A DNA stretch of 58,896 bases from Phormidesmis priestleyi BC1401 (GTDB lineage Bacteria; Cyanobacteriota; Cyanobacteriia; Leptolyngbyales; Leptolyngbyaceae). Positions within the stretch are counted from its first letter, which is position 1. Each line of letters begins with the position of its first letter. The stretch covers positions 1-58,896 of the forward strand of contig NZ_LXYR01000031.1 in assembly GCF_001650195.1 (NCBI RefSeq). The letters run 5' to 3'. The notes beneath the pieces are model-generated. The model searched no databases and was not told where the DNA came from. It saw nothing but the letters and a program-made list of their open reading frames with translations. Below, piece after piece: positions 1-58,896 of the stretch. The position numbers and the translations under genes were made by a program.

Positions 1-2
1 AA

Positions 3-89
3 ACCTCATCAATCTTCGATGGCACTGCTCAAAATCCTGATTGGTTAGGCGAGGAGCCAGAGCGAATTCAGCAGTTAATGTCAGCGTAA
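3..89 (+). CDS. 3' end of an unidentified gene (partial)
   Basis: An open frame runs in from the left edge and ends with TAA at 87-89. The readable tail includes NPDWLGEEPERIQQLMSA. It is too short to assign a family. The acidic, helix-forming C-terminus looks like real coding sequence, but this is inference only. The next gene is on the opposite strand and convergent to it. Confidence 0.3.
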   Translation, partial: TSSIFDGTAQNPDWLGEEPERIQQLMSA

Positions 90-192
90 AGCATGAGGGG
101 ATTGAGTTTAACTCAATTCCTGCAGGAACCTGGGCACTGTTGGCGGTCTGTCCTCAGCTTGCCCCTTTTGCCCTTTGTGTCGGCTCTAGCCC

Positions 193-1014
193 CTAATCAT
201 TCACGGATAGCATCAGCTGTGGGGTCGGGATGTGGTGATCCGCGCGAAGGGGGATGACCGCCGTCCCCACGGCAAAAAACTCAATCACATGGGCACCCCA
301 GGAATAGCGCCCCTCATGCAATTGGACGCCCACAATGCCTTCTGCTTTCAAGTGGATCGCCTCTGCCTGCATCCGTTCCATCGCGAGTTCGCGGGCATCG
401 TACAACCCCTGGGTGAAGTTAGTCATTTCCACATTTTTACCGATGTTCTTGAACCACTGCCCAAAGCCCTGGTAGGCGACATGGTAAACGCAATTGCCCA
501 TCACCATGCCAACGGGACGATAGCCCGCCCGGAGAAGCGTCCAGAAGTCTTGCCCGGAGAGGTCACTAGTGAACGGTTTGTTGTCCAGGGTGCGGTAGGA
601 AAGGTCAGGGTTGCGGGCACGCACTGCCGTTCCGATCGCCACAAATTCTGCCATGTTCGGTTCCCATTCCATGTGTTTGGCCGTCAACCGCACGCCCACA
701 ATGCCATCGGCACCGAGAGCATCCGCTTCTTCCTCCATGCGGCTCATTGCCAGTTCGCGCGCATGGTACATGGCTTGAGAAAGGACGGTCATTTCCATGT
801 TCTGGTTAATGCCTGCCCACTGATAGCCAATGTGATACATAGAGCAACCCACCACCATGCCCACTGGATCAAAGCCCGCTTCTTTGACCAACAAAAATTC
901 ATTGACGGTCAGGTCACTGGTAAACAGGCGATGGGCTTCATCTTTACCCCGCATCGCCAGCAGTCGTTCACGGGCATGGGCGGGAAGATCGGAGGGGAGG
1001 GAAGAGTTGGTCAT
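193..1014 (-). CDS. YbjQ-type (putative heavy-metal-binding) protein, two tandem domains
   Basis: 273 aa, with no signal peptide or membrane segment. Two homologous units of about 110 residues follow each other. Each begins with FTSDL, continues with a GM/VMG...Y block and ends with ARELAM...GADGIVGV or KAEGIVGV and an FxAxGTAV strand. This repeated ARELA...GIVGV pattern is typical of the YbjQ/DUF74-like family, whose members form oligomeric rings of unproven function. The gene lies 5 nt downstream of a paralogue of the same architecture (1020-1979), so the two probably form one transcript with the small ORF at 1983-2384. I infer the family from motifs; metal binding is only the family label and no clear metal site is seen. 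Confidence 0.7.
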   Translation of the reverse strand: MTNSSLPSDLPAHARERLLAMRGKDEAHRLFTSDLTVNEFLLVKEAGFDPVGMVVGCSMYHIGYQWAGINQNMEMTVLSQAMYHARELAMSRMEEEADALGADGIVGVRLTAKHMEWEPNMAEFVAIGTAVRARNPDLSYRTLDNKPFTSDLSGQDFWTLLRAGYRPVGMVMGNCVYHVAYQGFGQWFKNIGKNVEMTNFTQGLYDARELAMERMQAEAIHLKAEGIVGVQLHEGRYSWGAHVIEFFAVGTAVIPLRADHHIPTPQLMLSVND

Positions 1015-1019
1015 TTTGC

Positions 1020-1979
1020 TTAGCGTGCTGGTGGTTTGCTGACTTCAAGTTGGGAGACTTTGCCTTGGGCAAGGTCGTAATAGAGCAAGGGAGTTTGACG
1101 ATCGCCCGCTACAGGCTGCGGATCATGGATGATGGCGGTACCCATAGCCACAAAATGTGCCAGCAGGTCGTGATAGGTGGTTTTATTCAGTTCATATTCG
1201 ATATCTTCGATACCCATGTCAATGTGCATGCCAACGGCACCTTCACCCCCATGTTGACGGATATCGGCGGTGAGACGCTCGGTTGCCAGGTAACGGGCTA
1301 GCTGAAACCCCTGCGTGTATGGGGTAATTTCCTGGTTCTGGCTGCTGCCTCTGCCCAAAAAGCCGCCTCTGGTCAGGTTGCGGGTGTTCCAATCCGTGTG
1401 GACGTAGTAGGAACAGATGCCCAGCACCAACCCTCTGGGGTAGTAGCCTGCCTGATGCAACTGCCAGAACTCCTGTCCACTCAAGTCGCTGGTGAAGGGG
1501 TGGGGGTCAGGGTCCCGGTTGGGGATGCGGATGGCCGTGCCGATCGCGGTAAATTCCACCGTTTGGGCACTCCAGTCATAGGCTCCCATTTGCAGCCGCA
1601 CGCCAATCACGCCATGTGCACCCAGGAGCATGGCTTCCTGCTGGAGACGGGCGATCGCCAGTTCGCGGGCTGCCAACTGAGCCTGACTGAGGCTGGTGAG
1701 TTCTCCGGTAAAGGTGCGGTAGCTGTTGAAGTAGCCCCAAAAGCTGACTTTATAGAAAGCCGTTCCCATCACCAGCCCGAGCGGTTCATAGCCAGCTTCG
1801 CGGGTCAGCAGGTGTTCGTTGGAGGTGAGGTCGCTGGTAAAGAAGCGATCATCCCGCTGTCGTTGTTGCTCCAAGCGATGACGGGCACGGTAAGGAATTT
1901 GCCCCCGCTCTAGCGCTCTGTGGGTAGCTTCGTGCGCTTCTCGCCGACTTTTAGCCTCTGCCGATTCCCAAAACGCCAT
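1020..1979 (-). CDS. YbjQ-type protein, two tandem domains (paralogue of the next gene)
   Basis: 319 aa. Same design as the gene at 193-1014: two FTSDL-started units, each with ARELAIARL...GAHGVIGV or ARYLATERL...GEGAVGM and a FTAIGTAI or FVAMGTAI strand. An extra charged N-terminus of about 45 residues (basic, ESAEAKSRREAHEATHRAL) and a C-terminal tail distinguish it. It sits 3 nt from the 133-aa ORF upstream and 5 nt from its paralogue downstream, so a three-gene operon is likely. The paired paralogues suggest a tandem duplication followed by divergence. Function is not known. Confidence 0.7.
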   Translation of the reverse strand: MAFWESAEAKSRREAHEATHRALERGQIPYRARHRLEQQRQRDDRFFTSDLTSNEHLLTREAGYEPLGLVMGTAFYKVSFWGYFNSYRTFTGELTSLSQAQLAARELAIARLQQEAMLLGAHGVIGVRLQMGAYDWSAQTVEFTAIGTAIRIPNRDPDPHPFTSDLSGQEFWQLHQAGYYPRGLVLGICSYYVHTDWNTRNLTRGGFLGRGSSQNQEITPYTQGFQLARYLATERLTADIRQHGGEGAVGMHIDMGIEDIEYELNKTTYHDLLAHFVAMGTAIIHDPQPVAGDRQTPLLYYDLAQGKVSQLEVSKPPAR

Positions 1980-1982
1980 CGC

Positions 1983-2384
1983 TCAACCTCCCAGGACAAA
2001 TTTATCTAACGCCTGTCGGGTTTGGGCACTGCGCTCTGCCAGTTGCGCCAGTTGTTGGGCGATTTCTGTAGTCCATTGGTCAACAGACAGTTCTGTCGTC
2101 TTCAGTACCACTCCCCGCACCACTTTCAAGCTTTTAGCGGTCACGGAACCATGCTGTTCGCGAGTGATCTGGTAATGGTAGTCATCAAACCGCACCAAAA
2201 TTTCCTTGACTGGGTGGGTTTTGGTGAACAAACCACCCGATCTCGTCATGGTGGTTGCTTGCGGTAACGCTTGTGTCAATTTTTGGGACAGAAACTCCAG
2301 CAAATCGCTCGCTTCCTGACAATCCAGACGGAGGGCTGCTACTAAGACATCAACGTGCAAAGCGGGATCAAGGTCTTCAGTCAT
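1983..2384 (-). CDS. hypothetical 133-aa protein, first gene of the YbjQ-type operon
   Basis: 133 aa, starting ATG at 2384 and ending 3 nt before the start of the 319-aa YbjQ-type gene. The sequence is soluble and mixed alpha/beta. The N-terminal half has HVDVLVAALRLDCQEASDLLEFLSQKL and the C-terminus is helical (EIAQQLAQLAERSAQTRQAL). No family is recognised. Tight spacing to two YbjQ-type genes suggests a shared role. The promoter is expected in 2385-2450 but no clear boxes were found. Confidence 0.55.
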   Translation of the reverse strand: MTEDLDPALHVDVLVAALRLDCQEASDLLEFLSQKLTQALPQATTMTRSGGLFTKTHPVKEILVRFDDYHYQITREQHGSVTAKSLKVVRGVVLKTTELSVDQWTTEIAQQLAQLAERSAQTRQALDKFVLGG

Positions 2385-2529
2385 GCCAAACTTACCGGGT
2401 GACTCACTACCATTAAAGCACTGGGTTTTCCGACGGGTGGTATAGCGGGGAAAACCTTAATGTGTCTGTCAATCACTCGATTGAGACTTCACATCGTCGC
2501 CTGTGATCAAGCACAACGGTCTCAATCTG

Positions 2530-2880
2530 GACTAGGATCATGATTGGCGCACTGAATCGAATCTTCGGCTTTTGTTTGTGGCGTTAGCGTTCATCTTGGT
2601 CAATCTCTGGGTCTACTCAGATCTTGCGCCAATATCATCAACCCGATTTTCCGCCGTTAAGTAAGCTTCAAAACCCTGGTTTCTCGTCAAAAAAGTGGCT
2701 TGTTGAGAAAGGTGCAAGATCTGAGTCTATTTACTGTGGCATTTCGTGAGTTCTCCTAGACCCGGTGGGCGGCTTGTTTACCAGGCATTGCTGCCCCTCA
2801 AAACCCTGCTAGAGTTCTTGAGTCATGCGGTTGAACGACGATTTCCGGTCATCACAGCAATTTATCTCCCTGGCTCAGGC
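2530..2880 (+). pseudogene. decayed transposase remnant
   Basis: Fragments in different frames resemble the C-terminal part of an ISH3/IS4-like DDE transposase. Around 2572-2625 the plus strand reads LFVALAFILVNLWVYS, and around 2760-2860 a different frame reads LVYQALLPLKTLLEFLSH and then VERRFPVITAIY. Stops and frame changes separate them. Nothing else is visible in the 570-nt gap 2385-2957. The family call is tentative. Confidence 0.35.
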
Positions 2881-2957
2881 TGACTTTGCAATCTACTGAC
2901 CTTATCCAAATTAGGCGCTTAATGACCTCACGTTACCCTTTTTGAGCGCGATTGTGC

Positions 2958-4874
2958 TCAGTTGAGACCAGGAAGGCTATAGCCTAACTTTTTCAACGCG
3001 TTGCGGAACTTGGTTTCGGTCTCAAGGGGCACGACTAGATAACAGGCTTGTCCAGCGGTAATGGCTTTTGGTTGATCTGCCAGAAAACAAAACGCTTTGG
3101 TGCGAGAGTCATTGGCAATCAAGTTTGCCAGTGCCGTATCGCTACAGCGGATCAGTCGGGCAGAACCCAGATCTTGCAAGCTGGTAGTGCGGGTCTGCAA
3201 GTCGGCAAGAAACTGGGCTACAGGTTGTGGTAGGGCTTCGCTACTACTGGCGATGAGGAACGTTCGCAGTTCATCCACACTTCGTCCTTGCGCGATCGCA
3301 TCTAGCAACGTACCTGGATCTAATTGCCAGACAGCATCGGAACGGGGTTGCAAAAAATTATCAAGGAAAAGGCGATCGGCGCGAGTGAGTGGTTGCACCG
3401 CTACGATTTCAAGATTTGACAAAATGCGTAGAACTTGCTTTTGTGGCAGCGTTGCCGGAGTGTAGCGATCGCTCAAACCTAGAAAATATGTTCCCAACGA
3501 CGTGAGCCGAAAATAGGTTAGACCATCATACCGACTGAGCGATCTGCCGTAATAGTAATCCAGATCCCTACCTTTTTGAAAATTGAACACGCCATCATCA
3601 GGATGGATATAGGCTACATCCATCAAGCCCAGAGTAGCGGCATATTCAAACAAAAAGCATAGAATATAGCGTGCTTCTAAAACTAGAAAACTGGCATCAT
3701 AGAGCGATCCATACCCCTCCAACGTCAGGCTTTCAGGATTGCGGCTGACCTCAAATTCGTAACCCGCTGCGATTATGTAGCGAAAAAAGTCATTTAGAGC
3801 AATCCATCGCCCAGCAGGACAATCTTTGAGCGCTTCGACAATTTTACTGCGTCGCCCAGCAACAGCGGTCAAGCTACGTTTGCCTTTACCGGTTTGCCCT
3901 TTGATGCTGTCAATCCGTCGCAATTCATCCAGCAGTGTATTTTTCAGCCAGTGCTTCCAGATGGCTTGTAGCGTCTTTTCCGATGGCTCATTCAGGGCTT
4001 TCTGCCCTGCTTTTGTCAGGTTCAGCCGCTTGCCGCTCAATTCCACCAATTTGCCTGCCTGTAATAGCATCACCCAGGCAAAGGGCTTGATCGGTTCAAT
4101 GGGATGATCGTATTTCCAGCCTCCAGGTGATTGGGTTTCTGTCCACTCGCTGTAATAGTCTCCTGCTTCCAACACATCTGCGATCGCCGTCAACGTCGCG
4201 CCTGTCGGATGAAAGGTCTTATCGCTGATCGCAACTTTGCCCAAATCAACCAACCGTAAAACAGTTTGCAGGTCTCGCCGTGCGATCGCCTCCGTCTCCT
4301 GCGACAGCAACGGTAATTCAATAGCACGGTCGATCTGTTTGCGATTACTGGGGTCGTATTCCCGCTCAGTGCGAGAAAGCGTGGTCGGTAGGCTTTCAAT
4401 ACTTTGAATCCGCGTTGGTTCTGGCGGCGGTACAAACGCCTTCAGCTGTGCCTTCAAATCCTGAGGCATCGTGTAACTATAGAAAAATAATGCCAGGAGC
4501 GAAGGTTTGTAACTGTAGGAATAGCGATCGCCCGTTCCCCATTTGGGTTTCTCACCATACTTGCTCACAAAACGTGCTTCCTGGTAGCGACCGTCGGCAC
4601 CATACACAACTTCTGAGATTACGGCTTGCTGGAGGCGATCGCACTGTTGCCAAAGGCGTTTCAAGGATTCGCCCTGCAACTGCTGATGCACGTAGTCTAC
4701 TAATTCAGCCTTGCGCGTTGGAATTTTTCCCGCTGGCAATAGATTTGCCAACACTTTCAACTGATCTACCGTTTGGTGGGTGAGTGCCTCCAAGACGGTG
4801 GGAATGCGATCGGGTTGGGCATAGTATGGCATAACGAGCGATTCCTTCAAACTGTTCAGTGGCTCTGTTTTCAC
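2958..4874 (-). CDS. 638-aa protein with SAP-like N-terminus and helicase-associated-type C-terminal region
   Basis: Start ATG at 4874; an internal ATG 15 codons in (MPYYAQPDRIP) is an alternative start. Residues about 15-75 (VLEALTHQTVDQLKVLANLL...PTRKAELVDYVHQQL) look like a SAP-type DNA-binding motif. The last about 170 residues (LSNLEIVAVQPLTRADRLFLDNFLQP...GYSLPGLN) resemble the winged/helicase-C_3 region seen in XPB/Ssl2-like proteins and their stand-alone relatives. No Walker A or B motif is present, so it is not itself a helicase. The middle is helical and unrecognised. A nucleic-acid-binding role is inferred. Upstream is a gene-poor repeat region. Confidence 0.6.
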   Translation of the reverse strand: MKTEPLNSLKESLVMPYYAQPDRIPTVLEALTHQTVDQLKVLANLLPAGKIPTRKAELVDYVHQQLQGESLKRLWQQCDRLQQAVISEVVYGADGRYQEARFVSKYGEKPKWGTGDRYSYSYKPSLLALFFYSYTMPQDLKAQLKAFVPPPEPTRIQSIESLPTTLSRTEREYDPSNRKQIDRAIELPLLSQETEAIARRDLQTVLRLVDLGKVAISDKTFHPTGATLTAIADVLEAGDYYSEWTETQSPGGWKYDHPIEPIKPFAWVMLLQAGKLVELSGKRLNLTKAGQKALNEPSEKTLQAIWKHWLKNTLLDELRRIDSIKGQTGKGKRSLTAVAGRRSKIVEALKDCPAGRWIALNDFFRYIIAAGYEFEVSRNPESLTLEGYGSLYDASFLVLEARYILCFLFEYAATLGLMDVAYIHPDDGVFNFQKGRDLDYYYGRSLSRYDGLTYFRLTSLGTYFLGLSDRYTPATLPQKQVLRILSNLEIVAVQPLTRADRLFLDNFLQPRSDAVWQLDPGTLLDAIAQGRSVDELRTFLIASSSEALPQPVAQFLADLQTRTTSLQDLGSARLIRCSDTALANLIANDSRTKAFCFLADQPKAITAGQACYLVVPLETETKFRNALKKLGYSLPGLN

Positions 4875-4993
4875 ACCTGCGTCGACTCATTGCTTCTGTG
4901 GTTTGTGCGCCTGTCAGTTTGTCTACTTTGACTCAAAGTGCACCCACGCGAAAGCTGGTTCCATTGCAAAAAGGTATAGGATTACTGAACCAC

Positions 4994-5012
4994 TATGCAC
5001 TTTCAGTGCATA
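4994..5012. repeat. short perfect hairpin
   Basis: TATGCACT-TTC-AGTGCATA, an 8-bp perfect stem with a 3-nt loop, is followed at 5021-5033 by a second small hairpin (GGGCT-GAA-AGCCC). These lie in the 612-nt gene-free stretch 4875-5486. They could act as terminators or processing sites, but no U-run follows. The rest of that stretch holds the CTTAGGGAA repeats and the hairpin described below. Confidence 0.45.
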
Positions 5013-5263
5013 GGTTCCCAAGGGCTGAAAGCCCAAGCTACACGTAGAAGCGTTGCCTTCGGTTAGGCGGAGCCACCAGAGCGCCCCGTGCGGGTTTGAG
5101 CATTTGTTCTAGCGGTCGCGAAGCCTGAGAATAGCTGTCGTCTAATAAGTAAGGGCATCCAACTCTATCAAACGTCGAGCTGGGTTTGATAGAGACAACC
5201 CCTTTCCTGTAGCGATTGAAGGACTGACAGAGAAGCGCCGATAAACGCCCGGTGACTAAAATA

Positions 5264-5477
5264 CTTAGGGAATAGAAATGCGCTAATCCGTCCCAGTTTT
5301 CCCTAAGTCTCGAAATCCTGCTCCCTGTTTGGAAGCAGCGGTGTAGGTAGCTCCGCTACCTACACCGCGAAACTTAGGGAAAATTCTTCTCGTTTAACCG
5401 GGTAACTGTTCCCTAAGTAGACAACAACTGAAGCGACTGAAACACTTGTACCTTCAGCAATCTTCCCACTTAGGGAA
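5264..5477. repeat. five alternating copies of a 9-bp motif CTTAGGGAA
   Basis: CTTAGGGAA occurs on the plus strand at 5264-5272, 5373-5381 and 5469-5477, and inverted (TTCCCTAAG) at 5299-5307 and 5409-5417. Orientation alternates strictly. Each +/- pair can form a hairpin with a loop of about 26 nt. The array ends about 10 nt before the IS1634-type element. This may be an IS-associated repeat, an iteron-like array or a protein-binding cluster. Confidence 0.6.
5341..5365. terminator. strong hairpin, 11-bp perfect stem
   Basis: GTGTAGGTAGC-TCC-GCTACCTACAC is a perfect 11-bp stem with a 3-nt loop, lying between two oppositely oriented CTTAGGGAA copies. No U-tract follows, so a terminator role is only possible. 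It may instead be part of a structured mobile repeat. Confidence 0.4.
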
Positions 5478-5537
5478 TACTTACTCACGGTTCGCCCATT
5501 TTTGAGTGAGGTGGTCACATTGGGCTAAAGTCTATCA

Positions 5538-7353
5538 ATGAATAAGCCTGTAGCCGTTACGACTGAACGAGTTGATGATATCCCATTGCTCCTAGCACAG
5601 CTAAAACGAATGGGTGTTCAAGAACTGCTGGATGAGCACTTTCCGACGCATGGCAGTTGGCAAGGGCTGAGTTTAGGACAGGTTGCCGTAGTGTGGCTCA
5701 GTCACATTCTGTCGCAAGCCGACCATCGTCTCAATCAAGTTCAAGGCTGGGTAGAGCATCATCTTGAGACGGTTGGGGTGAGTTTAGGTCAAGACCTACG
5801 GGGACTGGATCTGAGTGATGATCGCTTAGAGAGTTTATTGAGATATCTGAGCAAAGATAGTTCCTGGAAAAGCTTTGAGGAAGCTTTAAGCCAGCGTCAA
5901 TTACAAGTCTACGACCTCAGTCCCAAGCGAGTCCGTCTGGATAGCACATCAGTCAGTAGTTTTTGGAATGCCAATGAAGAAGGACTATTTCAACGAGGTC
6001 ATAGCAAAGACCATCGACCTGACTTAGCTCAACTCAAACTGATGTTGGCAACCCTTGACCCATTAGGGTTACCGATTGCGAGTGAGATTGTAGCCGGAAA
6101 CTGTGCCGATGATCCGTTGTATGAACCCGCAGTGCATCAGGTCAGAGCCACGATTGGGATCAGGGGACTGCTGTATGTCGGAGACTGCAAAATGAGCAGT
6201 TTGAGTACCAGACATTTAATTCACTCAGGGGGCGATTATTATTTATGCCCGCTGTCCAAAACGCAGGTCAGTCCAGAAGATTTACAGCAGTATCTATTAC
6301 CCGTAAAGGAAGATCCGGTCAAACTGGAGGACGTGATCTATAACTATGCCGATGGAACAATGACGCTTATTGCTCAAGGGTTTGAGCAATTACATACTTG
6401 CAATTTCACAAAAGAAGGTGCCCCATCGACTTGGAAAGAACGACGCTTAGTCGTCTATTCCATCGCCCATGCCAAGGCGGAGAAAAAAGCTCTCCAAGCC
6501 CGTATCGACAAGACTCAAAAAGAGTTGGAAACTCTTAATCAACCTCGTCGAGGAAGGAAACTCTTTCCAGATCTCGATAGCTTTGTCCAAGGGGTTGAGA
6601 GGATTATCTCGAAGCACCGGGTTCAGTCTGTATTTCAATTGAAATTCCAAGAGCAAGTAGAGCAACAATCCCAACGCCGATATCGAGATAGATCTGCTCG
6701 GATGAATCAACAACTCCGCCGCAAGCGGACGGAGTATGAAACAGCCACTTCTTAGCACTTCTTACGCCCCAAGGGACGGGGAATCGACCCTTGATGAGAT
6801 TGAAAAACGACGATTTCAAGTGGACTTTGCGCTAGACATGACTGCGGTTGAGCAGCAAATGCAGGGATTGGGGTGGCGAGTCTATGCCACCAATCATCCT
6901 CAAACAGAATTGTCTCTCTCTGAGGCGGTCATTGTCTATCGACAGGAGTACTTGATTGAGCGAGGATTTGGACGACTCAAAGGACAACCCCTCTCGCTGC
7001 GACCAATGTTTCTCCAACGTGAAGACCATATTAAAGGGTTGATTCGGTTGCTTACAATCGGGCTGAGATTACTGACGCTAGTCGAGTTCCAGGTACGGCG
7101 CGCGATTGCCCTTGAAAAGATTGAGATAGCTGGGTTGTATGCGGGTAATCCCAAGCGTTCAACAGCCCATCCCACCACCGAAAGACTCCTATCTAGTTTC
7201 AAAGAAATCACATTGGTTCTCATTCACGTTAAAGAAGAAGTCTATGCAGATCTAACTGTTCTAAGTCCCCTACAGCAGAGGATTTTGCAGTTAATGAACT
7301 TGCCAATGGAGATCTATTCTCGCCTTGAACCTCAATCTGACGACCCACCTTGA
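5538..7353 (+). pseudogene. IS1634-type transposase, split by a 101-bp repeat
   Basis: The N-terminal part (5538-6755, 405 aa) shows the family's opening, MNKPVAVTTERVDDIPLLL, then the DDE-type core LDSTSVSSF and the GLLYVGDCKMSS strand. The C-terminal part (to 7353, other frame) carries RRFQVDFALDMTAVEQQM, GWRVYATN and VYRQEYLIERGFGRLKGQP, the conserved end of the same protein. Sequence 6704-6804 between the halves is the repeat found again at 48405-48505; it adds a stop (TAG at 6753-6755) and shifts the frame. Removing about 100 bp would nearly rejoin the halves. The protein is presumed inactive. Confidence 0.75.
6704..6804 (+). repeat. 101-bp dispersed palindrome-bearing repeat, copy 1
   Basis: This differs from 48405-48505 at only two positions over 101 bp, and a diverged inverted copy lies at 43492-43577. 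It contains two hairpins: CTCCGCCGC-AA-GCGG-A-CGGAG near 6714-6734, and GCCCC-AAGGGAC-GGGG near 6766-6782. Ends carrying hairpins and no obvious target duplication recall non-autonomous IS200/IS605-type (PATE-like) elements, or the 3' structured end of such elements. It sits inside the IS1634-type transposase. Confidence 0.7.
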
Positions 7354-7546
7354 AAATAAGCGAACCGCAAGATTGCAGAACTAGAATTGCCCCGGAGCTA
7401 CAGCGATGTTGCAACATTGGGGAATGGAAGCGAAGCTCTTTTCGATATCTTCGAGGGTATCGACTGCGGGTGGATACCGTTCCCGGTGGACTGGTTGAGA
7501 TCGAAGCGTTACCAAATGAATGAGAGTTTGGTATTTACGATCGCAG

Positions 7547-8365
7547 CTATTTCGCGTATCCCGTCTCTTTCAAAAACTTCCGCAGACTGCCGAAAAACTC
7601 AGATCGATCGCTTCCCTGATAAACGTTTTCCACCCGTTTCCACCCGTCTTCTTGCTGACCCAACAGATACTTATCTGCAAGATACGCCGCTAGAACTCCC
7701 TTTGTCGCATCTCCTCCTGATGTCGATCGTTCTTGATAGGTTTGCCACAGTCGATACGCATCGCCATAAATTTGCTTCGGATATTGCCGCGTCACATCGA
7801 CCATTGAACCATTCTCAAATCGCAGAATCATAACGGGAAAGGCTGAACCTGCATAACTTGTGAATGCGTAGGCGAAGCGATCATCGGCACTATAGAACTC
7901 CGTTTTGCCATTACCATCTAGATCCCGCAGTCGGTAGCCCAAGTTTCCCCAATTTGCGCGAGACTCAACGTATTGTTTTTGTTGCGGATTGTATTGATAG
8001 ATCAATGAATACGTGCAGCAATGTGCGCCACCCGTAAAGATATCTGTGATCACTTCAGGATTGTTATCGCCGTTGAGATCTTGAACAGTTAGACCGCCAC
8101 TGCCAGTAAAGAAAGCCAGCGGGCGATCGAATTCGGAAATTTTCAGCAGTTGATCAAAGATAGATCGTCTCGATCGTTGAATCTTCAGCCGTACATTTCT
8201 CGCTTGCGGAATTCCGTTTTCTAGAACTTTCTCGTACGACAGTTCAGCTTTCACATTTCCTTGCTGCGCTGTCGTTGTAAATTCTTCTGCCTGCGCGGGC
8301 GACACCGCAAACCCCAACATACCTAACCCAATTAAAGCGATCGTCTGTAAACTCATCATAAACAC
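7547..8365 (-). CDS. secreted VCBS/FG-GAP-like protein
   Basis: 272 aa. An N-terminal signal peptide (hydrophobic IALIGLGMLGFAVSPAQA, cleavage after AQA) indicates export. Two acidic calcium-loop-like motifs, LNGDNNPEVITDIF (about residue 97) and DLDGNGKTEFYSADD (about residue 150), are characteristic of FG-GAP/VCBS beta-propeller blades. A GGAHCCTYS block precedes the second one. The C-terminus is helical. Similar single-domain proteins occur in cyanobacteria without known function. It is convergent to the IS1634-type element; the stretch 7370-7546 shows no clear gene. Confidence 0.6.
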   Translation of the reverse strand: MFMMSLQTIALIGLGMLGFAVSPAQAEEFTTTAQQGNVKAELSYEKVLENGIPQARNVRLKIQRSRRSIFDQLLKISEFDRPLAFFTGSGGLTVQDLNGDNNPEVITDIFTGGAHCCTYSLIYQYNPQQKQYVESRANWGNLGYRLRDLDGNGKTEFYSADDRFAYAFTSYAGSAFPVMILRFENGSMVDVTRQYPKQIYGDAYRLWQTYQERSTSGGDATKGVLAAYLADKYLLGQQEDGWKRVENVYQGSDRSEFFGSLRKFLKETGYAK

Positions 8366-8425
8366 AAAATCTATTGCTGCAGTTAGCTACAGATCAAGAA
8401 TTGGGAATTACGAACTCTTCTCGTT

Positions 8426-8848
8426 TTGTGCGAAATTTCCAGTAGTTCGAGAACGCTAGATGGACAGGTTTCAACAATTGCACAAATCACAGCCTGGTTG
8501 TCGTTCGCAGCGAAAGAACTGGCGATCGGGTTGGCAGCGGCGAGAGTACGTCATCTTTTGGGAGGACAAGGAATTAACTTTGTCACCCGCCTCAACATTG
8601 AGATTGACAGAGCCACTGCTCAAGCTGAGAAATCTTTAGAAGTTCTTAATCACTATCTTTCTGCTCACCAGTGGCTCGTAGGAGATGCTCCAACGATCGC
8701 GGATATTGCTTGCTTTCCAGTGGTTGAGTTTGCCCACGAAGGGAAGATCAGCCTGAGTCCCTATTCGCATGTGCAAACCTGGGTTGATCACGTGAAACAA
8801 CTACCAGGCTATGTTCCGATGAAAGAACTGGCGGCACCTTCAGCTTAA
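8426..8848 (+). pseudogene. glutathione S-transferase, C-terminal domain only
   Basis: About 140 codons correspond to the helical C-terminal GST domain: a run of helices and the typical LSAHQWLVGDAPTIADIACF motif (N-capping box), then HVQTWVDHVKQLPGY. The N-terminal thioredoxin fold that binds glutathione is absent, and the first residues read as junk (MCEISSSS). The gene has therefore lost its 5' half and is probably non-functional. It lies 30 nt upstream of the flavin-binding gene, which may once have shared its operon. Confidence 0.65.
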
Positions 8849-8878
8849 TCTGTTCCTCTTGAATGGAGAGAAAGCATC

Positions 8879-9541
8879 ATGACACTCTCAGGTTGGACTC
8901 GCACCGAATCTCCTTTTCATGCAGGCGAATTGGCAATTCAAGCCCGACTAGGAGTTCAAGAACAGAGCGATAAGCAAGGACGGCGAGTGATTCGGGAGTT
9001 TCTTCCCGGTCAACGTCGACAGTTTTTTGCCCAATTACCTTACGTCCTTGTGGGAACAGTCGATGCGTCAGGTAATCCCTGGGCTTCTATTTTGGTTGGA
9101 AATCCTGGATTTCTCTCTACTCCTGACGCTCGCACCCTGGAAGTTGTCGCGAAACCTTTGTTTGGTGATCCTTTGTTAACCACTCTCGCAGATGGGATTG
9201 ATATTGGGTTGCTAGGCATCGAATTACAGACTCGTCGGCGCAACCGGATAAACGAGGTTGTGATCGCAGCTCGGAGTGATCGCTTTGAGGTACAGGTAGA
9301 ACAATGCTTTGGTAATTGTCCCCAGTATATTCAAATCCGTCAGTCTGAATTTACTGAGTTCGACCCGGCAAGTCCCAAGTCTGTACATCGGATAGAACGC
9401 TTGGGGAAACAGGAGCAGTCTGTGATCACAACTTCTGACACATTCTTTATTGCGACTGCTTATCAAGCAGAATTAGCCGGATCTGCTAGGGCGTGTCATC
9501 AATTAGCTAAACTGGGAATAGCCATGCTTGAGAAGAACTGA
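8879..9541 (+). pseudogene. pyridoxamine-phosphate-oxidase-like FMN-binding protein, 3' end replaced by an IS
   Basis: 220 codons from ATG 8879, preceded by a GGAGAG ribosome site. The core FFAQLPYVLVGTVDASGNPWASILVGNPGFL and the later LLGIELQTRRRNRINEVV are typical of the PNPOx-related flavin-binding family, usually about 300 aa. The coding sequence runs into the left end of an IS5-type element at 9489. The last about 17 residues (CHQLAKLGIAMLEKN) are encoded by the IS, and the native C-terminal third is missing. Frame and codons before 9486 look normal, so the insertion is probably recent. Confidence 0.7.
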
Positions 9542-10324
9542 CGGAACTACCATGACGACTCGACGTTACGCGCTCAGAGATGACCAGTGGGAGCGGATTA
9601 AGGACTTACTGCCCGGGCGCGACGGGTATGTAGGAGTGACAGCGAAAGACAATCGGTTGTTTATCGAAGCGGTGCTGTACCGCTATCGAGCAGGCATCCC
9701 GTGGCGAGACCTGCCAGAGCGATTTGGGGATTTCCGGGTCGTTCACACCCGCTTCAGCCGTTGGTTAAAGACTGGAGTATGGGAGCGAATGTTTCAGCAC
9801 TTGGCAGAGGACGCGGATAATGAATACGCGATGATTGACTCCACAATTGTACGCGCCCACCAACACAGTGCGGGGGCAAAGGGGGGGAGCCAGACTCAGA
9901 AGCGATGGGTCGCAGTAAAGGGGGATTGAGTACCAAGATTCATGCGGTCGTGGATGCGCTGGACAACCCTATCCGCTTTCATCTGACTCCTGGACAAGCC
10001 AGTGACCTAGAAGGAGCCGATGAACCCCTGCCCGACCTCGCTGCCAATACAGTGCTTGCGGATAAAGGCTACGATGCTGACGAACGGGTGATTGAGCCGC
10101 TTCAGGCACAGAGGAAGACGGTAGTGATTCCGCCTCGACGCAACCGTAAGCATCTGCGAGAGTATAACCAGGAGTTGTACAAAGCCCGCCATCTCATTGA
10201 GAACTTCTTTGCCAAACTCAAGCAATATCGAGCCATCGCCACCCGCTACGATAAGCGAGCCAGGAACTTTTTGGGTGCTTTTATCTCGCTGCTTCCGTAG
10301 TCTGGCTCAACTGATGACACGCTC
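9489..10324 (+). mobile_element. IS5-family (IS427-group-like) insertion sequence, copy 1
   Basis: Terminal inverted repeats: left GGGCGTGTCATCAATTAG from 9489; right, read on minus, GAGCGTGTCATCAGTTGAG ending at 10324. TA flanks both sides (9487-9488 and 10325-10326), consistent with a TA target duplication. About 836 bp, the usual size of the group. It truncates the flavin-binding gene at its left. A 5'-truncated second copy is at 36637-37168. Confidence 0.75.
9552..10300 (+). CDS. IS5-family transposase, two overlapping frames joined by a probable -1 frameshift
   Basis: ORF A starts at 9552 (MTTRRYALRDDQWERIKDLL) and runs to 9929. ORF B (9905-10300) carries GRSKGGLSTKIHAVVDAL, DKGYDADE and the RHLIENFFAKLKQYRAIATR end of the DDE domain. 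The change of frame coincides with AAAGGGGGGG at about 9888-9897. The same A3G7 run is kept in the second copy, which supports programmed -1 frameshifting, known for the IS427 group. Near the 3' end a one-base loss relative to copy 2 changes the last residues to AFISLLP, so the protein may be defective. Confidence 0.75.
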
Positions 10325-10535
10325 TAGAGATGAGAGATTAGCGATTTTTAGTAGCCAGATCTTTCTCATACAGAAGAGAGATGAATTTGGGCTTACTCTG
10401 GTTTACCATGAAATTAAACCAATTGATCCCAAGCCAGTAAAAGCAATTTTCCTTCGGAGGTCGCTTAACAATTGCTCAAGGCAGAGCTTCCTGTTTTCCT
10501 TCACTGCCAACTGTCTAACTGTTCAAAGGTGTACT

Positions 10536-11972
10536 ATGGCAACTCCTATTTACCAAGCTGTAATTCTGGGTGGTGGTTTTACAGGTCTGTTCGCGGCTCT
10601 GCATCTTAGCCATCAGCATTATCCACGCTCCGTCATTTTGATTGATCAAAACGATCGCTTCTGTTTCAAACCACTGCTATATGAATACTTCAGTGGTGAA
10701 ATGGATGCAGGACAGGTCATGCCCAGGTACGAAGAGCTACTACAACGTAGTGGAGTAATCTTTGTACAGGGAAGTGTGGAGTCGATCGATTTGCAGCAAC
10801 GGCAGATCCAACTGGTAGGTGGCGACTGCTATGGGTACAGCAATCTGGTTCTCGGCTTAGGAAGTGTGACCGGATATTTTAGTGTAGAAGGGGCGAAGGA
10901 GAATGCTCTGCCTTTTCGGACACAGGACGATGCGATCGCCATTGATCGGCATCTGCGAGATCGGCTGCAACGAGCAATTCAGCTACAAGATTCAGATCTG
11001 CGTCGTCGCTTGTTAACCACCATCGTGGTGGGAGGAGGACCGTCTGGGGTTGAGATGGCGGCAACTTTAGCAGATTTTCTGCCGCAGTGGTATGCCGAAT
11101 TGGGGGGGGATGTAGAAGAAGTCCGAGTGCTGCTGGTGAACCACGGAGAACTGCTCGAAGGGGATGTTAATAGCCAACTGCGGACAACAGCAGAGCAAGC
11201 GTTGCAAGAACGTGCTGTCCTTGTAGAGGTGATCATTGGAGCTAAAGTAACGGCTATTCATCTCGATCGCTTGGAGTATCAGCGCAATGACAAAACAGAA
11301 ACTCTAGATGCTGGAACGATCATTTGGACAACGGGAACGACTACCCATCCACTCATCAAGTCGTTGCCCATTCCAGATGAACATCGAGACAAACATGGGC
11401 GGTTGAGCGTCACCCCAACACTACAATTGCCTGATTTTCCAGAGGTTTTTGCAGGTGGGGATTGCGCGATGGATTTGCAGCCAAAATCAGGAAGTGGCGA
11501 TGCCTATGAGCCAGCGGAAAGCCAGTCGGATCAAACGACTAGTGCCGAAAACCATCATCCCAATCCAAAGCCCTTACCGCCAACGGCACAGGTCGCCTAT
11601 CAGCAGGGAGCAGCGATCGCCTATAACTTGTGCGCCTCAGCGTTGGGATATGCCTTGAAGCCTGCCAGAGTCAATTTGCGCGGAACCTTACTCAAGCTGG
11701 GATTGAACAACAGTGCTGCCAATATTTTTGACACGATTGAAGTCACAGGAGAAGTAGGACATCTGATTCGCCAAGGTACATATTTAGAGCTATTGCCGAC
11801 ACCAATTCATAACTTCAAAGCCACAACAGAATGGCTGAAGGATGAAGTGGTCGAACGCTACCAAACTAATAGCGTGAAGCAAGTTGTCAAAACGGCTGGG
11901 ATAGTCGGAGGTGTGGTGATGGGAGCCGCGATCGCCCGACGCATTGCCCGATCCCTATCGGACGATCGTTAA
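10536..11972 (+). CDS. type II NADH dehydrogenase (NDH-2), FAD-dependent
   Basis: 478 aa from ATG 10536 (the frame is open further upstream, but homology begins at MATPIYQAVILGGGFTG). It transfers electrons from NAD(P)H to quinone without pumping protons. The FAD-binding dinucleotide fold GGGFTGLFAALHL lies at the N-terminus, the NADH-binding fold VVGGGPSGVEMAATLADF at about residue 170, and the FAGGDCAMD motif at about residue 307. The C-terminus (VVKTAGIVGGVVMGAAIARRIA) could form an amphipathic membrane anchor. A poorly conserved insert (SGSGDAYEPAESQSD) follows the FAD motif. Neighbouring DUF2231 and cytochrome-oxidase genes fit a short respiratory chain. The 208 nt between the IS and this gene shows no other gene. 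Confidence 0.85.
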   Translation: MATPIYQAVILGGGFTGLFAALHLSHQHYPRSVILIDQNDRFCFKPLLYEYFSGEMDAGQVMPRYEELLQRSGVIFVQGSVESIDLQQRQIQLVGGDCYGYSNLVLGLGSVTGYFSVEGAKENALPFRTQDDAIAIDRHLRDRLQRAIQLQDSDLRRRLLTTIVVGGGPSGVEMAATLADFLPQWYAELGGDVEEVRVLLVNHGELLEGDVNSQLRTTAEQALQERAVLVEVIIGAKVTAIHLDRLEYQRNDKTETLDAGTIIWTTGTTTHPLIKSLPIPDEHRDKHGRLSVTPTLQLPDFPEVFAGGDCAMDLQPKSGSGDAYEPAESQSDQTTSAENHHPNPKPLPPTAQVAYQQGAAIAYNLCASALGYALKPARVNLRGTLLKLGLNNSAANIFDTIEVTGEVGHLIRQGTYLELLPTPIHNFKATTEWLKDEVVERYQTNSVKQVVKTAGIVGGVVMGAAIARRIARSLSDDR

Positions 11973-12064
11973 AACACAGTTATGCTTCAGGCACTAAACA
12001 AGACATTTTTGTAGCGATGCGGTTGATCTGAGGAGGTTTCTGACGAAGAAGTTACCAATCTTGG

Positions 12065-12088
12065 AAAGCCCCAATTCTGGGGGACTTT
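12065..12088 (+). terminator. possible terminator after NDH-2
   Basis: AAAGCCCC-AATTCT-GGGGGACTTT forms a stem with four G-C pairs extended by AAAG/CTTT. It lies about 95 nt after the NDH-2 stop. No long U-run follows, so this is a weak call. Confidence 0.3.
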
Positions 12089-12164
12089 GACTTTCAGAAC
12101 CCTCATGGGAGATAGATAGTTAAATTCATTAAAGGAAATCTCCTTAGTTGAAGGTGAATCTGAT

Positions 12165-12356
12165 TTGGGGATTGCTGCGAAGCAAGTCCTGTCTCATCAA
12201 GCCTATATTGTAAATTGGTTTCTGGATGGCAATCAAGCATGGAGTTATCAGGCGATCGCGCAAAGGCATCAGGGTAGCATTCACGTTCACAGCCAGCTTG
12301 GAAAAGGCAGTACTTTTATAGTGCGGCTTCCTCTAAATCATGAGGTGTCTGCCTAA
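12165..12356 (+). pseudogene. histidine kinase, C-terminal ATPase fragment
   Basis: The readable 63 codons end with IAQRHQGSIHVHSQLGKGST and FIVRLPL, which is the last helix-strand unit (G2 box) of a HATPase_c domain. The rest of the kinase is absent and the preceding residues are unrelated. It is a remnant of a two-component sensor with no matching regulator nearby. Confidence 0.6.
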
Positions 12357-12467
12357 AGAGATAGATATTTTTCATGCTGACTTCACTATTCTGTTGAATG
12401 AATGATAAATAGCTGTTTTTCGTAAGGAACACGAATCTCATCTAACAAAATCTTTATAAATAAACCA

Positions 12468-12962
12468 ATGTTTCATTTATCGCTTAATCAGCAGGGGCTT
12501 CCTTATCCTGATCCGCTTCACCCCATCATCGTTCACTTTGTGATTGCGATGGTATTTTTCTCGTTTATTTGTGATGTATCGGGTTACTTTACTCACCGAC
12601 CTCGTTTGTTTGAAGTTAGTCTCTGGAACTTAATTGTCGCTGCAATTTCGATTTTTCTCGCAGTCATATTTGGTCAATTTGAAGCAGGTCTAGCACAGCC
12701 TCAAGCAGCCGCTCAATCAACACTCAGTTTGCATACCATCATGGGTTGGTCTTTGGCTGCTTTTTTAGTTGCAATCACTGCTTGGCGTTTTGTCATGCGC
12801 CATCAAAATCCCTTGAAAGTTTCTCCGATTTATTTAGGAGTTACCACTCTTTTAACTTGTTTAGTATTTTTTCAAATGATGCTGGGAAGTCAACTCGTTT
12901 GGGTCTACGGTCTGCATGTAGAACCTGTGGTAGAAGCAACTGAACAAGGGCTTTTGAAATAA
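12468..12962 (+). CDS. DUF2231 integral membrane protein (first of pair)
   Basis: 164 aa with four predicted membrane segments (about residues 22-42, 55-75, 88-108 and 122-142). The opening QGLPYPDPLHPIIVHFVIA is the DUF2231 signature, including the HP-x-x-VHF motif whose histidines may bind a cofactor. It overlaps the second DUF2231 gene by one base. In cyanobacteria such pairs commonly accompany the alternative terminal oxidase operon, which is found here 4 kb downstream. Exact function is unknown. Confidence 0.75.
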   Translation: MFHLSLNQQGLPYPDPLHPIIVHFVIAMVFFSFICDVSGYFTHRPRLFEVSLWNLIVAAISIFLAVIFGQFEAGLAQPQAAAQSTLSLHTIMGWSLAAFLVAITAWRFVMRHQNPLKVSPIYLGVTTLLTCLVFFQMMLGSQLVWVYGLHVEPVVEATEQGLLK

Positions 12963-13546
12963 TGATATTACTGATGGATTTACCCGGATTAAAGCTAGGA
13001 GCAAATGGACTGCCTTACCCGATTCCTATTCATCCTCAGCTTGTTCACCTGACCTTAGGGCTGGTCATCATCGCCATCCTGTTTGACATTGCTGGAACGC
13101 TGTTTCCACTGGGAAAACCCATTTTTAAGTTTTTAGCACTTCCCGCCATTCGTGCAGGTTTTTATGAGGTTGGTTGGTACAACCTGGTAGGGGCGACAGT
13201 TATCACGTTTTTTACCATTGCGGCTGGCTTTTTTGAGCTGATGTTAGCGACTCCACCAACCAATCAAGTCAGCAATTGGGGTTTAGATGCCAAGTCAACG
13301 CTGTTGCTGCATGGATTGGGAGGCATTTTATTGCTGGCGGTGATCGTTGGAATGGCGGCCTGGCGGGGATTACAGCGCTACCGCTGGCGTAAAGATCGTC
13401 CTAGAGAGGTGCAATGGAGTTATTTACTGGTGGGCGTTGTTCTGCTAGGAGCGCTCTACCTGCATGGCACGCTGGGGGCACAATTGGGCGATGAATTTGG
13501 TATTCACAATACGACAGTTCATATATTGAGACATGGGAATGGTTAA
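12962..13546 (+). CDS. DUF2231 integral membrane protein (second of pair)
   Basis: 194 aa with four predicted membrane segments. ANGLPYPIPIHPQLVHLTLG repeats the DUF2231 signature. A conserved H-x-x-G helix (TLLLHGLGGILLLAV) follows. The start codon shares one base with the stop of the preceding gene (TAATG), so translation is probably coupled. The protein ends GIHNTTVHILRHGNG. A stray membrane-helix frame just downstream (13699-13818) could be a lost extension or another gene's end. Confidence 0.75.
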   Translation: MILLMDLPGLKLGANGLPYPIPIHPQLVHLTLGLVIIAILFDIAGTLFPLGKPIFKFLALPAIRAGFYEVGWYNLVGATVITFFTIAAGFFELMLATPPTNQVSNWGLDAKSTLLLHGLGGILLLAVIVGMAAWRGLQRYRWRKDRPREVQWSYLLVGVVLLGALYLHGTLGAQLGDEFGIHNTTVHILRHGNG

Positions 13547-13547
13547 T

Positions 13548-13694
13548 ATAACGTCCTGACCGAAGAATACTACGAACCGTTTGAAGAGCTGATATTAGCA
13601 TTATCAAGGTCACATTGAAATAATCAATTTTAGTGCGCTCATAGCCGATTAGTCCTTTACCTGCTTCAACCGCCTCGCAGTCTCCTTCCAACAT
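13548..13694 (-). other. unidentified coding remnant
   Basis: The minus strand reads MLEGDCEAVEAGKGLIGYER then TKIDYFNVTLIMLISAL without a stop. This looks like the tail of a protein, possibly a transposase, but I do not recognise it. It lies in the mosaic gap 13547-14492. Confidence 0.25.
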
Positions 13695-13698
13695 TCAA

Positions 13699-13818
13699 AA
13701 TGATCCCACTGTTGATCATGGTGGACAATTGATTATCTACGTTGGGCTTTCTCTACTTGTTGTCAGTATCACAGCGATCGTCGGGTTGAACATGCTCTCA
13801 TCACTGCATCAGCTTTAA
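13699..13818 (+). pseudogene. C-terminal fragment of a small membrane protein
   Basis: An open frame with no start reads NDPTVDHGGQLIIYVGL then SLLVVSITAIVGLNMLSSLHQL and TAA. This is one membrane helix preceded by an acidic, His-containing stretch. It has no ribosome site and is probably the severed end of a membrane protein of the same cluster. Confidence 0.35.
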
Positions 13819-13910
13819 GTTTGTGCTTAGTATCGTTGGTTGCTTTCGCAAGATGATGATAGTTGGGATGTTGAAGTCACTCCAACATTTTTCTATTCAC
13901 GATGGTTAGA

Positions 13911-14146
13911 TTAATGATGAGAAGTAGGTTCATCCATATAAGCCTAGACTGCTTCAAGGATGCGATCGCTGTTACTTGCTTGAGCCAGTACATCCTGACT
14001 TGCAGACGTGAGAATGAAACCGAACCCAACTTTAGCGCATAGATCGAGAATCGCGTAGCAGGCAGTTTCAGCTTCAACACTGAGCACTCGGAATCCTTCT
14101 GCACCCAAAATCCAGACGATCGGATAGCAAAACCACAGGGTTTTTG
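13911..14146 (-). pseudogene. microbial rhodopsin, C-terminal fragment with retinal-lysine helix
   Basis: Read on the minus strand from about 14146, the frame gives WFCYPIVWILGAEGFRVLSV (helix F to FG loop), then ETACYAILDLCAKVGFGFIL (helix G) and a tail SASQDVLAQASNSDRILEAV, TAG, AYMDEPTSHH, TAA. The D-x-x-A-K-V-G-F-G motif is the hallmark of bacteriorhodopsin-type proteins; K (codon 14031-14033) is the Schiff-base lysine. Helices A-E are missing and the upstream side abuts an IS4-type remnant. An in-frame TAG at 13944-13946 precedes the last residues. It is a dead remnant of a light-driven pump or sensor in a respiratory gene cluster. Confidence 0.75.
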
Positions 14147-14154
14147 CCTAGAGT

Positions 14155-14400
14155 CCATGCATCTCAAAGACCGAGACCGATTGAGGAAGCTCATCGCACT
14201 CCTGACCTTAACGTTCTGTTGGGCACATCGCCTTGGGCAGTGGTGTGTGGAACATCAGCCCCTCAAAATTAAAAAGCATGGATGCAAAGCCAGAAGTATT
14301 TTTCGCACTGGCTTTGATGTTCTCCGGCAGATTTTCCTGAATCTGCACAGCCAAAACTAGCAGTATCGACAAGCCCTAAATCTTTTGTCCTGGATTTAGA
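14155..14400 (+). pseudogene. IS4-family transposase remnant
   Basis: The frame 14157-14360 reads LKDRDRLRKLIALLTLTFCW, GQWCVEHQPLKIKKHGCKAR and SIFRTGFDVLRQIFLNL, the conserved end of cyanobacterial IS4-type transposases. After a frame change, QYRQALNLLSWI matches the usual last residues. Only this end survives. It marks the breakpoint that removed the rest of the rhodopsin gene. Confidence 0.65.
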
Positions 14401-14492
14401 GGTGAGTCATACCTTTTTTCATATCTTTCCAAGTTCTTGACTTTCAGTGCCTACAGTGAAATAGCAAACCAATCTTAGGTAGATTTGACTCA

Positions 14493-15059
14493 ATGAAAAC
14501 TTCAACAAAACTCATTTTGACTCTTGTTGCGATCGGTACACTCGGACTTGGTGGTTTAGCCAAGCTGGTCAACGCTGCTCAAACTCAATCTCCGGTTGCC
14601 GTTATGCCCGCTGCTCAAGTGACCGAAAAAAGTGATGGAGATGGTGAAGCCAACCCTGCGACAGAAGTACCAGAAAACGCTTCTGTCTCTCAGCTTAAAG
14701 CCAGCAATCCGAAGGCGGAAAAGAGCGATGGAGACGGTGAAACCAATGATGATGCAAAGGGAACCCAGGAAGCTCAAACGCTGCAATCCTTTGCTAAAAT
14801 CACGCCTCAACAAGCTCAGCGATCGGCGGAAACGGCTGCAAAAGGAACTGCCAGCAGTATGAAACTGGAAAATGAAAACGGTAGTTTAGTTTATGCTGTT
14901 GCGATCGGGCAGAACGAAGTCATTGTGGATGCAGGCAATGGTACTGTCCTCGGTACAAGCACTCCAAACAGTGAGAGTGACGAGAAGACGCAACCCCGCA
15001 GCAGCGTTCAAGTTCCTCAATCGGCAGGTGATGGAGATGGCGAAACCAATGATGGTTAG
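14493..15059 (+). CDS. exported PepSY-like protein with acidic DGDGE repeats
   Basis: 188 aa. A signal peptide (LILTLVAIGTLGLGGLAKLVNA) precedes a disordered region. The acidic motif KSDGDGEANP, KSDGDGETND or GDGDGETNDG occurs three times, at about residues 46, 76 and 179. Between the second and third, ITPQQAQRSAETAAKGTASS and YAVAIGQNEVIVDAGNGTVL match the PepSY fold (helix plus strand pair). The DxDGE loops look like EF-hand-type calcium ligands, but that is inference. The gene has its own terminator downstream and stands just before a COG4705-type membrane gene. Confidence 0.65.
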   Translation: MKTSTKLILTLVAIGTLGLGGLAKLVNAAQTQSPVAVMPAAQVTEKSDGDGEANPATEVPENASVSQLKASNPKAEKSDGDGETNDDAKGTQEAQTLQSFAKITPQQAQRSAETAAKGTASSMKLENENGSLVYAVAIGQNEVIVDAGNGTVLGTSTPNSESDEKTQPRSSVQVPQSAGDGDGETNDG

Positions 15060-15077
15060 TCTGATTTAGTTCTAGTC

Positions 15078-15114
15078 TTGAAGGCTTCTAGTAAGACCAT
15101 CTAGGAGCCTTCAA
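15078..15114 (+). terminator. hairpin after the PepSY-like gene
   Basis: TTGAAGGCT at 15078-15086 pairs perfectly with AGCCTTCAA at 15106-15114. An inner CTAG/CTAG pair can extend the structure. It lies 19 nt after the stop codon, the expected place for an intrinsic terminator, though no long U-run follows. Confidence 0.5.
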
Positions 15115-15158
15115 CAGTTAACCGATTCTATTTGTAGAACATCATTGGAGCATCGATC

Positions 15159-15920
15159 ATGAATAAACCGTTAAATAGGGTTCCAGAAATTACGATTTAT
15201 TTTTGGATCATCAAAGTTCTAGCAACTACAGTGGGCGAAACCGCAGCAGACTTTTTATCCACTACATTAGGGTTTGGGTTAGCGACGACTTCGTATATCA
15301 TGAGCGGCGTATTACTGATAGTACTACTCAATCAGTTTCGGCTAAAACGCTATGTTCCAGTCAGCTACTGGTTTGCGGTTGTGCTTGCTAGCATTGTGGG
15401 TACGCTGATCACGGACAGACTCGTGGATAAGCTTGGGGTGAGTTTAGTTACAACAAATATCATTTTTGGGGTTTCCTTAGCGATCGTTTTCGCTATCTGG
15501 TATGCCAATGAAAAGACTTTAGCAATGCACTCGATTCACACGGCAAAGCGAGAACTGTTCTACTGGATTGCGATTTTACTGGCGTTTGCATTAGGAACGG
15601 CGACCGGAGACTATCTCGCAGAGGCGTTGAACTTGGGCTATTTTCAAGCTTTACTGCTATTTGGGGCTGCGATCTCGCTGACAGCGATCAGCTACTATTA
15701 CTTGAGACTGAATGAAGTTCTAGCCTTTTGGATTGCCTACATTTTGACTCGTCCTTTAGGAGCATCACTAGGCGATTTGCTGACGCAACCTCGGTCAAAT
15801 GGCGGGTTTGGTTATGGTGCAACAAACACTAGCATCCTCTTCTTCTGTGTTATTTCAAGCTTAGTGATCTACTTGAGCCTAAAGCAAAAGCGGGCTAAAG
15901 CAAGCGTTTCTGACATTTAA
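15159..15920 (+). CDS. COG4705-type integral membrane protein
   Basis: 253 aa with about eight membrane segments. An internal repeat is visible: VGETAADFLSTTLGFGLATT, VGTLITDRLVDKLGVSLVTT, LGTATGDYLAEALNLGY and LGASLGDLLTQP each place a G-[ET]-x-x-[AG]-D motif in a helix. This quadruple acidic motif is typical of the COG4705 family of uncharacterised membrane proteins and suggests a cation path, which is inference. Its stop overlaps the end of the convergent permease remnant by 4 nt. Confidence 0.7.
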   Translation: MNKPLNRVPEITIYFWIIKVLATTVGETAADFLSTTLGFGLATTSYIMSGVLLIVLLNQFRLKRYVPVSYWFAVVLASIVGTLITDRLVDKLGVSLVTTNIIFGVSLAIVFAIWYANEKTLAMHSIHTAKRELFYWIAILLAFALGTATGDYLAEALNLGYFQALLLFGAAISLTAISYYYLRLNEVLAFWIAYILTRPLGASLGDLLTQPRSNGGFGYGATNTSILFFCVISSLVIYLSLKQKRAKASVSDI

Positions 15921-16290
15921 TGATGAGCATGATGACTACGCTGTTCATGCTTTTTGGTAGGATGATTCATCATCCGCAGTACATCAGGTTCTCCTGTCTT
16001 GACAAAGTGAGTCACGAGGATAACAGCCAGAACCAAGAAAACGATGCTGAGAATCGTTGTGTAGTTAAAACTAATGCCTGCATCTAAAACTTGAGCATTG
16101 CGATCGCTGGGCACCAGATGTAATAGCTGAAGCAACAGTTCAATGATGAATGCCGCGCCTGCCATTGCTGCTCAAAAGGTCGCCAGCATAAAGACACTCA
16201 TTTTGCCTGCGGTACGAGCTTTGGCTTCAGAAAAGCGCGAAAGAGCAGCACCAGTAAGAAGATCATCAAGGGACCCCCGACGAACCCTAC
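15917..16290 (-). pseudogene. permease (ArsP/YraQ, DUF318-like), degenerate C-terminal part
   Basis: Reading down from 16290 gives LVGFVGGPLMIFLLVLLFRA then FLKPKLVPQA, characteristic of the predicted permease family. After an internal deletion it continues AGKMSVFMLATF, a TGA stop at about 16164-16166 and AAMAGAAFIIELLLQLLHLVP, ending ISFNYTTILSIVFLVLAVIL with a His-rich tail (HEQRSHHAHH). In family members the stop position is usually Tyr (TFYAAMA). The central membrane domain is lost, so the gene is dead. Confidence 0.65.
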
Positions 16291-17075
16291 CAGCGTAAAA
16301 AGTTGGCGGCTTGCAAAATCGCCACTAGATCCACATCCTTTTCGACTAGACAGGCATGACCGCTATGGGGCAAGGTAAAAACCTGTGTATTAGGGAAGAC
16401 TTTAGCGAGTCGATATGCTTCATTCACTGAAGGCAAAAGATGATCGTTTTGACTACCGATTACCAACACTGGCTGAGTAATTTTCTGTAGCTTTATTTCA
16501 TCAGTTTTGAACGTTCTGAGCAACTCTAAGCGCTGTTCTGCGGTTCGCTTGGGAGCATCTTGGGTTGCTTTGATTAGAGCATTACGAGCTTTTGGAGATA
16601 ACCGCGTGATTTGAGCCAGAAAAGGCAACGCCAGTATTGAGGAAAAATCGTAAAAAAATTGAGGTGTCCAGGAAAGCAGAAACGAACCGAGATTCAGCAA
16701 CGGAACGCGGTGAAACGAAGAAGCTGAATTGATTAAAATAATGCGATCGTACAGTTCAGGAGCTTGTGTCAGTGCGGTGAGTGCCACACAAGTTCCAAAC
16801 GATTCGCCACAGAGGTAAACCGATCGTGGTGCTTTCTCAAGTTCAGCTTTGGTTAAGGCAATCAATTGTTGTGCAAGTGAGTCCCAGCTATCGAGAGCAT
16901 CGGCAGGAATGACGAAGCAACGGACATCAAATACAGCCTCCAGTCCAGCCGTTTGAAGTGTCATCAACTCTTTTCCAGTTTCGTCCATCCCTGGTAGAAA
17001 TACAAACAGTGGTCGGTTTGAATCGGACTGGAAAGGACTAAAAAAGTAAGGTTTACAAGATGTGAAATGAGTCAT
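16287..17075 (-). CDS. alpha/beta hydrolase
   Basis: 262 aa, soluble. FVFLPGMDETGKEL gives the oxyanion-side loop, CGESFG (about residue 91) the nucleophile elbow with serine, IGSQNDHLLP (about residue 206) the acidic residue, and LPHSGHACLVEKD (about residue 236) the catalytic histidine, so a complete triad is present. It resembles the cyanobacterial and plastid esterase/acyltransferase-like hydrolases, but the substrate cannot be read from the sequence. It is preceded by a 327-nt non-coding stretch and divergent from the oxidase operon. Confidence 0.75.
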   Translation of the reverse strand: MTHFTSCKPYFFSPFQSDSNRPLFVFLPGMDETGKELMTLQTAGLEAVFDVRCFVIPADALDSWDSLAQQLIALTKAELEKAPRSVYLCGESFGTCVALTALTQAPELYDRIILINSASSFHRVPLLNLGSFLLSWTPQFFYDFSSILALPFLAQITRLSPKARNALIKATQDAPKRTAEQRLELLRTFKTDEIKLQKITQPVLVIGSQNDHLLPSVNEAYRLAKVFPNTQVFTLPHSGHACLVEKDVDLVAILQAANFLRW

Positions 17076-17366
17076 GTTCTAAAGTCGGATCGCTCCGATA
17101 GAGCAAGCATTGCTGAATTGCAATAAGAATCAAACAAGACTCCAAAGCTTTCTAAAGTCAGGCTTGATCGCAAAGGCACGACGGCAGTTTGATTATGAAG
17201 CTATTTATTGCATCAAGAGTCCGTCTATAGTCAGAGTGGCAAGAGTCCTGCTGGTAAAGGGTTCCATCAAAAAATGAAATAGGCGTGAAATTTTGTCTGT
17301 TCTTTAGAGGGAAGTCATTTTAGTTAAACGTGTTTAGAATTCTCTGAAGTAAAATAGCGAACGTCT

Positions 17367-17390
17367 GAGGGTATGCGGCTCATAGCCCTC
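17367..17390 (+). promoter_or_regulatory. leader hairpin before ctaC
   Basis: GAGGG-TATG-CGGCT-CATA-G-CCCTC forms a 9-bp stem with one bulge. It sits directly upstream of the oxidase operon. Nothing else definite is visible in the 17076-17402 intergenic stretch, which must hold the divergent promoters of the hydrolase and ctaCDE. Confidence 0.35.
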
Positions 17391-17489
17391 CTTTAGCTAG
17401 ATATGGAACCTGTTGTTTTCTGTTACAGTCCGCCCAATGCTGCAACTCAGATATGCAGTCACTCGAAGCTGCACTGGTATGAAACTGGA

Positions 17490-18413
17490 ATGTTAAAGAT
17501 TCTCGAATACTTTCTGCTAGCTATCTTCATCGCTGGGCTGATGCTTATCAGTCGCTGGATGGGGCAGCAAGCCTATACCTGGATGCCGCCTCAGGCAACT
17601 GCAGAAGCTCAACGCGTAGATGATTTATTTAGTTTTTTGGTGTCTATTGGCACATTTGTGTTGCTGGGGTTAGTCGGCATGATGCTCTACTCTGTTTTAT
17701 TCTTTCGGGCGAAGCCGGATGACTACAGTGAAGGGCATCCGGCTAGAGGCAGTGTGAAGCTGGAAATTCTCTGGACAGTCGCTCCAACGCTGCTAGTGCT
17801 GTGGATTGCGGCTCAAGATATTAATATCTATAGCCAACTCAACATTTTGGGGCTTCAACAAATTGTCCATCATTCTCTCGATTCTCCTGCCTACGCTGCT
17901 ACAGACACTCCAAATTCCGCTTCAGATTATCCCAAACCTGCAACCGAACAAATTCAGGTGATGGCGAAACAGTGGGAATGGGCATTTCGCTATCCGAACC
18001 AAATCACCAGCCATGAATTGCATTTACCTGTGAATGAAAGAACTCGGCTGGATTTGCGGGCAAAAGAAGTGATTCACGGATTTTATGTGCCAGCTTTTCG
18101 CCTTAAACAAGATATTATTCCCGGACGTGATATTGATTTAGTTGTAACGCCGAACCGGGTAGGTAAATATCGTCTGCAAGACTCGCAGTATAGCGGCACC
18201 TACTTTGCATTAATGACAGCGGATGTGTATGTGGAGTCGAGAGATGCTTACAATCAGTGGCTGGCTGCGACGGCTCAACAGCCCCTTGATGGAACGAATC
18301 CAACCATTGCAGAACAACTGCATCCGCCCAAAACGCTGTTCAAAACGGGATGGAATCCGACATCGACTGAATCGATCGCCAAATCCGCTCCGGTTCAGGG
18401 GGGTGACTCATGA
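17490..18413 (+). CDS. ctaC: terminal oxidase subunit II, ARTO type lacking CuA ligands
   Basis: 307 aa from ATG 17490; the frame is open back to ATG 17403, but those 29 residues are polar and look non-coding, whereas MLKILEYFLLAIFIAGLM begins the first membrane helix. A second helix (FLVSIGTFVLLGLVGMMLYS) is followed by a periplasmic cupredoxin-like domain. Where CuA subunits have a C-x-x-x-C pair, this protein reads RLQDSQYSGTYFALMTADVY, with no cysteine. Loss of CuA is known for the alternative respiratory terminal oxidase of cyanobacteria, thought to take electrons from quinol. It overlaps ctaD by 4 nt. Confidence 0.85.
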   Translation: MLKILEYFLLAIFIAGLMLISRWMGQQAYTWMPPQATAEAQRVDDLFSFLVSIGTFVLLGLVGMMLYSVLFFRAKPDDYSEGHPARGSVKLEILWTVAPTLLVLWIAAQDINIYSQLNILGLQQIVHHSLDSPAYAATDTPNSASDYPKPATEQIQVMAKQWEWAFRYPNQITSHELHLPVNERTRLDLRAKEVIHGFYVPAFRLKQDIIPGRDIDLVVTPNRVGKYRLQDSQYSGTYFALMTADVYVESRDAYNQWLAATAQQPLDGTNPTIAEQLHPPKTLFKTGWNPTSTESIAKSAPVQGGDS

Positions 18414-20083
18414 ATAATTCCTTGATCGGTCGCGGCAGCAACGACCCTGAATCTGCTCAAGCCGAAGCGATCACCTGGCGACACATTCTTCGCTTTAGCA
18501 CCGATCATAAAGTGATCGGTGTGCAATACATGATCACGACATTCATCTTTTTTCTGATTGGCGGCTTGATGGCAATGTTCGTGCGGGCAGAACTGATGAC
18601 ACCTGAGTTAAATCTGGTCGATCGCCCCCTCTACAACGCGCTCTTTACCCTGCATGGCACGGTAATGATTTTCCTGTGGATTATTCCCTTTAACGCAGGA
18701 CTGTCAAACTATTTGGTGCCCTTGATGATTGGGGCGCGAGATATGGCGTTTCCACTGCTGAATGCGATTTCGTTCTGGATCATTCCTCCGGCTGGACTGC
18801 TGCTCATCTCCAGTTTTCTGCTGCCCAACGGTCCAGCTCAGGCAGGGTGGTGGTCTTATCCGCCCGTAAGTTTTCAAGCTCCATCTGGACAACTGGTTTG
18901 GATTATCAGCGTGATGCTACTGGGCATTTCTTCCATCATGGGAGCCGTGAATTTTATCACCACGATCGTTTGGCTCCGGGCACCCGGCATGACCTTCTTT
19001 CGGATGCCCGTCTTTGTCTGGTCGGTTCTCAGTGCTCAACTGCTGCAACTGATTAACCTGCCATCGCTCACCGGAGCACTGATCTTACTCATGTTTGATC
19101 TGGCGTTTGGGACAAGCGTTTTCAAACCGTCGGAGGGCGGCGATCCGATCATTTATCAACATCTCTTCTGGTTCTATTCTCATCCTGCCGTTTACGTGAT
19201 GGCGCTGCCTGCGTTTGGCATTATTGCCGAGGTGCTACCTGCGTTTTCCCGTAATCCCTTGTTTGGCTATCGATCGTTGGCGATCGCGTCTTTAGGCATT
19301 GCGATGGTTAGCATCTTTGTTTGGGCGCACCATATGTTTGCCAGTGCCACACCAGAATGGATGCGAATTCTGTTTGTTATCACCTCAATGCTGGTCGCTG
19401 TGCCGACTGGAGTCAAGGTATTTGGGTGGACTGCAACCATCTGGCGAGGCAAGCTGCATCTGGATACACCCATGCTGTTTGCGATGGGTGGCGCTGCCAT
19501 GTTCATTTTTGCGGGCATTACGGGTGTCATGCTCGCGTCCAATGCTTTTGATCTTCATGTCAATAATACTTACTTTGTAGTGGGACATTTTCACTACATC
19601 GTCTTCAATACCATCACAATGGCAATCTTTGCTGCCGTTTACTTCTGGTTTCCTAAAATTACGGGACGGATGTATGCCGAAGGATGGGGTAAACTACATT
19701 TCTGGCTGACGTTTATTGGGGCAAATCTAACGTTTTTCCCCATGCATCCATTGGGCTTACAGGGCATGGTGCGTCGGATTGCTTCCTATCCACCAGAATA
19801 TCAGGGCTGGAATATCCTTGCCAGTTTAGGAGCCTTTTTACTGGGAGTGTCAACCTTACCTTTCATTGCTAATATGATTGGCTCGGTATTGGATGGACCC
19901 AGAGCAACGGACAATCCGTGGGAGGCAACGGGTCTGGAATGGACAACCTCCTCGCCTCCGCCCAGAGAGAACTTTGCCGAAATTCCTCAAGTGATTTTTC
20001 CACCCTACAACTATGGTAATCCCATAGCCTACGGCGAAGGCACTGTAACCCAATCAGGGGAGGAAGGCTCTAACGATGAGTAA
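18410..20083 (+). CDS. ctaD: terminal oxidase subunit I, heme-copper catalytic subunit
   Basis: 557 aa, 12 membrane helices. Expected metal ligands are visible: TLHGTVMIF (low-spin heme His, about residue 81), SHPAVYVMALP (CuB His with cross-linking Tyr, about residue 257), WAHHMFAS (CuB His pair, about residue 304) and VVGHFHYIVFN (heme a3 and low-spin heme His, about residue 391). It reduces oxygen to water at the plasma or thylakoid membrane. It overlaps ctaC (ATGA) and ctaE (8 nt), so the three are one operon. Length is normal for ARTO subunit I. Confidence 0.9.
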   Translation: MNNSLIGRGSNDPESAQAEAITWRHILRFSTDHKVIGVQYMITTFIFFLIGGLMAMFVRAELMTPELNLVDRPLYNALFTLHGTVMIFLWIIPFNAGLSNYLVPLMIGARDMAFPLLNAISFWIIPPAGLLLISSFLLPNGPAQAGWWSYPPVSFQAPSGQLVWIISVMLLGISSIMGAVNFITTIVWLRAPGMTFFRMPVFVWSVLSAQLLQLINLPSLTGALILLMFDLAFGTSVFKPSEGGDPIIYQHLFWFYSHPAVYVMALPAFGIIAEVLPAFSRNPLFGYRSLAIASLGIAMVSIFVWAHHMFASATPEWMRILFVITSMLVAVPTGVKVFGWTATIWRGKLHLDTPMLFAMGGAAMFIFAGITGVMLASNAFDLHVNNTYFVVGHFHYIVFNTITMAIFAAVYFWFPKITGRMYAEGWGKLHFWLTFIGANLTFFPMHPLGLQGMVRRIASYPPEYQGWNILASLGAFLLGVSTLPFIANMIGSVLDGPRATDNPWEATGLEWTTSSPPPRENFAEIPQVIFPPYNYGNPIAYGEGTVTQSGEEGSNDE

Positions 20084-20747
20084 TTCATCCCGACCTAGAC
20101 TTGTTCATGCTGATGAAAGCCCGATCGACCTCGAACGCCTGCGGCACAGGTTTCCCCACTGGCTTCAACGATTTTTACCAAGCGGAGGGGGTAGCCATGA
20201 AGATCATCATGGCAAAGGAATGTTTGGATTTACAGTATTTCTGCTGTCAGAAAGCATCATTTTCTTGAGTTTCTTCTTCACTTACACTGTACTCCGACTC
20301 ACAACTCCGAATTGGCTGCCTCCAGGAGTTTCAGGACCAGAGTTATCTACTTTTGTCATCATCAACACGGTAATCCTGCTTTCTAGTAGTGCTGTCATTC
20401 AATTTGCAGAACGATCGCTCAGTCGTCATCATCTGAATAAATTTCGCGTGTTGTGGCTGTTGACTTCTCTAATGGGAACCTACTTTTTAGTTGGGCAAGG
20501 CATTGAATGGAGCCAACTCAATTTTGGGTTGAAAACGGGTTTGGTTGGTGCAACGTTCTATATCTTGACGGGCTTTCATGGCTTGCACGTTTTCAGCGGG
20601 GTAATTTTACAGATAATTATGCTGGTGCGATCGTTCACTCCCAATAACTACAGCAACGGTCACTTTGGAGTAAGCGCAACGACGCTGTTTTGGCACTTCG
20701 TCGATGTCATTTGGATGATCTTATTTTCACTTTTGTATATTTGGTAA
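20076..20747 (+). CDS. ctaE: terminal oxidase subunit III
   Basis: 223 aa with five membrane helices, the number typical of short bacterial subunit III. Landmarks: KGMFGFTVFLLSESIIFLSF (first helix with the conserved Glu) and GFHGLHVFSGVIL (about residue 168), then FWHFVDVIWMILFSLLYIW at the end. It starts 8 nt before the end of ctaD, which implies translational coupling. The CDF gene follows after 6 nt and may be in the same transcript. Confidence 0.88.
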   Translation: MSNSSRPRLVHADESPIDLERLRHRFPHWLQRFLPSGGGSHEDHHGKGMFGFTVFLLSESIIFLSFFFTYTVLRLTTPNWLPPGVSGPELSTFVIINTVILLSSSAVIQFAERSLSRHHLNKFRVLWLLTSLMGTYFLVGQGIEWSQLNFGLKTGLVGATFYILTGFHGLHVFSGVILQIIMLVRSFTPNNYSNGHFGVSATTLFWHFVDVIWMILFSLLYIW

Positions 20748-20753
20748 GACAGC

Positions 20754-21680
20754 ATGACAACTGGGGGCGCTCATAAAACAATCTGCGCGGCGATCGCCGC
20801 TAACCTGGTGGTCGCCATCACCAAATTTGTGGCAGCCTCGATCACTGGAAGCTCTGCAATGTTGTCCGAGGGCATTCACTCGGTCGTCGATACCACAAAC
20901 GAGCTTTTACTGTTGTTAGGAATTCATCTCAGTAACCGACCTCCAGATGATAGACATCCCTTTGGTCACGGACAGGAACTTTATTTCTGGACGCTGATTG
21001 TTGCTATTTTGATCTTTGCCATTGGAGGCGGTATGTCTATCTACGAAGGCATTAGCCATTTGACTCGCCCTAACCCCATTGAAGATCCAACCTGGAATTA
21101 TGTTGTACTGGGGATCGCAATGGTATTTGAAGGCTTTTCCTGGTCGGTGGCATTGAAAGAGCTTCTACCTTCTGTCGGAAATCAAACGATTTGGCAAGCG
21201 GTTAAAGCTAGTAAAGATCCCACGATCTTTACGGTGCTATTTGAAGATTCGGCGGCTCTGTTGGGCTTGCTAGTGGCATTTCTAGGCGTGTTTTTGGGGC
21301 ACTCGCTCAACAATCCTTACCTAGATGGAATCGCGTCAATTGTAATTGGAATTATTCTAGCGATCGTTGCGATTCTTTTAGCGCGTGAAAGTAAGGGTTT
21401 GTTAATTGGTGAAGGTGCCGATGCTGCCACAGTAAAACAACTGCGATCGCTCGTTCTAGAGGATGACGCTGTTGATGACGTCTTAAAGCTATTGACCCTT
21501 TACTTCGGTCCTCATGAAGTGCTGTTAAACATCGAAATTCAGTTCGATCGCACGTTATCTGCTGAAGCGGTGACCCAAGCGATCGAGCGACTGGAATCCA
21601 CAATTCGTAGTCATTATCCCGACATCCGTAATATCTTCGTTGAGGCTAAATCATTAACAGGGCGTAGGAATGAGCACTAA
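20754..21680 (+). CDS. cation diffusion facilitator (metal efflux)
   Basis: 308 aa. Six membrane segments with the CDF metal site H/D motifs: SEGIHSVVDTTNELLLLLG (helix 2) and LFEDSAALLGLLVAFLG (helix 5); the NRPPDDRHPFGHGQELYFW loop is the family signature. The C-terminal cytoplasmic domain (about residues 210-305) forms the usual dimerising ferredoxin-like fold. It exports a divalent cation such as Zn, Co, Fe or Mn in exchange for protons; the metal is not readable. Placement 6 nt after ctaE is unusual for a metal exporter and might link metal balance to oxidase assembly. Confidence 0.82.
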   Translation: MTTGGAHKTICAAIAANLVVAITKFVAASITGSSAMLSEGIHSVVDTTNELLLLLGIHLSNRPPDDRHPFGHGQELYFWTLIVAILIFAIGGGMSIYEGISHLTRPNPIEDPTWNYVVLGIAMVFEGFSWSVALKELLPSVGNQTIWQAVKASKDPTIFTVLFEDSAALLGLLVAFLGVFLGHSLNNPYLDGIASIVIGIILAIVAILLARESKGLLIGEGADAATVKQLRSLVLEDDAVDDVLKLLTLYFGPHEVLLNIEIQFDRTLSAEAVTQAIERLESTIRSHYPDIRNIFVEAKSLTGRRNEH

Positions 21681-21787
21681 GTTCTTGGGTCTAGTCGGCA
21701 ATTTTCAGGGACGATCGGGTAGCCCATTCTTGATTTCGTACAAACGTACAAGCAGTTGAAATTAGAAACAAGGAAGCTAACCAAATC

Positions 21788-22255
21788 ATGAACGATCGGA
21801 CATCAAAACAACACTCTTCTCAAGATCAGTCACCGCCTACTGTTGACTATTGGCACGTTTGGACGGATCAAGCGGGAGTCAGCCATCAATCCCGTCGTCA
21901 AATTCAGGACTTTAAACTCAAAAGCATTGCGCCTCCTGCCTCTCCTCAGTGGTTAGGGCAGGTAAAGCAGCAAGGTGGCACCTTCAGCTTTACCGTGATG
22001 CCTGTCGGCTGGACTGGAACCTGGCACGAGAACCCAAAGCCCCAGTGGATTATTCCTCTGTCGGGACGCTGGTTTGTAGAAACGATGGATGGGCAACGGG
22101 TAGAAATGGGTGCGGGTGAAATTTCGTTTGGCGCAGATCAGAATACGACAGAAGACGCACAGGGACATAAAGGGCACCTTTCAGGAACGGTTGGCAATGA
22201 ACCCACCGTTTTGGTCATCGTGCAGTTTGACACAATGCCAGAGATGGATGGCTAA
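21788..22255 (+). CDS. cupin-fold protein
   Basis: 155 aa, soluble. WHENPKPQWIIPLSGRWFVE and the later EMGAGEISFGADQNTTED carry the two cupin half-motifs with barrel strands. The first motif has His and Glu/Gln positions suited to a metal site. A Gln/Ser-rich N-terminus precedes it. Such single-domain cupins bind small molecules or act as simple oxygenases or isomerases; no substrate can be named. Confidence 0.65.
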   Translation: MNDRTSKQHSSQDQSPPTVDYWHVWTDQAGVSHQSRRQIQDFKLKSIAPPASPQWLGQVKQQGGTFSFTVMPVGWTGTWHENPKPQWIIPLSGRWFVETMDGQRVEMGAGEISFGADQNTTEDAQGHKGHLSGTVGNEPTVLVIVQFDTMPEMDG

Positions 22256-22344
22256 ACACTTCTTTTTTAATCAAAAAAGTTGCACTAAGGAACGTGAATT
22301 TATTAAGGTGCAACAGATTTTACAAATTGATGTGCTTTCACTGA

Positions 22345-22530
22345 TTACACAGCAATTGTCTCTCCATCAAACTTGGTAAGCGTAAAGCCGTGAAAGTCTT
22401 TGTTGAACGTTACTCTTTGATTTTTGAGGATACAGATCGCCACCTCTTCATCTAATTTCAGAGATGCCGCTGCGTCCGATCGCCAGTACACACCAGCAAT
22501 GTTGCGACCGATCGCGATGTTGACAGCCAA
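22345..22530 (-). pseudogene. vanadium-dependent haloperoxidase, C-terminal fragment
   Basis: The minus strand reads MAVNIAIGRNIAGVYWRSDA, DEEVAICILKNQ and HGFTLTKFDGETIAV, then stop. The G-x-x-IAGV-x-WRSD block includes the conserved histidine-helix region seen at the end of vanadium haloperoxidases of the PAP2 superfamily, although the vanadate-binding core is absent. Only the last about 60 codons remain. The flanking gap 22256-22667 holds nothing else recognisable. Confidence 0.6.
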
Positions 22531-22667
22531 CTTGTTTAGAACCTATACAGCCGAACATCACAAACGCTTTAAGGCTTCCCGTTGCGTAACTCTTTGAGAA
22601 GCTGATTGTTTAATTCCAAGTGTAGAGAGAGTAGCCAGAGACAACAGTACCCTTGTGGGTACTTTAG

Positions 22668-23591
22668 CTACTGCATCCTATAAGTATTCAAACCGATCGT
22701 GTACAGCGAATGCCCAGCGGCAATAATCAAGCGATCGCGATTTTTTCCACCAAACGTCAGATTAGCAACGGTTTCTGGCACTAGAATTTTACCGAGGTGC
22801 GTTCCATCCGGTGCATATACTTGCACACTATCTTCAGAACTGATAAAAACATTGCCGTGCTCATCAATACTTAAGCCATCAGGCTGACCCGGATCAATCA
22901 CGGCAAACACGCGACCATTGATGGCGTTTTGACCCTCTACAACTTCGTAGATGCGAACATGATGGTAACCCTCAGAAAGGTCGAAAGCAGAAGAGTCTGA
23001 CACGTACAATAGTTGTTCATCTGGATTAAAAGCCAATCCATTGGGACGCAGCATATCTGTTATTACAGCATCTATTTCACCTGTTGCCGGATCAAAGCGA
23101 TAGACATAACTTCCGGGTTGTTCTTGCTCACCACCATAGCCTTGATTCGGTTCTGTAATTCCATAGGGTGGATCGGTAAACCAGATGGTGCCATCGCGTT
23201 TGACGATTAAATCATTCGGACTATTCAGGCGTTTCCCCTGATAGCGATCGCACAACACTTGCCATTGTCCATTATACTCTTGTCGAATAATGGCGCGTAA
23301 ACCCGATGAACAAGAGACTAGCCGCCCTTCTAGATCGTGGTCATTCCCATTCTGGTAATCCGATGGATCGCGCAAAACGCTGAGTCCATCACTTGCACTC
23401 CAGCGCAGTAACCGATTACCGTGATCATCACTCCAAACGATGCTGTCATCTTCCCGACAATAAACAGGTCCTTCGCTATGAACCGCACCATCGGTCAGCT
23501 TTTGGAGTGAAGCCCCTGGGCGAATTAGCGATCGCATTCGATCGTCATAGATTTCAATCGCGTTGGGTAGCATCTCGATTGCTTCTGCCAT
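22668..23591 (-). CDS. SMP-30/gluconolactonase-family lactonase
   Basis: 307 aa, a six-bladed beta-propeller that hydrolyses sugar lactones using a divalent metal. Metal ligands of the family are visible: Glu in VHSEGPVY (about residue 36), Asn in RLNSPNDLIVK (about residue 124) and RPNGLAFNPD (about residue 182), and Asp in LYVSDSSAF (about residue 197). It heads a minus-strand group with the two-domain VOC protein upstream (18-nt gap) and DoxX. The divergent sugar-dehydrogenase (SDR) gene makes an aldonolactone route plausible: SDR oxidises a sugar and this enzyme opens the lactone. Confidence 0.82.
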   Translation of the reverse strand: MAEAIEMLPNAIEIYDDRMRSLIRPGASLQKLTDGAVHSEGPVYCREDDSIVWSDDHGNRLLRWSASDGLSVLRDPSDYQNGNDHDLEGRLVSCSSGLRAIIRQEYNGQWQVLCDRYQGKRLNSPNDLIVKRDGTIWFTDPPYGITEPNQGYGGEQEQPGSYVYRFDPATGEIDAVITDMLRPNGLAFNPDEQLLYVSDSSAFDLSEGYHHVRIYEVVEGQNAINGRVFAVIDPGQPDGLSIDEHGNVFISSEDSVQVYAPDGTHLGKILVPETVANLTFGGKNRDRLIIAAGHSLYTIGLNTYRMQ

Positions 23592-23609
23592 AAAAACCTC
23601 CTGAGCTTT

Positions 23610-24554
23610 TTAATCTTTTGGCTCCGCAACTAGCAACATAGAATGTCCAGTCGGATCTTTTACTAGATAACCCTGTTGAGATCCGCGATCGTCAAATTGT
23701 ACAGGCGAAACTTGAAGATGATGTTGTTGGAGTTGCTTTACTGCCTGGTTAATGTCGCTGACAGTTAGTTCAACTTGAACATAAGCAAGGTCATCGCTTT
23801 TCAGATCGAAGGGAATCGGACGACCATTGGCGGGTTGAATGTAATCTAACAGTTCAATTCCTAATCCTTCTTGAGCTGGTCGTAGCGCTGTAATGCGGAC
23901 TTTTGCATTGGGCAAATCGTCCATACGGGCTTGGGTTTCTCGCCAATTAAAACTGCCACCCTCAACCTGCATTCCCAAACGATCACGATAAAACTGGAGG
24001 CTTTGCTCAGTATTGGCAACGGCGATCGCCGTATGGTCAATACCTAAAAACAAGCGGTCATTTTTTTGATGCCATTTCTCCCGTCCTTTGTTTGGTGGGA
24101 ACCAGATCAGTTCTAAGGGATGGCGATCGGGATCTCTAAACTTAAACGCCTGAATATAAGCGGCTTCTTTATTTCCGGGAGGAATGGTTTGGGGAGCGGT
24201 TGAAATAGGTTCGATCGGAAACGCTTGAAGATGGGCATAGGCACGATCCATATCGCTAACGACGATCGCCAAATGCTGAAACCATAAATCATTACTTTGC
24301 GAATCCAGAGGAATAGATTTTCCTTTGATATCAAGATACTGTTTGAGTCGAATCCGCTCTTCACCCAGTTTCAAGGTAATGATCCGCATTCTGGATGGGG
24401 GCATTGCTGCCAGATTGACATACTCTTTGCCGTCAATGGCATCAGAAACTACTTCAAAACCAAGTGCTTTTGTATAAAACTCTCCGGAACGATCGGCATT
24501 AGCAACAGTTAAACTAATGGCTTGAATTCGTTGTGCCTGAATCAATGAATCCAT
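23610..24554 (-). CDS. two-domain VOC (glyoxalase/dioxygenase-like) protein
   Basis: 314 aa with two vicinal-oxygen-chelate modules. Residues about 8-150 start with QAISLTVANADRSGEFYTKA and contain WFQHLAIVVSDMDRAY; residues about 168-310 start with GIDHTAIAVANTEQSLQFYR. Each module begins with an H-x-A/S-x-x-V strand and ends with a D-P-D/T-G-H strand (FRDPDRHPLELIW; VKDPTGHSMLLV). It may be a ring-cleaving or isomerising metal enzyme, or a binding protein. It lies 6 nt downstream of the DoxX gene and 18 nt upstream of the lactonase, so one operon is likely. Confidence 0.75.
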   Translation of the reverse strand: MDSLIQAQRIQAISLTVANADRSGEFYTKALGFEVVSDAIDGKEYVNLAAMPPSRMRIITLKLGEERIRLKQYLDIKGKSIPLDSQSNDLWFQHLAIVVSDMDRAYAHLQAFPIEPISTAPQTIPPGNKEAAYIQAFKFRDPDRHPLELIWFPPNKGREKWHQKNDRLFLGIDHTAIAVANTEQSLQFYRDRLGMQVEGGSFNWRETQARMDDLPNAKVRITALRPAQEGLGIELLDYIQPANGRPIPFDLKSDDLAYVQVELTVSDINQAVKQLQQHHLQVSPVQFDDRGSQQGYLVKDPTGHSMLLVAEPKD

Positions 24555-24560
24555 AAATCT

Positions 24561-25103
24561 TTATTTGAATAAAAGTGCATCAAGTGAAAATGCGCCGGGA
24601 CCAAAAATTGCGATCGCCATCAACATCAAGCAATATATAAAGGCTTTCTCCCAATTGGGTGGCTCACCCTTACCCTTGGGTCCTTCGTACTGTCCTTTAG
24701 GAATTAAGTAGGGGTCGCGGGCAACGAAGGGTGAGCCTTGAATAATTTCCAGATAGGCAGCAAATGCCATCAACACAAAGAGGACTGCACTCGCTAGAGG
24801 AGTGAGTAGTCCCAAAATCAGGCAAACGCCGCCTACTAACATGGACAGCGCTGAGAGGAAGCACAAAAATACAGGCATTTTGAGCGCCTTTGCCCACTGC
24901 TGTAAATGCGTGATTTTTGGGTAGCCATGCAGCAGAAACAGCACTCCTGTCCCCACACGCAGTAAAAGCAGCGTGATCCCCTCCACCCCAGATGGGAAGC
25001 CTGTATAAAGCCTGCTCAAAACATTTAGCCCTGGAATATGAGATACGCTGCTACTTGTGAGTAGGACAGCGACGGCAAGACCGATCGCAAATTTGTAGAT
25101 CAT
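24561..25103 (-). CDS. DoxX-family membrane protein
   Basis: 180 aa with four membrane helices. EGITLLLLRVGTGVLFLLHG (helix 1), LSALSMLVGGVCLILGLLTP and SAVLFVLMAFAAYLEI match the DoxX/DoxD-like family. The family includes thiosulfate:quinone oxidoreductase subunits, but most members are of unknown role. It is the first gene of the minus-strand group, divergent from the SDR gene across a 202-nt promoter region. Confidence 0.75.
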   Translation of the reverse strand: MIYKFAIGLAVAVLLTSSSVSHIPGLNVLSRLYTGFPSGVEGITLLLLRVGTGVLFLLHGYPKITHLQQWAKALKMPVFLCFLSALSMLVGGVCLILGLLTPLASAVLFVLMAFAAYLEIIQGSPFVARDPYLIPKGQYEGPKGKGEPPNWEKAFIYCLMLMAIAIFGPGAFSLDALLFK

Positions 25104-25172
25104 GATTCGTCATCAAAATTGATTACAGTCATATAGGGGTAGAGATAGTAATGACATAGAACTCTCAATTCT

Positions 25173-25188
25173 ATTAGAGAAATCTAAT
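25173..25188. promoter_or_regulatory. operator-like palindrome in divergent promoter region
   Basis: ATTAGA-GAAA-TCTAAT is a perfect 6-bp inverted repeat between the divergent doxX and SDR genes. It may bind a regulator shared by both sugar-oxidation groups. No regulator gene adjoins it. Confidence 0.4.
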
Positions 25189-25305
25189 AATGAAATTGAC
25201 GTGAAATAAGCCTAAGCCAAACGGGAGAAGTACCACTTAAGTCTTATGGTAGAGGTTTTGTTAAGTTTTGCCCTCTAGGCTAAGGTAGAACTCTCTAGCA
25301 CACCA

Positions 25306-26118
25306 ATGAGCTATTCTCCCTGTTTACTCAAAGGTCAAAAAGCGCTGGTCACTGGCGCAAGCTCTGGTCTTGGTGAAGCTTCGGCAAGATGCTTGGCGAA
25401 AGCAGGTGCAGCGGTTGTTGTTAACTACCATTCCGAGAAAGAAGAGGCAGAATCGATCGTTCACGATATTGTTGCTGACGGTGGAGAGGCGATCGCCATT
25501 GGTGCCAACGTTGCCAAAGAAGATGGAGTCAAGACAATGTTCGCTCAGATGCTGCGGGAGTTTGGCACGATCGATATTTTGGTCAACAATGCCGGACTCC
25601 AAAAAGATGCTGCCTTTGTCGATATGACATTAAATGACTGGAATCTGGTCATCAACGTCAACCTCACAGGACAATTTCTTTGCGCTCGTGAAGCGGCAAA
25701 AGAATTTTTGCGCCGGGGTGTAAAACCAGATGTGTCTTGTGCTGCTGGCAAGATCATTTGCATGAGTTCGGTGCATCAGGTGATTCCCTGGGCAGGACAC
25801 GTCAACTATGCGACCAGTAAAGGTGGCATTGATATGTTGATGAAAAGTATGGCGCTGGAACTGGCACCGCAAAAAATTCGGATTAACAGCATTGCACCGG
25901 GCGCGATCGAAACTCAGATCAACACCGCTGCCTGGAGTACACCAGAAGCAAAAGCGAAATTGCTGCAATTGATTCCCTCTGGTCGAGTGGGTATTCCTGA
26001 TGACATTGGCAAAGCAGTGGTTTGGTTAGCATCCGATGATTCTGATTATGTCAACGGGACAACGCTGTTTGTGGATGGTGGCATGACGCTCTATCCTGGT
26101 TTTGCTAAAGGTGGGTAG
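25306..26118 (+). CDS. short-chain dehydrogenase, glucose-1-dehydrogenase-like
   Basis: 270 aa, Rossmann fold. TGASSGLGEASARCL (about residue 17) binds NAD(P); NNAG follows at about residue 95. The catalytic Ser is in CMSSVHQ (about residue 155) and the YxxxK pair in NYATSKGG (about residue 168). Overall pattern, including the GAIETQINTAAW region after the active site, is closest to glucose/aldose 1-dehydrogenases. It is first in a plus-strand operon: the glycosidase starts 3 nt after its stop. Confidence 0.8.
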   Translation: MSYSPCLLKGQKALVTGASSGLGEASARCLAKAGAAVVVNYHSEKEEAESIVHDIVADGGEAIAIGANVAKEDGVKTMFAQMLREFGTIDILVNNAGLQKDAAFVDMTLNDWNLVINVNLTGQFLCAREAAKEFLRRGVKPDVSCAAGKIICMSSVHQVIPWAGHVNYATSKGGIDMLMKSMALELAPQKIRINSIAPGAIETQINTAAWSTPEAKAKLLQLIPSGRVGIPDDIGKAVVWLASDDSDYVNGTTLFVDGGMTLYPGFAKGG

Positions 26119-26121
26119 ATC

Positions 26122-28248
26122 ATGCCAACAAAAGTTTCGGTAAATTCGGGTCAAATTGCGATTAATGATGGTTCTACATTTCTTGTCACCGATTCCTATG
26201 GTTGGATTGATGACACATTAGCGCAGGGGTTTTTTGTTGCCGATACGCGCTTACTTTCTTACTATGAGGTATCGATCAACCGCGATCGCATACTCCTGCT
26301 TGCCTCTAGCCCGATCAACCATCACAGTGCATTTTACCAGTTCACCAATCCTCAATTTCGTACCGTCAATGGTACAGTTCCAAATGGTCGATTAATGATC
26401 GGCATACGCCGCGATATTGTCGGTGGAATGCACGAAGATATTGATATTACGAATCATCATTCAGAACAAGTTGATTTTCAATTAATGCTGGCGATTCGCT
26501 CCGATTTTGCTGACATCTTTGAAGTAAAGTCGCAGCAAATCTTGACGCGCGGTGAAGCTGAAACGGTTTGGCAAGACGGGAAATTGATCACGGATTACCA
26601 CAATGGTTCGTTCCATCGTGGATTGATTACCCAGCCAGAATCCGCCAGTTCTCAACCTCGCTATGCCAACGGTCGCCTGCTCTTTGATGTGGTGCTTGCT
26701 CCGGGAGAGTCGTGGCACACCTGCATTAACTTTGCGGCGATCGTGGGTGATAAAACGATTTATCCTCAACAAACCTGTGCAGTAGAACATGATACGGAAG
26801 CCAAACAGGTCAGCAAGGATTTTCTCGCTCAAGCGACTCAGCTACGATCGTCCAATGCCGAAATTGCGGCTTATTACCAGCAAGCTTTGCTCGATATGTC
26901 CGCCCTGCGAATTAAAGTTGAGGGTAATGGGCGCGACTTTTGGATGCCTGCGGCAGGAATTCCCTGGTTCGTCGCCGTGTTTGGTCGCGATTCTGTTGTA
27001 GTTAGTATGCAAACGATGGCGGTGTACTATGGGTTTGCTCATGGAACATTGCTGCAACTGGCGCAACTGCAAGCCACAGAAGTGGATGATTGGCGGGATG
27101 CCCAACCGGGAAAGATGCCGCATGAACTGCGCCATGATGAATTAACAGAACTCAAGCAACTCCCTTATACGCCCTATTACGGCACGATCGACACCACAAT
27201 TCTTTGGATTACAACGCTGGCAGAGGCGTATCAATGGAGTCATAACGAGAATTTACTGTACGATTGCCGCGATCCTCTGGCAAAAGCATTGACCTGGATC
27301 GATCAGTATGGCGATTCTGACCAGGATGGGTTTGTGGAGTATCAAACTCGCTCTTCGATGGGTTTGCGAAACCAGGGTTGGAAAGATTCTGGGGATGCGA
27401 TCGTCTATCCTGATGGTACTCAGGTTGATCCGCCGATCGCGCTCTGTGAGGTGCAGGGCTATGTCTACAGTGCTTGGAAAGATGCAGCAACGATTTATGA
27501 CATTCTGGGAGAGCCGGAGCAGGCAAAACGACTACGACAGAAAGCAGACGACCTGTATCAGCGCTTTAACGATCGCTTCTGGATGGAAGATGAAGGCTTT
27601 TATTGTCTTGGCTTAGATAGCAAAAAGCAACAAATTCGTTCGGTCGCCTCGAATCCCGGACATTTGTTGTGGTCAGGTATTGTGCCTAAAGAACGCGTCG
27701 ATCGCCTGGTTAAACGACTCTTTCAGCCCGATCTCTGGTGTGGTTGGGGCATTCGTACCTTGTCTAGCCGCAACCCTGCTTATAATCCGATCAGCTATCA
27801 ACTGGGGAGCGTGTGGCCTCACGATAATTCGGCGATCGCGATGGGCTTGAAACAGTATGGCTATCACCAGGAAGCCAACCAGATCGCGGAAGGAATTTTT
27901 GCCGCTGCCAGCTATTTTGAAGCGGGACGGATGCCTGAACTGTTTGGTGGCATGGAACGCAAACCTGGGCATTTTCCCGTTCCTTATCCCGATGCCAACA
28001 TTCCGCAAGCCTGGGCTGCTGGCTCAATCTTCCTGTTGATTCGCGCCATGTTAGGGCTGGAAGTCAATGCAGCGGATCGATCTCTCACCGTCCAACCCGT
28101 TTTACCCGATTGGTTGCCCGATCTGGAATTGGTAAATTTGCGCGTCGGAAACGCAACGATAACACTACGTTTCTGGCGCGAAGAAGAACAAACCCAATGG
28201 AAAGTGATGCACCTGGAGGGTAAATTGACGGTATCTGCCAGACATTAA
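26122..28248 (+). CDS. amylo-alpha-1,6-glucosidase / glycogen-debranching-type enzyme
   Basis: 708 aa. Residues about 12-215 form the N-terminal beta domain found in bacterial debranching-type proteins (DSYGWIDDTLAQGFFVADTR, then RDIVGGMHEDIDITNH). Residues about 250-640 form an (alpha/alpha)6 barrel, with FGRDSVVVSMQTM, YYGTIDTTILWI and KDSGDAIVYPDG. VWPHDNSAIAMGL near residue 565 is typical of the GH15/GH63-like fold. It probably releases glucose from a branched glucan or glucoside. Located between sugar dehydrogenase and GMC oxidoreductase, it may feed a sugar-oxidation pathway. Confidence 0.78.
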   Translation: MPTKVSVNSGQIAINDGSTFLVTDSYGWIDDTLAQGFFVADTRLLSYYEVSINRDRILLLASSPINHHSAFYQFTNPQFRTVNGTVPNGRLMIGIRRDIVGGMHEDIDITNHHSEQVDFQLMLAIRSDFADIFEVKSQQILTRGEAETVWQDGKLITDYHNGSFHRGLITQPESASSQPRYANGRLLFDVVLAPGESWHTCINFAAIVGDKTIYPQQTCAVEHDTEAKQVSKDFLAQATQLRSSNAEIAAYYQQALLDMSALRIKVEGNGRDFWMPAAGIPWFVAVFGRDSVVVSMQTMAVYYGFAHGTLLQLAQLQATEVDDWRDAQPGKMPHELRHDELTELKQLPYTPYYGTIDTTILWITTLAEAYQWSHNENLLYDCRDPLAKALTWIDQYGDSDQDGFVEYQTRSSMGLRNQGWKDSGDAIVYPDGTQVDPPIALCEVQGYVYSAWKDAATIYDILGEPEQAKRLRQKADDLYQRFNDRFWMEDEGFYCLGLDSKKQQIRSVASNPGHLLWSGIVPKERVDRLVKRLFQPDLWCGWGIRTLSSRNPAYNPISYQLGSVWPHDNSAIAMGLKQYGYHQEANQIAEGIFAAASYFEAGRMPELFGGMERKPGHFPVPYPDANIPQAWAAGSIFLLIRAMLGLEVNAADRSLTVQPVLPDWLPDLELVNLRVGNATITLRFWREEEQTQWKVMHLEGKLTVSARH

Positions 28249-28283
28249 CAACAATAAAGAAATAACAATAAAGGGGCGATCGG

Positions 28284-29861
28284 ATGACAACAGCAACCAA
28301 CCACTATGATTTAATCATCATTGGCACAGGGGCAGGTGGCGGAACCTTAGCACACCAGCTTGCGCCCACAGGTAAAAAGATCTTGGTGTTAGAACGGGGC
28401 GACTTTTTGCCGCGTGAAAAGGCGAATTGGAATGCGTCAGAAGTCTACCAAAAAGAACGCTATCACACTGATGAACGTTGGATTGGTAGTGATGGTAAAC
28501 CCTTCCGTCCGCAAACGGGTTATTGGGTCGGTGGCAATACAAAAGTCTATGGTGCAGCCTTACTCCGGCTACGCGAACGCGATTTCACACAAGTCACGCA
28601 TAAAGATGGCATTTCACCTGCCTGGGAACTTAGCTATCAGGACTTTGAACCCTATTACACCCAGGCAGAAAAGCTGTATGACGTGCATGGCGATCGCGGT
28701 CAAGATCCCACCGAGCCACCGTGCGGCGATCCCTATCCCTATCCGCCCGTCAGTCATGAACCCGATATGCAGGAAATTTCTGACTGCATTCGCAAGCTGG
28801 GCTACTATCCCTTTCATCTGCCGCTTGGCTTGAAGCTGAATGAACAAGACCCTACTAAAAGCCCTTGCATTCGCTGTGATACCTTCGATGGTTATCCCTG
28901 TTTAGTCGGTGCAAAAGCCGATGCTGAGGTAAATGCTATCCGTCCTGCCCGCGAAGCGCATGACACTCTCACCCTACTCACTCAGGCAAGAGTTTTACGG
29001 CTATTGACGAGTGAATCGGGACGAGAGATTACCGGAGTCGAGACGGATGTACATGGAGAACATCACGTTTTCACAGGTGACATTGTTGTAGTTGCCTGCG
29101 GTGCAATCAATTCAGCCGTCTTGCTATTGCGCTCAGCCAATGACCAACACCCAAATGGATTAGCGAACCGCTCTGATCAGGTTGGGCGCAACTTTATGAA
29201 GCATGTGGAAATGGCATTGGTGGCGTTACATACAGAGATCAACCATGCCAGTTTTCAAAAGACGATCGCAGTCAATGATTTCTACTGGGGCGAACCCGAT
29301 TTCCCCTACCCGATGGGGATGGTGCAAAATACGGGAAATGTCTTGGCGGATATGCTTCCAGCAGAAGCGCCGCCGCTGATGGCTCCTTTTGTCAAACTGA
29401 TTCCTAAATTTGAACGCCATTTGCTTGCCGAACGAACCACAGGCTGGTGGCTGCAAACAGAAGATCTACCCGATCCGAATAATCGCGTTCAAGTCGTTGA
29501 TGATCAGATTCACTTAAACTACACACCCAACAATACGGAAGCGCGCGATCGCCTGCTTCATCGCTGGACTTCGGTACTCAAATCCATTGAGCGCAAAGCC
29601 ATGCATGTGTTGCCGTTCAGCATTTATCCCCGCACCCATATACCCGTACAGGCAGTGGGTCATCAATGCGGTACGTGCCGTTTTGGTTCAGATCCTCAAA
29701 CCTCAGTCTTAGATTTGAACTGTCGCACCCACGATGTGGATAATCTTTATGTGGTGGATGGCAGTTTCTTCCCATCTAACTCAGGGGTCAATCCAACGCT
29801 CACAATTATGGCAAATGCGCTGCGAGTGGGAAATCACTTGATGGAACAATTGGGATCGTAA
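28284..29861 (+). CDS. GMC-family FAD oxidoreductase
   Basis: 525 aa. The N-terminal FAD motif IIGTGAGGGTLAHQLAPTGK is followed by LERGDFLPRE. A second signature with the isoalloxazine region reads GYWVGGNTKVYGAALLRL (about residue 76). The C-terminal active-site part VGHQCGTCRFGSDPQT and VDGSFFPSNSGVNPTLTIMA contains the expected H and N positions. It oxidises alcohols or sugars (glucose/choline/gluconate-like). No TAT or Sec signal is seen, so it is cytoplasmic. Its 35-nt distance from the glycosidase suggests co-transcription. Confidence 0.82.
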   Translation: MTTATNHYDLIIIGTGAGGGTLAHQLAPTGKKILVLERGDFLPREKANWNASEVYQKERYHTDERWIGSDGKPFRPQTGYWVGGNTKVYGAALLRLRERDFTQVTHKDGISPAWELSYQDFEPYYTQAEKLYDVHGDRGQDPTEPPCGDPYPYPPVSHEPDMQEISDCIRKLGYYPFHLPLGLKLNEQDPTKSPCIRCDTFDGYPCLVGAKADAEVNAIRPAREAHDTLTLLTQARVLRLLTSESGREITGVETDVHGEHHVFTGDIVVVACGAINSAVLLLRSANDQHPNGLANRSDQVGRNFMKHVEMALVALHTEINHASFQKTIAVNDFYWGEPDFPYPMGMVQNTGNVLADMLPAEAPPLMAPFVKLIPKFERHLLAERTTGWWLQTEDLPDPNNRVQVVDDQIHLNYTPNNTEARDRLLHRWTSVLKSIERKAMHVLPFSIYPRTHIPVQAVGHQCGTCRFGSDPQTSVLDLNCRTHDVDNLYVVDGSFFPSNSGVNPTLTIMANALRVGNHLMEQLGS

Positions 29862-29897
29862 ATAGGCAAAATACAACAATTTTAGGAGGCAGCAGCG

Positions 29898-30233
29898 ATG
29901 AATGAGCCAGATCAATCAATGGAATCAACCCAAAATCAGTCAGAATCACCGACCCATCATCCGATCGCCACAGGTGTAGGAGCGGCAGGGGGTAGCGCTG
30001 CGGGTGCTGCGATTGGAAATGCCATTGCAGGTAAAGTGGGTGCAGCCATTGGCACTGTGGCTGGCGCGATCGCAGGTGGCATGGCTGGAGGCGCGATCGC
30101 AGAGTTTACAGAAGAGGTGCTTCAGGAAACCAAACCTTCTCTCAGCTTAGGCTTGGGTGCAGATACCAAAGAACCTGAGTTACCCGCTCATTATTCCTGG
30201 GAAGAGTTACAAGCACTATCCAAGCCTCGTTAA
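29898..30233 (+). CDS. glycine-zipper protein
   Basis: 111 aa. After a polar Gln/Ser-rich start, a GxxxG-rich hydrophobic stretch (GVGAAGGSAAGAAIGNAIAG then GAAIGTVAGAIAGGMAGGAI) forms one or two zipper helices. The C-terminus is acidic. Such proteins associate with membranes or coat surfaces. A clear AGGAGG-like ribosome site lies before ATG 29898. It is last in the SDR-glycosidase-GMC group. Confidence 0.65.
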   Translation: MNEPDQSMESTQNQSESPTHHPIATGVGAAGGSAAGAAIGNAIAGKVGAAIGTVAGAIAGGMAGGAIAEFTEEVLQETKPSLSLGLGADTKEPELPAHYSWEELQALSKPR

Positions 30234-30265
30234 AAAATCTAACTCAGTGAATTGAACACTTTCGG

Positions 30266-31126
30266 CTAATTTGTACCGATCGGATCTAGCCAGCGAAAAG
30301 CCCGTCTTAGTTCCTGCATCCCGTTTTGCCGATACCAACGACCATGAGCCAGAATGATTTTTTCTGGATTCCATACCAACATCTGACGAACTGCCTGTCT
30401 TGCCTGGTTTTTCTGCCCCCAAAAGGTCATTTGTATAGCCATCGCCACTTTGCTTAGGACATTTTTGGTAGTGTACTTCGCGTGCTGCCAAAAATGTCCC
30501 TGTCCTAACCTATGTGGCGGTAGCTATATATCCAAAGGAGCCTTCCCATCAGGGTCAAGAGCACCGCCAAGTTTTGCCAGTAGTCCGAGGAACCTACCTA
30601 TCTTTTCACGCTCAAAGTTCTCAATTAAATCTGCCAGAATAAGTGTGCGGGAAGATTTGTGAAAGAAAACGACTTCGTGCAGAAAACGGCTACCGTGAAC
30701 AATTGTCTGATCAATCTCGTCTGCCCAAGCAGGATCAGGTGTCTCGCCTAAATCGCGGTCGAACACAACAGAAATTTTCATTTGTTCAGCACGCTGTTGC
30801 ACACCTGGCGAAGCCCATCTCAGAGCCGCTGGGTAATGTTTGCTCCATTCAGGGATGAATTCATAGTGGAGTTTGTTGGGTGAGATGAGGTGCCGGACTG
30901 TACCCAAAGCGTCAATTTCTGCCTTCAGTCCAAGTGTCAGTTGTATCGGCGAATGGAGAAAGAGATCATCATTCTTGAGCTTAATCACGGTCATCCGAGT
31001 TGGGAATGGAATAGTTGTCCCATAAGCTCGCATATGGGCGATCGAGCCATCAACAATCCAGATATTTTCGTTGACAGCCTTCAAAGTATTAATGGGTTCG
31101 TAGAGCTTGATATCTGAAGTAGTCAT
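30266..31126 (-). pseudogene. DUF4336 (metallo-beta-lactamase-like) protein, interrupted by a 91-bp MITE
   Basis: The N-terminal part (31126 down to about 30529) reads LYEPINTLKAVNENIWIVDG, DDLFLHSPIQL and a HYEFIPEW...YPAALRWASPG block, matching DUF4336. After the insert the frame resumes as QMTFWGQKNQARQAVRQMLV and NPEKIILAHGRWY, the conserved end of the same protein. Taking out the 91-bp element plus one TA copy joins the two halves in frame (KAPLDIQMTFWG). The insertion creates a TAG stop at 30524-30526, so the gene is broken but was recently whole. Confidence 0.8.
30436..30526. mobile_element. 91-bp MITE with TA target duplication
   Basis: Ends are imperfect 13-bp inverted repeats: TAGCCATCGCCAC at 30436-30448 and, inverted, TAGCTACCGCCAC at 30514-30526. 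TA dinucleotides flank it (30434-30435 and 30527-30528). Inside, GGACATTTTTGG pairs with CCAAAAATGTCC, so nearly the whole element folds into one hairpin. The TA duplication and size fit a non-autonomous IS630/Tc1-type element. Confidence 0.8.
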
Positions 31127-31324
31127 ACATCTATTTGGTGTCGGGTGAGACTATTACGACACATCTAGAACGATCGTAATAGATGCCAGCGCTAGGGTGA
31201 ATCATCCCCTGAATGTTTCTCTGCGCCGGAGAGATCGATTCGCTCCTTCAGTGGGCTTTGAGCGATTTTGCTCTTGGCTCATTGGTTTGTAGGAATCTTT
31301 TTGTTTTTATTGATCGATGAAGCA

Positions 31325-31780
31325 CCCTCTGCCCGGATTTCTTGCACCTGACCGACAATAAAAACGAGTGTAAACGGCTGTTTCATTTCGCGCTAGACAA
31401 AGGCTTGCAGCAAAGATGCTTGCTTGGGTGTAATGGGGTCTTGAGCGCGTACATTCAAACGTACTTCTGGTGGTTTCATGAGCCAATTCGTCTGAATCTT
31501 CAACAGTCCCAAACGCTGAGAGGTCACGGTGCGATTGAGCAGCGCTTGTTTCAGGCTCGTTTCGAGTTGTGCCTACCGCACGAGGCGAAAAAAACCGATG
31601 CCCAGTGGGGCAACCAGAACAGCGGTTAATGCCAATGTCCAGAGTAACGCCCTGCGAGCACGTTGTATGGAGGCATAACCTGCCACCCAGAAAGTCAGCA
31701 TACAGGCAAGTGTGATGCCTAGTAGATTCGTCAGATAGAGCAGTGTTGCGCCCCAGCTCAACGACCAGTCCACTTGCGAT
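31325..31780 (-). pseudogene. DUF389-type membrane protein, C-terminal remnant
   Basis: From about 31775 downward: WSLSWGATLLYLTNLLGITL, ACMLTFWVAGYASIQRARRA and a second helix ALTAVLVAPLGIGFFRLVR. A frame change then gives QLETSLKQALLNRTVT, PEVRLNVRAQDPITPKQASL and LQAFV, stop, REMKQPFTLVFIVGQVQEIR. This matches the last two helices and cytoplasmic tail of DUF389 proteins. The upstream helices are missing because the region joins directly to the SWIM-protein remnant. Confidence 0.55.
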
Positions 31781-31784
31781 AGTC

Positions 31785-33555
31785 CTAAGCCAAGTCCAAA
31801 TCTCGGTGTTTGAGCAGCCCCATCAGCTTGTACTTGCGGGCATGAGTCTGCATCAGTTGAGTTCGATAAGTGACCCACTCAGTGCGGTTTTCGAGGTGTA
31901 GATAGGCAGTTCGGGCTTTCTTGAGCCACTCGATCGCGTGACCATAGTGTTCCGCCTTTTTGGCATCCATAATCGACTCGGCGCGACGACGCGCATTCTC
32001 GATCACCCAGGAAGAATGCGATGGCATCGCAGCATCCATGACCCGCTGAATCAGCACCGACTGATAAGAGCTTTGGTCAGAAACGACTGAGATCGCATCC
32101 TCAATCAAGCCCTCATGCAGATAAATGTCTACCTTTGCCTGAGTCGCATCCCAACTCTGGCTCGATCTGAGCCGTGCCAGTAGCTCTAGTTTGTGGGTCG
32201 TCCAAGTTGATCCAGCCAATGCCTCGACTTGGCGGTAGTTCGCAAAACTGGGACGGAGGTTGAAGGCGATCGTACCTGCTCTCAACGCCAGATCCGGCTG
32301 ACCCAAGCCTTGCGCCAGATCACTCGTCCATGTTGCAAAGTCATAGCCACAGTGCCCCGGCAACGACAATCCGGCTTGAGCAATCTCCAACGCTTCTGGC
32401 ACCGCGTTTTGGTCTCGTAACGTCTAGGCAAGGGCAAACGCTTCTTCCATCACGCTCATGTTTGTCTGAGCCGCACTGACTGCTTCAGCAATCTGCCCCA
32501 ACTGTGCCAGCATCGTTAAATAACACTGAGTTTGCCCTTCGGCTTCAGCAAGGTGTAGATATTCGTCGTAGCGGGCTTGGCGATCGAGAATTCTCAGTCG
32601 AATCAACGCCAAGTCATCCGCGTAATCTGGTGCGTCTTCTTCCCAACTGCCGAGTTCAGAAATCTCACCCCCTAGAATCCGCAGCAGAGGTGGATCAGTC
32701 CATCCTTGCCGCAGAGCTTCTAGACTCATCTCAAAGCTGCCCAATGAGTCTTGCCAGGTCTAACTCGACTTGCAAATCAATGATTTGTTCAGGAGTCAGC
32801 TCGGCACTTAAAATTGCCTCTGTCCAGGCTTCATTCAGGGCAGCCACAGTTGCATCACTGTCTGCACCGTAATCTTCTAGGTCGCTCCAATCCTCAGCGC
32901 AAGCCTGAGTAATCGCTTCGAGCATCACAATGGCGCTGTTGCCGTCTCTACTTTCTGAGAACGCTTGTGCATCCTGGATCACCTCCTCCAAGTCTTCGGT
33001 GATGGAATCTTCCTCAGATTCGTTCTCCAAATCACGGATGCCATCGCGAATAATCTGTCGCACTCGACGACGTACCGGAGCGGGATCAATCTCCGTTCGA
33101 CGGACTGCTTTTGCCCCAGAGGAAGCGGGCTTTGGAGTGGAATTGACGTGTTGATCAATCTCATCGATCAGTTCAGGATGACGATTCACCAGGGTTTGTA
33201 GAAGTTATTGAGTTTGCAACGAGTCGAGCCGATCGAGGAGTTGCGCCAGAGTCGGACGTGGCTCGATCGTGTTCGGTTGCCGCAAACAGACCAATAGCAT
33301 GGCGACGATGTGCTTACACCACCCTTCAAAACTATATTCGCAAGTGCAGTCAGCGATCGTGATGCCGCCCTGGTCAAACTGAACGGTAACTCGATAGGGC
33401 TGAACGTCACTCCCTTCGACTTCGGCTTGTAGCACTTGACCGCGCAACGTAAGCGAGGCAACCGCACCCGATTTGGCGTAGGCTTCGCCGCGATCAAACG
33501 ATTGAGTTGTGGCGTGGCGACGCAGAACTGCTTCAGTGAAGGTCAGAGTCAGCAT
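31785..33555 (-). pseudogene. SWIM zinc-finger protein, broken by two stops and a frameshift
   Basis: The N-terminal ORF (33205-33555) contains the SWIM zinc motif C-T-C-EYSFEGW-C-K-H at about residues 70-82. An in-frame TAA (33205-33207, in a TQ-stop-LLQT context) leads into 32731-33189. A frameshift near 32740 (DLARLIGQ to FEMSLEALRQ) leads to 32424-32744. Then an in-frame TAG (32424-32426) leads to 31785-32402, with helical TPR-like repeats and the end RKYKLMGLL. Together these make about 580 residues, the usual size of cyanobacterial SWIM proteins with a long helical C-terminus. It is probably dead, unless stops are read through. Confidence 0.65.
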
Positions 33556-33724
33556 GATTCAGAATGTCCCTCAAGGCGTTCCCCATCTCGTTGAGCAGGG
33601 CATTTACAGAGGGATATGCAGAGCAAGATCGGAGGTTCTTGAGCTTCGTTCTGCAAGCCCTACGAGGGTATCAATAGGAGAGCGACTTCGCAACCATTGC
33701 GGCTCAGTCGGTTACTTCGTTGAT

Positions 33725-34507
33725 TCAGTCCTGTAAGACCCAAAGGGTGTCCGCTTGATAAAACTCGCCTCGTTGCTCTAGTTTGTATTCACCTAGCAAT
33801 AATGCTAACCAGGTCTGCACTGGCACTGATCGGAGGTTGTCTACTGCCTCTTCGCTCCTTGCTGGAATGGCTTTGATTAGTTCCAGGAACGGAACCGAGC
33901 GGTGCGCCTGTTCTGCGAAATACTGTGAGACCGCATCCTTCCACTCCTGAACATTCTCATCATGGGCAAGGGCAATCGCTTGCTCATAGGTTTCTGTCTC
34001 TGCAAAATCTACTTCTGCCTCTAACGCTTCTAGGAGTAAAGCTCGATCGACCTCCGCGACCACGGATCGCTCATCATCGGGAAGCTCAGATTGGTGGGTC
34101 TCCTGAGACTGTCTCGGCGGTACGGGTGGCGCTTCGATGAATTGCTCAAAGTTCACCTGCATCGATTGCCGCACAAAGCGATCGAAGGCTCCGATCGGCA
34201 TAACGGGACCTTCAGTATTGCTTAACTGGTGCAGTTCCGTGATCGTCAACCAAGCGCGGTCTTGAACGAGTTGGGCTAGACGCACGATCGCGTCCCCGGC
34301 GAGAGTCAATTGCGATCGCACACTCAAAGGTTCTAGAGCAACCTCTAGCGATGCCCAGAGTTCCTGGAGATCCGCCTCCTCTGGCAGGTCTTCTGCAACG
34401 TCGAGGGCACTCCACAGATTGAGTTGCACCACCTTGCTCGACGAATCCATTTGCCGCAATTCGTCTTGCGAAGCTCTAAAGGATCGAGCTATCCCCCATT
34501 TCCTCAT
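33725..34507 (-). CDS. hypothetical 260-aa acidic protein, translationally coupled
   Basis: I place the start at ATG 34507, overlapping the previous gene's stop (ATGA). The frame is open 59 codons further upstream, but that part is only a shadow of the 183-aa gene. The protein is acidic and helical, with no membrane segment. Recognisable stretches are LAQLVQDRAWLTITELHQL and VQTWLALLLGEYKLEQRG, with a possible winged-helix layout at each end. No family is assigned. It lies in a minus-strand group with a Cys-rich 183-aa protein and a SWIM protein, which suggests a nucleic-acid-related system. Confidence 0.5.
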   Translation of the reverse strand: MRKWGIARSFRASQDELRQMDSSSKVVQLNLWSALDVAEDLPEEADLQELWASLEVALEPLSVRSQLTLAGDAIVRLAQLVQDRAWLTITELHQLSNTEGPVMPIGAFDRFVRQSMQVNFEQFIEAPPVPPRQSQETHQSELPDDERSVVAEVDRALLLEALEAEVDFAETETYEQAIALAHDENVQEWKDAVSQYFAEQAHRSVPFLELIKAIPARSEEAVDNLRSVPVQTWLALLLGEYKLEQRGEFYQADTLWVLQD

Positions 34508-35055
34508 CGCATCTGCACCGGACAGGACTGGGGCGCGAGTTCTTCCAGCGCCGCGAACTTGCGAATGCCGTAAAGTTCCCCCAGTTTCTTCAGCAGTCGT
34601 TCGACATAAATCTCCACTTGTCGGGGCGTGAGTGTTACACAGGCGATCGGGGCGATGTCCGCTTCCTTCTGTCGTCCGCGCCATACTTCACCAGAGATTG
34701 CTACCAAGGGCGCATCCACAGCTCGACGATACACTTGCAGGACCGCCGAGTACCCGACATCGGGTAACTCCGTCTCGAACTGAATCTGCTTGATGCCTGA
34801 ATGCGATCGAAGGTCTACGATCGCGTCTGCATCCAAAGGCTGGTCGGTGAGCTGAACCGCTATTCGTCCTTGTTGTGCCCAGCGTTTCTGATTGCGCTGT
34901 TGGTTGCGGCGATCGCGGTGGCGGGCATACGATCGTCGATTGGGACAGACCCGCAAATCCCAACAGGAGTCGCCCTCCTCGCCGTGCAGTTGCTTCGCGT
35001 CAGTTGCAGGCAGCTTGGCACACAAGCGGCACTTTTCGGGTAGGGGCTTTGGCAT
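34504..35055 (-). CDS. hypothetical 183-aa protein with Cys-rich N-terminus
   Basis: The first about 40 residues contain CRLC, then C at about 31 and 37 (SCWDLRVC), a likely zinc-binding knuckle, followed by a very basic helix (RRSYARHRDRRNQQRNQKRW). A mixed alpha/beta domain follows, ending in a long helix (LTPRQVEIYVERLLKKLGELYG). Zinc plus a basic helix suggests nucleic-acid binding, by inference. Its ATG overlaps the stop of the DUF4058 remnant (TAATG), and its own stop overlaps the next start, so three genes were coupled. Confidence 0.5.
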   Translation of the reverse strand: MPKPLPEKCRLCAKLPATDAKQLHGEEGDSCWDLRVCPNRRSYARHRDRRNQQRNQKRWAQQGRIAVQLTDQPLDADAIVDLRSHSGIKQIQFETELPDVGYSAVLQVYRRAVDAPLVAISGEVWRGRQKEADIAPIACVTLTPRQVEIYVERLLKKLGELYGIRKFAALEELAPQSCPVQMR

Positions 35056-35242
35056 TACTGACTCCGCAACGGGGCAAGTAAGTCATCGACCCACTGTTGA
35101 TCCTCTGGCGAGAGTTTGGGCGGCGGTAGCGGTTGACAATAATCAATGCGGTGAGCATATCGCGCCCGGTCGTACACCTGATTAAAGACTTCTTGCAACC
35201 GCACGATCGGTTCTGTATCTATCGCTTTCAGGGGAATCGGAA
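35055..35242 (-). pseudogene. DUF4058 protein, C-terminal fragment
   Basis: The minus strand reads LPIPLKAIDTEPIVRLQEVF, NQVYDRARYAHRIDYCQPLP and PPKLSPEDQQWVDDLLAPL, then TAA at 35055-35057. PIPL-x-x-x-D-x-EP and YDRAxYxxRIDY are the signature of the cyanobacterial DUF4058 family. Everything upstream has been removed at the left end of the ISKra4-type element (35243). Confidence 0.7.
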
Positions 35243-36636
35243 GGGTGTGACCTAAATTTGATGTGAGTCATAGAAGCTGATATCCTTTCAAGAATAAGGC
35301 TCTACTTGAGCAGATTCAAGGAGTTTATGAGATGACAGTATCCATCATCGAACGGACGACGGAATCGGTCACGATTCAAATCCAGATTCCTTTAAGCTCT
35401 CGGTCATTGCTAGAGAGTGAAGAGACTATTCAACAGGTGCTGAACGAAGCAGGGACGCTCGCCACTGGAGAAAGCTTGAAGCAGTTTGCTAGCGATGGGG
35501 CAGCGATAGAAGTCGCTGGGGAAAAGTGGACGAGTAAAGGCAAGCAGCCCAAGCGCTATCAAACCCCGGGAGTCGTAGAGATCCAACGATATGTCTATCA
35601 GAAGAGCAGTGGTGGAGCCACCTACTGTCCTTTAGAAGTGGATGGACGGATCGTCATGACCTCGACCCCCCGATTTGCCAAACAAATTAGCCATAAGTAT
35701 GCGGAGATGAGTAGTCCTCGACTGGTCGAAGACTTAGAAGAGAATCATGGACGGATAGTCCCGCGTTCCTTCGTACAAAGGCTAGCAGAAGCGGTCGGCA
35801 GTATTGCCTTGCTCAAAGAGGAAGATTGGCACTATCACACGCCTAAACTCTCCATGCCCGTCACAACGATCAGTATTGGCATTGATGGCACTTGCTTACT
35901 GCTGTGTGAGGGCGGGTTTCGACAAGCCATGGTCGGCACGATTAGCCTGTACGATGCAGACGGGGAACGACAACACACAACGTATGTTGCTGCCCGTCCT
36001 GAGTATGGACGAGCCACCTTTCTAGACCGAATGCACCGCGAGATAGAACAGGTCAAGCGACTGTATCCGACTGCTCATTATCAAGGATTAGCCGATAGCG
36101 CACCAGAGAATTGGACGTTTCTAGAGCCGTTGACCGAGACTCAGGTCTTAGATTTCTATCATGCCACCGCATATCTCGACCGAGTGGCTAAAGCCGTTCA
36201 TCCTCGCAGTCAAGATGCTCGGAAACGCTGGATGCAAGAGCAATGCCACGCCCTCAAACACGAGGTCGATGCAGCCACTCGTCTGCTCGTGGACATGGAG
36301 GCTATTGCACCGCCGAAGTCGCTCTCCCACACTCTGCGCGATGGACTCCAAGATGCTATCACTTACTTTCGCAATCATCATCATCAAATGCACTATGCTG
36401 AAGCACTCTCCCAGCATTTACCCATCGGTTCGGGGGTCGCCGAAGCCGGATGTAAAGTCATTATTAAAGCTCGCTTGTGTGCCGCAGGAATGAAATGGAA
36501 GGAGCAGGGAGTGGCGATTGTTCTAAGTTTGCGGACATTGAGTTATTCGCAAGGTCGTTGGCAGCAATTCTGGTCAAAGATCAATCAATACGGATTCAAC
36601 TTAGCAGAAACATAACATCAAATTTAGGTCACACCC
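35243..36636 (+). mobile_element. intact ISKra4-type insertion sequence
   Basis: The ends are perfect 22-bp inverted repeats at 35243-35264 and 36615-36636 (outer part GGGTGTGACCTAAATTT). Length 1394 bp, with one intact transposase. The flanks do not match: on the left is a DUF4058 gene, on the right an IS5-family transposase cut mid-gene. This points to an adjacent deletion or recombination after insertion. Confidence 0.8.
35332..36615 (+). CDS. ISKra4-family transposase
   Basis: 427 aa, uninterrupted. The N-terminal region leads to a DDE-type core: TTISIGIDGTCLLLCEGGFR (first Asp, about residue 188), YQGLADSAPENWTFL (second Asp, about residue 250) and LPIGSGVAEAGCKVIIKARL (acidic region, about residue 369). 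The order and the GSGVAEAGCK motif are typical of ISKra4 elements. The stop codon lies at the inner edge of the right inverted repeat. Probably still functional. Confidence 0.8.
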   Translation: MTVSIIERTTESVTIQIQIPLSSRSLLESEETIQQVLNEAGTLATGESLKQFASDGAAIEVAGEKWTSKGKQPKRYQTPGVVEIQRYVYQKSSGGATYCPLEVDGRIVMTSTPRFAKQISHKYAEMSSPRLVEDLEENHGRIVPRSFVQRLAEAVGSIALLKEEDWHYHTPKLSMPVTTISIGIDGTCLLLCEGGFRQAMVGTISLYDADGERQHTTYVAARPEYGRATFLDRMHREIEQVKRLYPTAHYQGLADSAPENWTFLEPLTETQVLDFYHATAYLDRVAKAVHPRSQDARKRWMQEQCHALKHEVDAATRLLVDMEAIAPPKSLSHTLRDGLQDAITYFRNHHHQMHYAEALSQHLPIGSGVAEAGCKVIIKARLCAAGMKWKEQGVAIVLSLRTLSYSQGRWQQFWSKINQYGFNLAET

Positions 36637-37168
36637 TCAGCACTTGGCAGAGGATGCCGACAACGAATATGCGATGATTGACTCCACGATTGTGCGCGCC
36701 CACCAACCTAGTGCGGGTGCAAAGGGGGGGAGCCAGACTCAGAAGCGATGGGTCGCAGCAAAGGGGGCTTGAGTACCAAGATTCATGCCGTCGTGGATGC
36801 GTTGGGCAATCCCGTCAGCTTTCATCTGACTTCTGGACAGGCGTGCGACCTAGACGGAGCCGACAAACTCCTGCCTGATCTCGCTGCCGATACGGTGCTG
36901 GCGGATAAAGGCTACGATGCGGATGAACGGGTGATTGAGCCGCTGCAGGCACAGGGGAAGACGGCAGTGATTCCGCCCCGACGCAACCGCAAGCATTTGC
37001 GTGAGTATGACAAAGAGTTGTACAAAGCTCGACATCTGATTGAAAACTTCTTTGCCAAACTCAAGCAGTATCGGGCGATTGCCACCCGCTATGATAAACG
37101 GGCGGCTAACTTTCTCGGTGCCATTTATCTCGCTGCTTCCGTGATTTGGCTTAATTGATGACACGCCC
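36637..37168 (+). mobile_element. IS5-family (IS427-group-like) element, copy 2, 5'-truncated
   Basis: The transposase reading begins abruptly inside the gene (HLAEDADNEYAMIDSTIVRA) at the ISKra4 right end. The remainder is about 90% identical by eye to copy 1 (9489-10324), including the A3G7 run at 36721-36730. The right terminal repeat TTGATGACACGCCC ends at about 37168, followed by TA. Confidence 0.7.
36640..37158 (+). pseudogene. IS5-family transposase, N-terminus lost
   Basis: The frame 36748-37158 (136 aa) has MGRSKGGLSTKIHAVVDALG, LADKGYDADE, IPPRRNRKHLREYDKELYK and RHLIENFFAKLKQYRAIATR, ending NFLGAIYLAASVIWLN. This ending is the intact form of the shifted end in copy 1. The first about 90 codons are missing, so it cannot make a full protein. 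Confidence 0.7.
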
Positions 37169-37227
37169 TAGGCTTGTTGGGAAATAAAACTAGCTTTGGG
37201 ACAGGGTTTTCCCAATTCTCCTCCAAT

Positions 37228-37850
37228 CTATGCAGCATCCAAATAAAAGTTCCACAAGCCCACTGCATTCAACATCAAGCGATCATCAAAATCAGACACA
37301 CGATTGCGATACACGTCTGTTACGGCGTTGTACCGCTTGATGCCTGCGTGGGCATGTTCACATTTGACCCGTTGACGATTCAATTCTCGGTTTTCTTGCT
37401 TCTGGTGTTCGCTCAATTCCTTGCCTCTCGGTTTTTTATGGGGCAGATGAATGTTGTCAAACTCATTTTGTAATCCTTGGAATCCTAAATCTCCCTCAAC
37501 GGCAACGGCATCAGGGATGTTGCCTACCAGATCCGCTTCATCCAATTGCCGCTTGTCATGAACTCTGCCCCCTCTCGCCTGAGTCAGGAGGATCACCCGC
37601 TTTTTTCGCGTACTGCCAGTAATGTGCTTGCGGGTGTGCCGTTTCTTTTTGCCGGAGTAATGCTCTTTACTGTTTTTCTGAGTCCTTAGGACGCTGCACC
37701 GGACGTTCTGTTCCATCCAAAATCACCGCTTCGACATTGAGAAAGCGTTCCAGAAACTCCTCCATGTTCCGCAACTTGCGTTCGGGCAGCACCTGTTTGA
37801 ACCCCAAAGCCTGCTCCAAAATCGGTAATAGTCCATGCACCCAGAGTCAC
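37228..37850 (-). pseudogene. IS5-family (DDE_Tnp_4) transposase remnant
   Basis: Downstream frame 37228-37716 reads KEHYSGKKKRHTRKHI, VHDKRQLDEADLVGNIPD, EGDLGFQGLQNEFDNIHLPH, QRVKCEHAHAGIKRYNAVTD and YRNRVSDFDDRLMLNAVGLW. Upstream in another frame are LPERKLRNMEEFLERFL and EAVILDGTERPVQRPKDSEK. A one-base shift at an A-run (about 37685) separates the halves. The N-terminal helix-turn-helix is missing at the boundary with the HNH gene. Confidence 0.7.
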
Positions 37851-37896
37851 AGGTCAAGCAGAATCCCTAGAGTTTGGTAGCATCCAGCAGTGGGAG

Positions 37897-38259
37897 GTGA
37901 GATCGCCCAGCGTCGTACTACAGATCTTTGACCACATTCGCTTGACGGGCGGCAATTCAGAACGGCGCTGGAAAGCCCCACCTGTCAACCGTCGCGAAGT
38001 CTTTCGTCGGGATTATCACACCTGCCAATATTGCGGCAGCACCAAGCGTCTGACGCTGGATCATGTCATTCCCCGATCGAAAGGAGGAACCCATACTTGG
38101 GACAACGTGGTAGCTGCCTGTGAACGATGCAACTCAAGTAAAGGCGATCGCTTGCTTCATGAAATCAGCATGATTCTCAAAACCAAGCCCAAAGCTCCGA
38201 TTCACCCTGCCATTATGTCTGCAGAGCAGTTCTGGAAAGAACAAGGAGGAGCCGTTTAA
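37897..38259 (+). CDS. HNH endonuclease, probably N-terminally truncated
   Basis: 120 aa as read. The HNH domain is complete: CQYCGS (zinc Cys pair, about residue 43), LTLDHVIPRSKGGTHTWDNV (the D-H catalytic pair) and ACERCNSSKGDR (second Cys pair with the Asn-containing helix). Cyanobacterial relatives usually have 40-60 more residues at the N-terminus. In-frame codons continue upstream (FGSIQQWEVRSPSVV) until the IS remnant, so the native start may be gone; the true start here could be GTG 37893-37895. HNH nucleases are often found beside tRNA arrays in phages and plasmids. It is transcribed toward the array promoter. Confidence 0.65.
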   Translation: MRSPSVVLQIFDHIRLTGGNSERRWKAPPVNRREVFRRDYHTCQYCGSTKRLTLDHVIPRSKGGTHTWDNVVAACERCNSSKGDRLLHEISMILKTKPKAPIHPAIMSAEQFWKEQGGAV

Positions 38260-38380
38260 GCAGGTCAACGCTGACTTACACCCAAGCAAGATTGCAATGA
38301 GGGGGTGCAGTCTCACGCTTGAGCAGAGGACACTCGTCCGAGTGTTGTCCTCTCACTCTGAAAAAAATCTGTAGTCCCCC

Positions 38381-38422
38381 TTGACACTTTTGTATTATGT
38401 TTGTAGTATTAATGTAATACAA
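38381..38422 (+). promoter_or_regulatory. strong sigma-70-type promoter with overlapping operator-like repeat
   Basis: TTGACA (38381-38386) and TAGTAT (38404-38409) are separated by exactly 17 nt. A perfect inverted repeat TTGTATTA (38390-38397) / TAATACAA (38415-38422) spans the -10 box and the expected start. The first ORF begins at 38448 with GGAGG at 38436-38440. This is the only clear promoter before the tRNA array, and the repeat suggests a repressor site. Confidence 0.7.
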
Positions 38423-38447
38423 AACCAATCAACTCGGAGGAAACGCA

Positions 38448-38690
38448 ATGCTCCTCTTTATCAAGCCTCCATCTTTTGGGTCAAAGCCAGCATCTTTGAT
38501 GCCTGACGACCCGGCAGATGATGAATTAAGGAAGCGATCCCTTATAGGTCACTCAAAGCGATCCCTTGCGGGTCACTCAGAGAGATCGCAGTCAAAAATA
38601 AAGCAAGAGTTCCAACGTCAAAAACAAAGAATTCAAACCCTTTGTAACATTAGACAAAGACACTCACTAGAACGACGTTTGTTTCTATAA
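38448..38690 (+). CDS. 80-aa basic ORF at the head of the tRNA operon
   Basis: ATG is preceded by GGAGG with 7-nt spacing, an excellent ribosome site in a sequence where most genes have poor ones. The central part repeats KRSLIGHSKRSLAGHSERS, encoded by a 27-nt direct repeat (GCGATCCCTT...GGTCACTCA, 38539-38590). The protein is strongly basic (Arg/Lys/Gln) and ends HSLERRLFL. No family is recognised. It could be a leader peptide that senses translation, or a small RNA-binding protein; both are inference. Confidence 0.5.
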   Translation: MLLFIKPPSFGSKPASLMPDDPADDELRKRSLIGHSKRSLAGHSERSQSKIKQEFQRQKQRIQTLCNIRQRHSLERRLFL

Positions 38691-38750
38691 GCAACGTCAA
38701 CTACATCAGAACCTTGAAAACTAAATAATAGAAATTTCCACCTTAATTCA

Positions 38751-38827
38751 AGGCAAAAGGAAATACACAAACGCAACGATGATTATTAGTCAGTCAACGT
38801 GATTGTTTACTCGATTTCCTTTTGCCT
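38751..38827 (+). repeat. 14-bp perfect inverted repeat in the tRNA-operon leader
   Basis: AGGCAAAAGGAAAT at 38751-38764 is exactly repeated, inverted, at 38814-38827, with a 49-nt loop. The right arm ends 8 nt before the first tRNA. The RNA would form a stable stem immediately upstream of tRNA-Asp and could be a processing site or an antiterminator/terminator switch. Confidence 0.6.
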
Positions 38828-38835
38828 CCTAACAC

Positions 38836-38912
38836 GGGGGTGTGGCTCAGTCTGGTCTAGAGCGCCTGTTTGTCGAACAGGACATCGCAGGGTTCAAATC
38901 CCGCCACCCTCG
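38836..38912 (+). tRNA. trnD: tRNA-Asp (GTC)
   Basis: Acceptor GGGGGTG pairs with CACCCTC. Anticodon arm CCTGT-TTGTCGA-ACAGG is perfect, with U33 and anticodon GTC. The T-loop is TTCAAAT, but two T-stem pairs are mismatched. No encoded CCA. First of the array. Confidence 0.8.
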
Positions 38913-38917
38913 CTCGT

Positions 38918-38998
38918 GGGGACGCGAATGGTGTTTGACTGCTCCGAAACCAACAGACGGACGGTTGCAGGATTGGGGTTCAATTCCCCACGTCTCCA
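38918..38998 (+). tRNA. tRNA-like gene, class-II-like, identity unresolved
   Basis: Acceptor GGGGACG/CGTCTCC and T-arm TGGGG-TTCAATT-CCCCA are perfect. Between them, 49 nt do not give a normal D-arm. The best anticodon arm is GTTTG...GAAAC with an 8-nt loop, followed by a CAAC/GTTG stem that would be a long variable arm (Leu, Ser or Tyr type). Length 81 nt. The anticodon cannot be assigned. Confidence 0.5.
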
Positions 38999-39004
38999 CT
39001 TCAT

Positions 39005-39076
39005 CTCCAGGTTGCCAAGTGGGAAGGCGTTGGTCTGCAAAACCAATCAACGAGAGTTCGATTCTCTCCCTGGAGT
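39005..39076 (+). tRNA. trnC: tRNA-Cys (GCA)
   Basis: Acceptor CTCCAGG/CCTGGAG, anticodon arm TTGGT-CTGCAAA-ACCAA and T-arm GAGAG-TTCGATT-CTCTC are all perfect. Discriminator T. Well-formed gene. Confidence 0.9.
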
Positions 39077-39085
39077 CCATTTAAT

Positions 39086-39157
39086 TGCAGTGTCACCTAA
39101 TGGTAAGGTACTCGGCTCATAACCGAGCTTATGCGAGTTCGACTCTCGCCACTGCGA
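39086..39157 (+). tRNA. trnM: tRNA-Met or tRNA-Ile2 (CAT), copy 1
   Basis: Acceptor TGCAGTG/CACTGCG (one wobble), anticodon arm CTCGG-CTCATAA-CCGAG, T-arm GCGAG-TTCGACT-CTCGC. No three G-C pairs next to the anticodon loop, so it is not an initiator. Whether C34 is modified to lysidine (Ile) cannot be told from sequence. Confidence 0.85.
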
Positions 39158-39162
39158 CCCAT

Positions 39163-39233
39163 GCAGAGATGGTGTAACGGCAGCACAAAGGTCTCCAAAG
39201 CCTTTTGTCCGGGTTCAAATCCTGGTCTCTGCG
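39163..39233 (+). tRNA. trnW: tRNA-Trp (CCA)
   Basis: Acceptor GCAGAGA/TCTCTGC, anticodon arm AAGGT-CTCCAAA-GCCTT with a U-G closing pair, T-arm CCGGG-TTCAAAT-CCTGG. Discriminator G. Well formed. Confidence 0.88.
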
Positions 39234-39271
39234 TTCTAGGGTGTGCCCCCATCGTAGAACTTTCAAAGCTT

Positions 39272-39345
39272 GGTGCCGTAGGCAAACTGGTAAAGCCACA
39301 GAACTTTCAATTCTGCGTTTGCGGGTTCGACTCCCGTCGGCACTG
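39272..39345 (+). tRNA. trnE: tRNA-Glu (TTC)
   Basis: Acceptor GGTGCCG/CGGCACT (one wobble), anticodon arm CAGAA-CTTTCAA-TTCTG, T-arm GCGGG-TTCGACT-CCCGT. The 38 nt before it (39234-39271) contain a short look-alike of its anticodon loop (GAACTTTCAAAG), perhaps a duplication scar. Confidence 0.88.
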
Positions 39346-39354
39346 CCTGGGTAG

Positions 39355-39426
39355 GGTTGCAAATGGCTAAAGCAACCTGACGATCAATCAGTGGTTATCG
39401 ACTTTGGGGGTTCGAGTCCTTGTCAA
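39355..39426 (+). tRNA. degenerate tRNA-like unit, anticodon uncertain
   Basis: A D-arm (TTGC-AAATGGCTAAA-GCAA) and an anticodon-arm-like hairpin CTGA-CGATCAA-TCAG are visible, then a T-loop TTCGAGT in a poorly paired stem. No acceptor stem can be formed. Position 33 would be G rather than U. Probably a pseudo-tRNA; boundaries are approximate. Confidence 0.4.
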
Positions 39427-39431
39427 ATTAT

Positions 39432-39513
39432 GGAGAGTAACCCTATCAGGCGATAGGCGCTGTTTGCTAAACAGATGGAGTTAATGCTTGTGGTTCGAGT
39501 CCACTGCTCTCCG
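39432..39513 (+). tRNA. trnS: tRNA-Ser (GCT)
   Basis: Class II, 82 nt. Acceptor GGAGAGT/GCTCTCC, anticodon loop TTGCTAA closed by CTGT/ACAG, long variable region, T-loop TTCGAGT, discriminator G as expected for serine. Confidence 0.82.
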
Positions 39514-39519
39514 CTACGT

Positions 39520-39591
39520 GAAGACGTGGTGTAACGGGATCAACCCATCGGTCTACGAAACCGAATGGGGGTTCAAGTCCATCCGTCCTCG
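39520..39591 (+). tRNA. trnR: tRNA-Arg (ACG)
   Basis: Anticodon arm TCGGT-CTACGAA-ACCGA is perfect; A34 would be read as inosine. Acceptor GAAGACG/CGTCCTC has one mismatch; the T-stem has one mismatch. A partial second copy of this gene lies at 40998-41045. Confidence 0.82.
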
Positions 39592-39597
39592 CCTTTT

Positions 39598-39671
39598 CCC
39601 CCGGTAGCTCAGTCGGTAGTAGCGCCTGTTTGAAGAACAGGAGGTCGTCGGATCGAAACCGACCTGGGGGA
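39598..39671 (+). tRNA. trnF: tRNA-Phe (GAA)
   Basis: Acceptor CCCCCGG/CTGGGGG, anticodon arm CCTGT-TTGAAGA-ACAGG, T-stem GTCGG/CCGAC. The T-loop reads ATCGAAA, with A instead of the near-universal T54. The same change occurs in the Thr gene of the array. Confidence 0.85.
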
Positions 39672-39705
39672 CTGACGATCGCAACTATCCGACCTCACTT
39701 TTTAT

Positions 39706-39780
39706 TGCTCCATAGCTCAATGGCAGAGCGTTCGGTTGTTAACCGCAGGGTTGTAGGTTCAAATCCTACTGGAGCAGCCA
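39706..39780 (+). tRNA. trnN: tRNA-Asn (GTT)
   Basis: Acceptor TGCTCCA/TGGAGCA, anticodon loop TTGTTAA, T-arm GTAGG-TTCAAAT-CCTAC. Followed by G-CCA, one of only two units in the array with an encoded CCA. Confidence 0.87.
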
Positions 39781-39785
39781 TTCCT

Positions 39786-39859
39786 TGCCGAGTGGACGAA
39801 TAGGTAGAGTCACCCGTCTCTGAAACGGGAATTTGTAGGTTCAAATCCTACCTCGGCAT
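39786..39859 (+). tRNA. trnQ: tRNA-Gln (CTG)
   Basis: Acceptor TGCCGAG/CTCGGCA, anticodon arm CCCGT-CTCTGAA-ACGGG, T-arm GTAGG-TTCAAAT-CCTAC, all perfect. A CTG-anticodon Gln tRNA is often absent from cyanobacterial chromosomes, which use TTG. Confidence 0.88.
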
Positions 39860-39892
39860 CTACTGCGATCGCTCACGATCAAAGACGTTTAG

Positions 39893-39966
39893 TGGGAAGT
39901 ACGCAAATAGGCAAAGCGACTTGACTTTGAATCAAGTGGTTGAAGGTTCGATTCCTTCCTTCCCAG
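39893..39966 (+). tRNA. trnQ: tRNA-Gln (TTG)
   Basis: Acceptor TGGGAAG/CTTCCCA, anticodon arm CTTGA-CTTTGAA-TCAAG, T-arm GAAGG-TTCGATT-CCTTC, all perfect. The 52 nt that follow (39967-40018) hold no recognisable tRNA. Confidence 0.88.
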
Positions 39967-40018
39967 TCGGGAGGCGTGAGATGTAATTGGGTCACTATCT
40001 CTATTCTCCTGTTTCTTT

Positions 40019-40088
40019 TACTCCTGTCGGGTAGAGGTGGCTGTCTCAAGAATAGTTTGTGTACAGGTTCGACTCATACCAGGAGTAT
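40019..40088 (+). tRNA. trnL: tRNA-Leu (CAA), short form
   Basis: Acceptor TACTCCTG/CAGGAGTA is perfect over 8 pairs. Anticodon arm GCTGT-CTCAAGA-ATAGT (two wobbles). The T-loop TTCGACT is present but its stem is poor, and the long variable arm expected of leucine tRNAs is missing (total 70 nt). Confidence 0.7.
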
Positions 40089-40093
40089 ACCCA

Positions 40094-40168
40094 GCACCGA
40101 AGGCGGAAGTAGTCTACGCGCACGCCCGATAAGCGTGTTATTAGCAGGTTCGAGTCCTGCTCGGTGTA
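40094..40168 (+). tRNA. trnI: tRNA-Ile (GAT) with C33
   Basis: Acceptor GCACCGA/TCGGTGT, anticodon stem CACGC/GCGTG and T-arm GCAGG-TTCGAGT-CCTGC are perfect. The anticodon loop is CCGATAA, so the universally conserved U33 is C. Otherwise a healthy gene. Confidence 0.82.
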
Positions 40169-40174
40169 TCAATC

Positions 40175-40239
40175 TGGGTCGTTGGCATGGTTATGCAGCC
40201 GCCTTTTAAAGGGAGCGATCGAGGTTTAACTCGACCCAC
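40175..40239 (+). tRNA. degenerate tRNA, best read as Lys (TTT)
   Basis: Acceptor TGGGTCG/CGACCCA and a D-arm (GGCATGGTTATGC) are good. The loop CTTTTAA fits anticodon TTT, but the flanking stem does not pair. An alternative pairing of CC/GG around TTTTAAA would present TTA. The T-arm is shortened (GAGG-TTTAACT runs straight into the acceptor strand). 65 nt in total. Confidence 0.5.
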
Positions 40240-40254
40240 CAAAATCAACTCTTT

Positions 40255-40329
40255 GGGCGTTTGGCAGAACGGTGATGCTCCTGACTCTTAATCAGGCTGA
40301 CGTAGGTTCAACTCCTACAGCGCTCACCA
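40255..40329 (+). tRNA. trnK: tRNA-Lys (CTT)
   Basis: Acceptor GGGCGTT/AGCGCTC (two wobbles), anticodon arm CCTGA-CTCTTAA-TCAGG, T-arm GTAGG-TTCAACT-CCTAC. Followed by A-CCA, the second encoded CCA. A 6-bp hairpin TGCTCA-CTCA-TGAGCA lies just downstream (40333-40348). Confidence 0.87.
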
Positions 40330-40360
40330 ACTTGCTCACTCATGAGCAGCAGTCAACCCT

Positions 40361-40436
40361 TGCTCCTGTGACGCAAATGGCAGACGTGTCCGACTTAAAA
40401 TCGGAATCTTTGCGAGTTCGACCCTCGCCAGGGCAG
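40361..40436 (+). tRNA. trnL: tRNA-Leu (TAA)
   Basis: Anticodon arm TCCGA-CTTAAAA-TCGGA and T-arm GCGAG-TTCGACC-CTCGC are perfect. The acceptor TGCTCCTG/CAGGGCA needs one bulged base. The variable arm is short for leucine. No intron is present, unlike the chromosomal tRNA-Leu(UAA) of many cyanobacteria, which carries a group I intron. Confidence 0.78.
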
Positions 40437-40507
40437 CGGGGATAGAGCAACAGTGGCTCGGCAGTCTCATAAGCTGCACATCAGTGAGTGCAATTCTCAC
40501 CCGCGTC
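40436..40507 (+). tRNA. tRNA-Met-like (CAT), copy 2
   Basis: D-stem GAGC/GCTC and anticodon arm GCAGT-CTCATAA-GCTGC are clear. The D-arm resembles that of initiator tRNA, but the GGG/CCC anticodon pairs are absent. The T-loop is TGCAATT (T55 changed to G) with a perfect GTGAG/CTCAC stem. Only about four acceptor pairs (GCGG/CCGC) form. Confidence 0.6.
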
Positions 40508-40511
40508 CAAT

Positions 40512-40558
40512 AGGCTGGTGGCGCTCGATCGGGCGCAGGTTCAACTCCGACCAGCCTC
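40512..40558 (+). tRNA. 47-nt mini-tRNA-like unit
   Basis: Acceptor AGGCTGG/CCAGCCT and a T-loop TTCAACT are in correct order. Between acceptor and T-arm there is a single hairpin (GCGC-TCGATCGG-GCGC) in place of separate D and anticodon arms. No anticodon can be named. Confidence 0.5.
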
Positions 40559-40577
40559 AGAATATTTACACCAAAAC

Positions 40578-40649
40578 GCGGATGTGGTGCAAGCGGCAGC
40601 ATCAGAGGATGCCAATCTCTAGACTCGGACTCGTGTCTAGAGATTCGCT
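40578..40649 (+). tRNA. trnG: tRNA-Gly (GCC), with competing hairpin
   Basis: Acceptor GCGGAT/ATTCGC and anticodon arm AGAGG-ATGCCAA-TCTCT give Gly(GCC). The T-loop lacks TTC. A perfect 11-bp inverted repeat AATCTCTAGAC/GTCTAGAGATT (40613-40645) overlaps the 3' anticodon strand and T-arm, so two folds compete. Confidence 0.65.
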
Positions 40650-40654
40650 CTCAA

Positions 40655-40726
40655 AGTCCTGTAGCTCAACGGTAGAGCATCTGGCTTACAAACAGAGTGT
40701 TGTGGATTTGAGCCCTACCACTCCTG
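40655..40726 (+). tRNA. tRNA-Val-like (TAC)
   Basis: D-arm (GCTC-AACGGTA-GAGC) is perfect and the anticodon loop CTTACAA is closed by TCTG/CAGA with one mismatch. T-loop TTTGAGC. Only four of seven acceptor pairs form, so function is doubtful. Confidence 0.6.
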
Positions 40727-40735
40727 CCAAATCTG

Positions 40736-40765
40736 GGGCTGTAGCTTAACTCCGGTCTTATTGGC
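40736..40765 (+). tRNA. tRNA-Ala 5' fragment
   Basis: GGGGCTGTAGCTTAACTCCG matches the first third of a typical cyanobacterial tRNA-Ala. It ends before any anticodon arm; a MITE lies 30 nt further on. Confidence 0.45.
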
Positions 40766-40794
40766 ACCAAACCTAAAATAAGCGATCGGTAATA

Positions 40795-40970
40795 ACAATA
40801 CTCCGGACATTTTTTTGAACGGTTCCACAAGGCTTTCAGAGTTTATGGTTCAAGGATCGAGCTATTTTTTCAGAGTTAGCTCTGCCTCTGACTTGGAAAA
40901 AAAGATCTTGTCCACGGCAGAATAAGGGTTTGAGCCTTAAAATCTGCTCAAATTTTGTCCGGAGTATTGT
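40795..40970. mobile_element. 176-bp MITE inside the tRNA array
   Basis: Terminal inverted repeats ACAATACTCCGGACA (40795-40809) and its exact complement at 40956-40970. AATA precedes (40791-40794 region) and follows (40971-40974), suggesting a 4-bp target duplication. No ORF inside. It separates the tRNA-Ala fragment from the last tRNAs. Confidence 0.7.
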
Positions 40971-40997
40971 AATAATGGAAACAAAGTATATCGGCAA

Positions 40998-41045
40998 TGC
41001 ACATCGGTCTACGAAATCGAAAGCGTTCAATTCTGAATATCTCCG
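40998..41045 (+). tRNA. tRNA-Arg (ACG) partial copy
   Basis: CATCGGTCTACGAAATCGAA repeats the anticodon arm of the array's tRNA-Arg (39520-39591) with one change. The acceptor and D-arm are missing and the T-arm is degraded. A pseudo-tRNA. Confidence 0.45.
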
Positions 41046-41049
41046 CTGT

Positions 41050-41122
41050 GCTGGTGTAGCTCAATAGGCAGAGCGCCTGCCTTGTAAGTAAGATGTTGCA
41101 GGATCGTCACCTGTCACCAACT
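41050..41122 (+). tRNA. trnT: tRNA-Thr (TGT)
   Basis: Acceptor GCTGGTG/CACCAAC (one mismatch), anticodon loop CTTGTAA in a stem with one mismatch, T-stem GCAGG/CCTGT with T-loop ATCGTCA (A54 as in tRNA-Phe of the array). Last tRNA; rtcB starts 29 nt downstream. Confidence 0.75.
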
Positions 41123-41151
41123 TGACCATTCAATCATAAGGACACGATTCT

Positions 41152-42333
41152 ATGCCTTACAAAGCCGTTAACTTCTCAACTAAAACGCCTGTGTTGTCTT
41201 GGGCAAACCATGACTTAGGGCACGAAGAAATCAGGATGGCAAAGAACGTCGCTTCACTGCCGTTTATCTTCAAGCACGTTGCTCTGATGCCAGATGTTCA
41301 CCTGGGGAAAGGTGCGTTGGTCGGCTCCGTTGTGGCAACGAAAGACGCAATTATTCCTGCCGCCGTGGGTGTGGATATTGGATGCGGTATGTGTGCGGTG
41401 AAAACACCGTTTCGGGCTGAGCAATTGGAAGGCAAGCTGAAGAAAATCCGCCTGGATCTTGAAGCGTCTATTCCCGTGGGTTTCAACGAGAACAAAGACC
41501 CTGACAAGACTGCTTCTAACTGGCAAGGCTGGAAAGACTTCAAAGAATTGCATTCTGGTGTCCAGGATTTACAGGGAAAAGCAATGCGACAACTGGGATC
41601 GCTCGGTGGTGGAAATCACTTCTGTGAGGTTTGCCTGGATACCGACGATCAAGTTTGGCTGATGCTGCACTCTGGTTCTCGCAACATCGGCAATATGCTC
41701 GCGCAGGCACACATCAGCACAGCAAAAAATCTGGCGAAGATGACGGATACTCGTCTTAGCGATCCTGACTTGGCTTATTTTGTCGCACAAACTCCTGAGT
41801 TTGCTGCCTACTGGCGCGACCTCCAGTGGGCACAAGATTACGCCCGCAGGAATCGCGAAGTGATGATGGCTCGATTCCAAAAAGTCGTTGAAACCCATTT
41901 GGCTGGCGGCAAGCAAACCAAACCTTTGCTGCAAGTCAACTGTCATCACAACTATGCCGAGAAAGAAGTTCACTTTGGTGAGGAGGTGTACATTACGCGT
42001 AAGGGCGCAGTCAGAGCACAGGACAATGACTACGGCATTATTCCAGGTTCAATGGGTGCGAAATCTTTCATTGTCAAAGGCAAGGGAAATCTCGAAAGCT
42101 ATTGCTCTTGTTCACACGGTGCCGGACGGTTGATGTCCAGAAATAAAGCAAAGAACTCCTTTAACCTGGATGATTTGATCGCTCAAACTGCTGGAGTTGA
42201 ATGCCGTAAAGATGTCGGAGTTCTCGATGAAATTCCGGGTGCCCATAAGCCGATCGAGCAGGTGATGGTAAACCAGTCCGATCTCGTTGAAGTGGTCGCA
42301 ACCCTCAAACAGGTGGTCTGCGTCAAAGGTTAG
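41152..42333 (+). CDS. rtcB: RNA-splicing ligase RtcB
   Basis: 393 aa. RtcB joins RNA ends bearing 2',3'-cyclic phosphate or 3'-phosphate to 5'-OH, using GTP and Mn. All key positions are visible: VDIGCGM (Asp and Cys metal ligands, about residue 74), GGGNHFCEV (His, about residue 155), MLHSGSRNIG (His, about residue 172), NCHHNYAEKE (His pair, about residue 264) and SCSHGAGRLMSR (guanylated His, about residue 323). Ribosome site AAGGA at 41138-41142. It starts 29 nt after tRNA-Thr in the same direction with no terminator between, so it is probably co-transcribed with the array. No archease or RtcA is nearby. Its natural task here may be repair of cleaved tRNAs. Confidence 0.92.
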   Translation: MPYKAVNFSTKTPVLSWANHDLGHEEIRMAKNVASLPFIFKHVALMPDVHLGKGALVGSVVATKDAIIPAAVGVDIGCGMCAVKTPFRAEQLEGKLKKIRLDLEASIPVGFNENKDPDKTASNWQGWKDFKELHSGVQDLQGKAMRQLGSLGGGNHFCEVCLDTDDQVWLMLHSGSRNIGNMLAQAHISTAKNLAKMTDTRLSDPDLAYFVAQTPEFAAYWRDLQWAQDYARRNREVMMARFQKVVETHLAGGKQTKPLLQVNCHHNYAEKEVHFGEEVYITRKGAVRAQDNDYGIIPGSMGAKSFIVKGKGNLESYCSCSHGAGRLMSRNKAKNSFNLDDLIAQTAGVECRKDVGVLDEIPGAHKPIEQVMVNQSDLVEVVATLKQVVCVKG

Positions 42334-42378
42334 AAAAATGTGCGGATATGAACCTTCTAGCAAGAATCCTGCTTGCCT

Positions 42379-43440
42379 CTACTCCACGAGAAGTGTAGGA
42401 GAGGTCGCTCCCGTCTCTTTGCCCGATGCCTTGAATTTAAACTGGGCTGGGTTACTGTGCGTTTTCTCCAGAAAATTTCTCCGCACTCCGCGAGTGAGCG
42501 TACCTGCCACACTTTTGATCGCTCTCGGCATCTCAGATTCCTCAAACTCCCCATAGACCTCACGAATGATTTCCACCGTGGAGAACGATCGCGCTGGGTC
42601 AGTTGCCGTCACATTGACCATTGCCTGAAGCGGTTCCATTCCCCGAAACGATCGCTTGGTCTTTGTAGCCTCGAAGGATTGAGCTTTGGGTTGTTTTGCC
42701 TTCTCCTTCGCTCTGGCTCGCGGTTGAGCTTTGCCTTTGGCAGCTTTTTTGGATGACCTTTCTGGGGAGTCAGACGGCTCATCGTCATCGGGTTCTGCTG
42801 AAGTAACCTCGATAGCCTCATCCGATTGGTCATCTGTTAGTGCACCTGCTGGCGACTTTGCGCCCGTCAAAGCTTTGAAGAGGGGCGGATTTTCTTGCAC
42901 TCTTTCTAACCATCCCTTTTTCGCTCCCCCGACTAAGGTGATTTTCACACTTCGTTTTGCAGTGGGTAAGTCTGCGGGGTCAAACTCGTCATAGACGGTG
43001 CGAATAACTTCTTCAGCATCAAACGTCTGCTCTGGAGATTGCTCAATCACTTGCACCATTGCTTTGATCGGAGACAGTCCTGCGAACTCAGGTTTGAGCA
43101 CCTTGCTATTGAATTGATGGGCGGCTGGGTGCTGACCTTTTCCTTCAGATTTTGGTTTCGATTGACCTTTCGGAGTTGAGGTCTTTTTCGCTTGCTTTGC
43201 AGGGTGTTCTGGAAGTGATTGTTCTGATGGCTGAACGATCGTTTCGCCGCGACTCCCATAACCGTTATGGGCTTGCCCGTCGTTTAAAAGATCGTTCAAC
43301 TGTTGCAGAGCACGATCAAGGGCGGCAGTTGCTTGCTGAACAGCAGTTTGAATGACAGCATCTCGATCTGCGGTTAACCGCGCTCGCTCCTGCTCTAACT
43401 GCTGCTTAGTTTCGTTGCTCAAGATGGAATAGGACATCAC
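42379..43440 (-). CDS. 353-aa protein with two homologous helical (winged-helix-like) domains
   Basis: An N-terminal coiled-coil-like helix (LSNETKQQLEQERARLTADR, about residues 7-50) is followed by a basic linker, a first domain at about 118-190 (LSPIKAMVQVIEQSPEQTFD, EEVIRTVYDEFDPADLPTAK), a charged Lys/Ala-rich linker and a second domain at about 262-335 (MEPLQAMVNVTATDPARSFS, EIIREVYGEFEESEMPRAIK). Both domains share A-M-V-x-V...T/S-x-E-x-I-I-R-x-V-Y-x-E-F. The pattern suggests a winged helix, so a DNA- or RNA-binding bridging protein is inferred. It is convergent to rtcB with a 45-nt gap and might regulate it. Confidence 0.6.
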   Translation of the reverse strand: MMSYSILSNETKQQLEQERARLTADRDAVIQTAVQQATAALDRALQQLNDLLNDGQAHNGYGSRGETIVQPSEQSLPEHPAKQAKKTSTPKGQSKPKSEGKGQHPAAHQFNSKVLKPEFAGLSPIKAMVQVIEQSPEQTFDAEEVIRTVYDEFDPADLPTAKRSVKITLVGGAKKGWLERVQENPPLFKALTGAKSPAGALTDDQSDEAIEVTSAEPDDDEPSDSPERSSKKAAKGKAQPRARAKEKAKQPKAQSFEATKTKRSFRGMEPLQAMVNVTATDPARSFSTVEIIREVYGEFEESEMPRAIKSVAGTLTRGVRRNFLEKTHSNPAQFKFKASGKETGATSPTLLVE

Positions 43441-43491
43441 GTTGCCTCAATCTGTCAATATTTTGATTGTAGTGCGAGGAACCGGAAATTT

Positions 43492-43577
43492 TGAATCTCA
43501 TCCAGGGTAGATGCCCCTTGGGGCATAAGAAATGCTAAAAAGTGGCTATTCCATACTCCGCCGCAAGCGGACGGAGC
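43492..43577 (-). repeat. dispersed palindrome-bearing repeat, copy 3 (inverted, diverged)
   Basis: Read on the minus strand this matches 6704-6804 through both hairpins. The hairpin near its left is here a perfect palindrome ATGCCCC-TT-GGGGCAT, and the ...GCTAAAAAGTGGCT... and CCATACTCCG segments align with copy 1. It lies directly against an IS6-type transposase remnant. Confidence 0.6.
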
Positions 43578-43714
43578 CTTTCACAGCGAGGAGAACCTTG
43601 CGCGGGATTGAAGCAATGGCAATGATTCGCAAAAGACAAGTGAAAGGAATCAACCAAGGGAGCAGTGTGTCGCAGATGAAGTTCATTGCAAAACTCTTTG
43701 GAGTGAGTGCTTAA
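43578..43714 (+). pseudogene. IS6-family transposase, C-terminal remnant
   Basis: The frame reads ARRTLRGIEAMAMIRKRQVK then INQGSSVSQMKFIAKLFGVS and stop. This is the conserved end of cyanobacterial IS6-type transposases (R-TL-G-EAM-MIRKGQ...FI--LF). All upstream coding sequence is missing and is replaced by the inverted repeat copy. Confidence 0.65.
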
Positions 43715-43724
43715 GACAACGAGA

Positions 43725-43970
43725 TTGGCACAGTTCGTTTGTCGCCTTAAAAAGTTTGCGACAGAACCAGAACAGGTGGGTGAAGCGGCTAACTTGGAAA
43801 TCAAGGCTCATGCTTACAGGCTGCGGCACTCGTGCGAGTATTGGCTGGCGAATCAAGGCTATGACACGCGATTGATTCGAGATTATTTGGGGCACAAGAA
43901 CATTCAGCATACAGTGAGGTACACCAAGCTGAATCCTGAGCGGTTTCGAGAGATCCGATGGTCAATATAA
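43725..43970 (+). pseudogene. tyrosine recombinase, C-terminal fragment
   Basis: HAYRLRHSCEYWLANQGYDT, RLIRDYLGHKNIQHTVRYTK and LNPERFREIRW show the C-terminal catalytic boxes: H-x-x-R (LRHS), the LGHxxxxxT block and the nucleophile Tyr in VRYTK. The N-terminal half with the first catalytic Arg is missing. It resembles small plasmid-type integrases (FimB-like) common near cyanobacterial accessory genes. Confidence 0.65.
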
Positions 43971-43989
43971 ATTTAGCCTGACTACACCC

Positions 43990-44508
43990 ATGAAGCCTCG
44001 AATTTTGAACGGATTAGCGATCAGCATTACAGTTCTCACTCTCACCAGTTGCACCGGGGAAAATGGAATTATTCCGCAAACTCATTGTAATGCTGCGATC
44101 GCAACCGCAACTCAAACTTGGGAGGTGGACTATTACATCAGCAAAACCAGTGGCGGTTTGAATAGTAGCCGAACTCAGTCGTTTCAAAGCAATACCCTGA
44201 CAAACCTGAACGGAGAGAAACCTGCAACGGCGGTTTCGGGTGACGACAACGGGATTTGGTGGGCTGCTCTGCCTCCTCGTCCCACTGCTGATGAAGTCGA
44301 TCAACACCGTGATATTCAAGAACAAAACGACCCGCCTTTGTTGCAGCGATCGGTCGATCATCAACTCCGGTGTGAGACTGGAACCCTGTTGACAGACGCT
44401 CTAACGTATCGGGAAGTCAGCAGAGCCGTTCGCGTAGGACAAGCGGCGAGAGTGAGCTATTTGGGGAATCGAGCGTTAAAGGTTGAAGCCAAAGAGGTCA
44501 AACCGTAA
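43990..44508 (+). CDS. putative lipoprotein, 172 aa
   Basis: The N-terminus LNGLAISITVLTLTSC is a lipoprotein signal with a lipobox (L-T-S-C, Cys about residue 21). The mature part is Ser/Thr/Asn-rich, with a RCETGTLLTDALTYREVSRA stretch and the end RVSYLGNRALKVEAKEV. No family is recognised. The last about 50 codons are duplicated in a diverged, start-less copy at 47825-47974. Confidence 0.55.
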   Translation: MKPRILNGLAISITVLTLTSCTGENGIIPQTHCNAAIATATQTWEVDYYISKTSGGLNSSRTQSFQSNTLTNLNGEKPATAVSGDDNGIWWAALPPRPTADEVDQHRDIQEQNDPPLLQRSVDHQLRCETGTLLTDALTYREVSRAVRVGQAARVSYLGNRALKVEAKEVKP

Positions 44509-44720
44509 TCCCTATCTGCTTCTCAGCCTACTTCTGAGTGTCTATAAGAATACTGGAGGGGGGAGATCAACAGGTAGGTCGATGGATGAGATCGCGACGT
44601 TGTAAGTAACTTTTCGTCACGAGTAAATTCTTTAGCGGTTCCTTAACCATAAATTATTCTTCAAACCCTTATTTCAAGGCTTTACTGATGGGGTTCACTG
44701 GTGGTTCGTGAGGCATTGAC

Positions 44721-45574
44721 ATGATGGTTAGCTCAAAGTTTTTGCAGCGCTCCTTCACTTGGGTCTGTCTGGGTGTCCTGTCATTTTTGATGGTGATTGG
44801 AAGTGCGACAATCTTACAGGCTCGTAACTTTGGTAGTGTTCAGCTTTTAATGGGCGCTCCCAGTTCTGCAACCAAAGATCCTGCTAACAAAAACGATTTT
44901 TTGATTGCCCGACGGCAATATGCGCTTTCCTACAACAACGAGAAGGGCACCCCAAATTGGGTGAGCTGGCAACTGAACGCCTCTTGGCTCGGAAGTGTCG
45001 ATCGCTGTGGCGGTTTCAGCCCCGACCCCCTCCTCCCCAAAGACTTCAATATTGTGAAACCCAACGAATATACAGGTAGTGGGTTTTCCCGGGGCACATG
45101 ACACGATCGGGTGATCGCACTGCTAACACAACTGACAATTGCGCGACGTTCTTCTTGACCAATATCGTTCCTCAAACTCAAGAGCAGAATGAAGGTCCTT
45201 GGTTAGAGCTTGAAAATCTGTCTAAAGAGTTAGCACAGTCAGGCAAAGAGCTTTACATCGTCGCTGGACCACTCGGAGAAGGCGGAACAGGTTTGAAGGG
45301 AGCAATGACTCGAATCAAAGACAAAATTACTGTCTCTGAAAGCACCTGGAAAATCGTGGTGATTCTTGACAAGCCTGGTTTAGGCGTAAAGGGCGTGACC
45401 ACTAAAACCCGCGTGATCGCTGTCAGAATGCCGAATACGTTGGGTATCCAGTCTGATAGCTATAAAAAGTATCTAACGACTGTGGATGAGTTGGAAAAGC
45501 TGACGGGATACGATTTTCTCTCGGATGTGCCTGTAGGTGTTCAGGCTGTGATTGAGGCAAAGAAAGATAGTTAG
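44721..45574 (+). pseudogene. nucA: NucA-type DNA/RNA non-specific endonuclease, frameshifted at the active site
   Basis: The first frame (44721-45101) has a signal/anchor (WVCLGVLSFLMVIGSATIL), then FLIARRQYALSYNNEKGTPN, WVSWQLNASWLG and NEYTGSGFSRG, then stops. The second frame (to 45574) continues HMTRSGDRTANTTDNCATFF, LTNIVPQTQEQNEGPW and a C-terminal domain. Joined, they give S-R-G-H-M-T-R-S-G-D-R, the catalytic motif of this family. The break is a one-base loss in GGGG at about 45090-45094: one extra G restores SRGHM. Otherwise the 280-aa protein looks complete. The inhibitor gene follows 15 nt downstream. Confidence 0.75.
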
Positions 45575-45589
45575 CTTATTGAGGAATCT

Positions 45590-45997
45590 ATGAGCGATCA
45601 GGGTGACGAACTCGTTAAGGTGCTGCAAAATCTAACGAATGATTTGTTGTGGATTAGTGAGATTGACTCTCCCTTTAAAGTTTTCCAATGGGAAAACCAA
45701 TCTGCCAAGCTGACTGACCAGCAGATTTTAGAGCGAACCCATCACTCGATGGATACAGCGCTCGAAACAGTTTCCTTTGATGAGTTTTTTGCGGCTGCCA
45801 CCCAGGATCAAGATTGGTTTGGTACAGAGGAAAAGGCAGTTGCAACAAAATATCGCTTGCTTGTAGACCTGCTTAAGCAGCATCTCAGCGACTTGAAGGT
45901 TTACCGAGTGGGAGAGATCAGGATTAATCTCTACGTTGTGGGGCAAATGCAGACAGGCGAAGTGATCGGACTGGTAACACAAGCGGTTGAGACTTGA
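45590..45997 (+). CDS. nuiA: nuclease A inhibitor-like protein
   Basis: 135 aa, soluble. LTNDLLWISEIDSPFKVFQW, DQDWFGTEEKAVATKYRLLV and VYRVGEIRINLYVVGQ, then TGEVIGLVTQAVET, match NuiA, the small protein of Anabaena that binds and blocks the sugar-nonspecific nuclease NucA. It stands directly after the NucA-type gene (15-nt gap), forming a nuclease/antidote pair. The antidote is intact whereas the nuclease is frameshifted. Confidence 0.8.
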   Translation: MSDQGDELVKVLQNLTNDLLWISEIDSPFKVFQWENQSAKLTDQQILERTHHSMDTALETVSFDEFFAAATQDQDWFGTEEKAVATKYRLLVDLLKQHLSDLKVYRVGEIRINLYVVGQMQTGEVIGLVTQAVET

Positions 45998-46094
45998 GAA
46001 TCCGGTGAATCTGTGAATTTTTGTGAGTGCTAAAAGAAATCAGGCTGCTCGATCGTGTTTATGCTGTTGACCCACTTAATGGAGTGTAAACAGC

Positions 46095-46577
46095 ATGAGT
46101 TAAATAGAGTGTTTTCTGAAAATCGACGGCATTGAGGGCGAAAGCCAAGATGCTCAGCACAAGGACAAAATCGCGATTCAGTCCTAGTCTTGGGATGAGA
46201 GTCAATCAATCCTGTCAAGTTCAGGAAGCGGCGCGGGCGCAGGCAAGGTGAATTTGCAACCCTTCCAGTTCATGATGCCTACCAGTAAAGCGAGTCCCAA
46301 ACTCTTTCTCGCTGGAGCATCCGGGCAACCTCTCAAAACGGCAACGCTCACCTGTCGGCAGTCTGGGCAGAAAGCGAGAGAGTTCTTAAAAATTACCCTT
46401 TCTGATGTGCTGGTGTCCTCGTTCGGAACGAGTAGCGATACTTCGGTTCCGGTCGATCAACTCTCTCTCAGCTACACGAAGATTGTGTACGAATTTACCT
46501 CACAGAGGGCGGATGGCTCACTCGATACGATCGTGAAAGCGGGTTGGGATGTAAAGGCGAATAAGGCAAGCGATTGA
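46095..46577 (+). pseudogene. Hcp-family (type VI secretion tube-like) gene with two in-frame stops
   Basis: One continuous frame from ATG 46095 reads ECFLKIDGIEGESQDAQHKD, KIAIQS, stop, SWDESQSILSSSGSGAGAGK and VNLQPFQFMMPTSKASPKLF, then TATLTCRQSGQKAREFLKIT and VDQLSLSYTKIVYEFTSQRA. These are the beta-barrel strands of Hcp1-like proteins (about 160 aa). Stops are TAA at codon 3 (46101-46103) and a TAG near 46182. There is no frameshift. The intact part after the TAG could be expressed from ATG 46248 as a 109-aa fragment. No other type VI genes are present. Confidence 0.65.
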
Positions 46578-46760
46578 GTTCTTTCAATCACCCGATGACT
46601 CACTAACACTCAAACGGGCTGAAGATAGCCCCAACGGGTACTGTGAAGCGATTATACCCGTGAGCAAGATGGAACTATCCACGATTGACGCTAACCCTAC
46701 CGAGTTTGAATGATCAGCGTGGATCATGACTATCTCTTATTAATCACTGGAGTTTCTGAA

Positions 46761-47192
46761 ATGTTCAACCGCTCAATCACGATCGCCACTTGTGGGACCC
46801 TCTTTGCTGCTGGCTTGATGGCTCCTGCGTTGGCGGCTCCTCAAGACTTTGTGGGCAATTGGGTCAACGTTGATAGCAATACACGCGGCATTACTCGCTT
46901 TGTCGTGACGGCTCCGCAGCCCAACACCTTGAAGGTTCAAGCGTTTGGAAAGTGCCATCCGACTGACTGTGCCTTTGGAACGACCCAATTCACAACCTAT
47001 GGCAACAGCGTCCAAGATACTGACCACAAAGAAGGGACGGCAACCTATCGTCAAAGCTTTGCCAATGACTTTTTAACGTTCGCATTGGGAGGAGCGAATA
47101 AAAATCAGATTTTACTCCAAAGCTTTACGCAGTTTACCGATAACAGTGCCCGTCAAAACTACTTTGCTCAATACCGATTCAAGCGCTCCTAG
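46761..47192 (+). CDS. secreted protein of unknown function, 143 aa
   Basis: I chose ATG 46761; the frame extends 17 codons upstream without homology-like character. Signal peptide ITIATCGTLFAAGLMAPALA. The mature protein begins APQDFVGNWVNVDSNTRGIT and contains GKCHPTDCAFGTTQF, a two-cysteine loop likely to form a disulfide. The rest is beta-rich, suggesting a lipocalin-like small barrel. No function is assigned. Confidence 0.6.
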   Translation: MFNRSITIATCGTLFAAGLMAPALAAPQDFVGNWVNVDSNTRGITRFVVTAPQPNTLKVQAFGKCHPTDCAFGTTQFTTYGNSVQDTDHKEGTATYRQSFANDFLTFALGGANKNQILLQSFTQFTDNSARQNYFAQYRFKRS

Positions 47193-47314
47193 AGCGTGAG
47201 TGCTTTGCGTTTAGAGCAATGGCTCCTCCTAATGTTGGGCGATCAGGGAAGGAACATGACTAAATCACCAATCCTGCCCCTACACAGTTTTAGAGCTTTG
47301 AATTTGGAAAATGT

Positions 47315-47674
47315 ATGATGTACCACAAGATTTTAGGGCTACTGGCTCTCTCGCTGTTACTGCCGGGAGTTGTCCTATCAGCCCAATCCCCAGGACAAGC
47401 CATTATCGTTCAAGGAGGAACCAATCGTGTCGTTTTGTTTGGGGATGGATCAAAACGATCCAGCGTTCAAACCCCTGGTAGTTTTGTTCAATTAAATCCT
47501 CAACCTCTACCGCCTGATAGTTCAGTTCAATTAAATCCTCAACCCTCACCGCCTGGTGGCTTAGTCGAGTTGAATCCTCAACCTCTACCACCGGGTCGTT
47601 CTCCCCCTGGTTCTTTCGTCCAGCTAAACCCACAGCCAGAACCACCTGGAATAACAGACTCTGGTCTTAAATAG
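47315..47674 (+). CDS. exported proline-rich repeat protein
   Basis: 119 aa (start at 47315, or the adjacent ATG at 47318). Signal peptide LLALSLLLPGVVLSAQ. The C-terminal half repeats a nonapeptide LNPQPxPPx four times (QLNPQPLPPD, QLNPQPSPPG, ELNPQPLPPG, QLNPQPEPPG), each preceded by F/S/L-V. Such LNPQP-type repeats occur in scattered bacterial exported proteins; their role is unknown. An extended polyproline-like surface peptide is likely. Confidence 0.6.
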   Translation: MMYHKILGLLALSLLLPGVVLSAQSPGQAIIVQGGTNRVVLFGDGSKRSSVQTPGSFVQLNPQPLPPDSSVQLNPQPSPPGGLVELNPQPLPPGRSPPGSFVQLNPQPEPPGITDSGLK

Positions 47675-47824
47675 CTTGGGCTAGAGATTAGTTGCACCCT
47701 TAGAACAAGACGGCAAGGATGATGAGAAATCTTTGCCGTTCTGCTTTGTGCCATCGGTACTTGATAGTCATCCTTTTGTGATCTTCCAAGCGCTCTCTGC
47801 ACCATTGCGACCTGTACGAGTGCA

Positions 47825-47974
47825 GATTATCAACTCCGGTGTGAGATTGGAACCGTGTTGATGGATGCTCTAACGTATCGGGAAGTCAGCAGAGCCGTTT
47901 GTGCAGAACAGGCAGTGAGGGTGAGCTATTTGGGGAATCGAGCGTTTAAGAGTCGGGTTATGCCTGCCAAGTGA
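47825..47974 (+). pseudogene. duplicated tail of the 43990-44508 lipoprotein
   Basis: The start-less frame reads DYQLRCEIGTVLMDALTYRE then VSRAVCAEQAVRVSYLGNRA, nearly identical to residues 120-168 of the lipoprotein, then diverges (FKSRVMPAK) and stops. Gene conversion or partial duplication within about 3.3 kb is likely. Confidence 0.7.
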
Positions 47975-48353
47975 CTCTCACCCCATTCCTCCAGCATTGG
48001 GTGCAAATTTGGTCTAAGACAGTCGGGTCAACCTCCCTATACAGATGAATGCGCTTCTGATGACTGGGATAGTAGTAGCAATATGCCAGAATTTGCCCCA
48101 AGGCGTGCTTCCAGCGGGCGGCAGCCTCAACCTCAATGATCTCTGTCCTCGTCACAATATCGACTCTGCCGGTCGGAGTCGTGACTTCAGTGACTCCGCT
48201 CAACGTGCGGGCTAACTGATCGCGATACATGCCCTCTGATTTATGTGCTCCTTTCCTAGAGCGTCCCCGTGAAGGTTTTGAAGGCGGCGACGGGATTTGA
48301 GGCAGTTCGGGTGGACGAAAGAATTCCGGTGGGGGACTAACTGATGGAGCCAT
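47958..48353 (-). CDS. PD-(D/E)XK-like nuclease-fold protein
   Basis: 131 aa. A Pro-rich N-terminus precedes a domain with TGRVDIVTRTEIIEVEAAAR and WKHALGQILAYCYYYPSHQK, which matches a restriction-endonuclease-like fold in which D...E-V-K is catalytic. Here the third residue reads E-V-E, so the catalytic Lys is replaced by Glu; the conserved WKxALGQ helix is kept. It may be an inactive binder or use a shifted residue. The 3' end overlaps the duplicated lipoprotein tail on the other strand. Confidence 0.55.
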   Translation of the reverse strand: MAPSVSPPPEFFRPPELPQIPSPPSKPSRGRSRKGAHKSEGMYRDQLARTLSGVTEVTTPTGRVDIVTRTEIIEVEAAARWKHALGQILAYCYYYPSHQKRIHLYREVDPTVLDQICTQCWRNGVRVTWQA

Positions 48354-48404
48354 TCTCGTAAAAAGTGAGCAGGGTCCGGGAACACAGAGCGGGTTTCCTA
48401 CAGA

Positions 48405-48505
48405 GAATCAACAACTCCGCCGCAAGCGGACGGAGTATGAAACAGCCACTTTTTAGCACTTCTTACGCCCCAAGGGACGGGGAATCTACCCTTGATGAGA
48501 TTGAA
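48405..48505 (+). repeat. 101-bp dispersed palindrome-bearing repeat, copy 2
   Basis: Same boundaries and length as 6704-6804, with two base differences. Both hairpins are intact. The flanks differ completely from copy 1 beyond GAATCAACAAC on the left and GATTGAA on the right, which sets the ends of the unit. Confidence 0.75.
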
Positions 48506-48511
48506 CGGATT

Positions 48512-48754
48512 TTAGTTCCGGCTGGTCGTCATGGCGGTGGTCACCAGATGAGCAACCCCGATCGCAATGCCAATTTGCCAAGAGTGGGGAACGAGCGTGT
48601 ATCGGACCCACCCGCTGAAGCTATCGAGAATCGTAGCCACTGAGTGCAATCCCCAGCCCACTGTTAATAAGAGAACATAAAAGGGATTGCTGAACATGAG
48701 TGTTGAGACGTGTAGAGGTGCTTTCAGAGTACCCACAGTGCTTGAAGGCTGCAC
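48512..48754 (-). other. possible membrane-protein fragment
   Basis: An 80-codon frame on the minus strand includes NPFYVLLLTVGWGLHSVATI and a second hydrophobic stretch WQIGIAIGVAHLVTTAM, i.e. two membrane helices. I do not recognise it. It abuts repeat copy 2 and may be the stump of a gene cut by it. The following stretch 48755-48938 shows nothing else. Confidence 0.3.
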
Positions 48755-48938
48755 CAGGTAACTCTATTTCCTCTTAAAGCTTCATGAGCTATGAAGGAAG
48801 CGTGAAATCAATCTCTGGTAGTCCTAAAACGGAAAGGTTAGAGAATAATCAAGCATGGTCAGAAGCTTTACAGGATTAGCCTGCCCATTGCAGACTATTT
48901 TTCTCTGTCCTTCCTAAAAGGCACTACCTTCATTCCCT

Positions 48939-49217
48939 CTAAACAGACGTTCGAGGAGCCAATTTCTCAGCCACTTTTTCTTGTACTTTCACCTGGAAAC
49001 CTACAACCAGTTCTTCTACCTCCTCTGGGGATAGCACCTTACCAAGCTGCTCTGATAACAGTTCGATCAGCTTGATCCGATCTACGGAATTGAGCGCTAA
49101 CTCTAGCGCTTTATCGAGATGAATCCCCCAGCTAGGACCTGCACTAATGTCGCAACCAACCTCTACCTCAAACTGCGCCATCTCACGAGCTTCTGCTTCT
49201 GTAACGGTGAATTTCAT
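48939..49217 (-). CDS. hypothetical 92-aa acidic protein
   Basis: Helical, acidic, with no membrane segment (MKFTVTEAEAREMAQFEVEV, HLDKALELALNSVDRIKLIE). It lies 20 nt downstream of the GNAT-like gene on the same strand. No family is recognised. It could be a partner or antidote of the acetyltransferase-like protein, but there is no direct support. Confidence 0.5.
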   Translation of the reverse strand: MKFTVTEAEAREMAQFEVEVGCDISAGPSWGIHLDKALELALNSVDRIKLIELLSEQLGKVLSPEEVEELVVGFQVKVQEKVAEKLAPRTSV

Positions 49218-49237
49218 CGGGTACTCCCTACTTTAAT

Positions 49238-49840
49238 CTACTCGTCTGACTCGATCTCGATTCCCATCTCTTCCAATAGAGAAGGGCGACGGCGATACCA
49301 CTCAAAATAGGTTAAGTTCTCTTTTGCCGCATCTGTGCCTCCCTCCAACATCCCCATTTTACGGTAGAACTTCTCTGCGTTGGGTAATGAGTGTAATCCT
49401 ACCAATCCGCCATATCCTAACTCCTCACTCCGAAACTGGGCAAACTTTAATAGCACCCGTCCCACCGCTCGAAAGCCATTGGGATCAGGAGCCGTAATCC
49501 GATTCCAAGGCGCTGTCGCCAGAGAAAGAATATAAACCAGTGGTCGGGTTGGCTCAACCTGAGATCGCTGTCCTTGAATCTGAAGCAGCATTAATCCCTG
49601 GGTCATCTCCTCACACTCGATTGCATAGCCTTCATACCGACCCTCTCCACTCCCCAAATAGAGCCGCTGCTTCTGCTCCCAGTCCCAATATTGATCGGCA
49701 TCTGCCGAAGTTCTCAGTCGGTCTTTCCAAATGGTTCTGAAATCCTCTAAATGGTCTACGGTGAGCGAGACTAACCAAGCCGCAACTGCCGATTCATCTC
49801 CGACTCGAATTAATTGCACGTCAGCCCGAATGGACACCAT
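49238..49840 (-). CDS. GNAT-like acetyltransferase
   Basis: 200 aa. The C-terminal half shows the N-acetyltransferase pattern: a central strand (LVYILSLATAPWNRI), VGRVLLKFAQFRSEELGYGG (the acetyl-CoA pyrophosphate-loop and helix region, though the Q/R-x-x-G-x-G/A motif is degenerate) and LVGLHSLPNAEKFYRKMGM, the typical A-E-x-F-Y-x-K-x-G-F motif. The N-terminal half is less clear. The substrate is unknown. It precedes a small acidic ORF, a layout seen in some GNAT toxin pairs, which is speculative here. Confidence 0.6.
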   Translation of the reverse strand: MVSIRADVQLIRVGDESAVAAWLVSLTVDHLEDFRTIWKDRLRTSADADQYWDWEQKQRLYLGSGEGRYEGYAIECEEMTQGLMLLQIQGQRSQVEPTRPLVYILSLATAPWNRITAPDPNGFRAVGRVLLKFAQFRSEELGYGGLVGLHSLPNAEKFYRKMGMLEGGTDAAKENLTYFEWYRRRPSLLEEMGIEIESDE

Positions 49841-50061
49841 TGAAATCTCCTGCGTAAGAGGGGCATTTCGGGATCAAGCGTCCTCGTTCTAGCACTCTTC
49901 AGGAAGAATACAGCGAGTTCTGCACGTTTCATGACCCGATTACACACAATTTGATCTAGTTGTAGCTTGTCATAGTGAGATTGATGGTTTAGCGATCGTT
50001 GAGATTAAAAGGCACTTGAGCCAGTGAGTTCGGAAGCCTCTCACCTTTGCAATAAGCATTA

Positions 50062-50421
50062 ATGCTCAATGTTGATAGAGCTACAAGAATGCAGAATGAG
50101 AGCAACTGTCTTTGTGAGGAATTCTTCAAGCCCCCTGAACAACAAGAACCCCAAGCTCATTCCTTCTTCAGTTCTGAGCATCTTGGCGTTAGTTTAGTGG
50201 TATTTGGGATTGTGACGATCGCGCTAGCCGCGTGGCGATACAATCAGGTGTTTTGGCAAATTGAGCGCGGCAACTATCGCCCTGATCGTTCGATCGTGTG
50301 GCTGATGACGGCTGTTGTGATGGTTTTAGGATTGCTCAGTATTCCGCTACTTCTCTCACGCAATCGTCTGCCCAGTGTCCCTTCTACGCCCATTAAACCT
50401 CATTCTAGGCAGCCATTTTGA
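50062..50421 (+). CDS. DUF202/YidH-like membrane protein, probably N-terminally truncated
   Basis: 119 aa. Two membrane helices (LGVSLVVFGIVTIALAAWRY and IVWLMTAVVMVLGLLSIPLL) with an amphipathic YNQVFWQIERGNYRPDRS link match helices 2 and 3 of DUF202 proteins. The expected N-terminal LAWIRTSLALM-type helix is missing and is replaced by a polar stretch, so the 5' end may be lost. The stretch 49841-50061 shows no other gene. Confidence 0.5.
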   Translation: MLNVDRATRMQNESNCLCEEFFKPPEQQEPQAHSFFSSEHLGVSLVVFGIVTIALAAWRYNQVFWQIERGNYRPDRSIVWLMTAVVMVLGLLSIPLLLSRNRLPSVPSTPIKPHSRQPF

Positions 50422-50437
50422 CATCCAGCAGGAAATT

Positions 50438-50541
50438 AGACTTCTTGCATAAGTAGCAGAATGTGAGACTGAAACTGTTAGGAATTCGTTCAAGAAATGG
50501 ACTTTTGCAAGAGGTCTATTGTCTATTGTCTATTGTCTATT
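50438..50541. repeat. 80-bp inverted-repeat unit plus 7-bp tandem repeat
   Basis: AGACTTCTTGCATAAGT (50438-50454) and ACTTTTGCAAGAGGTCT (50501-50517) are 17-bp inverted repeats with two mismatches, a MITE-like unit. Overlapping its right end, GTCTATT is repeated four times (50514-50541). This type of AGACCTCTTGCA end is frequent in cyanobacterial intergenic repeats. Confidence 0.55.
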
Positions 50542-50608
50542 GTGCCAGACTCCCTTTCTCAAGGTGCGAATCACTAGGGTTAGAGAAATCGAAGGAATCC
50601 GCTCATCG

Positions 50609-52549
50609 TCAGTTTTTCAGTAACCTTAAACCACTCAGCGTGACTAGCAACGTCGATCCCTCGTGTCCGACAACGCCAAGCGGGAGCGTCATATAGGCAA
50701 AGTTTGCGATTAACAACAGCACAATGAAACTGAGCGCAAATACAATGTTTTGCTTCACAATGCGCTGAGAGCGTCGACCGAGACGAATCGCCGTCACTAA
50801 TCGTTCTAGTCGATCTGCCATCAATACGATATCTGCGGTTTCTAGCGCCACATCACTTCCGGCAGTTCCCATCGCAATTCCGACAGAGGCTTGAGCCAGC
50901 GCAGGCGCATCGTTGATGCCATCCCCGACCATTGCAACCGTTTGGTAGCGGCGTTGGAGCGATCGTACCACCTCGACTTTGTTCTCAGGCAGCAGGTCTG
51001 AATACACCTGGTCGATACCCAGTTCATGAGCAATGCTGCGAGCAGTGCGCTCATTATCTCCAGTCAGCATTACAACCTCTTGAATGCCCAATTGTTTGAG
51101 TCGAGCGATCGTCCGAATGGCTTCGGGTCGGACGGTATCGGCGATCGCGATTACGCCCAACAATTTTCCGGCATAAGCAACCCAGACCACGGTTTTTCCA
51201 GCTTCTTCAAGTTGCTGCACCGATGCAACCAAGGTTTCTGACCAACCGCTTATGTGTTCCTTGACGAAGGCTGCTTTACCGACGATCGCCAGTTGTTGAT
51301 CAATTTCTCCGGTAATTCCTTGCCCAGTATGAGCCTGAACATTTGTCGCTGGCTGCCACTCAACATGCTGTTTTTGAGCAAATCTCACCACAGCTTCTCC
51401 GATCGGATGTTCAGACAGGCTTTCTAGAGCTGCCGCGACTTGGAGCAATTGGGTTTCAGCCTGGTCAACCGCCATGATTTGAACGACTTGAGGTTTTCCC
51501 ATGGTGAGCGTTCCCGTTTTGTCGAAGGCGATCGCGCGGACTCGCCCAATCAATTCCAATTGAGCACCATTCTTGAATAAAATCCCTTGCCGTGCCCCAT
51601 TCGCAATTCCCGATAGCAAAGTTGGCATCGTTGCTGCCATCAACGCACACGGAGACGCGACCACGAGAAAGATCAGCGCCCGATAAATGGTGGTTTCCCA
51701 ACTCCAGCCCCAGAAAAAAGGCGGCGCCAGTGCCAGCAGAATTCCTGCAACTACGATGACTTTGGCATATCCTCGCTCAAACCGTTCGATAAATTGCTGT
51801 GACGGTGGGGTTTCGGTTTGCGCTTGCTCGACTAAGCGAATCACGCGCTGAATCAAGCTACTTTCAGGCGGTTGATGAATCTTGAGTCTCAAAGCTCCGT
51901 TGCCGTTGATGGTTCCGGCAAAGACTTCATCCCCGATCGCTTTTTCAACGGGCATCGATTCTCCAGTAATTGAAGCCTGATTAAGCATGCTGAATCCTTC
52001 CACAATCAAGCCATCAGTGGGTACGAGTTCGCCCGGTTTGACGATGACTTCGTTGCCGATTTGAAGCGATGAAATTGCGACTTCCTCTTCTTGTCCGTTC
52101 CGCCAAATTCGTGCTGTGTCGGAGGTCAAGTTCATCAAACCACGAATACTCCGCTCGGTTCGCTGCATGGCATAGCCTTCTAATGCCCCACTGATTGAGA
52201 AGATTAAGATCAGAATCGCACCATCCACAATAAAGGAGTATTCTCGTCGCCATAGTCCCAGCCCTGCTGCTCCTAAAGCCGCCACAATCATCAGGAGATC
52301 GACATCTAGTTCTTTTTCCTCAAACAGAGTGGTTAACCCTTCACGGGCACTTTCATAGCCCCCAATTACATAAGCCGCAGGTAAAAGTAGCAGCGCCAGC
52401 CCGACCCAGCCCGATCGCAGCGTGAGCCAGCCGAGCAAGACCAGAATGCCACAGAGGATAGCCGCGATCGCATCAGGATGCTCTTTGAGGAGAGTGGGAA
52501 AGCGAGGAAGGGTTCGTGAAGACATGGGCATCGGTAGAGACAAAATCAC
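50609..52549 (-). CDS. coaT: P1B-type metal ATPase, CoaT-like (cobalt exporter)
   Basis: 646 aa. The transmembrane metal motif is SPC (VVASPCALMA, about residue 295) instead of CPC, the mark of P1B-4 pumps (Co, sometimes Zn or Fe). DKTGTLT (phosphorylated Asp, about residue 345), SEHPIGEA (His-Pro motif) and [13 protein letters not shown] (about residue 555) are intact. No N-terminal heavy-metal domain is present, which also fits P1B-4. It is divergent from a CoaR-type regulator with a shared promoter, as in Synechocystis, where coaR activates coaT in response to cobalt. Confidence 0.85.
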   Translation of the reverse strand: MILSLPMPMSSRTLPRFPTLLKEHPDAIAAILCGILVLLGWLTLRSGWVGLALLLLPAAYVIGGYESAREGLTTLFEEKELDVDLLMIVAALGAAGLGLWRREYSFIVDGAILILIFSISGALEGYAMQRTERSIRGLMNLTSDTARIWRNGQEEEVAISSLQIGNEVIVKPGELVPTDGLIVEGFSMLNQASITGESMPVEKAIGDEVFAGTINGNGALRLKIHQPPESSLIQRVIRLVEQAQTETPPSQQFIERFERGYAKVIVVAGILLALAPPFFWGWSWETTIYRALIFLVVASPCALMAATMPTLLSGIANGARQGILFKNGAQLELIGRVRAIAFDKTGTLTMGKPQVVQIMAVDQAETQLLQVAAALESLSEHPIGEAVVRFAQKQHVEWQPATNVQAHTGQGITGEIDQQLAIVGKAAFVKEHISGWSETLVASVQQLEEAGKTVVWVAYAGKLLGVIAIADTVRPEAIRTIARLKQLGIQEVVMLTGDNERTARSIAHELGIDQVYSDLLPENKVEVVRSLQRRYQTVAMVGDGINDAPALAQASVGIAMGTAGSDVALETADIVLMADRLERLVTAIRLGRRSQRIVKQNIVFALSFIVLLLIANFAYMTLPLGVVGHEGSTLLVTLSGLRLLKN

Positions 52550-52565
52550 GCTTCTACTCTAAACC

Positions 52566-52587
52566 TTGACATCAGTGTCAATGTCAA
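52566..52587. promoter_or_regulatory. CoaR operator candidate in the coaT-coaR divergent promoter
   Basis: TTGACAT at 52566-52572 and ATGTCAA at 52581-52587 form a perfect 7-bp inverted repeat with an 8-nt centre, in the 60-nt gap between the two start codons. MerR-type activators bind such dyads inside a promoter with an elongated spacer. Confidence 0.6.
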
Positions 52588-52609
52588 CCTCCTCCCTTAA
52601 GATGGAGAG

Positions 52610-53722
52610 ATGAAAACGCAGAATCTGACGATCAAAGAACTGACCGAAGCGGTTGGCGGTAATATTACGCCTCGGATGGTGCGGCACTACCATACATTAG
52701 GACTGTTGCCTCAACCGCCCCGCTCTGCCAGTAACTATCGTCTTTATACGCATCGGGATGTGCAACAGCTCAAGCAGATTGTCGCGCTAAAACAACAAGG
52801 ATTTCAGCTTTCGCATGTCCAGCAGTTACTCAGAAGCGATCCTAAAACAGATGCCGAGCAAACGCTAGTCATGCAACTGCAACTGCAATATCACACCGTT
52901 GTTCAGCAGTTAGCCCGACTAAGACAGACTGCCGCAGCGCTGGAAGGAGTATTGGGACGCGATCGCGATTGTCAAGCCATCCAAGCAGAAGCCCTAGCTC
53001 AGTTAAGATTGTTAGAAGTCGAAACCCAAGACGGATTGGGAGACTTAGAAAAACTTTGGCAGCGCTTAGATTCAGAAACTACGGCTCATCCAGAAATGTT
53101 TCAGGAATCCTTGCAACGGTTGTTGCCCGATCTGTCTGATCGGTCTGAAATTGAAGTCGATCTGCTGTCTAAGCTCGTACTCGCCTGTGGGGATGTTAGT
53201 TTAGTGCAGTTTGTTCGACGGAGTAAAACTGCGATCGTTGCCGCGCGGGATGCCCTCAAAGCAGGATGTCACATTGTCGGTGATGTCATGCCTGTAGTTG
53301 CAGCTTTGGATCAGACTCGCCTCGCTCATCTCAAGTGTTCGGTTGCAACCCTGATTAATGATCTGCATATCACCGATGCAGCAGAGGCAGAGCAAGCCTT
53401 TTGGAACAATGAGCAATGGAAAGAGCGCTTACAGCAGCTTCCGACAGGCTGCATCTTGGTGATTGGGTATGCTCCTTCTGTCTTGATGGCTGCCTGTGCC
53501 TTAATCGAACAGGGTCAGCTTCAACCTGCGCTTGTGATTGCAATGCCGATCGGCTTCAGTCACGCACCTGCTGCAAAGCGGCAATTAATGAGATTAGACG
53601 TTCCTTACATCACGATCGAAGGCACTCTTGGCGGTGGACTGCTGGCAGCAGTGGCGTTAAATGCGCTAGCGGAGTCTTTGATCGAAAAGCCAGATTGTCA
53701 CTGTTACTTATCTATTTCATGA
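52610..53722 (+). CDS. coaR: CoaR-type regulator: MerR DNA-binding domain fused to a precorrin isomerase-like domain
   Basis: 370 aa. Residues about 5-75 form a MerR helix-turn-helix (ITPRMVRHYHTLGLLPQPPR, NYRLYTHRDVQQLKQI). After a coiled coil, residues about 165-365 resemble precorrin-8X methylmutase (CbiC/CobH): VGDVMPVVAALDQTRLAHLK, GYAPSVLMAACALIEQGQLQ, AMPIGFSHAPAAKRQLM and EGTLGGGLLAAVALNAL. The C-terminal C-H-C motif (PDCHCYLSIS) is the cobalt-binding feature known in CoaR. It is predicted to sense cobalt and activate coaT. Confidence 0.88.
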   Translation: MKTQNLTIKELTEAVGGNITPRMVRHYHTLGLLPQPPRSASNYRLYTHRDVQQLKQIVALKQQGFQLSHVQQLLRSDPKTDAEQTLVMQLQLQYHTVVQQLARLRQTAAALEGVLGRDRDCQAIQAEALAQLRLLEVETQDGLGDLEKLWQRLDSETTAHPEMFQESLQRLLPDLSDRSEIEVDLLSKLVLACGDVSLVQFVRRSKTAIVAARDALKAGCHIVGDVMPVVAALDQTRLAHLKCSVATLINDLHITDAAEAEQAFWNNEQWKERLQQLPTGCILVIGYAPSVLMAACALIEQGQLQPALVIAMPIGFSHAPAAKRQLMRLDVPYITIEGTLGGGLLAAVALNALAESLIEKPDCHCYLSIS

Positions 53723-53796
53723 GACGAAGCACTTGATCTCGTCATTGAGAGCCAATTACAAGCATTGCACTCCAAGCAATGTCGCGATCGACAGTC

Positions 53797-55503
53797 TTAA
53801 GCAGTGACCCGATAGTTTCTCATCATGCCTCTATCTTCGTGTTCTAGATTATGGCAGTGATATACAAATAGACCTGTATAGTGTTCAAATTTCATCAGCA
53901 GTTTAATGCGCTCACCCGGCATGACCATCACTGTATCTTTCAATCCCTGATCAATATAGCCATCTTTAACTGTATTCCAGCCCGCTTGCAGTTCTGGTAG
54001 AACCTCGCGGCTGATGACTTGAAACTGAGTTCCATGTAAGTGAATCGGATGTGCCATCCCACTTGCATCCATCATTGCGCCACGATTGAGTTGATTAATG
54101 ACTTCCCATTGCTCGATCGTATTTAGCTTCACGGTTTCTTCAGGCGTTGCTGCCTCCATCTCAAACGAGCGATCATTGATCTGCCATTGCATTCCATTCA
54201 GCGAGAGGGTTACAGGGCGGGGATTGTTGGCATTCACAGCATCTTGAGGACGTAGCAAAGGTAGACTTGCTAATTGATTCGGTAAACGTCGAGTTTCTCT
54301 TTCTTCACGATCGATCTTGATGTCGAAGAGTGGCATTGCTGTACCGACTGCTAGAGCCGTATTTCGCCCACCCATCTGCCCCATATTCCCCATACCTCCT
54401 ATATTTTCAGCACCGGAAAATGCCAGACTGTTGAGCGTGAGTTCGGTTCCAACCTTCAGCTTGCTAAAGTCTGCCCAGACATCGACTCGTTCGCCGGGAG
54501 CCAACATTAGATATTTCCGTTCTACAGGGCGAGCTAGTAAGCGCCCATCCGTCGCGATCGCAATCATCGGATCACCATTACTCCATGCCAGTTTGTAGAT
54601 ACGAGAATTGGAGCCATTCAGAATACGAAGGCGGTAGATCCGCGTAGCAGCAGAGAGCACATAGTTTGGTTTGCCATTAACGAGAATCATTTGACCCAGG
54701 AATCCCATCATTTGATCCAGATTGCCCATCATTCCGCCCCTGTTGCCCATCATTCCGCCCCTGTTGCCCATGCCATTGTTTTGGGCTTTGCCGATTCCGT
54801 TGTCCAGATAAATCAGTTGGTTGCTCGAATCGAAAGTACGGTCTTGCAGCACGATCGGAAGGTCATAATCTCCAGCGGGCAAATTTAGAGCAATCTCTTC
54901 GTCGTCGGTGACGAGCAATAAGCCAGCTAGACCTGCGTAAGTTTGCTCTCCAGTGAGTCGATCGGGATGCGGATGAAACCAGTACGTCCCAGCGCGATTG
55001 ATCACTTCAAATTCATAGATGTACTGCTGCCCTGGCTGAATCGCAAATCGGGGGTGACCGTCCATCTCCTCTGGTAACATCAGTCCGTGCCAGTGAACGA
55101 TACTCGGCTGTCCTGCGGGTAGATTGTTCCGAAAATTGACGCGCACCCGTTGACCTCGACGCACTCGAATCACAGAACCCAGGTAGCTATCAGGAAGTAG
55201 CTGTAGACTTGCGGGATCGCCTTTCACAAGCTTTGCCTCATAAGACCAAACTTGTGTGGGTTGCCCTGGTTGAATCTGCACTGCTTTCGGTATTGCTTGA
55301 AGATCAATTTCGAGATCTGGTGTAAATGATGTACTCGCAGTCCTTATCGTTGGATTGCTTTGATTTGCATTCAAACTAGAAGACTGAGAGCAGCTAGACA
55401 GTAAACCATGAATTCCACCTCCTAGAATTACGCCTCCAGTCAGTCCAGTGACTTGCAAAAAATTTCGACGAGTTAAATGAGACAGATATTTGGATTGGTT
55501 CAT
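53797..55503 (-). CDS. multicopper oxidase with TAT signal
   Basis: 568 aa. N-terminal twin-arginine signal (TRRNFLQVTGLTGGVILGGG). Three cupredoxin domains carry the copper motifs HWHGL (about residue 138), HPHPD (about residue 176), HPIHLHGTQF and YHCHNLEHEDRGMM (C-terminal T1/T3 site). A Met/Gly/Asn-rich insert (NNGMGNRGGMMGNRGGMMGN, about residues 240-265) is encoded by a 21-24-nt near-repeat and probably binds Cu(I), as in CueO and CopA-type oxidases. It likely oxidises Cu(I) in the periplasm. It belongs to the minus-strand copper group with cupredoxin and ATPase. Confidence 0.85.
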   Translation of the reverse strand: MNQSKYLSHLTRRNFLQVTGLTGGVILGGGIHGLLSSCSQSSSLNANQSNPTIRTASTSFTPDLEIDLQAIPKAVQIQPGQPTQVWSYEAKLVKGDPASLQLLPDSYLGSVIRVRRGQRVRVNFRNNLPAGQPSIVHWHGLMLPEEMDGHPRFAIQPGQQYIYEFEVINRAGTYWFHPHPDRLTGEQTYAGLAGLLLVTDDEEIALNLPAGDYDLPIVLQDRTFDSSNQLIYLDNGIGKAQNNGMGNRGGMMGNRGGMMGNLDQMMGFLGQMILVNGKPNYVLSAATRIYRLRILNGSNSRIYKLAWSNGDPMIAIATDGRLLARPVERKYLMLAPGERVDVWADFSKLKVGTELTLNSLAFSGAENIGGMGNMGQMGGRNTALAVGTAMPLFDIKIDREERETRRLPNQLASLPLLRPQDAVNANNPRPVTLSLNGMQWQINDRSFEMEAATPEETVKLNTIEQWEVINQLNRGAMMDASGMAHPIHLHGTQFQVISREVLPELQAGWNTVKDGYIDQGLKDTVMVMPGERIKLLMKFEHYTGLFVYHCHNLEHEDRGMMRNYRVTA

Positions 55504-55570
55504 CGTCTATTTTCCAATTGTAGGACTTACTGGGATCGCTACTATTTCTGCTTGAGCAGATTCGGTAGTC

Positions 55571-55666
55571 GTTGATGATGGCGTATTAGCAGCAGTAGCA
55601 TTAAATGCGTTAGTCGCGTCTTCGATCGAGAAGCCAAACTGTCTTTGTTCTTTATCGGCTTTGTAG
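55571..55666 (+). pseudogene. second coaR, C-terminal remnant
   Basis: A start-less frame reads VDDGVLAAVALNALVASSIE then [11 protein letters not shown] and TAG. This matches the last about 30 residues of the CoaR gene 1.9 kb away (GLLAAVALNALAESLIEKPD, CHCYLS), with the metal motif changed from C-H-C to C-L-C. It sits on the opposite strand to the copper genes and overlaps the end of the cupredoxin gene. Confidence 0.7.
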
Positions 55667-56221
55667 CACTTGAGCTTCATTCTGGGTCTCTAAGCTGTCG
55701 TTCCCTTGCACCTCGATTACACCGCGAAACATATTCATCCCGCAAACAAACTCATACTCCCCAGGTTGAGTTGGAGTGAACTCGATCGGGGTGACTTGAT
55801 TCAGAGGTAAGTCTTTCGCAATCCGAAACTCTGGTAGGCGCACCGCTTCAAGACAGCTAGAAGGATCGCGTCGATCGAAGTTCAATCGGACAAGTTGCCC
55901 AGCCTTGACAACCACACGGTTCGGCTCATATCCACCATCTACCGTAATCGTCGCTTCTTGAACGCCTTGATGAGTGTCTGCGGTTTGAGATTTGGATTTG
56001 CTCAATAGAAACCACCATAGCTCTAGTCCAATTAGACCCACTCCTCCTAGAATGACTGTACTTTTGAGCCATAGCGGTTGATCAATCTGTCGAAATTGAG
56101 ACGGTTGCTCTGTTCTAGAACCTTGCATTTGATCATGGGGTATCTGTGCAATGACTTTACTCGACACACTGCTGAACAGAACTCCAACACTGACTAAACT
56201 GCTGATGATCAATTTGTTCAT
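55652..56221 (-). CDS. membrane-anchored cupredoxin-like protein
   Basis: 189 aa. An N-terminal signal ([21 protein letters not shown]) and a membrane helix at about residues 55-75 ([20 protein letters not shown]) precede a cupredoxin domain: [20 protein letters not shown], then [20 protein letters not shown] and [19 protein letters not shown]-x-M-x-M and the earlier Cys supply copper ligands. Its start overlaps the stop of copA by 4 nt, so the two are translationally coupled. It may accept or hand over copper outside the membrane. Confidence 0.78.
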
Positions 56222-58521
56222 AAAATTGCTTTGGGACGAAAGTTACGTAATCGGAGTGCATTCGTTAAGACTGACACTGAGCTAAACGCCATTGCTCCCC
56301 CGGCAATAATCGGATTCAGTAACCATCCGAAAATCGGAAAGAGAACCCCTGCGGCGATCGGAATGCCAATCATGTTGTAGACGAACGCAAAGAAAAGATT
56401 CTGTCGAATATTGCGAATCGTAGCGCGACTCAGTTGGATCGCAGTCACAATGCTTTGAAGATCGCCAGAGATTAAGGTAATGTCGCTCGCTGCGATCGCG
56501 ACATCCGTTCCAGTTCCGATCGCAATTCCGACATCTGCTTGAGCTAATGCAGGTGCATCATTAATGCCATCTCCAACCATTGCTACAATCTTCGATCGAG
56601 TCTGTTGGCGCGATTTTGTTTGTGTTGTGGAATGTCCCAGTTTGCCACTTTGTAAGTCTGCAATCACCGCCGCTTTTTGTTCTGGTCGAACTTCAGCAAT
56701 CACATTGGAAATTCCGACTTCTTGAGCGATCGCATCGGCAGTTTGTTGGTTATCTCCGGTCAGCATCACCACTTCTAAGCCTAACCGTTGCAGCGATCGT
56801 ACTGCTTGTACAGATGATGGTTTTAAGGCATCTGAAATCGCCATTAAGCCCTGCAATTCAGCATCTACCGCAATTAACACAACTGTCTTACCCAAAGATT
56901 CTAAGCGACCTTTATCAGACTGTAGCGGCTGAGTCTGAATGCCCAATTCTTGCAGCCAGCGCTGTGTGCCGATTTGAATCAAGCGATTAGAGACAATGCC
57001 TTGCACACCGCTTCCCGCGATCGCTTCAAAGTTCTGAGCATCTTTTAAAGTGACTTCTTGAACCTGAGCGTAGCGCACGACTGCTTCAGCTAATGGATGC
57101 TCAGAATTACGCTCAACCGATGCTGCAAGCTGAAGTAACTTCAGTTCGTTTGCACTTCCAACCGTGGTAAGAAAATCTGTCACCGTTGGTTTTCCCTGCG
57201 TCAAAGTTCCGGTTTTATCTAGCACGATCGTTTTAATTTGATGCGCCAGTTCCAAGCTTTCCGCACCTTTGATCAAGATGCCGTTTTCCGCTCCTTTTCC
57301 TGTACCAACCATGACTGATGTTGGGGTTGCAAGTCCCAATGCACAAGGACAGGCAATGATTAACACGCCGATCGTAGTCACGATTGCTAACGTGACGTTG
57401 CCCATGATGGTGAACCAAATCACAAAGGTTGTGATTGCGATCGCCATGACAACGGGCACAAACCATCCGGTCACTTGATCCGCTAACCGCTGAATCGGTG
57501 CTTTTGATCCTTGCGCTTGCTGAACAAGCTGCACGATCTGAGCCAGAACAGTATCTTTGCCAATCCGTGTGGCTCGAAATCGAAAGCTACCCGTCTTATT
57601 GATTGTTGCGCCGATCACTTCGTCACCAGGCTGTTTCTTAGTCGAAACACTTTCACCCGTGACCATTGATTCATCAACTTGCGAACTTCCCTCGACGATC
57701 TCACCATCCACCGGAATCTTCTCGCCGGGTCGCACAATCACAACATCGCCAATCTGCACATCTTGAATAGGTACTTCTAGCTCTTGCCCGTTGCGAACAA
57801 TCCGAGCATCCCGCGCCTGCAATCCAATCAGCGATCGAATCGCTTCCGAAGTTTGTCCTCTCGCCCGCATTTCAAACAGCCGACCGAGCAAAATCAATGC
57901 GATGATCACGTTTGCAGGTTCGTAGTAGACATCCGGGTTCAATCCTTGAGCAATGAAGAAGTTCGGGAAAAAAGTTGCAATGATCGAATACAGGTAAGCA
58001 GAGCCAGTTCCCAAAGCAACCAGCGTATCCATCGTGGCAGTATGGCGCTTTAGAGCTTTCCAGGCATTGATGAAGAACTCTCGACCTGCCCAGAGCAATA
58101 TAGGAGTCGAAACAATAAGCTGTAGCCAGGGATTGTGCAACCACATCGGAATGAATGGCAACGGCAATCCTAGCATCATGGGCAAAGAGCCAATGACTAA
58201 GACAGCCCCGATCGTACCTGCAACAATAACCTTATTGCGTAGATGACGAAATTCTCGTAGTCTTGCTGTTTTCTCAGTCTCACTTTCATCAGTAATGAAT
58301 TTAGAGTCTTGCAGCGATCGAGAAGCATAGCCAGCATCAACGATCGCTTGTTGAATCTGCCCTAGATTAGTGCGTTTTGCATCGTACTGAATGCTTGCTT
58401 GCTCGGCTCCGAAGTTGACGCTAACTTCTGCGACACCCGGAACCGATCGAATGGCATCTTCCACGCTGCGGGCACAGGAGGCACAACTCATGCCCTGCAA
58501 CTTCAAAGTATTGGTTTCCAT
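56218..58521 (-). CDS. copA: copper-exporting P-type ATPase
   Basis: 767 aa. One N-terminal heavy-metal domain with GMSCASC (about residue 10), eight membrane helices, the CPC motif in [19 protein letters not shown] (about residue 390), [16 protein letters not shown] (phosphorylated Asp), [10 protein letters not shown] (His-Pro) and [23 protein letters not shown] with a Cys-x-x-Cys domain marks a Cu(I)/Ag(I) P1B-1 pump. A short polar insert ([20 protein letters not shown]) lies before the hinge motif. It follows the chaperone gene (28-nt gap) and overlaps the cupredoxin gene. Confidence 0.9.
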
Positions 58522-58549
58522 AGTTTAGGAAAATGAACAAAGAACTAGA

Positions 58550-58744
58550 CTAAGCAACGGTGTAGCCTGCGCTGCTTACAGCTTCTTTAACGCGAGTCTC
58601 CGGAGCTTGCGTTTCGACCTGCACAAGTTTTGTTTTAGGGTCGGCGTTTACCTGAGCATCTGCATCAATTTCTTTGATCGCATTTGTAATTGTCTTACTG
58701 CAAGCAGAACAAGCCATATCTGGAACTTTAAATTGGAGCGTCAT
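58550..58744 (-). CDS. heavy-metal-associated copper chaperone (Atx1/CopZ-like)
   Basis: 64 aa from ATG 58744. VPDMACSACSKTITNAI gives the M-x-C-x-x-C copper site at about residues 10-15, and the rest completes a ferredoxin-like HMA fold ending SSAGYTVA. An upstream ATG (58798) would add 18 polar residues not seen in the family. It delivers Cu(I) to the CopA pump encoded directly downstream. It is the first gene of the copper operon. Confidence 0.85.
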   Translation of the reverse strand: MTLQFKVPDMACSACSKTITNAIKEIDADAQVNADPKTKLVQVETQAPETRVKEAVSSAGYTVA

Positions 58745-58769
58745 GATTTCAAGTCCTTTAAATAAATTC

Positions 58770-58781
58770 GATAAGTTTATC
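58770..58781. promoter_or_regulatory. operator-like dyad upstream of the copper operon
   Basis: GATAA-GT-TTATC is a perfect dyad, extended by TTC/GAA to a 20-bp near-palindrome (58767-58786). It lies between the chaperone start and a -35-like TTGACT (minus strand, 58792-58797). It is a plausible regulator site; no copper regulator gene is in the window. Confidence 0.4.
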
Positions 58782-58841
58782 TTGAACTCTCTAGTCAATC
58801 AATAGTTCGGACAGTTTTTGCGGTCAGACGTGGACAGAAAA

Positions 58842-58894
58842 GCTATCCATCAGCTAGGGTGCAGATTAGAAACAAAGCGCACCGGATGGATAGC
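58842..58894. repeat. inverted repeat at the right edge
   Basis: GCTATCCATC (58842-58851) and GATGGATAGC (58885-58894) are perfect 10-bp inverted repeats, with a further GGTGC/GCACC pair inside. The unit may be a MITE or an IS end continuing beyond the window. Confidence 0.45.
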
Positions 58895-58896
58895 CA

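Follow-up and report, generated by a model that had tools for sequence, protein, structure and literature searches.

The question raised by this locus is whether a short rhodopsin-like piece on the minus strand, lying among respiratory genes, is what remains of a rhodopsin gene, and whether that gene once belonged to the cluster in which it is found. The DNA analysed, hereafter the window, is a stretch of 58,896 nucleotides from Phormidesmis priestleyi BC1401; genomes are labelled with G-numbers, G000 being the genome of the window, and contigs with C-numbers after a colon. The piece was annotated as a cyanorhodopsin (CyR) pseudogene remnant (13911..14138, minus strand) from its PF01036 match, its matches to PDB entries 6lm0 and 6lm1, a protein alignment with a tree, and a nucleotide alignment. 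Its coding content corresponds to CyR from about codon 174 to the stop, and from 14138 down to 13911 it reads LWFCYPIVWILGAEGFRVLSVEAETACYAILDLCAKVGFGFILTSASQDVLAQASNSDRILEAV-stop-AYMDEPTSHH-stop. The sequence-only reading of the DNA had described helices F–G with the retinal-binding Lys and a full C-terminal tail. Helix G is indeed retained whole with its Schiff-base Lys (codon 14031–14033), but only the second half of helix F is left, if the helix limits are presumed to be those of bacteriorhodopsin. The tail is not full: an in-frame TAG (13944–13946) cuts it, and past this codon the homologous tail, ending in AYMDEPTSHH, goes on to the final TAA (13911–13913) in the alignment with intact CyRs. 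The extent first proposed, 13911–14146, was correct as far as 14138; from about 14139 on the sequence belongs to a transposase, and the residues K and T preceding LWF are derived from it and lie outside the rhodopsin homology. Instead of seven helices, half of F and G are left, and no other rhodopsin part was found anywhere in the window by tblastn with CyR. The rest of the rhodopsin is gone from the window, as had been stated; elsewhere in the genome there are three open-frame rhodopsins. The window feature is not a rhodopsin but what a rhodopsin gene left behind: the CyR gene of the window is dead, a pseudogene.

The searches show that the fragment is a real piece of a rhodopsin. PF01036 matched it with an E value of 7.2e-15 and 55.5 bits (Pfam cut-off 24.6), and no other Pfam family matched at E up to 0.1. 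The top solved structures were 6lm0 (E 3e-28) and 6lm1 (E 8e-23), both titled only 'Rhodopsin', which we take to be the cyanorhodopsins N2098R and N4075R; the 60 PDB matches listed of 122 are all named as rhodopsins or rhodopsin-type pumps, so that neither Pfam nor the listed structures offered a better match to a non-rhodopsin membrane protein, the outcome that had been named as a refutation. Three CyR queries scored 94, 100 and 106 bits at the relic, far above the best score in 20 shuffled windows (27.7), and its DLCAKVGFG motif aligns with intact CyRs, the retinal Lys and its surroundings being retained. A tree was built from 17 rows of CyR, chloride-pump-type and sensory-type rhodopsins, xanthorhodopsin-type rows being left out, with the fragment covering 31% of the columns and Nostoc sp. 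106C as the sole recognised CyR row. The fragment and the intact CyRs of G039 and G000:C82 formed one group (97/98), and the CyR group including the fragment and Nostoc sp. 106C was recovered with 92/96, separate from the chloride-pump group. PMC7541481 puts a Nostoc sp. 106C rhodopsin in the CyR clade. Judged by sequence, the fragment is a cyanorhodopsin; its place within the CyR group is tentative, the surviving piece being short (64–77 aligned residues). Of the intact genes at the loci that the family search gave, the CyR of G039 is the nearest (80% over 55 residues), and in the tree the relic, the G039 CyR and the C82 CyR form a group of three without a resolved pair.

At the broken end, CyR homology stops at 14138 and gives way to transposase homology from about 14139, so that the break joins CyR codon ~174 to the interior of a DDE transposase gene. 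The transposase remnant (IS4-like, plus strand, 14139..14400 with an approximate right end) comprises only the C-terminal quarter and was delimited with longer relatives: its ORF 14157–14360 matches longer transposases, many of which have open frames of about 350–380 aa. It matches a copy at G000:C63 at 75% and a 353-aa relative carrying PF01609 at 73%; Pfam gave nothing for the 67-aa piece taken alone at E up to 0.1. The left end of the element, with any terminal inverted repeat there, is deleted. The earlier statement that an IS4-type remnant marks the break is supported by these longer relatives and by PF01609 in the one tested. The best other copy of the remnant in its own genome is the one at 75%, and misassembly through a repeat is unlikely, since no near-identical copy exists there. 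The N-terminal part of CyR was not found by tblastn on the far (right) side of the transposase remnant. Elsewhere in the window, an IS4/5-type transposase split over two reading frames (DUF4096, DDE_Tnp_1) lies at 9528–10300, just before the NDH-2 gene, and ORF 36748–37158 reads like the same transposase.

The neighbourhood of the relic is also decaying. A gene for a membrane protein of ~83 aa, here called s83, was located by tblastn with the G035 copy at 13620..13856 (plus strand); it has lost its start (ATA) and carries frameshifts, one frame matching at 66.7% identity over 45 residues and another at 68% over 25, and s83 comes after a pair of DUF2231 genes in G035, G032 and G030. Further upstream, 12144..12332 (plus strand) holds the remnant of a response regulator and a histidine kinase, the N-terminus of one protein being joined in frame to the C-terminus of the other by a deletion. 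It was recognised from two adjoining stretches that match the intact pair occupying the same place in G030, one at 80% over 35 residues and the other at 78% over 27, and pairs of the same family adjoin CyR at five other loci.

The genes around the relic make up an island, all on the plus strand unless stated otherwise. It includes what we read as an NDH-2 type NAD(P)H dehydrogenase (10536..11972; Pyr_redox_2, E 6.3e-32), relatives of which precede the DUF2231 pair in G032, G030 and G180, followed in the window by two DUF2231 proteins, a (12468..12962) and b (12962..13546), both with PF09990. On the other side of the relic are a PepSY-domain protein (14493..15059; PF03413) and a DUF347 membrane protein (15159..15920; PF03988), a pair that separates s83 from ctaC2 in the window and is absent from that place in G035 and G032; the DUF347 protein has four DUF347 repeats and its PepSY neighbour carries SDGDGE repeats. 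A minus-strand gene at 16287..17075, read as alpha/beta hydrolase-like, is related, with matches at 75% and 59%, to genes that lie near ctaC2DE in G039 and on the contig of the Nostoc 106C CyR. The oxidase genes follow: ctaC2 for subunit II (17490..18413; COX2 domains), ctaD2 for subunit I (18410..20083) and ctaE2 for subunit III (20076..20747), the last two being labelled by reading and having relatives at 86–91% beside ctaC2 and at 80–86% beside ctaD2, respectively, in G032, G035 and G039. When ctaC2 was aligned with 2yev_B, FCAELC of the latter was paired with QDSQYS. No Cys follows the HGFYVP motif in ctaC2 of the window, G035, G180 and G333, and a like stretch was found in G174 and G039; the CuA cysteines are replaced in the window ctaC2 and in the five relatives compared. 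A sugar-oxidation part (22668..30233, given here without strand) also belongs to the island, with SMP30/gluconolactonase, glyoxalase-like, DoxX, SDR, glucan-debranching-like, GMC oxidoreductase and glycine zipper genes. Pfam supports SMP30, DoxX, SDR and GMC, the match to the glycine zipper is below threshold, and the glyoxalase-like and glucan-debranching-like labels are readings. Several of these families flank CyR in G388, G603 and G039.

A second CyR relic was found in G035, which belongs to a different genus. There, DUF2231, DUF2231, s83, ctaC2, ctaD2 and ctaE2 are contiguous, and the 524 bases from s83 to ctaC2 hold a decayed CyR piece, HAIFDLCGGVGFGLILTPASQDAVAQASNSARILETAH. Its interval and orientation are those of the window relic, and in both the C-terminal end faces s83. 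The two relics are identical at 78 of 99 nucleotides and have the tail motif DEP..H in common, in a different frame; in the G035 relic the Lys is replaced by Gly. The differences between the window relic and the intact G039 CyR (37 nucleotides in 55 codons) are distributed over codon positions 1, 2 and 3 as 7, 6 and 24, and those between the two relics (23 in 33 codons) as 4, 4 and 15. Because they are mostly at third positions, selection probably acted on the gene over a large part of the period after the two lines separated, and its death came late. Compared with the G039 CyR, the G035 relic shows 6, 5 and 12 differences at the three positions with 16 of 26 residues identical, whereas the window relic shows 3, 2 and 12 with 23 of 26 identical; by this measure the G035 relic is the more decayed one, and the deaths of CyR in the two lines were perhaps separate.

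An intact rhodopsin between the DUF2231 genes and ctaC, for which a look at relatives had been suggested, was not encountered. None lies between s83 and ctaC2 in G035 or G032, or between DUF2231/s83 and ctaC2 in the other ctaC2 genomes that have both on one contig (a comparison that excludes G039, G030, G174 and Nostoc 106C, where the blocks are on separate or short contigs; the intact CyR of G039 is 84 bases from a contig end); at this place there are only the relics of the window and G035. G032, with DUF2231b 81–82% identical, has the same gene order up to a truncated copy of ctaC2, its intact ctaC2DE being on another contig, and the ~155 bp between s83 and the truncated ctaC2 contain no rhodopsin piece. 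The s83 gene follows ctaE2 in G333, G374, G231, G243 and G338, and GH15 and ZIP genes separate it from ctaC2 in G180. As relics of two genera lie in one place, an ancestral CyR probably stood there, inside this cluster; we infer its presence from two genomes, given that G032 lacks a rhodopsin piece and that no intact CyR occupies the exact position. The proposal that the gene was once embedded in the respiratory cluster is most likely correct in view of the position and orientation of the G035 relic; it is also supported by two further genomes in which rhodopsins of other clades, two in all, adjoin ctaC2DE (see below).

The same proposal had treated the fragment as the trace of a retinal protein that the lineage once had. 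In fact, the lineage still has a CyR and two more rhodopsins: besides the relic, the genome contains three intact genes of three clades, namely a CyR (G000:C82, L034:5108-5854; best match 6lm0), a chloride-pump-like rhodopsin (G000:C124, L002:259-963; best match 6k6i) and a xanthorhodopsin-like rhodopsin (G000:C133, L003:454-1365; best match 6nwd, Gll0198). A recent duplication of the C82 CyR as the origin of the relic is ruled out by their identity of 61.6% over 73 residues. A plasmid origin was also considered and rejected: the plasmid collection gave no DNA match, and each of the 12 plasmid records that the C82 CyR matched is less than 60% identical to it. The genome has two genes of the RPE65 carotenoid-oxygenase family, which are no proof of retinal use, since the family was also matched in 2 of 14 control genomes.

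From these results a history of the locus may be proposed, and we hold it with considerable confidence: the fragment is a dead CyR, an ancestral CyR having stood in the island of NDH-2, DUF2231, oxidase and sugar-dehydrogenase genes and having later been truncated by way of a transposase gene. In the ancestor, CyR would have been a minus-strand gene whose 3' end faced that of s83 and which diverged from the ctaC2DE operon of the CuA-less oxidase. Going by its family, the living protein would have been a retinal-binding, light-driven outward proton pump, and would have added to the proton gradient of a membrane also charged by the respiratory chain. The transposase gene may then have come in on the 5' side, in or beside the CyR gene, and a deletion from CyR codon ~173 into the transposase gene would have taken helices A to mid-F together with the gene start; a TAG also arose near the end of the tail. 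In G035 the same gene would have decayed by another path, on which the Lys was lost. With an intact CyR and two other rhodopsins elsewhere, the loss may have been bearable for the cell. The piece remaining in the window cannot make a pump.

How far rhodopsins accompany this oxidase was examined in a class sample of 388 genomes, 15 of which have a close ctaC2 (E up to 1e-95); neighbourhoods were viewed in all 15, a second, weaker ctaC match at G039:C365 being left out. A rhodopsin gene or relic lies beside the oxidase in four of the 15, the window included: two have CyR relics, one has a relic of the halorhodopsin type, and one has an intact gene like that of Anabaena sensory rhodopsin. In the other 11, the stretches examined beside the oxidase showed no rhodopsin. 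The relic of G174 (L123:4982-5164), of the chloride-pump type, sits on a contig of 5,995 bases, ~730 bases upstream of ctaC2, from which it diverges; its N-terminus is fused in frame to its C-terminus, the internal part being lost. In G180, of another family, an intact rhodopsin of 276 residues (L122:921-1751; best match 1xio, E 1.5e-94) accompanies ctaC2DE (L122:2936-6172), sharing its strand and lying ~1.2 kb downstream of ctaE2. When the window is not counted, rhodopsins or relics occur at 3 of 16 island loci (14 genomes) and at 0 of 40 control regions (p 0.020), the latter being taken at regular or hand-chosen positions in eight of these genomes and not as a true random draw. A rhodopsin is present in 7 of the 15 close-ctaC2 genomes versus 66 of the 373 others (p 0.011), assuming that both searches drew the same 388 genomes; both tests use small numbers and ignore the kinship of the genomes. 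Within 100 kb, a rhodopsin and ctaC of any type were found together, by eye, only on the window's contig among 42 genomes of the family, and a rhodopsin and close ctaC2 only on G000:C31 and G180:C132 in the class sample.

These data bear first on the strongest competing explanation, which we regard as possible though doubtful: that the rhodopsin was a functional member of the island, sharing its regulation with the CuA-less oxidase and travelling as a set with it. It would account for the presence of rhodopsin genes or relics, from three clades in all, next to ctaC2DE in 4 of 15 genomes, and the higher frequency of rhodopsins in close-ctaC2 genomes is in its favour, although these genomes are related and the test with p 0.011 is not independent. 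Against it, the core of DUF2231, ctaC2DE, s83 and NDH-2 stands together without a rhodopsin in G333, G374, G231, G243 and G338. With several islands of this kind, and with no rhodopsin seen beside the oxidase in 11 of 15 genomes in the stretches examined, the transfer as a set put forward by the sequence-only reading is not supported; repeated gain and loss fits better. Because the core often stands without it, the rhodopsin is best seen as an optional part of the island, passenger or partner, that has been acquired and lost more than once.

The surroundings of CyR genes in other genomes bear on the same explanation. In Nostoc 106C the neighbours are a ZIP transporter, glycine zipper, HPP, DUF1622, GMC oxidoreductase, SMP30, DoxX, glyoxalase-like and SDR genes; in G603 they are glycine zipper, HPP, DUF1622, GMC, SMP30, DoxX, glyoxalase-like and NDH-2 genes; and in G039 CyR comes after DoxX, SDR, GMC, glycine zipper and GH15. 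Between 10.5 and 30.2 kb the window has relatives of most such families, but not of ZIP, HPP, DUF1622 or GH15. GMC and DoxX occur nearby at 3 of the 11 CyR loci outside the window versus 0 of 21 loci of other rhodopsins. The response-regulator/kinase pair lies beside CyR at 5 of 11 loci versus 0 of 21, or at 4 of 10 without the C82 locus, from which the pair marker was taken; this marker and that for HPP/DUF1622 derive from two of the 11 CyR loci and match themselves there. A debranching-type match (48%), not counted in the tests, was seen at 1 of the 21 control loci. The stretches compared were 6.8–19.9 kb per CyR locus and 12.5–18.5 kb per control locus. Four of the 11 CyR loci (G023:C730, G371, G392 and G389) have none of the markers, and ctaC2DE was found within the stretch examined at 0 of 11. 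The CyRs elsewhere point partly in the same direction. A one-family regulator/kinase pair beside CyR at five loci and again in the NDH-2/DUF2231 block of G030 counts in favour of a co-regulated set, whereas the separate contigs of CyR and ctaC2 in Nostoc 106C speak against it.

Breakage of CyR is common and not peculiar to the window. Only about the N-terminal half is left of the CyRs of Calothrix PCC 7716 and 7103, truncations which, having the same reading, may go back to one event. The CyR of G603 (L066:8831-11233) is split by ~1.6 kb containing a 457-aa ORF, perhaps a mobile element, and the second CyR copy of G023 has a frameshift.

It is improbable that the CyR piece was a chance passenger, brought by a transposon or a rearrangement and never a gene of this cluster. 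The transposase remnant adjoining the relic, and the 11 of 15 close-ctaC2 genomes with neither rhodopsin nor relic beside the oxidase in the stretches examined, are compatible with such an arrival; however, a passenger would hardly be met again in G035 in the same interval and orientation, its C-terminal end likewise facing s83, in a genome that nowhere matches the transposase piece of the window at E up to 1e-8, and the CyRs of Nostoc 106C, G603 and G039 sit with several families of the same island. An origin of the fragment from a non-rhodopsin membrane protein is scarcely conceivable given PF01036 as its sole Pfam match, rhodopsins or rhodopsin-type pumps throughout the listed structure matches, and the retained surroundings of the retinal Lys.

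If the preferred history, an ancestral CyR of the island that was later truncated, is set beside the other rhodopsins near ctaC2, a broader idea may be put forward, tentatively and as one more likely to fail than to hold: the island of the CuA-less oxidase would be a recurrent home of rhodopsins (proton pump, chloride pump and sensory type), and these an exchangeable light-driven or light-sensing module working with the oxidase, which would have come and gone repeatedly as the light regime changed. The joint use of light and respiration suggested earlier is a possible coupling. To our knowledge, the role of rhodopsins in cells that already have chlorophyll is an open question; if true, the link of rhodopsins of three clades to one island of CuA-less oxidase and sugar dehydrogenases would supply a concrete partner to test. 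The relics also indicate that rhodopsin genes die repeatedly in cyanobacteria, in one case at a place shared by two genera. The open-licence papers searched gave no account of the genes around CyR, and the words cytochrome, neighbor and flanking are absent from the main texts of the CyR papers PMC7541481 and PMC11528372.

Several known systems can be compared with the locus. The alternate respiratory terminal oxidase (ARTO) of cyanobacteria has a subunit II without CuA ligands. The window has a second ctaCDE set whose subunit II lacks the CuA cysteines, a likeness to these features at the level of sequence, and its oxidase is possibly an ARTO. The relic itself is closest to CyR, the cyanobacterial proton-pump clade of PMC7541481 (solved structures 6lm0 and 6lm1), by best sequence match and by its grouping with the Nostoc sp. 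106C rhodopsin; it differs in having no start, no helices A to mid-F and a stop in the tail, and the DTD/DTE motif of CyR, which sits in helix C, is deleted from it. The intact CyR of G000:C82 shares the clade and a similar tail with the relic (EAYLNEPTSRR versus (stop)AYMDEPTSHH), but the identity of the two is limited to the value given above, and the C82 gene adjoins an intact response-regulator/kinase pair, not ctaC2DE. The Anabaena sensory rhodopsin-like gene of G180 resembles the relic in standing beside the same oxidase operon, but it is of another clade, is intact and lies on the opposite side of the operon.
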